DNA of 64,000 nucleotides. Source: Bolinopsis microptera. Lineage: Eukaryota; Ctenophora; Tentaculata; Lobata; Bolinopsidae. Of the stretch, positions 1 to 64,000 are shown in pieces. The position numbers and the translations under genes are program-made. The stretch lies in NCBI RefSeq assembly GCF_026151205.1, contig NC_087084.1, positions 124,001 to 188,000 on the forward strand, in the 5' to 3' direction. Below the pieces are notes generated by a model. The model searched no databases. It saw nothing but the letters and a program-made list of their open reading frames with translations, and was not told the origin of the DNA. The first letter of the stretch is position 1; each line of letters begins with the position of its first letter.

Positions 1-353
1 TTCTTCCATGTTTCCAACGAAGAAGTTCTTAGGAGGGCTGGCATCAAGTCAGTCGAGACTTTCATCAGTGCTGCCAGGCTACGTTGGTATGGACATGTAG
101 TTAGAATGCCAGACTCTAGACTACCGAGGTTTCTGTTGAACTGGAAGCCAAATTATGGAAAGAGGTCAGGGGTAGACCCCGTAAGAACTGGAAGACCTGC
201 GTACTTGAAGATGCTGCTAAGTTTACAGGTGTTGAAAACATCGACAACAACACAACAGAAGCTCTGGCTACCAACCGAGTACAGTGGAGACATATGCTAC
301 GCCGCCAACGCGATGTGTTATGCAGGCCACTCCAACGACTAGGAGGAGACCTT
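1..353 (+). pseudogene. 3' end of a non-LTR retrotransposon ORF2 (same family as the element at 57.2-59.2 kb)
   Basis: Frame 1 is open from the first base and reads FFHVSNEEVLRRAG, then RLRWYGHVVRMPD. This parallels the C-terminus of the LINE at 57216-59210 (FYHVSNADVLKRAN, RLRWFGHVVRMPE). Near 170 the match moves to another reading frame (GRPRKNWKTCVLEDAAKFTG), which indicates a single-base deletion, and it shifts again near 320. The last ~30 bases, with the stop at 340-342 followed by GAGGAGACCTT, are nearly identical to the 3' end of the second copy. This is therefore the true element terminus. The piece is dead and continues beyond the left edge of the window. Family membership rests on the direct match between the two copies; the clade (RTE-like) is inferred. 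Confidence 0.85.
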
Positions 354-393
354 ACCATGTAACATGTATGCAACATGTAACCATAGTAACACT

Positions 394-671
394 ACCATAG
401 TAACACTACCTTATAAGAATAAGATATTATCCAGCCTAATGCTCTGAACAATTGGTCGTAGTTGTAAAGACAAGACACGCTTTAAGGACTTTCGAGAGGG
501 TTTGAAAGTTATACGCAGTTATACACGCTTTTACCATAGTAACACTACCTTATAAGAATAAGATATTATCCAGCCTAATGCTCTGAACAATTGGTCGTAG
601 TTGTAAAGACAAGACACGCTTTAAGGCCTTTCGAGAGGGTTTGAAAGTTATACGCAGTTATACACGCTTTT
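394..671 (+). repeat. 139-bp direct duplication, likely a LINE 5' leader
   Basis: Two adjacent copies (394-532 and 533-671) start with ACCATAGTAACACTACC and end TACACGCTTTTA. They differ by about one base (AAGGACT versus AAGGCCT). The second copy runs straight into the leader of the LINE ORF1 that starts at 792. Tandemly duplicated 5' leaders (monomers) are known in other LINEs and can carry promoter activity. Promoter function here is inference. Confidence 0.75.
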
Positions 672-791
672 ATTTCGTTGCTAATTTGTGCCTCTGTTAT
701 CAGCAGCGCTTATCATCTCAACAACTATCTCATACTCGCAGCTACAGCTTGTTTTACGGATACTGTACACTGTGTATAACTGATCAACGAT

Positions 792-1667
792 ATGCCGACA
801 GTAGCAGAACGTTTCAAATTTGACTTAGTAGAGACCGATGGACAAAAGTTCCTACTTGATACCGTGAAACAGTGTAAAGTCGATTGTGTTCAAGAACTAA
901 ATCATGAGAGCGTGAACAAAATTGGTAACAAGGGGGATTTAGCGGCAAAGTTTTTGCAAGCCATGCAGCTCATTGAGAGACAGCATAACATGATCATAAA
1001 TCAGAGGGTACACGTTAGTTAGTATCAGTCTAGTATGATACAGCTGCAGGACCAAGTTATAAAACTACAGGAGCAACTATTATCTGCAAAAGAAGGACTT
1101 TCTAAGGCGATAGAGTTTAACGAACATCTCAAGACTGAGTTTTTTGAGGGTGTTCAGAAAGAAGTCAGTTCAGTTAAACAAAGTTTTAGCGATGTGGTGA
1201 AATCCGATAGTATCGAGAACTCAGCTGCGATTTCTACAGAATCCATTAAATCAGTTGCCAAGCAAATTGCTTTGGAGGAGGAGTTGGGTAGGAACATCAT
1301 GGTCTTTGGGCTATGCGAGGAGGTCAATGAGGAGATCAATACAAAAGTCGCTGAAGTATTGGAATCATTGGGAGAGAAACCCCGAGTTGAGGCTTGTAGA
1401 ATCGGCAAAAAATCACCGTCAGCTGCAAGACCGGTTAAAGTTTCCTTTTCCAGTTCTTCGATTGTGCAACAAATACTGAAGAAGTCGAGTAAACTGTGTG
1501 GAACAGAGAGATTTAAGAGGGTGTTCCTAGCTCCAGATCGTACAGCAGAAGAGAGAGCTCAGCGTAAAGAACTTGTCCTAGAGCTAAAAAGAAGAGCTGG
1601 TATTGAGAAGGACAAAAAACTCTTCATTCGTGAAGGGAAGATTTGTAGCCTTGAGAGGCAAAAATGA
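792..1667 (+). pseudogene. LINE ORF1 protein (coiled coil + RRM-like nucleic-acid-binding domain), interrupted by one in-frame stop
   Basis: Two same-frame segments (792-1022 and 1035-1667) are separated by a TAG at 1020-1022. The first ~150 residues are Gln/Glu/Lys-rich with heptad-like spacing (IQLQDQVIKLQEQLLSAK), typical of a coiled coil. The C-terminal half has the layout of the RRM-like ORF1 domain of CR1/L2-group LINEs: a strand RNIMVFGL, an ACRIGKK segment, RPVKVSF, and a final FLAPDRTAEERAQRK helix. ORF1 proteins of this type bind element RNA during retrotransposition. No endonuclease/RT ORF follows in the next 2 kb, so the element is truncated or was broken later. The start at ATG 792 is chosen because it opens the frame just after the duplicated leader. 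Confidence 0.75.
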
Positions 1668-2808
1668 GTTTCTAAATATTTTTCGTGTTGTGAGCAAATC
1701 AAAAAGTTTAGCTCTATGAGTATTTGTCTTCTGTGTGCTTAGTTTTTGTCGAAGGATCTAACCATTTTATTTCACTTATACAAAACTGTATAGTTTTCAA
1801 GGGATTAATCTGGTTTTAGGCGAATCTTGTTCAGAGATCGCTGTTTCATTACTCTTAGTCAGCTGGTGCAGCCTTTATACATACTTTTATATGTATATTT
1901 ACAATTTTAAATTGCTGTTCAATATCTATTTTTAGTAAACATTAACTGGGGTAGTAAAACCCAGTTCCCAATCAATCAAGTTGGGGAATAACGCGGAATA
2001 ATGAACGTATAATCAGTGAAAATGAAATTGATAAGGAAACGTTAGTGTGCTGCTGAACTGAAGTAGCTAAAGAAACTAATGAAAAAGTAAAATCGGAGAC
2101 AGTCGCTCAAGAAAAGTGGTATAAAAAAAGTATACCAAGTGTTACTATTTTTGGAACCGAATTGATTGGTTAAGTTCGAATGAAACTAGGTCTGTGACTT
2201 TTATTGCCTTTTTACTGGTTCTCTTACATTGCATAAATTATTTATTCGTATGTACACTTATTTTACCATCGAACATGTTTTGAGTTTGGCAATGTTTTTG
2301 AAAACTCATTCAATTGTGCACGCTTTGACTGAAAAATAAGCCCAAACGTATGTTCACTGACTTTTTCGCCTCTCCAGAATAAAGTAATAGAAATAAAAGC
2401 AAAAAAAGTTTACAGTATGTTAACTGCACCACTTTACATGTGAACCACGCATACCAATGAAGCTGTGAGCCCACTGAGATAAATACATGTGAGAATTACT
2501 CTTTTTAACCTTATTTACATAAATTTGTTTGTCATTACTTACTTTGAATACTTAAATTATTGCTATCACGACACTTCTTTTGAGACATGGAATTTGTATG
2601 GTCTCCACCATAGTTGGTTCGTGCGTTACTTTTCCAGGAAAAGTGCGTTTAGTTCGTGATATAATAGCAAATATGAAACAGCTAAATATATTCAACAACT
2701 TCCCTCCACAGTCTGTAGTGTACAAATGTTACTGGCTGGACCAGAATAAACACCAGAAATACTGAAAAAGAGCGGCATTTGTCGTAGTGAGTTGTATTGA
2801 TGCCAACT
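1668..2808. other. AT-rich non-coding stretch, no gene recognised
   Basis: No convincing coding sequence lies here. A 61-codon open frame at 2580-2765 has no recognisable motif. Around 2346-2374 the bases ACGTATGTTCACTGACTTTT resemble the mariner-type terminal repeat seen at 31831-31859, but no partner end was found nearby, so this is at most a relic of that family. Confidence 0.5.
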
Positions 2809-3585
2809 TACTTTATCTTTCTTCTCTTTTTAACGTGAGTATTATTACTTACCTTATCTTTCTTCTCTTTTTAACGTGAGTATTATTACTTACCTTATCT
2901 TTCTTCTCTTTTTAACGTGAGTATTATTACTTACCTTATCTTTCTTCTCTTTTTAACGTGAGTATTATTACTTACCTTATCTTTCTTCTCTTTTTAACGT
3001 GAGTATTATTACTTACCTTATCTTTCTTCTCTTTTTAACGTGAGTATTATTACTTACCTTATCTTTCTTCTCTTTTTAACGTGAGTATTATTACTTACCT
3101 TATCTTTCTTCTCTTTTTAACGTAAGTATTATTACTTACCTTATCTTTCTTCTCTTTTTAACGTGAGTATTATTACTTACCTTATCTTTCTTCTCTTTTT
3201 AACGTGAGTATTATTACTTACCTTATCTTTCTTCTCTTTTTAACGTGAGTATTATTACTTACCTTATCTTTCTTCTCTTTTTAACGTGAGTATTATTACT
3301 TACCTTATCTTTCTTCTCTTTTTAACGTGAGTATTATTACTTACCTTATCTTTCTTCTCTTTTTAACGTGAGTATTATTACTTACCTTATCTTTCTTCTC
3401 TTTTTAACGTGAGTATTATTACTTACCTTATCTTTCTTCTCTTTTTAATGTGAGTATTATTACTTACCTTATCTTTCTTCTCTTTTTAATGTGAGTATTA
3501 TTACTTACCTTATCTTTCTTCTCTTTTTAATGTGAGTATTATTACTTACCTTATCTTTCTTCTCTTTTTAACGTGAGTATTATTA
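2809..3585. repeat. 41-bp minisatellite, about 19 copies
   Basis: The unit reads TTATCTTTCTTCTC, then TTTTTAACGTGAGTATTATTACTTACC, with a 41-base period and almost no divergence. Variants are ACGTAAGT in one unit and ATGTGAGT in the last few. Each unit holds a pyrimidine-rich tract and a GTGAGT (donor-like) hexamer. It lies just upstream of the first recognised EGF exon, so it is probably intronic or promoter-proximal to that gene. Confidence 0.95.
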
Positions 3586-3916
3586 TCCTTGTTTAATATT
3601 AAAATTAATATTACTCACTCAAACATGGGTATGTACATACAAAGAGTGACCAGGTATTTATTCAAAGTGTGTTACTTTCCAATACATATTAAACTTTTCT
3701 ACTGTTTGATATTTTCTCACGTATAGTAACATTACCAAATAAGGTAATGTTAAATGAAACCATAGTACCTTATATGGTAATGTAACCATAGTAACACAAC
3801 CATATAAGGTAGTTTTACCATAAATACACATCCAAATAAGGTAATGTAACAATAGTATCACTTCCAAATAAGGTATAAGAAAGAAAAATATATATATATA
3901 AACGAAATTTTCTCAG

Positions 3917-4059
3917 GTTATGCAGCAATGCAGAGGGTTTTTGTCCGGAGAATACCTATATAACTAGTGATGGATGCGCTTGCAAAGCACAGGGATATTA
4001 CTTTGACGGAGTGTCTTGTATCGACATTAACGAGTGCGTGTTCCAGCCTTGCACTAACG
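3917..4059 (+). CDS. Exon encoding a calcium-binding EGF-like module (upstream exon of the giant repeat-protein gene)
   Basis: The reading frame gives LCSNAEGFCPENT, then GCACKAQGYYFDGVSC and IDINECVFQPCTN, i.e. the end of one EGF module followed by the DINEC start of a calcium-binding EGF. The proposed acceptor is TTTTCTCAG (AG at 3915-3916). The donor is GTAAGT at 4060, leaving a phase-1 end. Joining to the exon at 5472 creates DINEC-x4-C-TNG-HC-INLLGSYFCLC, the standard cbEGF cysteine spacing, which supports the splice. The start is less certain: an alternative acceptor at the internal GCAG (~3932) would give phase 1 at both ends. cbEGF modules occur in secreted or cell-surface proteins and bind calcium between adjacent modules. 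Earlier exons of this gene were not found. Confidence 0.85.
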
Positions 4060-4325
4060 GTAAGTGTCTTGTATCGACATTAACGAGTGCGTGTTCCAGC
4101 CTTGCACTAACGGTAAGTGTCTTGTATCTACATTAACGAGTGCGTGTTCCAGCCTTGCACTAACGGTAAGTGTCTTGTATCGACATTAACGAGTGCGTGT
4201 TCCAGCCTTGCACTAACGGTAAGTGTCTTGTATCGACATTAACGAGTGCGTGTTCCAGCCTTGCACTAACGGTAAGTGTCTTGTATCTACATTAACGAGT
4301 GCGTGTTCCAGCCTTGCACTAATGG
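4011..4325 (+). repeat. 53-bp tandem duplication of the EGF exon end with its splice donor, about 6 copies
   Basis: The last ~49 bases of the EGF exon (from GTGTCTTGTATCGACATT to TGCACTAACG) plus the donor GTAAGT repeat at a 53-base period to ~4325. Some copies differ by one base (TCGACATT versus TCTACATT), and the last ends AATGGAAAA, losing the donor. Because 53 is not a multiple of 3, using a downstream donor would shift the frame, so only the first donor gives the correct EGF join. Confidence 0.9.
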
Positions 4326-4461
4326 AAAAACGTAACTGATAATTATCTTCAATAAAGGTTTAAAAAACTTCATATGTATTATCAGGTCAATATTTGCCGG
4401 ACATTATTGCTTTTTATAGGACCGAGTATTAAATGCAGAAAAGGTATTTCAAACATGAATT

Positions 4462-5433
4462 AGCATACACTAACACACACTAACATACACTAACATACAC
4501 TAACATACACTAACATACACTAACATACACTAACATACACTAACATACTCTAACATACACTAACATACACTAACATACACCAACATACACTAACATACAC
4601 TAACATACACCAACATACACTAACATACACTAACATACACTAACATACTCTAACATACACTAACATACACTACCGATACACTAACATACACTAACATACA
4701 CTAACATACACTACCAATACACTAACATACACTAACATACTCTAACATACACTAACATACACTAACATACACTAACATACACTAACATACACTAACATAC
4801 ACTAACATACACCAACATACACTAACATACACTAACATACACTAACATACACTAACATACTCTAACATACACTAACATACACTACCAATACACTAACATA
4901 CACTAACATACACTAACATACACTAACATACACTAACATACACTAACATACACTAACATACACTAACATACACTAACATACACTAACATACACTAACATA
5001 CACTAACATACACTAACATACACTAACATACACTAACATACACCAACATACACTAACATACACTAACATACACTACCAATACACTAACATACACTAACAT
5101 ACACTAACATACACTAACATACTCTAACATACACTAACATACACTAACATACACTAACATACACTAACATACACTAACATACACTAACATACACTAACAT
5201 ACACTAACATACACTAACATACACTAACATACTCTAACATACACTAACATACACTACCAATACACTAACATACACTAACATACACTAACATACACTAACA
5301 TACACTAACATACACTAAAATACACTAACATACACTAACATACACTAACATACACTAACATACACTAACATACACTAACATACACTAACATACACTAACA
5401 TACACTAACATACACTAACATACACTAACATAC
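4462..5433. repeat. 10-bp satellite (ACACTAACAT)n, ~97 copies
   Basis: A nearly pure decamer tract of ~970 bp. Scattered variants are ACTC for ACAC, ACACCAACAT, and a larger recurrent variant ACACTACCGATACACT/ACACTACCAATACACT that recurs at irregular intervals. It lies in the intron between the two EGF exons. Confidence 0.95.
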
Positions 5434-5471
5434 GTATGTACAAAATTCAGCCTTACGATTTGATCACACAG

Positions 5472-5591
5472 GGCACTGTATAAATCTACTGGGAAGTTAT
5501 TTCTGCCTGTGTAGGGCCGGTTACCAATGGGACGGAACAACGTGCAGAGACATAAATGAGTGCTCGGAAAATCCACAGCTTTGCAATACAG
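5472..5591 (+). CDS. Exon encoding a complete phase 1-1 calcium-binding EGF unit
   Basis: A 120-bp exon between acceptor CACACAG (AG 5470-5471) and donor GTAATT (5592). It reads HCINLLGSYFCLC, then RAGYQWDGTTCRDINEC and SENPQLCNT, with a split glycine codon at each end. The 1-1 phase and 40-codon length are typical of shuffled EGF exons. Spliced to 6666 it yields DINEC-SENPQLC-NTGTC-RNRAGSYYCDC, again perfect cbEGF spacing. The DINEC motif gives the calcium-ligand residues. The exon is flanked by the decamer satellite and a LINE-bearing intron. Confidence 0.9.
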
Positions 5592-5715
5592 GTAATTGTA
5601 CCATAGTAACATTATTATTATTAAGAAACTGTTTACACCATTAAAATATTCAAAACCCCTAAAAGAAATCAAGTCATCCTAAAATGGTGATCAGTACAGA
5701 TCAAGACAGCTAGAG

Positions 5716-6303
5716 TTAAAATTTGTTTCTCCAAGCAACTCTATCATCGGCTAATATCTTAAGCTTATTAAGATCATTCAAAGAGTTAAGTTTTAAACCT
5801 CTACTGGTCAAATCATTCACAATAATCTTGAACAAATTCTTACGATGCGCACCGACGCGCCCTTTACAGTTTGTTGTGACAGCAAACTTTAACGCTAATG
5901 CAGCGGGGGAGTCATCAGCACTACGCAAGATATGACCTAGGAGCTTCCACCTTGCTTTAGGGACACGATCTGATAGCTTTACTGAGTTACATCTTAGGTA
6001 TAAGTTTGCATTGGATATTGTTCCATGAGGCCAATCAATGTTCAGTAATGATCTAAGGTGTTTTCTATGGCAAATGTCTAGTTTTTCTAGTGACTTTGCA
6101 GTAGGACACCAACTACTGCAATTGTACATGATGATTGATACAATTTGAGCTTCGTATACTGCTATCTTTCTGGTAACGGAGATATTCTGCTGAGACCAGA
6201 TCTTGGTGAACTTATAGAAGGCATTGTTCCCAGCAATGCATCGAGCAGCTATATCACTTTCACTACACAACAATAACCCAAGAATTAGTATTAGTATTAC
6301 CAT
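5716..6303 (-). pseudogene. C-terminal fragment of a LINE ORF2, antisense in the EGF-gene intron
   Basis: The 195-codon minus-strand frame contains AVYEAQIVSIIMYNCSSW, then KLDICHRKHLRSLLNIDWP, RWKLLGHILRS, and GRVGAHRKNLFKIIV with DDRVAWRNKF. This is the post-RT C-terminal region common in animal non-LTR elements ("...LGH.LR...", "...DR..WR"). The RT domain is absent, so it is a 5'-truncated copy. The peptide VGAHRKNLFKIIV also recurs, as a dispersed DNA fragment, at ~36.9 kb and ~44.35 kb. The initial Met-rich residues come from adjacent repeat DNA and are not native. Confidence 0.75.
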
Positions 6304-6348
6304 ATAATTAGAATTAGTATTAGTATTACCATATAAGGTAATTTTACC

Positions 6349-6490
6349 ATAGTAACACTACAATATAAGGTAATGTTACCATAGTAACACTACAATATAA
6401 GGTAATGTTACCATAGTAACACTACAATATAAGGTAATGTTACCATAGTAACACTACAATATAAGGTAATGTTACCATAGTAACACTACA
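6349..6490. repeat. 32-bp tandem repeat carrying an X-box-like palindrome
   Basis: About 4.5 copies of ACCATAGTAACACTACAATA followed by TAAGGTAATGTT (32-base period). Each junction forms the palindrome GTTACCATAGTAAC (starts 6375, 6407, 6439, 6471), which matches the RFX-factor X-box consensus (GTYNCC-AT-RGNAAC). Related single motifs lie near 343-420, 533, 3775, 5600, 6638, 7067 and 47865. Regulatory function is not shown by sequence alone. Confidence 0.85.
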
Positions 6491-6610
6491 ATTGCACAAA
6501 GGTTATACTGGTCGTTGTAATGACACTCTAATTGCACAAAGGTTATACTGGTCGTTGTAATGACACTCTAATTGCACAAAGGTTATACTGGTCGTTGTAA
6601 TGACACTCTA
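6491..6610 (+). repeat. 40-bp tandem triplication just upstream of the giant exon
   Basis: Three exact-looking copies of ATTGCACAAAGGTTATACTG plus GTCGTTGTAATGACACTCTA. One frame reads LHKGYTGRCNDTL, reminiscent of the end of an EGF module (GYTGRCND), so this may be a duplicated exon scrap, as at 4011-4325. The EGF reading is suggestive only, since the expected preceding cysteine is missing. Confidence 0.8.
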
Positions 6611-6665
6611 AGGTGGGAATTAACAAATCCCTCCTCAGTTACCATAGTAACAAATCCCTCCTCAG

Positions 6666-9600
6666 GGACGTGTCGAAACAGGGCGGGATCTTATTACTGT
6701 GACTGTGATGAGGACGCTGTCAACTGTATGGGCACCTGTATAACAGAGACTGAGTGCAATGTGTTCAAAGGAATCACAACGGAAGTAAAGAAATCCAGAC
6801 ACAAGAGAAATTTAGAAAACGACTACGAAACAATGTTAGTGAATGGTGGGTCGTATGAATCAACAGATTTCAATTTTATTGGTCAACGAAATGAGCTCAA
6901 TTCACTTGATTATGATTCTAGAAACCAAAAAGATGCTAAAATAGAAGTGGATTATATTTTTCCGCTAATAAAAGACAGAACTGATCGTAAAGACGAATTT
7001 GATGCACAGATTTTAAACAAATTCGGCCCTGAGAACACAATTGGACCACCCCTCAATCCCTCCTCAGTTACCATAGTAACACCGATAAACAATATTGAAA
7101 ATGATGTCACCGATAATACAATAAAACTGATAGACGATATTATCTCAAAACAAATTTATAATTTTCAGAATTATCTAAGTCCACAAGAAATAGCTGGTGT
7201 AGAATTCGGCACAACCGAAGGAAAAATTAGGTCGGATAGCAGTAAATTCTACGATGATGATTCTGCCATGGAATTCAAAGATGGAGAAACTGGTCAATTC
7301 TTTAGTGGTAATTCTGCTGAAGGATTTGAGATCAGTCTTGCTGGTGATGAATATGGTACAGCTGGCGGAATTGGCTTCGTAGATATGATGTCCGATGATA
7401 ATCAATTGTTCAATGGTGCTTCTGCCAAAGGATTCAAGATTAATGATGCTGGTGATGAATATGGTACACCTGGTGTAGTTGGCTTCGGAGATATGATTTC
7501 CAATGATAGTCAATTGTTTAATGATAATTCAGATGAAGGATTGGAGATCAGTGTTTCTGGTAATGAATATGGTACAGCTAGAGGAGTTGGCTTTGGAGAA
7601 ATGATGTCCGGTGGGAGTCAATTGTTCTTTGAGGATGGTGCTGGTGCTGAATACAGTACAGCTGGTGGAGTTGGCTTCGGAGATATGATGTCCGATGATG
7701 GTCAGTTCGTCAGTGGTGCTTCTGCTAAAACATTCACCGAGGATGGTGCTGGTGCTGAAAACAGTACAGCTGGTGGAGTTGGCTTCGCAGATAAGATGTC
7801 TGATGATGGTCAGTTCGTCAGTGGTGCTTCTGCAGAAATATTCACTGAGGATGGTGATAATGCTGAATACGGTACAGCTGGTGGAGTTGGCTTCGCAGAT
7901 ATGATGTCTGATGATGGTCAATTCTTTAGTGGTGCTTCAGCTGAAACATTCACTGAGGATGAAGCTGGTGATAAATATGATACAGCTGGTGGAGTTGGCT
8001 TCGGAAATATGATGTCCGATAATGGTCAGTTCTTCAGTGGTGCTTCAGCTGAAACATTCACTGAGGATGGTGCTAGTGCTGAATACAGTACAGCTGATGG
8101 AGTTGGCTTCGGAGATATGATGTCCGATGATGGTCAGTTCGTCAGTGGTGCTTCTGCTAAAACATTCACCGAGGATGGTGCTGGTGCTGAAAACAGTACA
8201 GCTGGTGGAGTTGGCTTCGCAGATAAGATGTCTGATGATGGTCAGTTCGTCAGTGGTGCTTCTGCAGAAATATTCACTGAGGATGGTGATAATGCTGAAT
8301 ACGGTACAGCTGGTGGAGTTGGCTTCGCAGATATGATGTCTGATGATGGTCAATTCTTTAGTGGTGCTTCAGCTGAAACATTCACTGAGGATGAAGCTGG
8401 TGATAAATATGATACAGCTGGTGGAGTTGGCTTCGGAGATATGATGTCCGATAATGGTCAGTTCTTCAGTGGTGCTTCAGCTGAAACATTCACTGAGGAT
8501 GGTGCTAGTGCTGAATACAGTACAGCTGATGGAGTTGGCTTCGGAGATATGATGTCCGATGATGGTCAGTTCGTCAGTGGTGCTTCTGCAGAAATATTCA
8601 CTGAGGATGGTGCTAGTGCTGAATACAGTACAGCTGGTGGAGTTGGCTTCGGAGATATGATGTCTGATAATGGTCAGTTCGTCAGTGGTGCTTCTGCAGA
8701 AATATTCACTGAGGATGGTGCTAGTGCTGAATACAGTACAGCTGATGGAGTTGGCTTCGGAAATATGATGTCTGATGATGGTCAGTTCGTCAGTGGTGCT
8801 TCTGCAGAAATATTCACTGAGGATGGTGCTAGTGCTGAATACAGTACAGCTGGTGGAGTTGGCTTCGGAGATATGATGTCCGATAATGGTCAGTTCGTCA
8901 GTGGTGCTTCTGCAGAAATATTCACTGAGGATGGTGCTATTGCTGAATACAGTACAGCTGGTGGAGTTGGCTTCGGAGATATGATGTCTGATGATGGTCA
9001 GTTCGTCAGTGGTGCTTCTGCAGAAATATTCACTGAGGATGGTGCTAATGCTGAATACGGTACAGCTGGTGGAGTTGGCTTCGGAGATATGATGTCCGAT
9101 AATGGTCAGTTCTTCAGTGGTGCTTCAGCTGAAACATTCACTGAGGATGGTGCTAGTGCTGAATACAGTACAGCTGATGGAGTTGGCTTCGGAGATATGA
9201 TGTCCGATGATGGTCAGTTCGTCAGTGGTGCTTCTGCAGAAATATTCACTGAGGATGGTGCTAGTGCTGAATACAGTACAGCTGGTGGAGTTGGCTTCGG
9301 AGATATGATGTCTGATAATGGTCAGTTCGTCAGTGGTGCTTCTGCAGAAATATTCACTGAGGATGGTGCTAGTGCTGAATACAGTACAGCTGATGGAGTT
9401 GGCTTCGGAAATACGATGTCTGATGATGGTCAGTTCGTCAGTGGTGCTTCTGCAGAAATATTCACTGAGGATGGTGCTAGTGCTGAATACAGTACAGCTG
9501 GTGGAGTTGGCTTCGGAGATATGATGTCCGATAATGGTCAGTTCGTCAGTGGTGCTTCTGCAGAAATATTCACTGAGGATGGTGCTATTGCTGAATACAG

Positions 9601-12600
9601 TACAGCTGGTGGAGTTGGCTTCGGAGATATGATGTCTGATGATGGTCAGTTCGTCAGTGGTGCTTCTGCAGAAATATTCACTGAGGATGGTGCTAGTGCT
9701 GAATACGGTACAGCTGGTGGAGTTGGCTTCGGAGATATGATGTCCGATAATGGTCAGTTCTTCAGTGGTGCTTCAGCTGAAACATTCACTGAGGATGGTG
9801 CTAGTGCTGAATACAGTACAGCTGATGGAGTTGGCTTCGGAGATATGATGTCCGATGATGGTCAGTTCGTCAGTGGTGCTTCTGCAGAAATATTCACTGA
9901 GGATGGTGCTAGTGCTGAATACAGTACAGCTGGTGGAGTTGGTTTCGGAGATATGATGTCCGATAATGGTCAGTTCGTCAGTGGTGCTTCTGCAGAAATA
10001 TTCACTGAGGATGGTGCTAGTGCTGAATACAGTACAGCTGATGGAGTTGGCTTCGGAAATATGATGTCTGATGATAGTCAGTTCGTCAGTGGTGCTTCTG
10101 CAGAAATATTCACTGAGGATGGTGCTAGTGCTGAATACAGTACAGCTGGTGGAGTTGGCTTCGGAGATATGATGTCTGATAATGGTCAGTTCGTCAGTGG
10201 TGCTTCTGCAGAAATATTCACTGAGGATGGTGCTAGTGCTGAATACAGTACAGCTGGTGGAGTTGGCTTCGGAGATATGATGTCTGATAATGGTCAGTTC
10301 GTCAGTGGTGCTTCTGCAGAAATATTCACTGAGGATGGTGCTAGTGCTGAATACAGTACAGCTGATGGAGTTGGCTTCGGAAATATGATGTCTGATGATG
10401 GTCAGTTCGTCAGTGGTGCTTCTGCAGAAATATTCACTGAGGATGGTGCTAGTGCTGAATACAGTACAGCTGGTGGAGTTGGCTTCGGAGATATGATGTC
10501 CGATAATGGTCAGTTCGTCAGTGGTGCTTCTGCAGAAATATTCACTGAGGATGGTGCTATTGCTGAATACAGTACAGCTGGTGGAGTTGGCTTCGGAGAT
10601 ATGATGTCTGATGATGGTCAGTTCGTCAGTGGTGCTTCTGCAGAAATATTCACTGAGGATGGTGCTAGTGCTGAATACGGTACAGCTGGTGGAGTTGGCT
10701 TCGGAGATATGATGTCCGATAATGGTCAGTTCTTCAGTGGTGCTTCTGCAGAAATATTCACTGAGGATGGTGCTAGTGCTGAATACAGTACAGCTGGTGG
10801 AGTTGGTTTCGGAGATATGATGTCCGATAATGGTCAGTTCGTCAGTGGTGCTTCTGCAGAAATATTCACTGAGGATGGTGCTAGTGCTGAATACAGTACA
10901 GCTGATGGAGTTGGCTTGGGAAATATGATGTCTGATGATGGTCAGTTCGTCAGTGGTGCTTCTGCAAAAATATTCACTGAGGATGGTGCTAGTGCTGAAT
11001 ACAGTACAGCTGGTGGAGTTGGCTTCGGAGATATGATGTCCGATAATGGTCAGTTCGTCAGTGGTGCTTCTGCAGAAATATTCACTGAGGATGGTGCTAT
11101 TGCTGAATACAGTACAGCTGGTGGAGTTGGCTTCGGAGATATGATGTCTGATGATGGTCAGTTCGTCAGTGGTGCTTCTGCAGAAATATTCACTGAGGAT
11201 GGTGCTAGTGCTGAATACGGTACAGCTGATGGAGTTGGCTTCGCAGATATGATGTCAGATGATGGTCAATTCTTTAGTTTTGCTTCAGCTGAAACATTCA
11301 CTGAGGATGAAGCTGGTGATAAATATGGTACAGCTGGTGGAGTTGGCTTCGGAGATATGATGTCCGGTGAGAGTCAATTGTTCTTTGAGGATGGTGCTAA
11401 TGCTGAATACTGTACAGCTGGTGGAGTTGGCTTCGCAGATATGATGTCTGATGATGGTAAATTCTTTAGTGGTGCTTCAGCTGAAACAATCATTGAGGAT
11501 GGTGCTAGTGCTGAATACGGTACAGCTGGTGCAGTTGGCTTCGCAGATATGATGTCTGATGATGGTCAATTCTTTAGTGGTGCTTCAGCTGAAACATTCA
11601 CTGAGGATGAAGCTGGTGATAAATATGGTACAGCTGGTGGAGTTGGCTTCGGAGATATGATGTCCGATAATGGTCAGTTCTTCAGTGGTGCTTCAGCTGA
11701 AACATTCACTGAGGATGGAGATAGTGCTGAATACAGTACAGCTGGTGGAGTTGGCTTCGGAGATATGATGTCCGATAATGGTCAGTTCGTCAGTGGTGCT
11801 TCTGCAGAAATATTCACTGAGGATGGTGCTATTGCTGAATACAGTACAGCTGGTGGAGTTGGCTTCGGAGATATGATGTCTGATGATGGTCAGTTCGTCA
11901 GTGGTGCTTCTGCCGAAACATTCACTGAGGATGGTGCTAGTGCTGAATACGGTACAGCTGGTGGAGTTGGCTTCGGAGATATGATATCCGATGATGGTCA
12001 ATTCTTAAGTGGTGCTTCTGCTGAAACATTCCCTGAGGATGAAGCTGGTGATAAATATGACACAGCTGGTGGAGTTGGCTTAGAAGATATGAGGTCCGAT
12101 GATGATCAATTCTTCAGTGGTGCTTCTGCCGAAGGATTCAAGATCATTGCTGCTGGTGATGAATATGATACAGCTGGTGGAGTTGGCTTCGGAGATATGA
12201 TGTCTGATCATGGTCAATTCTATAGTGGTGCTTTTGCTGAAACATTCACTGAGGATGGAGCTGGTGATGAATACAATTCAGCTGGTGGAGTTGGCTTCGG
12301 AGATATGATGTCTGATGATGGTCAATTCTTTAGTGGTGCTTCAGCTGAAACATTCACTGAGGATGAAGATGGTGATGGATACGCTACAGCCGGTGGAGTT
12401 GGCTTAGAAGATATGAAGTCCGATGATGATCAATTCTTCAGTGGTGCTTCTGCCGAAGGATTCAAGATCAGTGCTGCTGGTGATGAATATGGTACAGCTG
12501 CTGGAGTTGGCTTCGGAGATATGATGTCCGATCATGGTCAATTCGTCAGTGGTAATTCAGCCGAAGGATTCAAGATCAGAGCTGCTGGTGATGAATATGA

Positions 12601-15600
12601 TACAGCTGGTGGAGTTGGCTTCGGAGATATGATGTCTGATGATAGTCAATTCTTTAGTGGTGCTTCTGCTGAAACATTCACTGAGGATGGAGCTGGCGAT
12701 GGATATATTACGGATGGTGGAGTCGACTTCGGAGATATGATGTCCGATGATGGTCAATTCTTCATTGGTAATTCAGCTATAGAATTCAATATCAGTGCTG
12801 CTGGTGATGAATATGGTACAGCTGTTGGAGTTGGCTTCGGAGATATGATGTCTGATGATGGTCAATTCTTCAAAGGTGCTTCTGCTGAAAAATTCACTGA
12901 GGATGGAGCTGGTGATGGATACGCTACAGCTGGTGGAGTTGGCTTCGTAGATATGATGTCCGATGATGGTCAATTCTTCAAAGGTGCTTCTGCAGAAACA
13001 TTCACTGACGATGGAGCTGGTGATGGATACGCTACAGCTGGTGAAGTTGGCTTCGTAGATATGACGTCCGATGATGGTCAATTCTTCAAAGGTGGTTCTG
13101 CAGAAACATTCACTGACGATGGAGCTGGTGAAGGATACGCTACAGCTGGTGGAGTTAGCTTCGGAGATATGATGTCCGATGATGATCAATTCTTCAGTGG
13201 TGCTTCTGCCGAAGGATTTGAGATTAGTGTTGCTGCTAATGAATATGGTACAGCTGGTGGAGTTGGCTTCGGAGATATGATGTCTGATGATGGTCAATTG
13301 TTCAAAGGTGCTTTTGCTGAAGCAGTCACTGAGGATGGAGCTGGTGATGGATACGCTACAGCTGGTGGAGTTGGCTTCGTAGATATGATGTCCGATGATG
13401 GTCAATTCTTCAAAGGTGCTTCTGCAGAAACATTCACTGACGATGGAGCTGGTGATGGATACGCTACAGCTGGTGAAGTTGGCTTCGGATATATGATGTC
13501 CGATGATGGTCAATTCTTCAAAGGTGCTTCTGCCGAAGGATTCAAGATCAGTGCTGCTGGTGATGAATATGGTACAGCTGGTGGAGTTGGCTTCGGAGAT
13601 ATGATGTCCGATGATGGTCAATTCTTCAGTGGTAATTCAGCCGATGGATTCAAGATCATAGCTGCTGGTGATGAATATGATACAGCTGGTGGAGTTGGCT
13701 TCGTAGATATGATGTCCGATGATGGTCAATTCTTCAAAGGTGCTTCTGCAGAAACATTCACTGACGATGGAGCTGGTGATGGATACGCTACAGCTGGTGA
13801 AGTTGGCTTCGTAGATATGATGTCCGATGATGATCAATTCTTCAGTGGTGCTTCTGCCGAAGGATTCGAGATTATTGTTGCTGCTTATGAATATGGTACA
13901 GTTGGTGGAGTTGGCTTCGGAGATATGATGTCTGATGATGGTCAATTGTTCAAAGGTGCTTCTGCTGAAGCAGTCACTGAAGATGGAGGTGGTGATGGAA
14001 ACGCTACAGCTGGTGAAGTTGGCTTCAGAGATATGATGTCCGATGATGGTCAATTGTTCAAAGGTGCTTCTGCAGAATCATTCACTGAGGATGGAGCTGG
14101 TGATGCATACACTACATCTGGTGGAGTTAGCTTCGGAGATATGATGTCCGATGATGATCAATTTTTCAGTGGTGCTTCTGCCGAAGGATTCGAGATTAGT
14201 GTTGCTGCTGATGAATATGGTACAGCTGGTGTAGTTGGCTTCGGAGATATGATGTCTGATGATGGTCAATTGTTCAAAGGTGCTTCTGCTGAAGCAGTCA
14301 CTGAGGATGGAGCTGGTGATGGATACGCTACAGCTGGTGGAGTTGACTTCGGAGAAATGAAGTCCGATGATAATCAATTCTTTAGTGTTGCTTCTGCTAA
14401 AACATTCACTAAGGATGGAGCTGGTGATGGATACGCTACGGCTAGTGGAGTCGACTTCGGAGATATGATGTCCGATGATGATCAATTCGTCAGTGGTAAT
14501 TCAGCCGAAGGATTCAAGATCAGTGCTCCTGGTAATGAATATGGTACAGCTGGTGGAGTTGACTTCGGAGATATGATGTACGATGATGGTCAATTCTTCA
14601 AAGGTGCTTCTGCTGAAACATTCACTGAGGATGGAACTGGTGATGGATATGCTACAGCTGGTGGAGTTGGCTTCGAAGATATGATGTCCGATGATGGTCA
14701 ATTGTTCAGTGGTAATTCAGCCGAAGGATTCAAGATCAGTGCTGCTGGTGATGAATATGGTACAGCTGGTGGAGTTGGCTTCGGAGATATGATAACTGAT
14801 GATGGTCAATTCGTCAGTGGTAATTCAGCCGAAGGATTCAAGATCAGTGCTGCTGGTGATGAATATGATACAGCTGGAGGAGTTGGCTTCGTAGATATGT
14901 TGTCCGATCATGGTCAATTCTATAGTGGTGCTTCTGCTGAAATATTCACTAAGGATGGAGCTGGTGATGGATACGCTTCAGCCGGTGGAGTCGGCTTCGA
15001 AGATATGATGTCCGATGATGGTCAATTGTTCGAAGGTGCTTCTGCAGAATCATTCACTGAGGATGGAGCTGGTGATGGATACGCTACAGCTGGTGGAGTT
15101 GGCTTCGTAGATATGATGTCCGATGATGGTCAATTCTTCAAAGGTGCTTCTGCAGAAACATTCACTGACGATGGAGCTGGTGATGGATACGCTACAGCTG
15201 GTGAAGTCGGCTTCGGAGATATGATGTCTGATGATGGTCAATTGTTCAAAGGTGCTTCTGCAGAATCATTCACTGAGGATGGAGCTGGTGATGGATACGC
15301 TACAGCTGGTGGAGTTCGCTTCGTAGATATGATGTCCGATGATGGTCAATTCTTCAAAGGTGCTTCTGCTGAAACATTCGCTGAGGATGGAGCTGGTGAT
15401 GGATACGCTACAGCTGGTGCAGTTGGCCTCGAAGATATGATGTCCGATGATGATCAATTCTTCAGTGGTGCTTCTGCCGAAGGATTCAAGATCAGTGCTG
15501 CTGGTGATGAATATGGTACAGCTGGTGGAGTTGGCTTCGGAGATATGATAACTGATGATAGTCAATTCGTCAGTGGTAATTCAGCCGAAGGATTCAAGAT

Positions 15601-18600
15601 CAGTGCTGCTGGTGATGAATATGATACAGCTGGTGGAGTTGGCTTCGTAGATATGATGTCCGATCATGGTCAATTCTCAAAGTGTGCTTCTGCTGAAATA
15701 TTCACTAAGGATGGAGCTGGTGATGGATACGCTACAGCCGGTGCAGTCGGCTTCGAAGATATGATGTCCGATGATGGTCAATTCTTCGAGGTGCTTCTGC
15801 CAAAGGATTCAAGATCAGTGCTGCTGGTGATGGATATGCTACAGCTGGTGGAGTTGGCTTCGGAGATATGATGTCCAATGATGGTCAATTCTTTAAAGGT
15901 GTTTCTGCTGAAACATTCACTGAGGATGGAGCTGGTGATGGATACGCTACAGCTGGTGAGTTAGCTCCGAAGATATGATGTCTGATGATGATCAATTCTT
16001 CAGTGGTGCTTCTGCCGAAGGATTCAAGATCAGTGCTGCTGGTGATGAATATGGTACAGCTGGTGGAGTTGGCTTCGGAGATATGATGTCCGATGATGGT
16101 CAATTCTTCAAAGGTGCTTCTGCTGAAACATTCGTTGAGGATGGAGCTGGTGATGGATACGCTACAGCTGGTGCAGTTGGCTTTGAAGATATGATGCCTG
16201 ATGATGATCAATTCTTCAGTGGTGCTTCTGCCGAAGTATTCAAGAACAGTGCTGCTGGTGATGAATATGGTACAGCTGGTGGAGTTGGCTTCGGAGATTT
16301 AATGTCCAATGATGGTCAATTCTTCAAAGGTGTTTCTGCTGAAACATTCACTGAGGATGGAGCTGGTGATGGATACGCTACAGCTGGTGGAGTTGGCTTC
16401 GAAGATATGATGTCCGATGATGGTCAATTCTTCAGTGGTGCTTCTGCCGAAGGATTCAAGATCAGTGCTGCTGGTGATGAATATGGTACAGCTGGTGGAG
16501 TTGGCTTCGGAGATATGATTACCGATGATGGTCAATTCGTCAATGGTAATTCAGCCGAAGGATTCAAGATCAGTGCTGCTGGTGATGAATATGGTACAGC
16601 TGGTGGAGTTGGCTTCGGAGATATGATGTCCGATGATGGTCAATTCTTCAAAGGTGCTAAAGCTGAAACATTCGCTGAGGATGGAGCTGGTGATGGATAC
16701 GCTACAGCTGGTGCAGTTGGCTTCAAAGATATGATGTCCGATGATGATCAATTATTCAGTGGTGCTTCTGCCGAAGGATTCAAGATCAGTGCTGCTGGTG
16801 ATGAATATGGTACAGCTGGTGGAGTTGGCTTCGGAGATATGATAACCGATGATGGTCAATTCTTCAGTGGTAATTCAGTTGAAGGATTCAAGATCAGTGC
16901 TGCTGGTGATGAATATGGTACAGCTGGTGGAGTTGGCTTCGAAGATATGATGTCCGATGATGAACAATTATTCAGTGGTAATTCAGCCGAAGGATTCAAG
17001 ATCATTGCTGCTGCTGATGAATATGGTACAGCTGGTGAAGTTGGCTTCGGAGAAATGAAAACCGATGATGATCAATTATTCAGTGGTAATTCAGCCGAAG
17101 GATTCAAGATCAGTGCTGCTGGTGATGAATATGGTACAGCTGGTGGAGTTGGCTTCGGAGATATGATAACCGATGATGGTCAATTCGTCAGTGGTAATTC
17201 AGCCGAAGGATTCAAGATCAGTGCTGCTGGTGATGAATATGATACAGCTGGAGGAGTTGGCTTTGTAGATATGTTGTCCGATCATGGTCAATTCTATAGT
17301 GGTGCTTCTGCTGAAATATTCACTGAGGATGGAGCTGGTGATGGATACACTTCAGCCGGTGGAGTCGGCTTCGAAGATACGATGTCCGATGATGGTCAAT
17401 TGTTCGAAGGTGCTTCTGCACAATCATTCACTGAGGATGGAGCTGGTGATGGATACGCTACAGCTGGTGGAGTTCGCTTCGTAGATATGATGTCCGATGA
17501 TGGTCAATTCTTCAAAGGTGCTTCTGCAGAAACATTCACTGACGATGGAGCTGGTGATGGATACGCTACAGCTGGTGAAGTCGGCTTCGGAGATATGATG
17601 TCCGATGATGGTCAATTGTTCAAAGGTGCTTCTGCAGAATCATTCACTGAGGATGGAGCTGGTGATGGATACGCTACAGCTGGTGGAGTTGGCTTCGTAA
17701 ATATGATGTCCGATGATGGTCAATTCTTCAAAGGTGCTTCTGCTGAAACATTCGCTGAGGATGGAGCTGGTGATGGATACGCTACAGCTGGTGTAGTTGG
17801 CCTCGAAGATATGATGTCCGATGATGATCAATTCTTCAGTGGTGCTTCTGCCGAAGGATTCAAGATCAGTGCTGCTGGTGATGAATATGTTACAGCTGGT
17901 GGAGTTGGCTTCGGAGATATGATAACCGATGATGGTCAATTCGTCAGTGGTAATTCAGCCGAAGGATTTAAGATCAGTGCTGCTGGTGATGAATATGGTA
18001 CAGCTGGTGGAGTTGGCTTCGGAGATATGATGTCCGATGATGGACAATTCTTCAAAGATGCTTCTGCTGAAACATTCGCTGAGGATGGAGCTGGTGATGG
18101 ATACGTTACAGCTGGTGCAGTTGGCCTCGAAGATATGATGTCCGATGATGATCAATTCTTCAGTGGTGCTTCTGCCGAAGGATTCAAGATCAGTGCTGCT
18201 GGTGATGAATATGTTACAGCTGGTGGAGTTGGCTTCGGAGATATGATTACCGATGATGGTCAATTCGTCAGTGGTAATTCAGCCGAAGGATTCAAGATCA
18301 GTGCTGCTGGTGATGAATATGGTACAGCTGGTGGAGTTGGCTTCGGAGATATGATGTCCGATGATGGTCAATTCTTCAAAGATGCTTCTGCTGAAACATT
18401 CGCTGAGGATGGAGCTGGTGATGGATACGCTACAGCTGGTGCAGTTGGCTTTGAAGATATGATGCCTGATGATGATCAATTCTTCAGTGGTGCTTCTGCC
18501 AAAGGATTCAAGATCAGTGCTGCTGGTGATGAATATGGTACAGCTGGTGGAGTTGGCTTCGGAGATTTGATGTCCAATGATGGTCAATTCTTCAAAGGTG

Positions 18601-21600
18601 CTTCTGCAGAATCATTCACTGAGGATGGAGCTGGTGATGGATACGCTACAGCTGGTGGAGTTGGCTTCGTAGATATGATGTCCGATGATGGTCAATTCTT
18701 CAAAGGTGCTTCTGCTGAAACATTCGCTGAGGATGGAGCTGGTGATGGATACGCTACAGCTGGTGCAGTTGGCCTCGAAGATATGATGTCCGATGATGAT
18801 CAATTCTTCAGTGGTGCTTCTGCCGAAGGATTCAAGATCAGTGCTGCTGGTGATGAATATGTTACAGCTGGTGGAGTTGGCTCCGGAGATATGATTACCG
18901 ATGATGGTCAATTCGTCAGTGGTAATTCAGCCGAAGGATTCAAGATCAGTGCTGCTGGTGATGAATATGGTACAGCTGGTGGAGTTGGCTTCGGAGATAT
19001 GATGTCCGATGATGGTCAATTCTTCAAAGATGCTTCTGCTGAAACATTCGCTGAGGATGGAGCTGGTGATGGATACGCTACAGCTGGTGGAGTTAGCTCC
19101 GAAGATATGATGTCCGATGATGGTCAATTCGTCAATGGTAATTCAGCCGAAGGATTCAATATCAGTGCTGCTGGTGATGGATACGCTACAGCTGGTGCAG
19201 TTGGCTTTGAAGATATGATGCCTGATGATGATCAATTCGTCAATGGTAATTCAGCCGAAGGATTCAAGATCAGTGCTGCTGGTGATGGATACGCTACAGC
19301 TGGTGCAGTTGGCTTTGAAGATATGATGCCTGATGATGATCAATTCTTCAGTGGTGCTTCTGCCAAAGGATTCAAGATCAGTGCTGCTGGTGATGGATAC
19401 GCTACAGCTGGTGCAGTTGGCTTTGAAGATATGATGCCTGATGATGATCAATTCTTCAGTGGTGCTTCTGCCAAAGGATTCAAGATCAGTGCTGCTGGTG
19501 ATGAATATGGTACAGCTGGTGCAGTTGGCCTCGAAGATATGATGTCCGATGATGATCAATTCTTCAGTGGTGCTTCTGCCGAAGGATTCAAGATCAGTGC
19601 TGCTGGTGATGAATATGTTACAGCTGGTGGAGTTGGCTTCGGAGATATGATTACCGATGATGGTCAATTCGTCAGTGGTAATTCAGCCGAAGGATTCAAG
19701 ATCAGTGCTGCTGGTGATGAATATGGTACAGCTGGTGGAGTTGGCTTCGGAGATATGATGTCCGATGATGGTCAATTCTTCAAAGATGCTTCTGCTGAAA
19801 CATTCGCTGAGGATGGAGCTGGTGATGGATACGCTACAGCTGGTGCAGTTGGCCTCGAAGATATGATTACCGATGATGGTCAATTCTTCAGTGGTGCTTC
19901 TGCCGAAGGATTCAAGATCAGTGCTGCTGGTGATGAATATGGTACAGCTGGTGGAGTTGGCTTCGGAGATATGATTACCGATGATGGTCAATTCGTCAAT
20001 GGTAATTCAGCCGAAGGATTCAAGATCATTGCTGCTGCTGATGAATATGGTACAGCTGGTGAAGTTGGCTTCGGAGAAATGATAACCGATGATGATCAAT
20101 TATTCAGTGGTAATTCAGCCGAAGGATTCAAGATCAGTGCTGCTGGTGATGAATATGGTACAGCTGGTGGAGTTGGCTTCGGAGATATGATAACCGATGA
20201 TGGTCAATTCGTCAGTGGTAATTCAGCCGAAGGATTCAAGATCAGTGCTGCTGGTGATGAATATGATACAGCTGGAGGAGTTGGCTTCGTAGATATGTTG
20301 TCCGATCATGGTCAATTCTATAGTTGTGCTTCTGCTGAAATATTCACTGAGGATGGAGCTGGTGATGGATACACTTCAGCCGTTGGAGTCGGCTTCGAAG
20401 ATATGATGTCCGATGATGGTCAATTGTTCGAAGGTGCTTCTGCAGAATCATTCACTGAGGATGGAGCTGGTGATGGATACGCTACAGCTGGTGGAGTTCG
20501 CTTCGTAGATATGATGTCCGATGATGGTCAATTCTTCAAAGGTGATTCTGCAGAAACATTCACTGACGATGGAGCTGGTGATGGATACGCTACAGCTGGT
20601 GAAGTCGGCTTCGGAGATATGATGTCCGATGATGGTCAATTGTTCAAAGGTGCTTCTGCAGAATCATTCACTGAGGATGGAGTTGGTGATGGATACGCTA
20701 CAGCTGGTGGAGTTGGCTTCGTAGATATGATGTCCGATGATGGTCAATTCTTCAAAGGTGCTTCTGCTGAAACATTCGCTGAGGATGGAGCTGGTGATGC
20801 ATACTCTACAGCTGGTGCAGTTGGCCTCGAAGATATGATGTCCGATAATGATCAATTCTTCAGTGGTGCTTCTGCCGAAGGATTCAAGATCGGTGCTGCT
20901 GGTGATGAATATGGTACAGCTGGTGGAGTTGGCTTCGGAGATATGATTACCGATGATGGATAATTCGTCAATGGTAATTCAGCCGAAGGATTCAAGATCA
21001 GTGCTGCTGGTGATGAATATGGTACAGCTGGTGGAGTTGGCTTCAGAGATATGATGTCCGATGATGGTCAATTCTTCAAAGGTGCTAAAGCTGAAACATT
21101 CGCTGAGGATGGAGCTGGTGATGGATACGCTACAGCTGGTGCAGTTGGCTTCAAAGATATGATGACCGATGATGATCAATTCTTCAGTGGTGCTTCTGCC
21201 GAAGGATTCAAGATCAGTGCTGTTGGTGATGAATATGGTACAGCTGGTGGAGTTGGCTTCGGAGATATGATAACCGATGATGGTCAATTCTTCAGTGGTA
21301 ATTCAGCCGAAGGATTCAAGATCAGTGCTGCTGGTGATGAATATGGTACAGCTGGTGGAGTTGGCTTCGAAGATATGATGTCCGATGATGATCAATTATT
21401 CAGTGGTAATTCAGCCGAAGGATTCAAGATCATTGCTGCTGCTGATGAATATGGTACAGCTGGTGAAGTTGGCTTCGGAGAAGCCGAAGGATTCAAGATC
21501 AGTGCTGCTGGTGATGAATATGGTATAGCTGGTGGAGTTGGGTTCGAAGATATGATGTCCGATGATGGTCAATTCTTTAAAGGTGGTTCTACTGAAACAT

Positions 21601-24600
21601 TCGCTGAGGATGGAGCTGGTGATGGATACGCTACAGCTGGTGCAGTTGGCTTCGAAGATATGATGTCCGATGATGGTCAATTCGTCAGTGGTAATTCAGC
21701 CGAAGGATTCAAGATCAGTGCTGCTGGTAATGAATATGGAACAGCTGGTCGAGTTGGCTTCGGAGATATGATGTCCGATGATGGTCAATTCTTCAAAGGT
21801 GCTTCTGCTGAAACATTCATAGAAGATGGAGCTGGTGATGGATACGCTACAGCTGGTGGAGTTAGCTTCGAAGATATGATGTCTGATGATGATCAATTCT
21901 TCAGTGGTGCTTCTGCCGAAGGATTCAAGATCAGTGCTGCTGGTGATGAATATGGTACAGCTGGTGGAGTTGGCTTCGGAGATATGATAACCGATGATGG
22001 TCAATTCGTCAGTGGTAATTCAGCCGAAGGATTCAAGATCAGTGCTGCTGGTGATGAATATGGTACAGCTGGTGGAGTTGGCTTCGGAGATATGATGTCC
22101 GATGATGGTCAATTCTATAGTGGTGCTTCTGCTGAAATATTCACTGAGGATGGAGCTGGTGATGGATACGCTACAACTGGTGCAGTTGGCTTCGAAGATA
22201 TGATGTCCGATGATGATCAATTCTTCAGTGGTGCTTCTGCCGAAAGATTCAAGATCAGTACTGCTGGTGATGAATATGGTACAGCTGGTGGAGTTGGCTT
22301 CGGAGATATGATGTCCGATGATGGTCAATTCTTCAAAGGTGCTTCTGCTGAAACATTCGTTGAGGATGGAGCTGTTGATGGATACGCTGCAGCTGGTGCA
22401 GTTGGCTTCAGAGATATGATAACTGATGATAGTCAATACGTCAATGGTAATTCAGCCGAAGGATTCAAGATCAGTGCTGCTGGTGATGAATATGGTACAG
22501 CTGGTGGAGTTGGCTTCGGAAATATGATATCCAATGATGGTCAATTCTTCAAAGGTGCTTCTGCTAAAACATTCATAGAGGATGGAGCTGGTGATGGATA
22601 CGCTACAGCTGGTGGAGTTAGCTTCGAAGATATGATGTCCGATGATGATCAATTCTTCAGTGGTGCTTCTGCCGAAGGATTCAAGATCAGTGCTGCTGGT
22701 GATGAATTTGGTACAGCTGGTGGAGTTGGCTTCGGAGATATGATAACCGATGATGGTCAATTCGTCAGTGGTAATTCAGCTGAAGGATTCAAGATCAGTG
22801 CTGCTGGTGATGAATATGGTACAGCTGGTGGAGTTGGCTTCGGAGATATGATGTCCGATGATGGTCAATTCTATAGTGGTGCTTCTGCTGAATTATTCAC
22901 TGAGGATGGAGCTGGTGATGAATACGCTACAGCTGGTGGAGTTGGCTTCGGAAATATGATGTCCGATGATGGTCAATTCTTCAAAGGTGCTTCTGCTAAA
23001 ACATTCGCTGAGGATGGAGCTGGTGATGGATACGCTACAGCTGGTGTAGTTGGCTTCGAAGATATGATGTCCGATGATGATCAATACTTCAGTGGTGCTT
23101 CTGCCGAAAGATTTAAGATCAGTACTGCTGGTGATGAATATGGTACAGCTGGTGGAGTTGGCTTCGGAGATATGATTACCGATGATGGTCAATTCGTCAG
23201 TGGTAATTCAGCCGAAGGATTCAAGATCAGTGCTGCTGGTGATGAATATGGTACAGCTGGTGGAGTTGGATTCGGAGATATGATAACCGATGATGGTCAA
23301 TTTGTCAGTGGTAATTCAGCCGAAGGATTCAAGATCAGTGCTGCTGGTGATGAATATGGTACAGCTGGTGGAGTTGGCTTCGGAGATTTGATGTCCGATG
23401 ATGGTCAATTCTTTAGTGTTGCTTCTGCTGAAATATTCACTGAGGATGGAGCTGGTGATGGATACGCTACGGCTAGTGGAGTCGACTTCGGAGATATGAT
23501 GTCCGATCATGATCAATTCGTCAGTGGTAATTCAGCCGAAGGATTCAAGATCAGTGCTGCTGGTGATGAATATGGTACAGCTGTTGGAGTTGGCTTCGGA
23601 GATATGATGTCCGATGATGGTCAATTTTATAGTGGTGCTTCTGCTGAAATATTCACTGAGGATGGAGCTGGTGATGGATTCGCTACAGCTGGTGGAGTTG
23701 GCTTCAGAAATATGATGTCCGATGATGGTCAATTCTTCAAAGGTGCTTCTGCTGAAACATTCGCTGAGGATGGAGCTGGTGATGAATACGCTACAGCTGG
23801 TGCGGTTGGCTTCGAAGATATGATGTCCGATGATGATCAATTCTTCAGTGGTGCTTCTGCCGAAGGATTCAAGATCAGTGCTGCTGGTGATGAATATGGT
23901 ACAGCTGGTGGAGTTGGCTTCGGAGATATGATAACTGATGATGGTCAATTCGTCAGTGGTAATTCAGCCGAAGGATTCAAGATCAGTGCTGCTGGTGATG
24001 AATATGGTACATCTGGTGTAGTTGGCTTCGGAGATATGATGTCCGATGATGGTCAATTCTTTAGTGGTAATTCAGCCGAAGGATTCAAGATCAGTGCTGC
24101 TGGTAATGAATATGGTACAGCTGGTGGAGTTGGCTACGGAGATATGATGTCCGATGATGGTCAATTCTTCAAAGGTGCTTCTGCTGAAACATTTACTGAG
24201 GATGGAGCTGGTGATGGATACGCTACAGCTAGTGGAGTCGACTTCGGAGATATGATGTCCGATCATGATCAATTCGTCAGTGGTAATTCAGCGGAAGGAT
24301 TCAAGATCAGTGCTGCTGGTGATGAATATGGTACAGCTGTTGGAGTTGGCTTCGGAGATATGATGTCCGATGATGGTCAATTCTTCAGTGGTGCTTCTGC
24401 CAAAGGATTCAAGATCAGTGCTGCTGGTGATGAATATGGTACAGCTGGTGGAGTTGGCTTCGAAGATATGATGTCTGATGATGGTCAATTCTTCAAAAGT
24501 GCTTCTGCTGAAACATTCGCTAAGGATGGAGCTGGTGATGGATACGCTACAGCTGGTGCAGTTGGCTTCGAAGATATGATGTCCGATGATGATCAATTCT

Positions 24601-27600
24601 TCAGTGGTGCTTCTGCCGAAGGATTCAAGATCAGTGCTGCTGGTGATGAATATGGTACAGTTGGTGGAGTTGGCTTCGGAGATATGATTACCGATGATGG
24701 TCAATTCGTCAGTGGTAATTCAGCCGAAGGATTCAAGATCAGTGCTGCTGGTGATGAATATGGTACATCTGGTGTAGTTGGCTTCGGAGATATGATGTCC
24801 GATGATGGTCAATTCTTCAGTGGTAATTCAGCCGAAGGATTCAAGATCAGTGCTGCTGGTAATGAATATGGTACAGCTGGTGGAATTAGCTACGGAGATA
24901 TGATGCCCGATGATGGTCAATTCTTTAAAGGTGCTTCTGCTGAAACATTCACTGAGGATGGAGCTGGTGATGGATACGCTACGGCTAGTGGAGTCGACTT
25001 CGGAGATATGATGTCCGATCATGATCAATTCGTCAGTGGTAATTCAGCCGAAGGATTCAAGATCAGTGCTGCTGGTGATGAATATGGTACAGCTGTTGGA
25101 GTTGGCTTCGGAGATATGATGTCCGATGATGGTCAATTTTATAGTGGTGATTCTGCTGAAATATTCACTGAGGATAGAGCTGGTGATGGATACGCTACAG
25201 CTAGTGGAGTTGGCTTTGGAAATATGATGTCTGATGATGGTCAATTCTTCAAAGGTGCTTCTGCTGAAACATTCGCTGAGGATGGAGCTGGTGATGAATA
25301 CGCTACAGCTGGTGCAGTTGGCTTCGAAGATATGATGTCCGATGATGATCAATTCTTCAGTGGTGCTTCTGCCGAAGGATTCAAGATCAGTGCTGCTGGT
25401 GATGAATATGGTACAGCTGGTGGAGTTGGCTTCGGAGATATAATTACCGATGATGGTCAATTCGTCAGTGGTAATTCAGCCGAAGGCTTCAAGATCAGTG
25501 CTGCTGGTGATGAATATGGTACAGCTGGTGGAGTTGGCTTCGGAGATATGATAACCGATGATGGTCAATTCGTCAGTGGTAATTCAGCCGAAGGATTCAA
25601 GATCAGTGCTGCTGGTGATGAATATGGTACAGCTGGTGGAGTTGGCTTCGGAGATATGATGTCCTATGATGGTCAATTCTATAGTGGTGCTTCTGCTGAA
25701 ATATTCACTGAGGATGGAGCTGGTGATGGATACGCTACAGCTGGTGGAGTTAGCTCCGAAGATATGAAGTCCGATGATGATCAATTCTTCAGTGGTGCTT
25801 CTGCCGAAGGATTCAAGATCAGTGCTGCTGGTGATGAATATGGAACAGCTGGTGGAGTTGGTTTCGGAGATATGATGTCCGATGATGGTCAATTCTATAG
25901 TGGTGCTTCTGCTGAAATATTCACTGAGGATATAGCTGGTGATGGATACGTTACAGCTGGTGGAGTTGGCTTCGGAGATATGATGTCCGATGATGGTCAA
26001 TTCTTCAAAGGTGCTTCTGCTGAAACATTCGCTGAGGATGGAGCTGGTGATGAATACGCTACAGCTGGTGCAGTTGGCTTCGAAGATATGATGTCCGATG
26101 ATGATCAATTCTTCAGTGGTGCTTCTGCCGAAGGATTCAAGATCAGTGCTGCTGGTGATGAATATGGTACATCTGGTGTAGTTGGCTTCGGAGATATAAT
26201 TACCGATGATGGTCAATTCTTCAGTGGTAATTCAGCCGAAGGATTCAAGATCAGTGCTGCTGGTAATGAATATGGTACAGCTGGTGGAATTAGCTACGGA
26301 GATATAATGCCCGATGATGGTCAATTCGTCAGTGGTAATTCAACCGAAGGATTCAAGATCAGTGCTGCTGGTGATGAATATGGTACAGCTGGTGGAGTTG
26401 GCTTCGGAGATATGATGTCCGATGATGGTCAATTCTATAGTGGTGCTTCTGCTGAAATATTCACTGAGGATTGAGCTGGTGATGGATACGCTACAGCTGG
26501 TGGAGTTAGCTCCGAAGATATGAAGTCCGATGATGATCAATTCTTCAGTGGTGCTTCTGCCGAAGGATTCAAGATCAGTGCTGCTGGTGATGAATATGGT
26601 ACAGCTGGTGGAGTTGGCTTCGGAGATATGATTACCGATGATGGTCAATTCGTCAGTGGTAATTCAGCCGAAGGATTCAAGATCAGTGCTGCTGGTGATG
26701 AATATGGTACAGCTGGTGGAGTTGGCTTCGGAGATATGATGTCCGATGATGGTCAATTCTATAGTGGTGCTTCTGCTGAAATATTCACTGAGGATATAGC
26801 TGGTGATGGATACGCTACAGCTGGTGGAGTTGGCTTTGGAAATATGATGTCCGATGATGGTCAATTCTTCAAAGGTGCTTCTGCTGAAGGATTCAAGATC
26901 AGTGCTGCTGGTGATGAATATGGTACAGCTGTTGGAGTTGGCTTCGGAGATATGATGTCCGATGATGGTCAATTTTATAGTGGTGCTTCTGCTGAAATAT
27001 TCACTGAGGATGGAGCTGGTGATGGATACGCTACAGCTAGTGGAGTTGGCTTTGGAAATATGATGTCTGATGATGGTCAATTCTTCAAAGGTGCTTCTGC
27101 TGAAACATTCGCTAAGGATGGAGCTGGTGATGGATACGCTACAGCTGGTGCAGTTGGCTTCGAAGATATGATGTCCGATGATGATCAATTCTTCAGTGGT
27201 GCTTCTGCCGAAGGATTCAAGATCAGTGCTGCTGGTGATGAATATGGTACAGCTGGTGGAGTTGGCTTCGGAGATATGATTACCGATGATGGTCAATTCG
27301 TCAGTGGTAATTCAGCCGAAGGATTCAAGATCAGTGCTGCTGGTGATGAATATGGTACAGCTGGTGGAGTTGGCTTCGGAGATATGATAACCGATGATGG
27401 TCAATTCGTCAGTGGTAATTCAGCCGAAGGATTCAAGATCAGTGCTGCTGGTGATGAATATGGTACAGCTGGTGGAGTTGGCTTCGGAGATATGATGTCC
27501 GATGATGGTCAATTCTATAGTGGTGCTTCTGCTGAAATATTCACTGAGGATGGAGCTGGTGATGGATACGCTACAGCTGGTGGAGTTAGCTTCGAAGATA

Positions 27601-28456
27601 TGAAGTCCGATGATGATCAATTCTTCAGTGGTGCTTCTGCCGAAGGATTCAAGATCAGTGCTGCTGGTGATGAATATGGTACAGCTGGTGGAGTTGGCTT
27701 CGGAGATATGATAACCGATGATGGTCAATTCGTCAGTGGTAATTCAGCCGAAGGATTCAAGATCAGTGCTGCTGGTGATGAATATGGTACAGCTGGTGGA
27801 GTTGGCTTCGGAGATATGATGTCCGATGATGGTCAATTCTTCAGTGGTGCTTCTGCTGAAGGATTCAAGAGGATGGAGCTGGTGATGAATACGCTACAGC
27901 TGGTGGAGTTGGCTTCGGAGATATGATGTCCGATGATGGTCAATTCTTCAGTGGTAATTCAGCCGAAGGATTCAAGATCAGTGCTGCTGGTGATGAATAT
28001 GGTACAGCTGGTGTAGTTGGCTTCGGAGATATGATGTCCGATGATGGTCAATTCTTCAGTGGTAATTCAGCCGAAGGATTCAAGATCAGTGCTGCTGGTG
28101 ATGAATATGGTACATCTGGTGTAGTTGGCTTCGGAGATATGATGTCCGATGATGGTCAATTCTTCAGTGGTAATTCAGCCGAAGGATTCAAGATCAGTGC
28201 TGCTGGTGATGAATATGGTACAGCTGGTGGAGTTGGCTTCGGATATATGATGTCCGATGATGGTCAATTCTTAAGTGGTGCCTCTGCCGAAGGATTTGAT
28301 GGTATTAAATCTAGTGTTTACGATGTTGAATTTACGGCTGATGAAGACTCTGTCAATTCCAAACTTTTCAGTGATATATACTACAGTAGAGCATCTTCTG
28401 TTGGCTCCACTTGTAAGGAACTGAAACGGCAATATGAAGAATTATGTGGGGCTTGA
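6666..28456 (+). CDS. Giant last exon: EGF end, furin-like site, ~195 x 36-residue acidic repeats, cysteine-containing tail
   Basis: The exon starts after TCCCTCCTCAG (AG 6664-6665) in phase 1 and ends at TGA 28454-28456. Its order is: TCRNRAGSYYCDCDEDAVNC (EGF end, ~30 residues); KKSRHKR, a furin-type site; a ~170-residue acidic linker; then from ~7304 to ~28300 a 36-residue repeat of the type GASAEGFKISAAGDEYGTAG followed by GVGFGDMMSDDGQFFS; finally a unique tail with VGSTCKELKRQYEELCGA. Counted by eye, each unit carries a net charge of about -5 to -9, and units are almost free of Cys, Pro and Trp. With the EGF modules this points to a very large (~7,300-residue) secreted matrix, adhesive or mineral-associated protein; that role is inference. 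Open frames are 6666-15871, 15975-20963, 21051-26474, 26520-27926 and 27923-28456. Breaks are one-base deletions near 15788, 15957 and 27868 and stops at 20961 (TAA) and 26472 (TGA). The three deletions together restore the frame used by the natural tail. I do not recognise the repeat as a known family. Confidence 0.85.
7304..28300 (+). repeat. 108-bp coding minisatellite, ~195 units, two main subtypes
   Basis: The unit is 108 bp (36 codons), kept in register except for a few shortened units (near 7615 and 11375, ~8 codons missing; near 21480, ~13 missing). Subtype 1 has GNSAEGFKISAAGDEYGTAG. Subtype 2 has GASAETFTEDGAGDGYATAG. A third form, EIFTEDGASAEYSTA with SDNGQFVS, dominates 8.5-11.2 kb. 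Higher-order repetition is visible: the stretch from ~7650 is repeated 432 bp (four units) later. Near 19140-19500 subtype-1 starts are joined to subtype-2 ends, showing exchange between units. Confidence 0.95.
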
Positions 28457-28700
28457 AAACTAACTGATTAATTGTGTTATATTGTTTTCGGATGTTTGAT
28501 TTTTGTTCTATCACCATTTTCATATTTTTTGTGCTAGTCTATACAGCTCCTTCTTTTTTAATTACAAATACCAACATAATTTGTTGTTCTTTACCTAATA
28601 GAATTTTTCTTTACCTAATAAAATTGTATCCATAACTCTTAGCTTAGTGTATGTGTAATAAAATGAATGTTTTTTTCTGAAATTGTGCTGCTATGTGTAG
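28457..28700 (+). promoter_or_regulatory. 3' UTR with two polyadenylation signals of the giant repeat gene
   Basis: AT-rich sequence after the stop at 28456 contains AATAAA at 28617-28622 and 28657-28662, followed by a T-rich stretch. This is the expected arrangement for the 3' end of this gene and supports the downstream frame being the genuine C-terminus. Confidence 0.65.
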
Positions 28701-29337
28701 AAGTACGAGTGTTGAGTAACTACAACAACAACAACATGTTGAACCTAGTTAGCTAGGAGCAAGTGGCCGATCTCCTTTTCTTTTGCAGTCGGTCCTCTTG
28801 GTACATATTTCCTTGCAGTCGGGACGCATATGTACTGGTGTTATTTTCGCAGCCCTAATGAAGTAATGAGAGCCACTATCATTCACACTGGTATTCGGGC
28901 CAGTAAACAAGCGAATAAACAACTTAGCCACTGAGCCACTAGTAAGCATCAACATTTTGAAATTTATTATTGACAGAATAACAGTCAATAAAGTTGGCAT
29001 ACGATACAATAATTGACGTGACAACTGACATTATTATTATACATTATTATTATACCTGATGTGTGCATTATTTACACTAGCAGGAAAAAAATCGCGATTC
29101 TGTACATGCCGCGATTTCCTTTTGTCCCAGCTTGGGGTCCAGATTTTGGGCTCTAAAATTCCTATTCCTTGGCCAATTTTTTATTTTTCATGCTGATTTG
29201 GAGGCCATTAAATCATTTCACCTAGTCAAAAAAGTTTCAGTTGTATATCTTGTACGATTTTGCGGAAAGTCGCATTAAAGTTGATGCCGTGGCGGCCGTG
29301 GTGTCAGTAAAACGGTACGGATAAACACACATATATA
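28701..29337. other. Non-coding, no gene recognised
   Basis: Contains a short (CAA)n tract near 28722, a palindrome-like CTAGTTAGCTAG near 28746, and ATTATT-rich sequence near 29030-29055. A minus-strand frame of 91 codons (28749-29024) has no recognisable motif and is not supported as a gene. Confidence 0.4.
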
Positions 29338-31859
29338 CAGGGGGGCCAAAAGTCAGTACCCATATGTTTTTCCTGAAAAAATTAGAACTGTAGAACAAGC
29401 ACAGTTAATTCCACAGCACTTAAGGTGTTGCAAAAAAAGAGGAAGAGGAAACGGGAAAATCATTACAACGATCCTAATATTGCACTCCATCGCAATTACC
29501 TAAAGGATGCGTCCCTGGGTCACAGGATTTCCCCCTCTTTTTCGTCCAAGGAAAAGCTTGAAGATGCAAAGAAGCAACTGGACGAAGCTTATAATGCTGC
29601 TACTTCACAGCACATTCGACAACAGACTAACCGTCTGGAGAAAACTAACCCTGAGCACAGGCATCGCATTTTCTGGCACATCATCAGACTACTAACATCC
29701 TCCGACACTGTGCCATACTGCAAAGTGCCAGGAGGCACTATCGAAGAACGACTCAACATCTGGTTCGAGCACTTCAACTCCCTTCTAGGCACAGAACATC
29801 CTCCACCTGACCTCACCCTCCCCTTCTTCAACCAGCGAGTCTCTGACACCCTGCCCATCAGCTGCTCATCCTTCAGCATGTCAGAACTCGACACGGTTCT
29901 GAAGTCCTCCAAGTCACCCGGTCTAGATAGCATCCCTCCCTCAGTCTGGAAGCTTCCCCAGCTACGTGAAAACCTCCTCGGATTCTGTAACAAAGCACTC
30001 ATGGATGGTGTGATAGCTCAAGCCTGGAAAACGGCCTCTATCATTCCTATCCCCAAAAAGGGAGATCTTACTCATCCAGGAAACTACCGTGGCATTTCAC
30101 TGGCACCGGTTGCAGCGAAAGTTTTTAACAAGCTCATCCTCAACCGGATCTACCCATTCATTGATCCCCTCTTGCGACCAAACCAAATTGGTTTCCGTAG
30201 AGGAAGATACACACTCCCACAGGTCCTTGCCCTACCGCCCCTACGTCGTATACTCGAGGAATGCAAGATCGGAAATCGCTCAGCCGCAATTGTGTTTGTC
30301 GATTTTTCGAAAGCATTCGACAGCATTAACCGGGATGCCCTTTTCCACATCCTCTCCCTCTACGGTATCCCTGCTCCACTAGTAGATGCTATCAGGCTAC
30401 GTTATGACTCATCGTTCTCTCGTTTCCAGACCATCGACGGCCTTACTGACATTTTTAGGACACTTATTGGAGTTCTTCAAGGGGACACTCTGGCACCCTT
30501 TCTTTTCATCATATGTCCTCAGAAGCTGCATGGCTGAAGAATTCGGTCTTACCATCGTGCCTACGAAAAGTCGAAGAGTGCCTGCGGTCAAAATCACAGA
30601 CCTTGACTTTGCTGATGATTTGGCCTTAATTTCAGACACCATAGAGCAAGTCCAACTTCTGCTGACAGACCTTGAAAATGCGGCCGCACAAGTTGGTCTT
30701 GCTATGAATGCTTCTAAGACCTCTTCATGACCATCAACATCCCTGACACTGTCGACCTACATTCCATCTCAGGCCGCCAGATTAAACAGGTGATGACTTT
30801 AAATACCTCGGTTCTTTCATTGCGGACAGTAGAAAGGATTTCAACACAAGGAAAGGAATGGCCTGGTCAGCCTGTATTAAACTGCAAAAAGTCTGGTCCT
30901 CTGGCATTTCCGAACAACTGAAAGTCAAGTTCTTTAGAGCCTGTGTCGAATCAGTATTGCTGTATGGATCAGAGACATGGACCATAAACAAGCAGCTTGA
31001 GAAGCGCCTCAACGGATGCTACACCCGTCTTTTAATGAAGGCCAAGAACATCTCGTGGAAGAAGCATCCAACCCTCAAGCAGATCTATGGCAACTTTCCA
31101 TCTATTGCCTCAGTGGTTGCGTCAAGGCGTTCCAGATTTGCTGGGCATTGCATGAGGGCTTCTGACCAAGTTATCTCCTCTATCCTCCCCTGGCGACTTG
31201 CCCAGTCCGGCCGTGGAAGGAGACCACTCACCTTCCTGGACGTAGTAGCTCGAGACACTGGGATCCAGTTGAACTGTTATGATCGAGACGTGTGGACGCA
31301 GACAGTGAATGGGATTTCGATTGAGGATCGCCCAATCGTAAAAAGTAAGTAGAACTGTAGCTTCTCAGATCACCGAGATACGGAGCATAACGAGTTTATT
31401 CATTACGTGTGATCAGGTGATTGGCTTACCTAATCACGTGATAAGGTGACCCCGTTAACCACCCCGTTAAACATTATGGGCATTGTTAAGGGTGCCCAAT
31501 TAAGGTGTCGTGTCACGGTGTCACATAATCACCCAGTAAATTTTGTTAACGAGATACAGAAAAAGCTTGATAACTTCGTCATTTCTAATCCGTTTTGCCT
31601 CATGTTTTCAGATCATATGCAACATATAATAATTTACTGTCTCTAAAAAAATTAGGCGTTCAGCATGTTCAGAGAAAACAATATAGGTGTTTTAATATTG
31701 AATGGGCGTGGTCTAAAATATTCTAATTTTAAAATTTTGAAGACGGAATCCTCGAACCAGTAAGTTCAGTATGCCATTTGCAAAGCAACAGCTCTCAAAT
31801 ATAAAACACGGCGGAGCTATTAAGACCAACGTATGTCCACTGACTTTTGGCCCACCCTG
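29338..31859. mobile_element. Tc1/mariner-like non-autonomous element (TIRs + TA target site), carrying an inserted LINE
   Basis: The left end CAGGGGGGCCAAAAGTCAGT (29338) is mirrored by the right end, whose reverse complement is CAGGGTGGGCCAAAAGTCAG (ending 31859). Both are bounded by TA in (TA)n DNA, the hallmark target site of this superfamily. No transposase is seen. Right-end interior sequence (~31670-31830) is shared with 44985-45110, showing a dispersed family. The interior is mostly a LINE on the + strand. Confidence 0.75.
29425..31352 (+). pseudogene. Non-LTR retrotransposon reverse transcriptase, frameshifted
   Basis: The frame 29425-30537 covers the pre-RT region and RT palm: SPGLDSIPPSVWK, IPIPKKGDLTHPGNYRGISL, NQIGFRRGR, FVDFSKAFDSINRD (motif A aspartate) and LIGVLQGDTLAP. 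A frameshift near 30500 moves the rest to 30386-30730, with TDLDFADDLALI (FADD active site) and the thumb. Another shift precedes 30858-31352, with ESVLLYGSETWTINKQLEKR and RRSRFAGHCMRASDQVI, the C-terminal region typical of animal endonuclease/RT LINEs. The endonuclease domain is missing, so the copy is 5' truncated and inactive. The clade is not assigned. It sits inside the TA-flanked terminal-repeat element. Confidence 0.85.
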
Positions 31860-31861
31860 TA

Positions 31862-32378
31862 TATATATATATCTTAGACCTCCTGAACGAGCTCCCTTTT
31901 AGTGACATCATTAAAGAAGACGAAGTCCATTTGCTTAAAGAATGTCCAGTCTACAAGGAGATCAGACAAAGAAACAGCACAGAACTTCACAACATGCTCA
32001 CAAATAGTGAATTCAGTAAATTATTTAATGAGAATTACATTCTTGAGACTAGAAATTTTGTTTATAATTTATTTCGTGAAAGATTTCCTAAAAGTAAGCT
32101 GTGATTTAGTATCCATATTCCGTGCACACTTTGAAACCATTTCTTTATTTATGATATTATGTTTTTTGTTTGGTTGAATAATTTTCATTTAATTGATTTG
32201 GATCTGACACATGTAATTTTGTAATTTTTGTTTGTTTGTTTGGGGACCGGTTTTTGGTACACCGGCCAATGTTTACAAAATCATAATATGATACATAACA
32301 ATATAATTGTATTTAATATACGTGAATAATGATCTTTCTAATTTCTAATTTCTAATTTCTAATTTCTAATTTCTAATC
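31862..32378 (+). pseudogene. 3' terminus of a CR1/Jockey-type LINE with an (ATTTCTA)n tail
   Basis: The frame ending at 32104 reads EDEVHLLKECPVYKEIRQRN, then TRNFVYNLFRERFPKSKL. This is the zinc-knuckle-like C-terminal signature (EDE.H.L..CP.Y..IR) of CR1/Jockey ORF2. About 230 bp of 3' UTR follow, including a GGACCGG/CACCGGCC hairpin near 32244-32269, and then about six copies of a 7-bp repeat (32336-32378) that would be the LINE tail. The RT is absent (5' truncated). Confidence 0.7.
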
Positions 32379-32379
32379 A

Positions 32380-32714
32380 CAGTGCTGGCAAGCACGAGCG
32401 GTGTCTTTATTGGGGGAATACTATGTACCCCCTTTACTATTGTACCCCCATTTACTATTATAACCCCTTTACACCCCCTTTGGTACACGTTGGAAGCCTC
32501 TTTCGTGCACGCGAAGCGTGCACTCCGGCCGGAGGCGGCGGCCGAAGGCCGCCTCCTCCGGCAGGAGTTTTTCAGGCATTAAGACTCATCGGAAGTCGTT
32601 CAGCAGATTTATTTTTAGTTCAAAACATTCTAATTTGATGTCAAAGATGACAGAAATAAGAAATAGTTATGTTGAGATTTTTAAGAAATTTGCTTAAAAT
32701 ACGCGCCAGCACTG
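32380..32714. mobile_element. hAT-like MITE candidate with two adjacent GAA-loop hairpins
   Basis: CAGTGCTGGC at 32380-32389 is matched inverted by GCCAGCACTG at 32705-32714, hAT-style termini. No clean 8-bp target duplication is seen, so the class is tentative. Inside, 32505-32523 is a perfect 8-bp-stem hairpin with loop GAA, and 32528-32562 is a 16-bp stem (one mismatch), again with loop GAA. Both are far more GC-rich than their surroundings. Confidence 0.5.
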
Positions 32715-33161
32715 TTATACGAAATTCGGTAAAAACCCGAAATCGCCATATTCAGGTGCCTTAAAAACCATGTTAAAATTGAGTTAGAGATCTGAAATTT
32801 TTCAGGGCGTCTAGACGTTGACCAAATCGACAGCAAAAAAAGTTTCAAGTTTCAGGAGCATCGGGAAATGGGTTTTCTAGAACCCCTGTTTTACGACAGA
32901 TTGTCGTGATATATACATACATATGAGGGACCACATGCAAAACTGGTATATCTGTTTTTGATAGTTTTGAGATAAATGTATTTTACTGATTTAAAAGATT
33001 CTATATCATGTGTAAAAAACACTTCTAAAAAATGGTATATCTGTCTATATACCATTTTAAAAACTAGAATTGTTCCAAACTGGTATATCTCACGATATAC
33101 CATTTTTTCTATACTATTAACAATAAAATAATTTAACTGAGAATGGTATATCTGAAGATAT
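32715..33161. repeat. Non-coding stretch with repeated TGGTATATC motif
   Basis: No gene is seen. The motif TGGTATATCT (and its complement, as ATATACCA) occurs at least six times between 32940 and 33155, at irregular spacing and in both orientations, ending just before the Penelope-like coding sequence. It may be the upstream repeat region of that element or an unrelated relic. Confidence 0.45.
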
Positions 33162-34923
33162 TTGTACCCTGGGAGGATGATTACTACTGGATGTGGTTCG
33201 TACATTGAGAACCTATCTGCCCTGACTGCATACGAATTGAAGAAGGCTATTTTAGATTATAGAATTATTGACACCCCTCATTTTTTGAGGAAGATTGATA
33301 GCTTGAATGAGTCCACCATATTGTTGGGTAAGGAGGTGATACATGTTGCCATAGATATATCCAACATGTTCACCAATATCCCCAGGGATATGGGGATCCA
33401 ACAATGCACCAAGCACCTGAATGAAAGAAGTAGTTATGATCAATTGTTCAGTACAGAATGCATTATTAGTGCTCTAGAAATCACTCTTGATTACAACATA
33501 GCTTCGTTCAACGGTATAACATACCGTCAGGAGCGTGGAGCGGCGATGGGTCCTAAGAACTCATGTGAGTATGCAGATTGTGCTATGGATAAGATCGATA
33601 TTTTAGTTAATGAAAGAGATTTAGAACATGGCCCGCCACACAGACCAGCATTTTGGGGTAGGTTGCGTGACGATATATACATGGCCTGGCCTGGTACTGT
33701 TGAGGAGCTTCTACAATTTATGGAATGGCTCAATAGTATCCATCCGGACCTTGTGTTTACTTACGACTACTCTAAGGATGGTGTTGAGTTTTTAAACACC
33801 TATGTCTATGCTGTTGGCGATGTTATTCATACCAAACTTTACTCTAAGCCCAGTGACACCCACTGCTATCTCATCCCCACCTCATTTCATAGGAGCCATG
33901 TTCTCAAAAACATACCCTATGGTGTGGCGAGGCGAGTGAGGCAGAACAATAGTGAAGACACTAATTTCTTAGAGCAAAGGGAGGTATATACTGGTTACCT
34001 TGTAGCCCGTGGTTACCATTCTAGTATTATAGACGATGCTTTCAACAAATTTAGTGATATAACCAATAGGAAAAACTTGTATGCCCCTAAAAATAAGGAT
34101 GAGACGACTACTTGTCTAATACCCATGGTGATGGATCAGAATCCAGCACTTCCCAACATGGGGAGCATTATTCACAAGTATAAGCACCTTCTTAATCTCG
34201 ATCCAGCCTTGAAGAAGCTAGTACGTGCTGACACTTGACAGTGTCTTTGTAAGTCACCGAAAGAATCAAACTATCGGTGGCATGCTTGTACACAATAAGT
34301 ATCGTGCTAGTGGAACTGTAAGCAGTGATAGAGATGGAGAAGCCACTGCTAGTCAATTTCTTGAACCAGACGCTGCAATATTGCCGGCTGTTCGGGAGGC
34401 TGACAACGCAGGGTGCCATGCCTGTGGAAAATGCTATGTTTGTAAGCAAAGTTTCCTGTCCCCTTGTTCCAAATTTAGTAGTCACCATTCCAAACAAGTT
34501 TTCCCTATTACTAAATATATAACTTGTCAGAGTAATAACCTTATTTATTTAATGGAGTGTAGAACTTGTAAACAGTCGTATGTAGGATATACTACTTCTA
34601 ATCTCCCTAAGAGATTTTCTAATCATAAGAGCCACATTAAGAAAGGTATCAGAAGTTGTAAGTTAGTAAATCACTTTTTAGATATTGATCATGATTTAGA
34701 TTTTAGTTCAGTAGCCTTTTATAACTCTTCACTTAGTACGCACCTTTCTGTTATTATAGTGGACGCTCTAGAATTTAAACCTGAAATAAGTCAAGCAGAT
34801 CGGGAAAAGGCCATGGAAGCTAGAGAGGGGTTCTACCAGACCCAATTGAAAACCCTTGAGCGTTATGGGGGTATGAACACCCTCGATAGTAACCACATCC
34901 TTTTTAAATCCGCTGGAGCTTAG
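33162..34923 (+). pseudogene. Penelope-like element: reverse transcriptase + GIY-YIG endonuclease, one frameshift
   Basis: The first frame (33162-34238) holds RT segments AIDISNMFTNIPRDMGI (motif A), RQERGAAMGPKNSCEYA, and WGRLRDDIYMAWPG (motif C with DD), then DGVEFLNTYVY and the HRSHVLKNIPYGVARRVRQN block characteristic of Penelope elements. A one-base shift near 34236 moves to the second frame (to 34923), with HRKNQTIGGMLV, the CHACGKCYVC/CKQS cysteine linker, and the GIY-YIG nuclease core YLMECRTCKQSYVGYTTSNL with KRFSNHKSHIKK. The N-terminal third of a typical Penelope protein is missing. The endonuclease nicks target DNA and the RT copies the element RNA. No hammerhead ribozyme core or flanking long repeat was recognised. 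Confidence 0.9.
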
Positions 34924-36343
34924 TGTTTAGTTTATTTATTTTATTTAATATGATCTTAGCCTATAAACCCGTGTTTAGTTTACAATATTGCTATCAGAGA
35001 CGTGTTATATTCATTACTATTTATATATTTTTACTGCTTGATTCAGAGAAATCTAGCTTTTTCCGAGAAACTAATCTTTAATAGATTAGATAAAATGTAC
35101 TCAGCTATTCTTTTCGTTTGATTATTTATACTCAGTATATTTAAGTTTTGTACCGTTTTAAGTCACATAGTTTTGTACGTCTTCCTAAGACTTGTTTCCC
35201 TTTCCTAGTTTGTAAGTTATTTTAAAGATTTGTGAATGTTCCAGTTGCTTTTAGAACAATTTTATCTCAGATAACGATGTTTAATAAAATGATGCAAAGA
35301 CTTATTTCGAAGATCTAATCAACACCGACTTTTAATGTGTAGGAGTACAGCGACAAAATACATATAATATATATTCAGGGATAGACGCTTTGCCAGTCAA
35401 TTATAGGCTATATTTATAGCCTATAATCCGTAGATTCAGAAGCTTTAAAGATACAGCCATTTTGGACCACAGGTCTTGAAGGTAATTGTTTAGAATTTAG
35501 TTTACATTATGTTAAAAAGTAATTCAACGTCATCATCACCACTTGATGACGTCATCAAGTTAACCATTTTTAAAACTTGATTTTTCACAAAGTAATCATT
35601 TTTAAAATCAATTTTTCGCCATTAAGGAGTAATTTTATTCAAAATTTGAGGACAAAGAAGTTAGATAATTGTTTAAGCATTCTGAAAATCTACCGGAAAG
35701 TGTTTTTAGCTTGCTCCTTCATAAAGATATTCGCTATTGAAGTTAGTGCTTTTTTAAAGAATAATTTTATAAAAACGCTAATTTTACGTTCTAGTATTCT
35801 CTGGTGTTGCACCATCCCTTGGGTTGTGGAGCTCAATTTTGCTTCATAAAGGTCTAAATTGTGTCATAGGCTAGTTTTAAAGTTGAAAATCGAAAAGTTG
35901 CACACGTGGGGCCACACCCAAATTGATAGAAAATTGCTAAAATCACTGAATATTGCTGTTTTCACCGATTTCCGTCAACTTTGGAGTGCCGTTGTGATTA
36001 CAGTTCTTCTTGAAATACTTTGAAGATTTTTATGCTTATCAAAATTCAGACTATATATAAAACACCATCATGCAAAAATTTACGGTGATTCAATATTGGA
36101 TGCGCACGCAACTTCCGCTCAAGGTTTGCACGTGCGAAAGGTTCAAATTTTGCTCATTCGTGATTTTGAACAAATTCTGCTTTGCCACGACAGTTCAATG
36201 TCATTATATATGAATTTAATGCCAACTTGAATGAGTATAAAGTGGCATATTCAGTCAGTGATCGAATTGTAAAAGAATGGGAAAAGCGAGCGACCGATTT
36301 CATTCTCGGTATCATTTTGCATTTGATAACGGTCATTCAAATT
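34924..36343. other. Non-coding: Penelope 3' UTR, then dispersed repeat DNA
   Basis: Sequence to about 35330 is probably the Penelope 3' UTR. From ~35500 on it is AT-rich, with a GACGTCATCA repeat (35525-35560). The stretch 35937-36030 resembles, inverted, 48880-48980 (shared ACTCCAAAGTTGA and TCAGTGATTTT), so both belong to a dispersed family. Short open frames at 35577 and 36182 have no recognisable motifs. Confidence 0.4.
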
Positions 36344-36416
36344 GATATCATTGCCTTTTGTTTGGGAAAGAGAGACACTGGCAGCAGTCCACTCTACCCA
36401 TGATTTTGGGTTTTGG
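36344..36416. repeat. Half copy of the palindromic repeat at 48550-48664
   Basis: Contains GGGAAAGAGAGACACTGGCA, then GTCCACTCTACCC and TTTTGGGTTTTGGTAAAA. This matches, inverted, the left half of the palindrome near 48545-48620 including the flanking TTTTGGTAAAA. It marks a dispersed short foldback family. Confidence 0.65.
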
Positions 36417-36966
36417 TAAAATTTCTATATACATATATCGTCTCGCTTTATATAGTAAGATAAAACAAAATAACGCGTAAAATTAGAAGTGAGCTACAAC
36501 CAAACCAAATACAAATCGACGGCGACACAAAAATGCGCGCATATTATTAAAAGTTTTGTAGGCAAGAGATCAGGAACTTCAACTAGTGATTGTGAAATTT
36601 ACCATAGTCCGTACCCCTGGAGATTGTAATTTTGTAGAGATAGAATCCCTAGAAGCTATCCTCCCAATAACCATGGAAGTCTTGATCAAGGAGTTAAACT
36701 TATTCAACTTATTCATCAATACAGAGAAAACAGAATTCACCCATGTTTTCCTCGCTCCAGTTGGTGAAACTATTTTTGGTCGTGATTATATCATGTTACG
36801 TGGCAACGAGGATTAGCGGAAGAGTAAGACCCTTGGCTTGGGTCATTGTTTTGTAGTGAAAATGAATAGTTGCTCGATGCATATTCGTTGTTTCACAATA
36901 ATCTTGAACAAATTCTTACGATGCGCACCAACACACCCTTTAAACTTTGGGCCAGTTGGTAATCTA

Positions 36967-37110
36967 TGTTGTAGTATTATATCATATTGATTATTTATAT
37001 GTACTAACCTATTGATTGTTCCATAGGTCCCTTTATGATTTGATCTAGTTCTCAAGAAACGGCTACGTGTTTTATTACCCACTCAAGCAATCATTACATG
37101 GTGTCAGATC
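36967..37110 (+). repeat. 5' LTR and primer-binding site of Gypsy copy A
   Basis: The LTR is 132 bp, TGTTGTAGTATTATATCATA to CATTACA. The adjacent TGGTGTCAGATC has the TGG start expected for pairing with a tRNA 3' CCA end. Such a short LTR must hold promoter, R region and poly(A) signal in about 130 bp. Confidence 0.85.
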
Positions 37111-37138
37111 AAGTAAACAGTTCAAGGTTGCCAGTATC

Positions 37139-37558
37139 ATGAACTCAGTAACAATCACGGTCGGTCCCTATAGAATTGGAAATTCCATTGTGGAGTGGTT
37201 AGAGAAGGTAGACTATTGGAGAGGACTGCTACTAACTGTAACCATGGTAACTGACTGCTCAGCACCGAGGAAGCTTGCTATCCTAAAAACAGTAATAGGC
37301 GAGGAAGCCAGCGGCACGATCAAGAACTTTAGTGCAGAAGAACGAAGCAGTTATGACAATCTGGTCAAGAAGTTGGAATCCTACAACAGACCATCTGTCA
37401 GTACTTCAACGTACTGACACCAGTTCTATTCCATGTATCTGGAGGAAGCAGAAAGTGTTGAGGATTTTGTTAACAGATTGTTGGACTTAGCTGTGAAATG
37501 TGGTTTTAAGTTTCTTTGCAAGGCTGCAGAAGGTGCCACAGCAGCATCGAAGACATCG
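37139..37558 (+). pseudogene. Gypsy gag fragment with an internal stop
   Basis: The start ATG at 37139 lies 28 bp after the primer-binding site. The protein reads SVTITVGPYRIGNSIVEWLE, then IKNFSAEERSSYDNLVKKLE, and after a TGA at 37415-37417 continues in the same frame as HQFYSMYLEEAESVEDFVNR and LLDLAVKCGF. The SVEDFVxRLLxLAxxCGF segment is the conserved core of the retrotransposon Gag capsid domain. The downstream part is cut by LINE sequence at ~37560, so nucleocapsid and protease are missing. Confidence 0.8.
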
Positions 37559-37562
37559 AAAC

Positions 37563-40463
37563 AAAAATATCATACTGGCTGGTGATACTAACATAGACCT
37601 ATAACTAGATTACGGGAGAATAGACTCCGTTACTAAGTGTGTGGACACTTTAGCAGAGCACGGATTCGCTCCTGTGATATCAAGACCAACTAGAGTCACA
37701 GATCACAGTGCGACTATCATTGACCATATTTTCGTCAATAATTGCCACGCTGTTACAAAATCGGGAGTAAATTCTGAATCAATCTCTGACCACTTGGCAA
37801 CTTGTCACAATTATGGTTGATCAGAATAGGCTCAGTTGTAAACTTCAAGAAGATACAACAGAAACATCTTCTCGAGTAATAAACGATGACAGCATCAAAA
37901 AGTTCGAGAACGACATTTCTGCCGTAGACCATTGACCATATTTTCGTCAATAATTGCCACGCTGTTACAAAATCGGGAGTAAATTCTGAATCAATCTCTG
38001 ACCACTTGGCAACTTGTCACAATTATGGTTGATCAGAATAGGCTCAGTTGTAAACTTCAAGAAGATACAACAGAAACATCTTCTCGAGTAATAAACGATG
38101 ACAGCATCAAAAAGTTCGAGAACGACATTTCTGCCGTAGACTGGAACTTGGTTAATAACTATGATTCTGCAGATGAAAAATTTGAGGCTTTCGAGAAAAA
38201 ATATAGTGAACTATACGACCGAAATTTCCCAATTAAGGCAAAAAAGAGTAAACCAGGCCGCCGTAAAAACACAAAGCCGTGGATCCAAGAATGGTTACGG
38301 TGCGCATGTGATCGCAAAAATAAATTTTATGAAGATTTTGTCACAAACCCGACCACTGAAAATGATATTAGGTACAAGAAAATGAAGAAATTTGTGAATA
38401 AACACGTGGATAAGGCCAAAAACAAATATTACAACGCATACTTTACAAAATATTCTAGCGACAGCAGAAAACAATGGCAAATGGTTAATAACTTGTTAAA
38501 CAGAAAGAAAAAAGGCAAAATTAAGATAAACAAAATTAACTATAATGGGAGCGAGATAACAGATTCTCAGCAAATTGCGAATAGCTTCAATGACTATTTC
38601 TGCAATATAGCTGAGACTCTTAAGAGAGAAAATGGTCTCGTATGCTCCGAGGGCCGGACTATCGTAACAGAAACTCAAGACAGCAAATGCCAGCGGAGCA
38701 TGAATCTAGAAGATTCGTCCGCATCAGAAATAATTGAAATAGTTAAGGGTCTGAAAATTAAGTCGACTTCTGATATGAGTATACTTCCCCTGAAAAAAGT
38801 GAGCAATATACTTGCGCCAGTGCTTAGCTGCCTAGTCTCTGCGTCTCTACATCAGGGGAAGTTTCCACATAAATTGAAAATCGCGAAAGTAATTCCACTT
38901 CACAAAGGTGGGTCACGTGCTGAAGTTTCAAACTATCGACCTATCTCACTACTTTCGTGTTTCTCAAAAATCTTTGAAAAAATTATGCAAGCGCGACTAT
39001 TAGATCACTTAAAGACAGAGAAAATCCTATTTGACTCTCAATACGGATTTCGAGCTGGGCATAGCTGTGAACATGCTTTACTAGAAGCCCAAAACCATAT
39101 CCACAGGGCACTAGAAAAAAGCAGGTCACAGCATTGCTTCTATTGGACTACAGCAAGGCCTTTGACATGGTTGACAGCAGTATTCTTCTGAGAAAACTTG
39201 AGCACTATGGAGTTCGGGGATTGGCTTTATCTTGGTTTGACTCATATCTTACCGATAGAGAGCAATACGTGAGCGTCAACAACTGCAAGTCCTCTCACCT
39301 CAAACTTAACTACGGAGTACCACAGGGCTCCATTCTCGGACCAATTCTGTTCATAATTTACATCAACGACCTTCCTCAGATTAGTAATTTAGCTAAACAT
39401 ATTTATTTCGCTGACGACGCAAACCTAATAATAAGTACAAATACAGTTGAACAACTTAATGCAATGGTGAATGAGATTCTGACTTTGATAATTGATTGGG
39501 CTACTAATAACGGGCTTAAATTAAATGCTAGCAAAACTAAATATATGATCTTTACAAATAAGAAAACTGAGGATATAGAAATTTACATGGGAGGTGAACG
39601 ATTAAAGCAAAGTGATCACGAAAAGTTTCTTGGCGTGATCATTGATACCAAGCTAAATTGGGCCCACCACATTAGACATTTAGCCACTAAAGTATCTAGA
39701 AATGCGGGCATTCTCTACAAACTCAAAGGCTCTGTACCTAACAAAGCACTCAAGTTGATATACAACAGCTTTGTTCAGTCTCACTTGTACTACTGCTGCA
39801 CAGTTTGGGGAACAAGATCGCTAAACTCCGTTAAAAGAGTCTTCTCGGCCCAGAAAAAGGGCATTCGCGCTGCAGATAACCAATACCACCGCTATTTTTA
39901 TGACAAAGATCTGAACAGTACACCTTCACACACAAAGGAAATTTTCAATAAACTAGAAGTATTAGCTTTACCGAACGTGATAGCTAAATATATATTATGC
40001 TTAATGCACAAAGTTTATTCTAACACTGCACCACCAAATATTATAAGAATGTTCACTGTTTCAAACTTAAACGCACCTAGAAGAGAACCTGAGTTCTTTG
40101 CAGTACCATTTAACCGTTTATGTAATTCAGACAAGAGCATTTCTTACATTGGGCCTAAGTTATATAACAAAACAGTCAACATTATTAACAAGGACATAAA
40201 ATATGTCACGACTTGCCTACAAGACAAATTCCTAAATTCATTCAAGTCTACAGTCAGCAAGCATGTGCTTACTGCACAAGCACTTAACCCGGATGACAAG
40301 GACTGGAACAACTCAAATTTCGTACTTTTAGAAATTTAAATAATTTGGTACAACATACGTTGATAATAACGAGCAACAAAACTTTAACCTCATAACGAAA
40401 TATGACTATCTTCGAGCATTTTTTACAATGCTATCGCTACCGCGCAATTTCACTCTCATTTAC
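37563..40463 (+). pseudogene. CR1/Jockey-group LINE ORF2 (endonuclease end + reverse transcriptase), inserted in Gypsy copy A
   Basis: It starts inside the endonuclease: NIILAGDTNIDL, then FAPVISRPTRVTDHSATIID and HIFVNN. A 212-bp direct duplication (37719-37930 and 37931-38142) breaks the frame. The main frame 38025-39191 covers the linker and RT N-terminal part (KVIPLHKGGSRAEVSNYRPI, DSQYGFRAGHSCEHALLEA). A missing base in an A-run near 39117 shifts to 39134-40339: LLLDYSKAFDMVDSSILLRK, LNYGVPQGSILGPILFIIYI, IYFADDANLIIS (FADD), and a thumb and C-terminus. ACAAAAATATCA occurs at ~37561 and again at ~40464, so it could be a 12-bp target duplication; the first copy overlaps apparent endonuclease codons, so this is tentative. 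The copy is inactive. Confidence 0.85.
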
Positions 40464-40565
40464 AAGACAAAAATATCACCGCGCATTCTTCAGACCCTGT
40501 GTCGCTGTTCTAAATTTATGTCAAGAGATAAGAGTTATTTAGAAATTCTTAATAGTAGTACTATT

Positions 40566-41186
40566 CAAATTTGCTTCCGGCAGTATTTGTACGGAAAACA
40601 AGTCACCGTACACACCGACCACAAGCCGTTAATCAATATCGTGAACAAGACACTTCACGATAACCCAAAGCGTATCCAACGTTTACTGCTTAGGCTACAG
40701 TGCTTTAACCTTATATTACAGTACGTTCCAGGGAGAGATCTACATGTTCCCGATATGCTATCACGTGCATGTTCAATTACTTACAGCCCAAGCACTAATG
40801 AAACGTTGTTAACTGATGAGGCCGATTATCAAATTTACGTGGTTATTGAAAATCTGAAATGCAGTGATATTATGAGAAGTAAGATTAAGAATGAAACATT
40901 GAATGATAGTGAAATGAGACAAGTTATAGATTATATAGTTAATGGATGGCCTAAGTACAAATGTGATTGTACAGAAACTACCAAGCTGTATTGGCCACAC
41001 CGCGCAGAACTCTGTGTTTATGATGGCTATATTATTTTCCATGATAGGATTGTGATACCAACGGCATTAAGAGCTGAAATTCTTGAACGTATCCATACTG
41101 GCCATCAAGGTCGGGAACGTTGCAAGAGATCAGCTCGAAGTGCTGTTTTCTGGCCACGCATAAACCAAGATATTGAATTATATTGA
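40566..41186 (+). pseudogene. Gypsy pol fragment: RNase H and integrase zinc-binding domain
   Basis: RNase H end: CFRQYLYGKQVTVHTDHKPL, then NPKRIQRLLLRLQCFNLILQ and YVPGRDLHVPDMLSRA, the classic Gypsy RNase H C-terminus. After a ~100-residue spacer comes VIPTALRAEILERIHTGHQG with RERCKRSARSAVFWPRIN, the HHCC-type integrase N-terminal segment. The frame ends at 41186 where LTR-like sequence begins. The RT and most of RNase H are missing upstream, replaced by LINE sequence. Confidence 0.85.
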
Positions 41187-41398
41187 TTATTTATATGTTA
41201 TACTAACCTATTGATTGTTCTATAGGTCCCTTTATGATTTGATCTAGTTCTCAAGAAACGGCTACGTGTTTTATTACCCACACAAGCAAACATTACAATC
41301 TAGCTAGGCACACTTGGGGCATAGTTGGGGCAAATACAGTTTGGGCACACTACCTACCTTGGATTCGTTTCGGGCTTCGTTTCGGGCGCGACAGTTTA
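41187..41398 (+). repeat. Displaced copy of the Gypsy LTR end plus its 3' flanking DNA
   Basis: The bases from ATTGATTATTTATATG through CATTACA, and on through the host flank to GGATTCGTTTCGGGC, match 42404-42602 almost exactly. The copy therefore carries not only LTR but also sequence lying outside the element. It sits between the integrase zinc domain and the rest of integrase and begins at a shared TATATTGATT, which points to template switching or recombination rather than normal transposition. Confidence 0.8.
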
Positions 41399-41413
41399 AG
41401 ATCACACACACTA

Positions 41414-42106
41414 CCCAATAGAGCATGGCAGAAAATAGGAATAGATATGTTTAGTTTTGATCCTCTGTATACAAGTAGTAGATTTAAAACTTTTTGTGTT
41501 AACAATGAGATTGATTACGATTTTAGTTCTGCTAGATACCCGCAATCGAATGGACAGAGTGAAAGAAGCATCCAACATATCAAAAACATGTTAAGAAAAT
41601 GTGCTGCAGATGGCAGTGATTTTAAGAAAGCTTTACTAATGTATAGGACTACACCCCTAGATAGTAAACTGCCAAGCCCTTCTATGTTGTTTTTTAATCG
41701 TAAGCTCAGAACTAACTTACCCATGTTAAACGTAACAACTGATAGTGATATTGAAAACAGGAAGATGTTAAAGTGCAGGCAGGAGAAATCAAGTGATTTC
41801 TATAACAGACACGTCAGAAATGAGGTAAGAAGAGAGTTTAAAGAAGGTGACTTAGTGCAGTTCAAAAACTTTAATGGAGACCGAAATTGGCATCCAGACC
41901 AAATAGTGTCAGTTCGCAACCCTGATCGCTCATACACTCTGCAAAACAAGTTTGGCAACTTGGTAAACAGAAACCGAAGACTTATGTTACACGATAGAGC
42001 TAGTAAGGAGATGAAATATGATATAGATTTACCTGAAAACCAAGTCGCCACACCAAGTAAGGTTACAAAACCACTTGAAAATTTCATTTTACATTTGGAT
42101 GTTTAG
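41414..42106 (+). pseudogene. Gypsy integrase, catalytic core partly deleted
   Basis: The frame reads RAWQKIGIDMFSF, then jumps directly to DPLYTSSRFKTFCVNNEIDY, SSARYPQSNGQSERSIQHIK (the N-G-x-x-E region of the core) and the C-terminal EFKEGDLVQFKNFNGDRNWH with SVRNPDRSYTLQNKFGN. Copy B at 54951 has the intervening FSRFGLPESIMSDGDPL, showing that copy A lost part of the core between DMFSF and DPLY. The frame from 41447 to the stop at 42106 is intact. It is followed by ~260 bp of UTR and the 3' LTR. Confidence 0.85.
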
Positions 42107-42379
42107 AGTGTATCACAGTTTAGAATTATTTTAGATGTAGATAAGCCAGTTAAGGCCTTATCAGTAAAAATCAGTGGATTTGAGTGTAATAGACATTGAA
42201 TTGTGTTATCGCAGTTCTTTCACAGTTATATTTTATATTTGTCAGAAAGGGTTAATAGTTGTATTCTATAGATAAGAAACATGCTGATAAATTTGATTTT
42301 CGACTGGTACTGTATGGAAAACGCGAAAGTTTTTCTGTGTTAGAAGGGAGATGGATACATAGACTTTTAAAAGGGAAGT

Positions 42380-42521
42380 TGTTGTAGTAATATATTATTA
42401 ATTATATTGATTATTTATATGTTATACTAACCTATTGATTGTTCTATAGGTCCCTTTATGATTTGATCTAGTTCTCAAGAAACGGCTACGTGTTTTATTA
42501 CCCACACAAGCAAACATTACA
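42380..42521 (+). repeat. 3' LTR of Gypsy copy A
   Basis: 142 bp from TGTTGTAGTA to CATTACA, preceded by the polypurine tract AAAAGGGAAG and followed by ATCTA, which repeats the 5 bases before the 5' LTR. It is ~10 bp longer than the 5' LTR because of small indels (for example TAATATATTATTAATTATAT), so the LTRs have diverged since insertion. Confidence 0.85.
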
Positions 42522-42679
42522 ATCTAGCTAGGCACACTTGGGGCATAGTTGGGGCAAATACAGTTTGGGCACACTACCTACCTTGGATTCGTTTCGGGCT
42601 AGCACGCCCAGGCCAAGACATCTTGCGTCTCCACCACCGGTGTCTCCGTTATCATGACTTGCTCACAGCCCATTCCAAG

Positions 42680-43965
42680 ATTTAATTGCTATTAGCCTCT
42701 GTATATCCAGGGGTAGGAGGGGTGTCGGGGATGGTATGAAGAAAGCGATCAAGTGCTGCCTTGAATTTTGGCAAGGTTGGGATAGACTTGATGTCGTGAG
42801 GCACAGCGTTATACAAAGCAGAGGCCACTGAAGGGAAAGAATGGAACCTCATGGTGTTGGTGCTTTTGTATTTTGATCCGCCAAGAGGACGAAGACATGT
42901 TACACCTTTTCTTTGAGAGTGTTGGAAAGAAATGTTTACACTGTTGGGAATCTCACCGTAGTAAATTTTCCAGACAAGGATGATCATGTACCTCTCGCGG
43001 CAGCGCTGTAAGGAGTAGGCGCTCCCAGTAGCTAAGATGCTTGTATCCTGCTATTTTTGCAGTGAATGAGCGTTGGATCGACTCAATCATGATTATTTCA
43101 CACTGCAGGCGAGGCGACCAGAGAGCACAACAATACTCGGTAATAGAGCGGACGTATGTCTTGAAGAGCATCTTCATCGTGTCTTTGTCTCTGGTAGAGA
43201 AAGTTCTCAGTACCCATCCAGCTTTGCTCGCTGCCTCAGAGGACTTTCTTGTGATGTGTTGGCGCCAGGAGAGATCACTGTCAACATACATACCGAAATC
43301 TTTCACGACATCATCAGAAGATATCGATGCACCAGATGGTAATGTAATTGTAGGGTTTCTTTAGCTCAGGGTTCTTACCATGCTGGAGAAGTTGGAACTT
43401 ACTCTCGTTTAGCTCCATGTTGTTTGTACTGCCCATCGCACTACTGCACAGAGATCTTCCTGGAGACATTAGCAGTCGGACGGGGAGCTGTTGTTTTTGT
43501 GGAGCTTGGAGTCATCCGCAAACACTTTTACTTTGCAATGTTTTACAACTAGGAACAGGTCGTTGATATACAAAATAAATAGCAGTGGGCATAACACAGT
43601 GCCCTGTGGTACCCCACTTAGCACCATTATGACGAGAGATTCAATACCATCTACAACGACATGTTGGGTTCTTCCACTGAGGAAGCTTTCAAGCCAACGG
43701 TGGGCGTTGCCCTGGATACCGTACATATGGAGCTTGTTCAGAAGTGTAGCGTGGTCTACCTTATCGAAGGCTTTGCTGAAATCAAGATACAGAATATCAG
43801 CATTTTCGTCACCATCTAATATAAGTCATCCATGATGTCCTGGACGTGGTGAAGAAGTTGAGTAAGACAGCTTCTTCCAGCTTGGAAGCCGTGTTGATCG
43901 TGTTTGATGATATTTGAGCTACAATGTAGTCAACCAGCTTAGCACATATGGAGGCACTTGGGCCT
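42680..43965 (-). pseudogene. Minus-strand LINE ORF2 (CR1/L2/Rex-like RT), multiply frameshifted
   Basis: Reading the minus strand from 43965 downward: SICAKLVDYIVAQISSN, then HGFQAGRSCLTQLLHHVQDI in another frame, then (43726-43469) MYGIQGNAHRWLESFLSGRT, SGVPQGTVLCPLLFILYIND and VKVFADDSKL (FADD). Next comes 43306-42953, with MYVDSDLSWRQHITRKSSEA and the YVRSITEYCCALWSP region, and finally 42987-42682, with TMRFHSFPSVASALYNAVPH and KFKAALDRFLHTIPD, the conserved C-terminus. At least three frameshifts make it inactive. It lies between the arms of the foldback composite and lacks the endonuclease. Confidence 0.85.
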
Positions 43966-44313
43966 GAGGCACAGTCGAGCCGTCGAGGCAAAATATTACT
44001 TGAAGCAAAATTTTGGGAAACGAAACACACTTGTAACACCATTGGGGCACATCTGGGTCAAAAAGTTACTTGGGGCACAATCGGGGCAAAAACAATTTGC
44101 TTCTTCAGGCCTCAACTTCAGGGCTCAACTGTGCCCCAAGTATGAAGTAACTCTTTGCCCCAACTGTGTTCAGTTTCCCTTCTTAGTTTCTCAACTGTGC
44201 TTCAACTGTTTTTGCCCCAATGGTGTCCCAAGTGTGTTTAGGTTCCCAAAACTGTGCTTCAAGTAATTTTTTGCTCCAAGTGTGCTCCAAGTGTGCCCCA
44301 AGTGTGCCCCAGC
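43966..44313. repeat. Degenerate TTGGGGCA-type repeats inside the foldback element
   Basis: Many variants of CACACTTGGGGCA in one orientation (to ~44100) and of TGCCCCAAGTGTG in the other (~44110-44310), so this block is itself loosely inverted. The same motif follows the Gypsy 3' LTR at 42530-42600 and recurs in its displaced copy at 41310-41370. Confidence 0.7.
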
Positions 44314-44850
44314 TAGATTACCAACTGGCCCAAAGTTTAAAGGGTGTGTTGGTGCGCATCGTAAGAATTTGTTCAAGATTATTGTGAAACAACGAATATG
44401 CATCGAGCAACTATTCATTTTCACTACAAAACAATGACCCAAGCCAAGGGTCTTACTCTTCCGCTAATCCTCGTTGCCACGTAACATGATATAATCACGA
44501 CCAAAAATAGTTTCACCAACTGGAGCGAGGAAAACATGGGTGAATTCTGTTTTCTCTGTATTGATGAATAAGTTGAATAAGTTTAACTCCTTGATCAAGA
44601 CTTCCATGGTTATTGGGAGGATAGCTTCTAGGGATTCTATCTCTACAAAATTACAATCGTCAGAGCACGCTGACTCCAGGGGTACGGACTATGGTAAATT
44701 TCACAATAACTAGTTGAAGTTCCTGATCTCTTGCCTACAAAACTTTTAATAATATGCGCGCATTTTTGTGTCGCCGTCGATTTGTATTTGGTTTGGTTGT
44801 AGCTCACTTCTAATTTTACGCGTTATTTTGTTTTATCTTACTATATAAAG

Positions 44851-45115
44851 CTTTGACCCGCAGAGGTTTAAAACTTAACTCTTTGAAAGAGCTTATCGTT
44901 AGGCCATCGTTTCAGATCATATTCCTGATTCTTGACCTACAGCGATAGAGTTTCTAACATGTTCACAAACACGAGTATAAGCGATTTAATGTTGATTGGG
45001 TGTGGCCCCTAAAAATCGAGTTTTAAAATTTTGGCGACGGAATGCTCGAATGAGTAGTTACAGTATACCATCTGCAAAGTAACAACGTATATACTTATGT
45101 ACACTGACTTTTGCA
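44851..45115. mobile_element. Right-end fragment of the mariner-like repeat family
   Basis: 44985-45110 parallels 31695-31850: GGGTGTGGCC/GGGCGTGGTC, TTTTAAAATTTTG, CGACGGAAT/AGACGGAAT, CTCGAA, CAGTATACCAT/CAGTATGCCAT, and ending TATGTACACTGACTTTTG. The end is degraded (TGCACTGATG instead of GCCCACCCTG). Confidence 0.65.
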
Positions 45116-45159
45116 CTGATGTTAAATACATACAACCACTCAAATTATGTTCATCAAAT

Positions 45160-46277
<1,118 letters not shown>

Positions 46278-47340
46278 CCTGTAGCAAGCTGATCAAGGAC
46301 TAAATAAAACGTAAGGCATGTTTATGCACTACTGAAAAAAAATACATTAAATTTGAAACTTGTTTCATAATTTAATTTGGAAAACACGCAGAGAAAGTGT
46401 TGACAAATTTAATAGCATATATATTTTCATATTTTTTTCATTTCATTTCATTTAATATTCTAACACATTAAAGCTCAAAAAACAACAACTTGATTAGTAA
46501 ACTGTCTTAAGATTAACACGTGATGTCCTTATAAGGGCATCACGTGACATGGTCCCTTCTTCTGCGATCAGTCGTCTGGGGTCCAAGAATTAGACTGGAG
46601 TCCAGCAGTTGCTGTAACAGTCGTACATAGGCTCCCAGCCCACCTCATACGTATCTATAGTACTGTGGCACTGGGAATTGGGGCGGTGAAATTTACCACT
46701 TTATTATAATATATATATATATATATATTTATAAATAATAAATAATAAATAGTTGTTGCTTGGTTTCCCAAAGAGAGTGCTCGACTGCAGTCAAGCAGGA
46801 GCATTATAATTCGAACAATTGAAACAAATCAAGGCACTGATGATTGGTATTGTTTTATACATATCATGAAACAGATCGTTTGCCCGCCAATTTGATTTGT
46901 TTCAATTGTTCGAATTATATATATTTATATATATATACTATGTATAGAACAAATGAAACAAAGTTCGAATGGCAAGTTCAATTTCAAGTTTCATACTATA
47001 GCAATTCAACTAAAGCAATCGTCAGGAACTTAGATTAGATCTAAAAATATTGCTCCTTCATAAACTTAACAACAGTGCATTATTCATTATTGAACTTGCC
47101 AATTGAACTTTGTTTTATTTGTTCTATACTTTGCTCCTTGACATCAAGTTGAGCACTACAGTAGTACAGATAAAGGAAATAGCACCATATTATATACTAT
47201 GTAAATAATTCATATATACATTATTTACATATATAGTCTGTGTAATTTATGTACTACGAATTATAAATAATTTGACAAGCTCATAATTAATTTGCTTAAC
47301 AAACATAGCTGCATTGTTCAGTTTGTCAGCACAGCTCTTA
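46278..47340. repeat. AT-rich non-coding region with two inverted repeats
   Basis: A perfect 28-bp inverted repeat lies at 46805-46832/46892-46919 (arm TATAATTCGAACAATTGAAA, then CAAATCAA). An imperfect ~40-bp one lies at 46942-46981/47090-47129 (arm GTATAGAACAAATGAAACAA). 46744-46815 matches 50368-50437 in reverse complement (GGAGCATTATA, CTGCAGT, TTTCCCAAA, TTGTTGCTT), a dispersed repeat. A (TA)n tract lies at ~46711-46730. No gene recognised. Confidence 0.7.
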
Positions 47341-47349
47341 AAATAGTTT

Positions 47350-47565
47350 TATGTGTTGCTATGTATTCCTATGTGTTGCTATGTGTTGCTATGTGTTGCT
47401 ATGTATGCCTATGTGTTGCTATGTGTTGCTATGTATTCCTATGTGTTGCTATGTGTTGCTATGTATATTGTATTCCTATGTGTTGCTATGTGTTGCTATG
47501 TATTCCTATGTGTTGCTATGTGTTGCTATGTATTCCTATGTGTTGCTATGTGTTGCTATGACGTG
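47350..47565. repeat. Short minisatellite of TGTGTTGCTA/TGTATTCCTA units
   Basis: Ten-base units TGTGTTGCTA and TGTATTCCTA (one TGTATGCCTA) alternate, mostly in the order two or three TGTGTTGCTA then one TGTATTCCTA. A small irregularity lies at 47461-47475. Cysteine/tyrosine-rich open frames here are repeat artefacts. Confidence 0.9.
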
Positions 47566-47590
47566 TTACTATGTGATGTTAATAACTCAC

Positions 47591-47704
47591 ATTGTCAACA
47601 CACTTGTTGAGATAGTCTCCAGTAAAATCTCCAGCTCCAGCCGTCACTGCAGACAGCAGCAAGAAGGCGAGCGCAACAACACACATTCTCCACACACGAG
47701 CCAT
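47591..47704 (-). CDS. First coding exon of an unidentified secreted or membrane protein (signal peptide)
   Basis: Starting at the CAT complement 47702-47704, the minus strand reads MARVWRMCVVALAFLLLSAV, then TAGAGDFTGDYLNKCVDN: a basic N-region, a ~13-residue hydrophobic core, and an Ala-x-Ala/Gly-type cleavage region (VTAGAG), a standard secretory signal peptide. It is followed directly by GTGAGT (47590-47585), a strong donor in phase 0. TTTCAG occurs 7 bp before the ATG and could be a 5' UTR splice acceptor. The exon is exactly 38 codons. The next exon would lie toward lower coordinates and was not recognised, so the protein family is unknown. One conserved-looking cysteine follows the signal. 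Confidence 0.6.
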
Positions 47705-48549
47705 TCTATACTGAAACAGTATTAACATTTTTTACTTAAAAACACTATTATTTTTTTAAAACATCATGTCACGTGCAATTATACTGTAGTAGAACTACAC
47801 TCCTACCCGGGGGTGTAGAACACACTAAACCCCTCACCAGGAATATAACGTATTATATTCAGGAGTGTTACTATGGTTACACCACCAGGAGTAAACGATT
47901 AAACGATTAAACGATTAAACGATTAAACGATTAAACGATTCAAAAGTCAAATTACAATGGTAATGTCTGACCAGATATAAAAAATTAAATTTACCCAAAA
48001 GTCATAAAATATATAATATATACAATGAACAGTTCTGTACTGAATGGTAAAAAACGAATAGCTTGTTTAAATCGGATCTTACTTTGCATAAACATTCAAA
48101 TGAGATTGCGCTATGCGGCATGCTACTAAAAAATCTCATATCAAACCAAAGGCTTAATGGTGCTGTACCGTGTACGAGTATGGGTAAGCACCAAAATTTT
48201 TCAATTCGCTAAAATATCATCAAATTTATTAGTGAATGTTAGATGACAAATTCATTCATACAACATACACAAATAAACTTTTAACTAGTAGAACTGAACT
48301 GGTTAAACACCCTAAAAAGTAAATAATTCTATACTATTTTCGCAACTACAATTAAATAAATTTTGATTTATTGAGGTAATGTTGACATACGAAAAAATAT
48401 TATCTCTGATATTGGGATACGAAACATGTATCAAAGGTAATGATGTAACACTAACGAGAGTCGATATATTTTAATGCTGCCATGGGTTGGCAAGTCCCCA
48501 TTTATCGTAGTCCGACAGTTTTACTGCATGCTAATGTATATTTTTTACC
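47705..48549. other. Non-coding; small repeats and possible promoter side of the minus-strand exon
   Basis: Six copies of the 8-mer AAACGATT lie at 47892-47940. A GC-rich CTACCCGGGGGTGTAG and an X-box-like GTTACTATGGTTAC lie near 47815 and 47867. No coding sequence or clear TATA element was identified. Confidence 0.45.
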
Positions 48550-48664
48550 AAAACCCAAAATTGGGTAGAGTGGACCATTGCCAGTGTCTCCCTTTCCCGG
48601 GAATGAAATGATTGATATCATGATTGACACTGGCAACGGTCCACTCTACACAATTTTGGGTTTT
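48550..48664. repeat. Palindromic (foldback) repeat, 39-bp arms
   Basis: AAAACCCAAAATTGGGTAGA with GTGGACCATTGCCAGTGTC (48550-48588) pairs with 48626-48664 with a few mismatches. The 37-bp centre includes TTTCCCGGGAA. A half copy occurs at 36344-36416. No target duplication recognised. Confidence 0.75.
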
Positions 48665-49538
48665 GTTTAAAGATATCATCCTTTTTTGGTTAATGTCATG
48701 GCAGGGGTGTCAATTGTCATGTGACCCCTGTGTCAAAATGTGAAACTGGGAACTTCATTGAATAGTGAGGTAATTTTAATATATATGTATATACTAAAGT
48801 TCTAAGTAACAGATAGCTAAAAACTTAACAATAATATCGTAAATTTTGGTATGTGTATATTTTATGTAGTTTAATAAGCATGTGAAGTTTTAGAAGATTT
48901 TAAGTCAAACTCTGATCAAAACGGGACTCCAAAGTTGATAAAAATAGTAAAAACTTCAGTGATTTTTGCGATTTCTCATGGATATCAGTCAACAAATTAC
49001 GCAGTAACCCCGAGAAGTTTATAACTCAAAACGTTAAAAAATAACCCTCGTTATACGCACATTGTCGTGCTAACCCTAAAATGTTTCTCTATTTGTAAAA
49101 CTAAAGATGACAAAATAATGAATTATATCAATAATTTTGGAGGGGGTTCTCAAAGATAAAATTGATTATAGAAGCTGTTGTTTTAAAAGCTTTTGTAAGA
49201 CCATCTCTAAACTAGTTTCTGTTAATATTTTTCAGCTGATAAGAGCGCTGTGATAGTACTTACGCAAGATCGAAGATGAACTGAGCAAGCCACGACAAAG
49301 TCGTTACAAAATACGGCGTATTTTCAATATGCACGAAAATGTCCTCATTTTCGAAACTTCATCAGGCTGATTAAAAAAATGATTGGACAGCGAATATTAT
49401 AGACTTGCTGCCCCGCAATGATAAAAATGAACAATTTCGAACAATCTTGTTCAAAAAGAAGTATGCTTTAACAATAAGGTTGTCTGAAAAGATGAGAGTT
49501 AAATAATTAATTTGAAGACATACAACTGAGAGAGATGT
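48665..49538. other. Non-coding AT-rich DNA, no gene recognised
   Basis: Includes 48880-48980, a diverged inverted relative of 35937-36030. Nothing else was recognised. Confidence 0.4.
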
Positions 49539-49820
<282 letters not shown>

Positions 49821-49871
49821 TTGGTTGGAATAGGAGGTGGAGGTGTAGCTATGCTTTTTCGTGGCATGATC

Positions 49872-49997
49872 GGACCTTTACCGATAGTTGAAATATTTGA
49901 CATCTAGCGTATCTATAGCATCATTTCACGCTAGATGACGCTAGATACTGATAACGCTAGATATCGCTAGATGTCTTTCAACTATCTGCAAAGGTCC
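49872..49997. mobile_element. 126-bp MITE with 21-bp inverted termini and 8-bp target duplication
   Basis: GCATGATC occurs directly before (49864-49871) and directly after (49998-50005) the element. The termini GGACCTTTACCGATAGTTGA(A) and its inverted partner GGACCTTTGCAGATAGTTGA(A) differ at two positions. The inside is a cluster of CGCTAGAT/ATCTAGCG motifs in both orientations. An 8-bp duplication fits hAT-, Merlin- or P-type transposition; the class is unresolved. Confidence 0.85.
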
Positions 49998-50086
49998 GCA
50001 TGATCCAGTTAAAGTGTAATAGTAAGTATAATAAATTTTGTCAAGTAATGGAGTCACGTCTAAAATCCCGACTAGATAAGTAAGGC

Positions 50087-50283
50087 TTGTCAATATATAC
50101 CGATCTCCAAGAAGGCCGGTACACGGACTGTGCCTTCCTAGAAGAATTTGAAGATTACTTTAAAGACCTCACAGTCACAGTGAAGTCTGGTTCTCCAGCT
50201 GGAGACTTTAACTTTCATATGGAACACTATCCAAAGAACCAACTCTTAGAGGAGTGTGACTTATGCCAACATGTTCCACTCGT
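50087..50283 (+). pseudogene. LINE endonuclease fragment
   Basis: The frame reads IYTDLQEGRYTDCAFLEEFE, then DYFKDLTVTVKS, PAGDFNFHMEHY and LLEECDLCQHV. The pattern FLEEFEDYL..L and GDFNFH.E...LLE..L.QHV is the central part of LINE apurinic-type endonucleases (GDFN motif). About 65 codons remain. The 3' side is cut by a TATTGATTTG repeat. Confidence 0.75.
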
Positions 50284-50352
50284 TTGTATTGATTTGTAAT
50301 GATTTGTATTGATTTGTATTGATTTGTATTGATTTGTATTGATTTGTATCGA
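50284..50352. repeat. 10-bp tandem repeat (TATTGATTTG)n
   Basis: About six copies with one TAATGATTTG and one TATCGATTG variant. A copy of the dispersed repeat also found inverted at 46744-46815 follows at 50368-50437. Confidence 0.85.
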
Positions 50353-50620
50353 TTGTTTCACTTTTTTGAAATATAATGCTCCTGCTTGTCTGCAGTTGAG
50401 CACTTTTGGGAAACAAAGCAACAACTAATAATTGCATAAATCATTAGGTGAGAATCAGCAGGGGTGTCCCGCTTCCTACACCCCTGGGAGTCAGTGTATA
50501 ATTCTTGTTGTGAAATAATGTGTCCTTATAGTTATACATTATGCAGCAATAGGACGCAGCGGGTGGCCGACAACTGAACTCAATTGAACATAATTCCCAC
50601 TTACCAATCAGCTTAATTTG

Positions 50621-50839
50621 TTAGGGTTAGGGTTAGGGTTAGGGTTAGGGTTAGGGTTAGGGTTAGGGTTATGGTTAGGGTTAGGGTTAGGGTTAGAGTT
50701 AGGGTTAGAGTTAGGGTTAGGGTTAGGGTTAGGGTTAGGGTTAGGGTTAGGGTTAGGGTTAGGGTTAGGGTTAGGGTTAGGGTTAGGGTTAGGGTTAGGG
50801 TTAGGGTTAGGGTTAGGGTTAGGGTTAGGGTTAGGGTTA
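50621..50839. repeat. Interstitial telomeric repeat (TTAGGG)n, ~36 copies
   Basis: A tract of the animal telomere hexamer with three variant units (TTATGG once, TTAGAG twice), all in the first ~95 bp. It is flanked by unique DNA on both sides, so it is not at a chromosome end in this assembly. The distal units are perfect. Confidence 0.97.
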
Positions 50840-51493
50840 ATCTAAATGTCTTAATTGGGTTCAGTTGTCCGGTAGCCGACGCAGCGAAGAAGTTTCAAGT
50901 TGTGGAAAATGAAACCTCTTATAAATATAAATTGCTAACAGAATTCTATTAAAATTCCATCAATCTTATAAAATCTTCCTTTGGGAGCTAAGGTTGAGTA
51001 CTACTACTACTACTACTACTACCAGGCCAGTCAAATCATTGTGACTGAAACTCTGGTTCAGTTGTGACATTTAAAGCAATTCAGAACAGTTATAATAGAG
51101 CACGTGCAGCGCAGGGAACCATGCTGCACGTGCAGACACTAAGTAATCAGATCAGGACCTGGTCCGCTAAAAAAAGCTGCAACCAATGGTTATCATAGTG
51201 ACTATACAATTAGGAAACCTCTGGTGTATCACAGATTCGGTTAATAACCCGATGAAATTTATTCACAGCTCGTTTTTTAAAGAGATCGGGCACCTGCAGG
51301 GAACACGTGATGACCATAAAAGGATATACCCGGGCGCTGGTCATGTAGCTAGACATTTTAATTTACTTTTTGTCTTGATTAAACTGAAACAATTCTTTCA
51401 ATTTTATAGATTGGATGGTGGTGTAGATGTAGTTGTGTCTAAAAAACTGCAGCATGGCTTTAAAATTCAGTACTACTGTGGTACAAATATAAA
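50840..51493. other. Non-coding transition into the 28-bp satellite
   Basis: Contains a (CTA)n tract near 51000 and GCACGTGCAG/CTGCACGTGC in inverted order near 51101-51135. A 107-codon open frame (51186-51509) has no recognisable domain and runs into satellite sequence, so it is not supported. Confidence 0.4.
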
Positions 51494-54400
51494 GGGGGGA
51501 CTACTGTAGTACCAGTTATAGAGGGGGACTACTGTAATACCAGTTATAGAGGGGACTACAGTAGTACCAGTTATAGAGGGGGACTACAGTAGTACCAGTT
51601 ATAGAGAGGGACTACTGTAGTACCAGTTATAGAGGGGGACTACTGTAGTACCTATTATAGAGGGGGACTACTGTAGTATCAGTTATAGAGGGGGACTACT
51701 GTAGTACCAGTTAAAGAGGGGACTACTGTAGTACCAGTTATAGAGGGGGACTACTGTAGTACCAGTTATAGAGGGGGACTACTGTTGTACCAGTTATAGA
51801 GGGGGACTACTGTAGTACCAGTTACAGAGGGGGACTACTGTAGTACCAGTTAAAGAGGGGACTACTGTAGTATCAGTTATAGAGGGGACTACTGTAGTAC
51901 CAGTTATAGAGGGGGACTACTGTAGTACCAGTTATAGAGGGGGACTACAGTAGTACCAGTTATAGAGGGGGACTACTGTAGTACCAGTTATAGAGGGGGA
52001 CTACTGTAGTACCAGTTATAGAGGGGACTACTGTAGTACCAGTTATAGAGGGGGACTACAGTAGTACCAGTTATAGAGAGGACTACTGTAGTACCAGTTA
52101 TAGAGGGGACTACTGTAGTACCAGTTATAGAGGGGGACTACTGTAGTACCAGTTAAAGAGGGGACTACTGTAGTATCAGTTATAGAGGGGACTACTGTAG
52201 TACCAGTTATAGAGGGGACTACTGTAGTACCAGTTATAGAGAGGGACTGCTGTAGTACCAGTTATAGAGGGGACTACTGTAGTACCAGTTATAGAGAAGG
52301 ACTACTGTAGTACCAGTTATAGAGGGGGACTACTGTAGTATCAGTTATAGAGGGGGACTACTGTAGTACCAGTTATAGAGGGGGACTACTGTAGTACCAG
52401 TTATAGAGGGGGACTACTGTAGTACCAGTTATAGAGGGGAACTACTGTAGTATCAGTTATAGAGGGGGACTACTGTAGTACCTATTATAGAGGGTGACTA
52501 CTGTAGTATCAGTTATAGAGGGGGACTACTGTAGTACCAGTTATAGAGGGGGACTACTGTAGTATCAGTTATAGAGGGGGACTACTGTAGTACCAGTTAT
52601 AGAGGGGGACTACTGTAGTACCAGTTATAGAGGGGGACTACTGTAGTATCAGTTATAGAGGGGGACTACTGTAGTACCAGTTATAGAGGGGGACTACTGT
52701 AGTACCAGTTATAGAGGGGGACTACTGTAATATCAGTTATACAGGGGGACTACTGTAGTACCAGTTATAGAGGGGGACTACTGTAGTACCAGTTATAGAG
52801 GGGGACTACTGTAGTACCAGTTATAGAGGGGGACTACTGTAGTACCAGTTAAAGAGGGGACTACTGTAGTATCAGTTATAGAGGGGACTACTGTAGTACC
52901 AGTTATAGAGGGGACTACTGTAGTACCAGTTATAGAGAGGGACTGCTGTAGTACCAGTTATAGAGGGGAACTACTGTAGTACCAGTTATAGAGGGGGACT
53001 ACTGTAGTACCAGTTATAGAGTGGGACTACTGTAGTATCAGTTATAGAGGGGGACTACTGTAGTACCAGTTATAGAGGGGGACTACTGTAATACCAGTTA
53101 TAGAGGGGGACTACTGTAGTACCAGTTATAGAGGGGGACTACTGTAGTATCAGTTATAGAGGGGGACTACTGTAGTACCTATTATAGAGGGGGACTACTG
53201 TAGTATCAGTTATAGAGGGGGACTACTGTAGTACCAGTTATAGAGGGGGACTACTGTAGTATCAGTTATAGAGGGGGACTACTGTAGTATCAGTTATAGA
53301 GGGGGACTACTGTAGTACCAGTTATAGAGGGGGACTACTGTAGTATCAGTTATAGAGGGGGACTACTGTAGTACCAGTTATAGAGGGGGACTACTGTAGT
53401 ACCAGTTATAGAGGGGGACTACTGTAGTACCAGTTATAGAGGGGGACTACTGTAGTATCAGTTATAGAGGGGGACTACTGTAGTACCAGTTATAGAGGGG
53501 GACTACTGTAGTACCAGTTATAGAGGGGGACTACTGTAGTACCAGTTATAGAGGGGGACTACTGTAGTATCAGTTATAGAGGGGGACTACTGTAGTACCA
53601 GTTATAGAGGGGGACTACTGTAGTATCAGTTATAGAGGGGGACTACTGTAGTACCAGTTATAGAGAGGGGCTACTGTAGTACCAGTTATATAGGGGGACT
53701 ACTGTAGTACCAGTTATAGAGGGGGACTACTGTAGTATCAGTTATAGAGGGGACTACTGTAGTACCAGTTATAGAGGGGGACTACTGTAGTACCAGTTAT
53801 AGAGAGGGACTACTGTAGTACCAGTTATAGAGGGGGACTACTGTAGTACCAGTTATAGAGGGGACTACTGTAGCACCAGTTATAGAGGGGGACTACTGTA
53901 GTACCAGTTATAGAGGGGGGACTACTGTAGTACCAGTTATAGAGGGGGACTACTGTAGTACCAGTTATAGAGGGGACTACTGTAGCACCAGTTATAGAGG
54001 GGGACTACTGTAGCACCAGTTATATAGGGGACTACTGTAGTACCAGTTATAGAGGGGGACTACTGTAGTACCAGTTATAGAGGGGGACTACTGTAGTACC
54101 AGTTATAGAGGGGGACTACTGTAGTACCAGTTATAGAGGGGGACTACTGTAGTACCAGTTATAGAGGGGGACTACTGTAGTACCAGTTATAGAGGGGACT
54201 ACTGTAGTACCAGTTATAGAGGGGGACTACTGTAGTACCAGTTATAGAGGGGGACTACTGTAGTACCAGTTATAGAGGGGGACTACTGTAGTACCAGTTA
54301 TAGAGGGGGACTACTGTAGTACCAGTTATAGAGGGGGACTACTGTAGTACCAGTTATAGAGGGGGACTACTGTAGTACCAGTTATAGAGGGGGACTACTG

Positions 54401-54950
54401 TAGTACCAGTTATAGAGGGGGACTACTGTAGTACCAGTTATAGAGGGGGACTACTGTAGTACCAGTTATAGAGGGGGACTAATGTAGTACCAGTTATAGA
54501 GGGGGACTACTGTAGTACCAGTTATAGAGGGGGACTACTGTAGTACCAGTTATAGAGGTGGACTAATGTAGTACCAGTTATAGAGGGGGACTACAGTAGT
54601 ACCAGTTATAGAGGGGGACTACTGTAGTTCCAGTTATAGAGGGGACTACTGTAGTATCAGTTATAGAGGGGGACTACTGTAGTACCAGTTATAGAGGGGG
54701 ACTACTGTAGTACCAGTTATATAGGGGGACTACTGTAGTACCAGTTATAGAGGGGACTAATGTAGTACCAGTTATAGAGGGGGACTACTGTAGTACCAGT
54801 TATAGAGGGGACTACTGTAGTACCAGTTATAGAGGGGGACTACTGTAGTACCAGTTATAGAGGGGGACTACTGTAGTACCAGTTATAGAGGGGACTACTG
54901 TAGTACCAGTTATAGAGGGGGACTACTGTAGTACCAGTTATAGAGGGGGA
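51494..54950. repeat. 28-bp satellite array 1, ~124 copies
   Basis: The unit is GGACTACTGTAGTACCAGTT followed by ATAGAGGG, 28 bp, with frequent 27-bp versions (one G fewer). ACTACTGTAGT is an inverted repeat within each unit. Recurrent variants are TATCAGTT, CTACAGTAG, CCTATTATAG and AGTTAAAG. The array ends abruptly at integrase-coding sequence of Gypsy copy B. Confidence 0.97.
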
Positions 54951-55637
54951 AGTAATGATGTTATAATGCACCTTGATGATGTATTTTCACGATTCGGTTT
55001 ACCCGAGAGTATTATGAGTGATGGTGATCCTCTGTATATGTAGTAGATTTAAAACTTTTTGTGTTAACAATGAGATTGATCACGATTTTAGTTCTGCTAG
55101 ATACCCGCAATCGAATGGACAGAGTGAAAGAAGCATCCAACATATCAAAAACATGTTAAGAAAGTGTGCTGCAGATGGCAGTGATATTAAGAAAGGTTTA
55201 CTAATATATAGGACTACACCCCTAGATAGTAAACTGTCAAGCCCTGCTATCTTGTTTTTTAATCGTAAGCTAAGAACTAACTTACCCATGTTAAACGTAA
55301 CAACTGATAGTGATATTGAAAACAGGAAGATGTTAAAGTGCAGGCAGGAGAAATCAAGTGATTTCTATAACAGACACGTAAGAAATGAGGTAAGAAGAGA
55401 GTTTAAAGAAGGTGACTTAGTGCAGTTCAAAAACTTTAATGGAGACCGAAATTGGCATCCAGGCCAAATAATTTCAGTTCGCAACCCTGATCGCTCATAC
55501 ACTCTGCAAAACAAGTTTGGCAACTTGGTAAACAGAAACCGAAGACTTATGTTACATGATAGAGCTAGTAAGGAGATGAGATATGATATAGATTTACCTG
55601 AAAACCAAGTTGCCACACCAAGTATGGTTACAAAACC
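54951..55637 (+). pseudogene. Gypsy copy B integrase fragment, 5' cut by satellite and 3' cut by insertion
   Basis: It begins SNDVIMHLDDVFSRFGLPES, then IMSDGDPLYM, and after an in-frame break near 55040 continues SRFKTFCVNNEIDHDFSSAR, YPQSNGQSERSIQHIK and the same C-terminal domain as copy A (GDLVQFKNFNGDRNWH). It retains core sequence deleted from copy A. At ~55637 the coding sequence stops at foreign DNA; the matching tail resumes at 59258. Confidence 0.9.
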
Positions 55638-55665
55638 AACCGTACCGAACCCGGCGTTTGTCCCT

Positions 55666-56967
55666 GGATGAGGGGACCTTAGAAAAAGTTTTTTTCTCGT
55701 GCAAATCCTTTTATTACATTAATCGTATAAACCACTTTAGTGAAATCCGCAAAGTTGTATTTCATTCGCGCGCCGAGATATCCAGCCAAAACAATTTGAA
55801 CCTGTGACGTCAATTATGTGAGTTGCTCTGATCCGCGCATATAGAAATACAGGTAAAATGAGCGTGCGGGCCGACTAAATAACTAATTAAGAATAAATTA
55901 ACAATTTACGATACTAACGAGCCTATAACCAATGGAGAGGAGACTTTATATGACCGGTTGAAAAAAGAATTATCACCCTACGATAACCATGAGCCGAGAT
56001 ACACCTGGAATAAGATTGAAGTCACACAGAAAGGCATGTAAATTATGTATATTTATAGCTCCTAACGCGACGTAACACCTAGCAACTCCCTGTTTCGTAC
56101 CACAGTTGATATATCAACATGTCATATCAACACAACACGGTCCTAATAAAAATGGATCGGGTAGGTATGAAATGCATGTCTTCATTCCAGTTGGACAAGC
56201 ACCAAGCACCAAGCTTTTAAGTTCTAACTCACTATGTGACACGACTTATAACGTAAGCAAGATTTGCAACTACTACACCAAGCAATATTATACAATAATG
56301 TTATACCAAGCATAGCAGACGAACACATCCACATTCGTTACGCTTTACACTCAAGTCACAGCAAACTAAAACGGTAAATTATAAATGAGTGTACAACTAA
56401 AGGCCGGTACACGCGCAGTGTCAAACCGCACGTGCGTACTCAGATAGGACTAGAGGCGCCAAGGGCCAACTAGTAAAATGTCTTCTACTACATCATACAT
56501 TCTTTTTAATTGTGTCCATATCGGGTTTCAAACAAGTCAAAACAAAATAGCAGTTTGTGGTTTAGTTAGCGGATGCTACTTATCTTTGCTATTTATAAAT
56601 AGAAATACCTACTACAACTACAAGAAAGCCTTTCTGAGTTACATTTAACTATTATTATTAAAGAGAATTATTCGTAACTTAGACTAATTCAGTGCAACCA
56701 AAGATACCGCTCTCGCAAACGCCAAAGGTAACACGACGTAATTAAAACAGAACAGAACAAAATGTTGACACGAGCAAAAGGTGCGCGCGCACGTTGGTCT
56801 TAACACATAAGTGACGTCACAGCCCAAAATTGCTATCAGCCAATAGGAGCGCGGCGTGATATTGCACGAATTATCGATTTCACAGTCCGGCGTATTTTTT
56901 GATTCTACACACTTTCACAGGACTTAAACGCGAATATTTGGAAGTAAATTCTAAGGTCCCCTCATCC
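55666..56967. mobile_element. 1.3-kb element with perfect 19-bp terminal inverted repeats
   Basis: GGATGAGGGGACCTTAGAA (55666-55684) is repeated exactly inverted at 56949-56967. No coding sequence is recognised inside (open frames under 70 codons), so it is non-autonomous or decayed. No convincing target duplication was found, and the class is unassigned. It lies inside Gypsy copy B, next to a LINE. Confidence 0.7.
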
Positions 56968-57215
56968 TTAAGCCCCCCTGCACCGCTCACAGCGATCGAC
57001 CAGGAAACCAGAGTTTTATGGTAATCCTGTGGCCCTTTAAAGTTGAACTAAATATTGAGGCTTAGTTTACAGCCAATGCTAGTTAATTGTTTTATAAAGA
57101 TTGATATTTCTACTTTATTCTCACAGAGTTTTATAAGATTTGTAATTCCGATATTATAACTTATTCAGATTTTCATGCGTAGTTATATCAGAGAGTTTCA
57201 CGATTTACAGAATTA

Positions 57216-59210
57216 TTGAAGAACCGTAAGGAATTTAGGCGTAAAGACCCTAATTCGAACACTAACAGGTCAGAGTATTCTAGATTGAATAAGCTCTTTA
57301 AAAAAAGTAGCAAGGTGGACGATAACAACTGGGCACGTAGAATGGCCAATGACTTGGAAGAAGCTGCGAGAAAAGGTCAGCAACGTGAGGTATGGCAGAA
57401 GATCAATGTCATATCTGGAAAGAAGAAGAAGCAGTCAACTGCAGTTAGAGACGTACCTGGCCAGTTGATTGCCGACCCTCATGCCCAGAAAGAAAGGTGG
57501 AAAGAGCACTTCTCTAGGCTATTGAACCCTCCCCCGCAAGAGGCCAATATTTCTGACCTAGACAACATCCCTCCGCAACCCAGTTTTGACGACCTTTCCG
57601 ATTCGGATGAGGCTCCTACAAGAAACGAGATTGTTGATGCCCTCAAAAAACTCAAGAATCACAAAAGTCCAGGAGTGGATGGTATCACCAACGAGCAACT
57701 TAAGTATGGACAGGATGGGTTGGTTGATCAACTAGTTGTGTTGTTCAAGAAAGTGTGGGAAGATGAGAAGATTCCTGAGGATTGGTCCAAAGGTGTTATT
57801 ATCATCGTTGGAAAGAAAGGTGACACCTCTCATTGCGCTAACAACAGAGGCATTACATTAAGATCCACAGCCTCGAAGCTCCTGCAGATGATACTCCTGC
57901 GGAGACTTAGCAATGGCATGGAAAAATTTCTTCGGGAGAATCAAAGTGGTTTTAGACAGAATCGCTCATGTATTGACCAGGTTTATTCACTCCGCTGTAT
58001 TATACACCAATGCATTGAGTATAATATTCCTCTGTATATTAATTTTGTTGATTTCAAAGCAGCTTTTGATTCGATTGACAGGCAGTTCATTTGGAGAAGT
58101 ATGCAGCACTACGGCTTACCTGACAAGTACATTAGAATTATGAAGGCGTTCTTCACTCACGCAGTTAGTGCTGTTAGGGTCAATGGAGAGGTTTCAGGTT
58201 GGTTTGATGTCAACTCGGGAACTGGGCAAGGTGATATACAGGGACCACCAGTCTTCAACTTTTGTTTGAATTTTTCGGCATACCTTATGGAACTAAACAA
58301 AGTCATTAGCAAGGGGGCTTTATTACAGCTGCCAGCCCCCGGGGTAGAAGAGAAACATCTCTTGGACACTGATTACGCTGATGTCATGGCCATGTTAGAT
58401 AACTCAAAAGAGGGGCTGCAGGAAACTACTGACCTTCTCTGCAAATACAGTGCCTATGCGGGTCTGAAGATTAATGCTGGCAAAACACAGAGCATGGTTG
58501 TCAGCAAAAGTGCATCGCAGAGGCCGTATTCTAAAGACGACACTATGGACATCAATGTGGAAGGTCTCCCAATACAGCAGGTCAGCAATTTCACTTACTT
58601 GGGTGCAATCATCAGTGCGAATGGAACAATTGACAAAGAACTATCAGCTCGAATTCGAAAGGGATCTGGGGCATTCTATCAGCTTAGCAGTATATGGTAC
58701 AGTCGCAGCATTAAGACTCCAACTAAAATCAGGATTTACAAAGCGGCTGTGCTCACTATACTGCTTTATGGAAGTGAGGTATGGAATACCACACAGACGC
58801 AGATGAAAAGATTTGAGGTGTTCCATCATAGATGTCTGAGGAGAATCCTGAAAATCAAATGGTTTTATCATGTATCTAATGCTGATGTACTTAAGCGGGC
58901 TAACATCGCCCCTGTTGATACTTTCGTACGAGCAGCTAGACTCCGATGGTTTGGCCATGTGGTGAGGATGCCAGAAGAAAGAATACCCAACTATCTTCTG
59001 CACTGGATCCCAAAGCATGGTAAAAGGTCAAGAGGTAGACCTCGGAAAAACTGGTTGTCATGTGTCCGGGAGGATGCAGCAATCTTCACAGGTGTCGATA
59101 ACATCACGATAGAAGATGCAGAACAACAAGCTACAGACAGGGTTCACTGGAGAGGTCTAATACACCGGAGAAAGGAGTTACTATGTGGTGCAGGCCACTC
59201 CAACGACTAG
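57216..59210 (+). pseudogene. Non-LTR retrotransposon ORF2 (RTE-like RT and C-terminus), altered active site
   Basis: One long open frame (664 codons) without endonuclease: a linker; RT from HKSPGVDGITNEQLKYGQ, through FVDFKAAFDSIDRQFI (motif A), GTGQGDIQGPPVFNFCLNFS and LLDTDYADVMAML; then the C-terminus SNFTYLGAIISANGTIDKEL, LLYGSEVWNTTQTQMKRFEV and RLRWFGHVVRMPEERIP. The expected YADD active site reads YADV, so one catalytic aspartate is lost, which should inactivate RT although the frame is open. The 5' end is truncated. The 3' end (GAGGAGACCTT) equals that at 343-353 and is followed by AAGTAAGTAAGTACAA, a probable simple tail. It was inserted in Gypsy copy B. Confidence 0.88.
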
Positions 59211-59257
59211 GAGGAGACCTTTTCAAGTACAAGTAAGTAAGTACAATTAGTACAAAT

Positions 59258-59698
59258 ACTTGAAAATTTCATTTTACATTTGGATGTTTAGAGTGTATCA
59301 CAGTTTATAATTATTTTAGATGTAGATAAGCCAGTTAAGGCCTTATCAGTAAGAATCAGTGGATTTGAGTGTAATAGACATTGAATTGTGTTATCGCAGT
59401 TCTTTCGCAGTTATATTTTATTTTTGTCAGAAAGGGTTAATAGTTGTATTTTATAGATAAGAAACATGCTGATAAATTTGATTTTCGAATGGTACTGTAT
59501 GTAAAACGCGAAAGTTTTTCTGTGTTAGAAGGGAGATGGATACATAGACTTTAAAAGGGAAGTTGTTGTAGTATTATATTCTATTGATTATTTATATGTT
59601 ATACTAACCTATTGATTGTTCTATAGGTCCCTTTATGATTTGATCTAGTTCTCAAGAAACGGCTACGTGTTTGATTACCCACTCAAGCAATCATTACA
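59258..59698 (+). mobile_element. 3' part of Gypsy copy B with 3' LTR
   Basis: ACTTGAAAATTTCATTTTAC to 59563 matches 42073-42379 of copy A (integrase end and UTR), then the purine tract AAAAGGGAAG, then an LTR at 59564-59698 (135 bp, TGTTGTAGTA to CATTACA). With 54951-55637 this shows that ~3.6 kb (55638-59257) was inserted into copy B. TACAAA occurs at both junctions and may be a target duplication. Confidence 0.9.
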
Positions 59699-59771
59699 CT
59701 GTGAACGTGTCAAATCCTGGGGTTACACGAGACATGCGGTAGCCTGTGAGCGTGTAGACCGCTCCTCTATC
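59699..59771. repeat. Unit of the ~45-bp GAGCGTGT minisatellite
   Basis: GTCAAATCCTGGGGTTACAC, then GAGACATGCGGTAGCCTGTG and AGCGTGTAGACCGCTCCTCT, the same unit as in 60640-61075. The same minisatellite therefore flanks both sides of the interleaved inverted repeats. Confidence 0.8.
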
Positions 59772-60445
59772 GCGCTCCTACTAAATCGCTCGCCCAAATT
59801 TTAAGAAAATTCTAGTGAAAAGGCCCTTTGGGGATTAAATTGACCAGAATCGGTGTATTTTTGGACGCTGATTCCGAATTACCCGCCATGACGTAGGGTA
59901 AAAATGCTTCCCTGGAGAGTTATGGGAAAAAAACCGTTTTGGTCACGTGACAGGCTTGTAAAACATGAATTCGATTGTTTTTGTAGGTTTACAACCTACC
60001 AGGACGCGCGCCGAGTTGGACTCGTCGACGGTATATGGAACAGATATTTTACGAGTATCACCCGTTAAGGGCTTATTCCTAATTCGCTCGCCCAAAAATT
60101 TCACGTGACTTTGGTTTTTATGGTTTTTCAGCCGTACAAACGGTTTTACATAAACCCTAATCCCAACCCTAACCCTAGCCATAACCCCGAAGCTAACCAT
60201 AACCCTTACCACAACCCTAACCCTAACTTGAACCCTAAACAATCGAATTCATGTTTTACTAGCCTGTCACGTGACCAAAACGGTTTTTTGCCCATAACTC
60301 TCCGTGGAAGCATTTTTACCCTACGTCATGTGGGGTGATTCGGAATCAGCGTCCAAAAATACACCGATTCAGATCATTTTCACACCCAAAGGGCCTTTTC
60401 ACAAGAATTTTCTTAAAATTTGGGCTAGCGATTTAGTAGGAGCGC
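59772..60445. mobile_element. Foldback element A with 209-bp inverted arms
   Basis: Arms 59772-59980 and 60237-60445 start GCGCTCCTACTAAATCGCTC and end GAATTCGATTGTTT at the loop side, with scattered mismatches. The loop contains the whole left arm of foldback B. Confidence 0.85.
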
Positions 60446-60629
60446 CCGTTAAGATTGTTTAGGAGCTCAGGTTAGGGTTAGGGTTGTGGTACGGGATATG
60501 GATAGCTTCGTGGTTATGGTTAGGGTTAAGGTTGGGATTAGGGTTTATGTAAAACCGTTTTGTACGGCTGCAAAACCATAAAAACCAAAGTCACGTGAAA
60601 TTTTTGGGCGAGCGAATTAGTAAAAGCCC
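60069..60629. mobile_element. Foldback element B with ~160-bp arms containing telomere-like repeats
   Basis: Arms 60069-60230 and 60470-60629 start GGGCTTATTCCTAATTCGCT / GGGCTTTTACTAATTCGCTC. They continue through CACGTGACTTTGGTTTTTAT into degenerate CCCTAA repeats (CCCTAATCCCAACCCTAACC). The outer CGCTCGCCCAAA is shared with foldback A, so A and B are related. B's right arm lies outside A while its left arm lies inside A. Confidence 0.85.
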
Positions 60630-61075
60630 CTCTATCGTTTTTTTGAGTGTCCGATCCAAAATCAAATCCTAGGGTACACGAGACGTGGAAGCCTGTGAGC
60701 GTGTTAAATCCTGGGGTTACACGAAACATGGTAGCCTGTGAGCGTGTAGACCGCTCACAGGCTACCATGTCTCGTGTGTTTTGAGTGTCCGATCCTAGGG
60801 TAAACAAGACGTGGTAACGAGACGTGGTAAACGAGACGTAGAAGCCTGTGAACGTGTCAAATCCTGGGGTTACACGAGACATGGTAGCCTTCGAGCGTGT
60901 AGTCCGCTCCTCTATCGTTGTTTTGAGTGTCCGATCCAAAACCAAATCCTAGGGTACACGAGACGTGGTAACCTGTGAGCGTGTTAAATCCTAGGGTCAC
61001 ACGAAACGTGGTAGCCTGTGAGCGTGTTAAATCCTAGGGTTCACGAGACGTGGTAGCCTGTGAGCGTGTTAGTTT
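60630..61075. repeat. ~45-bp minisatellite (GTTAAATCCTAGGGTTACAC...AGCCTGTGAGCGT)
   Basis: About eight irregular copies of GTTAAATCCTAGGGTTACAC plus GAGACGTGGTAGCCTGTGAG and CGT. They are interspersed with TTTTGAGTGTCCGATCC blocks at ~60640, 60780 and 60922. One copy is inverted to form the hairpin at 60721-60775. Confidence 0.85.
60721..60775. repeat. 24-bp-arm hairpin (cruciform) within the minisatellite
   Basis: ACGAAACATGGTAGCCTGTG with AGCG (60721-60744) pairs with 60752-60775 with one mismatch, around a 7-base loop TGTAGAC. Confidence 0.85.
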
Positions 61076-61267
61076 CCCGTGGAAGGTGTCATTTGCCTGT
61101 GGGAAAAGCGGTTATGCTGTGGTTCTTAAGTTAGTAGAGGCTATTAAAGCCTTTCCTTTGTTGTAGAGATGGCTAGTCCCTTCCTTTGCATAGGTTAGAA
61201 ACACCCATGCACCTCCCGTTCGAGCCACCAACCCCACACCGCGTGGAGGTTCGGTGAGGTTTTCTTG
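61076..61267. other. Non-coding spacer before satellite array 2
   Basis: Contains CTGTGGGAAAAGCGG, AAAGCCTTTCC and CCACACCGCGTGGAGG near-palindromes. No gene or known repeat recognised. Confidence 0.35.
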
Positions 61268-64000
61268 GGGCTGTAGTACCAGTTATAGAACGGGACTACT
61301 GTCGTACCAGTTATAGAGGGGGACTACCGTAGTACCAGTTATAGAGGGGGACTACTGTCGTACCAGTTATAGAGGGGACAACTGTGGCACCAGTTATAGA
61401 GGGGGACTACTGTCGTACCAGTTATATAGGGGGACTACTGTACTACCAGTTATAGATGGGGACTACTGTCGTACCAGTTATATAGGGGGACTACTGTAGT
61501 ACCATTTATAGAGGGGACTACTGTAGTACCAGTTATAGAGGGGGACTACTGTAGTATCAGTTATAGAGGGGGACTACTGTAGTACCAGCTATAGAGGGGG
61601 ACTACTGTAGTACCAGTTAAAGAGGGGGACTACTGTAGTACCAGTTATAGAGGGGGACTACTGTAGTACCAGTTATAGAGGGAGACTACTGTAGTACCAG
61701 TTATAGAGGGGGACTACTGTAGTACCAGTTATAGAGGGGGACTACTGTAGTATCAGTTATAGGAGGGGGACTACTGTAGTACCAGTTATAGAGGGGGACT
61801 ACTGTAGTACCAGTTATAGAGGGGACTACAGTAGTACCAGTTATAGGAGGGGGACTACTGTAGTACCAGTTATAGAGGGGGACTACTGTAGTACCAGTTA
61901 TAGAGGGGACTACAGTAGTACCTATTATAGAGGGGACTACTGTAGTACCAGTTATAGGAGGGGGACTACTGTAGTACCAGTTATAGAGGGGGACTACTGT
62001 AGTACCAGTTATAGAGGGGACTACAGTAGTACCTATTATAGAGGGGGACTACTGTAGTACCAGTTATAGAGGGGACTACAGTAGTACCTATTATAGAGGG
62101 AGACTACTGTAGTGCCAGTTATAGAGGGGGACTACTGTAGTACCAGTTATAGAGGGGGACTACTGTAGTATCAGTTATAGAAGTGGACTACTGTAGTACC
62201 AGTTATAGAGGGGGACTACTGTAGTATCAGTTATAGAGGGGGACTACTGTAGTACCAGTTATAGAGGGGGACTACTGTAGTACCAGTTATAGAGGGGGAC
62301 TACTGTAGTACCAGTTATAGAGGGGGACTACTGTAGTACCAGTTATAGAGGGGGACTACTGTAGTACCAGTTAAAGAGGGGGACTACTGTAGTACCAGTT
62401 ATAGAGGGTGACTACTCTAGTATCAGTTATAGAGGGGGACTACTGTAGTACCAGTTATAGAGGGGGACTACTGTAGTACCAGTTATAGAGGGGGACTACT
62501 GTAGTACCAGTTAAAGAGGGGGACTACTGTAGTACCAGTTATAGAGGGGGACTACTGTAGTATCAGTTATAGAGGGGGACTACTGTAGTACCAGTTATAG
62601 AGGGGACTGCAGTAGTACCAGTTATAGAGGGGGACTACTGTAGTACCAGTTATAGAGGGGACTACTGTAGTACCAGTTATAGGAGGGGGACTACAGTAGT
62701 ACCTATTATAGAGGGGGACTACTGTAGTACCAGTTATAGAGGGGACTACAGTAGTACCTATTATAGAGGGAGACTACTGTAGTACCAGTTATAGAGGGGG
62801 ACTACTGTAGTACCAGTTATAGAGGGGGACTACTGTAGTATCAGTTATAGAGGGGGACTACTATAGTACCAGTTATAGAGGGGACTACTGTAGTACCAGT
62901 TATAGAGGGGACTACAGTAGTACCAGTTATAGAGGGGGACTACTGTAGTACCAGTTATAGAGGGGGACTACTGTAGTAGCAGTTATAGAGGGGGACTACT
63001 GCAGTACCTATTATAGAGGGGGACTACTGTAGTACCAGTTATAGAGGGGACTGCAGTAGTACCAGTTATAGAGGGGGACTACTGTAGTACCAGTTATATA
63101 GGGGGACTACTGTAGTACCAGTTATAGAGGGGACTACTGTAGTACCAGTTATAGATGGGGACTACTGTAGTACCAGTTATAGAGGGGGACTACTATAGTG
63201 CCAGTTATAGAGGGGACTGCAGTAGTACCAGTTATATAGGGGGACTACTGTAGTACCAGTTAAAGAGGGGGACTACTGTAGTACCAGTTATAGAAGGGGA
63301 CTACAGTAGTACCAGTTATAGAGGGGGCCTACTATAGTACCAGTTATAGAGGGGACTACTGTAGTACCAGTTATAGAGGGGGACTACTGTAGTACCAGTT
63401 ATAGAGGGGGACTACTGTGGTACCAGTTATAGAGGGGACTACTGTAGTACCAGTTATAGAGGGGACTACTGCAGTACCAGTTTTAGAGGGGACTACTGTG
63501 GTACCAGTTATAGAGGGGACTACAGTAGTACCAGTTATAGAGGGGGACTACTATAGTACCAGTTATAGAGGGGACTACTGTAGTACCAGTTATAGAGGGG
63601 ACTACAGTAGTACCAGTTATAGAGGGGGACTACTGTAGTACCAGTTATAGAGGGGGACTACTGTAGTAGCAGTTATAGAGGGGGACTACTGCAGTACCTA
63701 TTATAGAGGGGGACTACTGTAGTACCAGTTATAGAGGGGACTGCAGTAGTACCAGTTATAGAGGGGGACTACTGTAGTACCAGTTATAGAGGGGGACTAC
63801 TGTAGTACCAGTTATAGAGGGGACTACTGTAGTACCAGTTATAGATGGGGACTACTGTAGTACCAGATATAGAGGGGACTACAGTAGTACCAGTTATAGA
63901 GGGGGACTACTATAGTACCAGTTATAGAGGGGACTACTGTAGTACCAGTTATAGAGGGGACTACAGTAGTACCAGTTATAGAGGGGGACTACTGTAGTAC
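61268..64000. repeat. 28-bp satellite array 2 (same family as 51.5-54.95 kb), continues past the window
   Basis: The same GGACTACTGTAGTACCAGTT + ATAGAGGG unit, at least ~97 copies, more variable than array 1 (CTGTCGTACC in the first units, TATAGGAGGG, CTGCAGTAG, TATTATAG). Several variants recur in the same order, for example near 61760-62040 and 62680-62770, suggesting higher-order duplication. The short VPVIEGTT open frame at 63417 reflects consecutive 27-bp units. Confidence 0.97.

Follow-up and report, generated by a model that had tools for sequence, protein, structure and literature searches.

What does a genome encode when exons for calcium-binding EGF modules lead, in a single reading frame, into nearly two hundred acidic 36-residue repeats? 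This question is raised by a locus of the ctenophore Bolinopsis microptera, in a window of 64,000 nucleotides (assembly GCF_026151205.1, contig NC_087084.1, positions 124,001 to 188,000), the coordinates of which are used below unless contig positions are specified. The most likely reading is a lineage-specific gene for a presumably secreted polyanionic polymer; in its more specific form, we put it at about even chances that this is a ctenophore gene, restricted to its lineage and lacking its 5' end, the extracellular product of which combines EGF modules with the polyanionic repeat.

The EGF part consists of the following exons:

3917-4059, + strand, first exon seen, an incomplete EGF-like module (five Cys) followed by the beginning of a second module
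5472-5591, + strand, EGF exon, phase 1 at either end
6666-6784, + strand, start of the last exon, closing the EGF part (translation, Pfam)

The first of these begins at a phase-1 acceptor (3917) and is followed by the donor GTAAGT. GT/AG sites link 3917-4059, 5472-5591 and the sequence from 6666 onward in phase 1, yielding consecutive EGF-like modules. The joined exons score 46 bits against cEGF (Pfam cut-off 26.6) and 43.4 bits against EGF_CA (cut-off 27), so that by profile the product belongs to the calcium-binding EGF proteins; a previous reading of the locus from sequence only had anticipated the correct calcium-binding EGF spacing upon exon joining. With the modular extracellular proteins of this group (PF07645, PF12662), the gene shares EGF_CA and cEGF modules and phase-1 exons, whereas the repeat, the linker and the tail are its own. 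The nearest EGF loci in the same genome, on contigs C4 and C9, continue into apparently Ig-like exons and lack the acidic repeat. These two loci, which are among the nearest EGF matches outside the acidic-repeat gene, are near-duplicates of each other, and their Ig-like exons were recognized by eye. A 53-bp tandem duplication (5.9 copies, 4010-4322) covers the last part of exon 3917-4059 with its donor, which therefore occurs in several successive copies.

Because the exon at 3917-4059 begins within a module, an upstream part of the gene is probably missing. Neither a scan for frames dense in Cys nor an EGF profile of our own making identified a further EGF exon in the 50 kb upstream, and no convincing signal peptide or 5' exon was found upstream of 3917; a crude signal-peptide scan of contig positions 94001-127917 yielded a single weak candidate, at contig position 106671. 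Pfam matches in the three forward frames of contig positions 94001-124000 and window positions 1-3916 were to DUF6451, GIY-YIG and arylsulfatase, the latter overlapped by a phosphodiesterase match, along with a sub-threshold match to FLYWCH. The arylsulfatase gene lies on the same strand (contig C13, the 16.35-Mb contig to which the window belongs, approximately 99119-100556; Pfam Sulfatase, E = 2.1e-66; Sulfatase_C, E = 1.6e-28).

Downstream of the EGF modules, the last exon comprises a linker, the repeat array and a short tail:

6785-7300, + strand, non-repeat linker, a single copy in the genome, open in the coding frame only
6797-6808, + strand, RHKR, furin-type motif (sequence and translation)
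7301-28300, + strand, about 195 acidic units of 36 amino acids (108 bp), from anchor spacing
28265-28456, + strand, unique C-terminal tail with two Cys, stop codon at 28454-28456
28617-28622 and 28657-28662, + strand, two AATAAA poly(A)-signal-like hexamers (sequence reading)

One frame runs from the EGF modules through the linker into the units. The splice sites, the Pfam matches and the charge thus support the proposed architecture, with EGF exons and a polyanionic repeat in one frame and a furin-type motif between them. We take RHKR to be such a motif (R-X-K/R-R) and a putative cleavage site. It had been described as lying just before the repeats; the motif is indeed there, but this placement is loose, given that some 170 codons of non-repeat linker separate it from the first clear unit. 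The linker (172 codons) contains no stops in its own frame, whereas every alternative frame has between 9 and 19; in a search of the genome, it matched itself and otherwise produced five matches with E-values of 0.49 or worse, and it has no match in Pfam or NCBIfam. Similarly, the tail matches only itself in the genome and showed no convincing relationship to Pfam, NCBIfam or PDB families. The short sequence TTACCATAGTAACA is present in eight copies on the + strand (531, 6344, 6376, 6408, 6440, 6472, 6639 and 7068). The copy at 6639 adjoins the acceptor of the last exon, that at 7068 is in frame within the coding linker, and these two have flanking bases in common.

The array contains 194 unit anchors (the first at 7370, the last at 28232), in agreement with the roughly 195 copies originally counted. 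Among the 193 anchor spacings, 187 are 108 bp, two are 84 bp, one is 177 bp and three are 107 bp; the 84-bp and 177-bp spacings preserve the frame, whereas the 107-bp ones do not. All unit analyses were performed on the 187 full-length units, with seven others excluded; 152 of the 187 have distinct sequences. The net charge per full unit averages -6.0 (range -9 to -2, n = 187), so the strongly negative character of the repeat is confirmed, over a range somewhat wider than the -5 to -9 initially given. The repeat had also been reported to lack Cys, Pro and Trp: across 6,732 positions, Trp is absent, and Cys (2) and Pro (10) are nearly but not wholly so. Under a motif rule that we set ourselves, the units fall into type A (103 units, mean charge -6.3) and type B (84 units, mean charge -5.6). 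Every full unit between 7670 and 12073 is of type A, the two types are mixed beyond 12073, and two diverged units form the 5' edge of the array. All 44 genomic occurrences of the 27-base unit core are at this locus, and no match to the repeat was found elsewhere in the genome (264.65 Mb, 232 contigs).

The repeat also lacks a known family, as the sequence-only reading had suspected: searches of Pfam, NCBIfam and PDB by sequence gave no convincing match. No relatives of the linker and the repeat were detected in a protein database at the limited length ranges searched, in prokaryote genomes (two peptide patterns and tblastn), or among viral contigs and PDB sequences. For one glutamate-receptor frame from the same genome, included as a control, the protein database contains a relative at 97% identity; near kin of one or more genes of the organism are thus represented there, which lends some weight to the missing relatives of the repeat, although an orthologue that is fragmented or far longer could have escaped this search. 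The three best PDB matches of the control frame are to Mnemiopsis ML032222a, which did not appear among the 60 matches listed for another receptor frame. No relative from the prokaryote searches links the repeat to the bacterial Gly/Asp-rich beta-solenoid and amyloid repeats (RTX, trimeric autotransporter heads, FapC/CsgA). The trimeric autotransporter head profile PF15401 reached 30.8 bits (cut-off 25.8) when summed over 1,667 amino acids, with no single stretch passing; of two 180-residue repeat pieces, one scored 14 bits against the same cut-off and the other had no listed match. The RTX nonapeptide profile HemolysinCabind was absent among the Pfam matches listed for these two pieces at E-values up to 10, an absence weakened by the HMMER filters, which remove most matches above E of about 0.1.

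Mucins, silks and glue proteins are lineage-specific secreted repeat polymers. The present array resembles them in being large, repetitive, of biased composition and confined to a single locus, and a comparable role is suggested by analogy; it differs from them in sequence, with no match, and in not being rich in Pro, Ser and Thr. Gel-forming mucins, in particular, combine Pro/Thr/Ser-rich repeats with VWD domains. The present repeat contains 10 Pro among 6,732 positions, 9.5% Ser and 5.3% Thr, and no VWD domain was detected by Pfam in the gene parts searched, all downstream of the missing 5' end; accordingly, we did not assign it to the gel-forming mucins. Known animal adhesive proteins and the colloblast candidates of ctenophores are a further comparison. 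A published study (PMC6278862) reports that such colloblast candidates are not enriched in low-complexity sequence, which counts against the polymer-gene reading, and we found nothing that ties the acidic-repeat gene to colloblasts.

As assembled, the array-bearing frame is interrupted by five breaks, three -1 frameshifts and two in-frame stops:

15788-15898, + strand, two -1 frameshifts in the successive units 15746 and 15853 (spacing, frames)
20961-20963, + strand, in-frame TAA in one unit, in a column otherwise occupied by Gln (one Lys)
26472-26474, + strand, in-frame TGA in one unit (frames)
27868, + strand, -1 frameshift at an apparent junction of B-type and A-type unit sequence

The stop-to-stop frames extend over 6572-15871, 15960-20963, 20964-26474 and 26475-27926, with the first terminated by the stop at 15869-15871 and the final stretch, to the stop at 28454-28456, in a different phase. 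The first open run of exon 3 comprises 3,067 codons, the last approximately 27 of them already frameshifted, and includes 78 unit spacings; its translation as a whole has a net charge of -520 and a mass of about 311 kDa. Hence the earlier figure of over 7,000 residues for the last exon does not hold for the assembled sequence; 7,262 codons are obtained if the breaks are ignored. The assembled allele may be truncated.

These breaks bring up the main, serious rival, which we consider possible but doubtful, namely, that the locus is a recently dead or dying gene, once encoding a secreted repeat protein, in which transposons surround what used to be the 5' part, now lost, and stops and frameshifts are gathering. 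The five breaks themselves, each limited to one unit, and the failure of the EGF profile to find a 5' exon within 50 kb upstream are as expected for such a gene. Moreover, two of the breaks have the appearance of true mutations and not of sequencing errors: the stop in unit 20928, a unit that differs from its nearest one by two neighboring bases, and the frameshift at 27868, where A and B sequence meet. Against this explanation, the splice sites, the linker, the tail and the first 3,067 codons are all intact.

The changes among the units bear on the same issue. An open frame in an array with a unit length divisible by three is, by itself, weak evidence of coding. However, stops occur in 2 of the 152 distinct units in the coding frame, the corresponding counts for the five alternative frames being 65, 148, 149, 151 and 152, and a codon score trained on 8 receptor frames from the same genome is +0.40 to +0.42 for the array in the coding frame and at most +0.08 in any other; for the linker (+0.16) and the tail (+0.19), too, the own frame scores best. 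Codon changes were classed along a minimum spanning tree of the 152 distinct units, with 33 multi-difference codon pairs excluded. The resulting 421 single-base changes comprise 322 nonsynonymous (N), 97 synonymous (S) and 2 stop changes, compared with neutral expectations of N 325, S 81 and stop 14.9 under the polarized base spectrum and N 306, S 104 and stop 11.3 under the unpolarized one. Amino acids thus change at a near-neutral rate (N/S versus neutral, P = 0.10) and stops are depleted (P about 5e-5; 2 versus 6.2 expected with each distinct event counted once, P = 0.053), all P values being rough because exchange between units violates the tree assumption. Gains of Cys are likewise rare (2 versus 10.7 expected; distinct events, 1 versus 4.5, P = 0.061), as are those of Arg (11 versus 22.3; distinct events, 7 versus 9.4, P = 0.28) and Thr (13 versus 23.2), and gains of Ala are in excess (25 versus 11.5). 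Acidity is not visibly guarded by selection, given the excess of Lys gains (27 versus 15.0 expected) and of +2 charge changes (17 versus 8.4).

Near-neutral amino acids combined with rare stops indicate that the frame was probably kept open during most of the array's past. This depletion is alike on either side of the first break, with no stops before it compared with 7.7 expected and 2 after it compared with 8.3, and thus argues against a dying gene and suggests that the distal array was translated through most of its history, so that the breaks would be recent or, in part, assembly errors. The near-neutral amino-acid changes fit a dying gene, as do the rare codon variants, 88 in number, of which 73 are N, 13 S and 2 stop (neutral fractions 0.75, 0.22 and 0.03). 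On the youngest tree edges, with one or two differences, stops are near neutral (2 versus 3.3 expected), which counts against the polymer-gene reading.

A second rival takes the gene to be intact and giant, with some 7,260 codons in the last exon, and attributes all five breaks to assembly errors in a repeat that short reads could not polish. In its favor, each of the three frameshifts is the loss of a single base, in two cases arguably within a two-base run, and genes outside the array look clean: among the 32 matches to receptor domains in the rest of the genome, just one has a stop inside. Long reads with Illumina polishing, the procedure reported for a Bolinopsis assembly (PMC10232365), also fit, if that is the same assembly. 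But the two stops are substitutions, one frameshift falls at an unusual junction, and clean genes elsewhere say nothing about repeats, so we regard this explanation as unlikely. A minisatellite expansion in the tail of a gene, the repeat being functionless and its frame merely following from a unit length that is a multiple of three, is highly improbable: other expansions crowd the locus (41 bp x 19, 53 bp x 5.9 and 10 bp x 96.5 within 5 kb) and amino acids change near-neutrally, but stops and Cys are depleted, the codon score of the coding frame is far above that of the others, and both the diverged first units and the unique tail are in the expected frames.

Under the preferred reading, a gene for an extracellular EGF and polyanionic-repeat protein, the product would consist, in order, of calcium-binding EGF modules, the furin-type motif, the unique linker, the domain of 36-residue repeats and, last, a short tail that contains Cys. 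We infer that the gene is expressed and its product enters the secretory pathway, where the EGF part would fold via disulfides and calcium and might serve in sorting or anchoring. Cleavage at RHKR would free a chain that carries, for every 36 residues, some six negative charges and could bind calcium and water and work as a gel, glue or matrix polymer. Unequal exchange would lengthen or shorten the array, with the open frame mattering and the exact sequence hardly so. In the assembled haplotype, the chain would stop after about 78 units; with the first break within the last exon, the message would escape nonsense-mediated decay by the usual rule, and a product exceeding 3,000 residues would still be possible. 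The fullest version of this scheme, an EGF-tethered, furin-released, ctenophore-specific chain, at most some 7,000 residues long, that forms a calcium-bound beta-solenoid or functional-amyloid-like fibre in a gel or glue (mesoglea, mucus or colloblast adhesive), with its length varying between individuals by unequal exchange, appears quite unlikely as a whole. If expressed, a single-copy orphan repeat gene of this size would be a concrete candidate for one of the poorly characterized extracellular materials of comb jellies (glue, mucus, mesoglea), and the array is a test case of a coding minisatellite in which the frame is apparently kept while the amino acids drift almost freely.

Structure prediction, proposed at the outset to separate a beta-solenoid from disorder, gave a divided result. 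With 34 five-unit segments supplied as an alignment, one of five AlphaFold2 models showed regular short strands at a mean pLDDT of 70.8, and the remaining four reached 55.2, 31.5, 27.7 and 27.5. A beta-solenoid fold of the acidic repeat is thus an unsafe prediction, being seen in one model of five and subject to a reported bias, in that AlphaFold2 produces confident yet unrealistic solenoids from perfect repeats (PMC11795689). By charge and hydropathy, the repeat falls at the border between order and disorder (0.474 versus 0.477 and 0.471 versus 0.470), and the linker with the first units, folded without an alignment, gave a pLDDT of 40.8.

The surroundings of the gene are rich in repeats and mobile elements. 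The 41-bp x 19 array (2806-3585) lies upstream of the first exon and the 10-bp x 96.5 array (4464-5433) in the first intron. Retroelement frames are located at 29386-31352, 33156-34923, 37983-40339 and 57183-59210; RVT_1 exceeded the Pfam cut-off in three pieces tested and was weak at 33156-34235, and the element at 57183-59210 has an open frame of 675 amino acids with DUF6451 just under the cut-off. Two frames that appear near-identical by eye (41243-42106 and 55018-55671) resemble integrase-side pieces of LTR elements, although Pfam gave no integrase match for 41243-42106. Farther along are TAG x 373 (45159-46277), a contig-internal telomere-like array of GTTAGG x 36.7 (50620-50839), and one 28-bp satellite that forms two arrays (51472-54950 and 61271-64000). 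Elsewhere in the genome, the 32 receptor-domain matches mentioned above are to glutamate-receptor domains; several are single open frames of about 900 amino acids, and local clusters are found on contigs C3, C6, C8 and C12.
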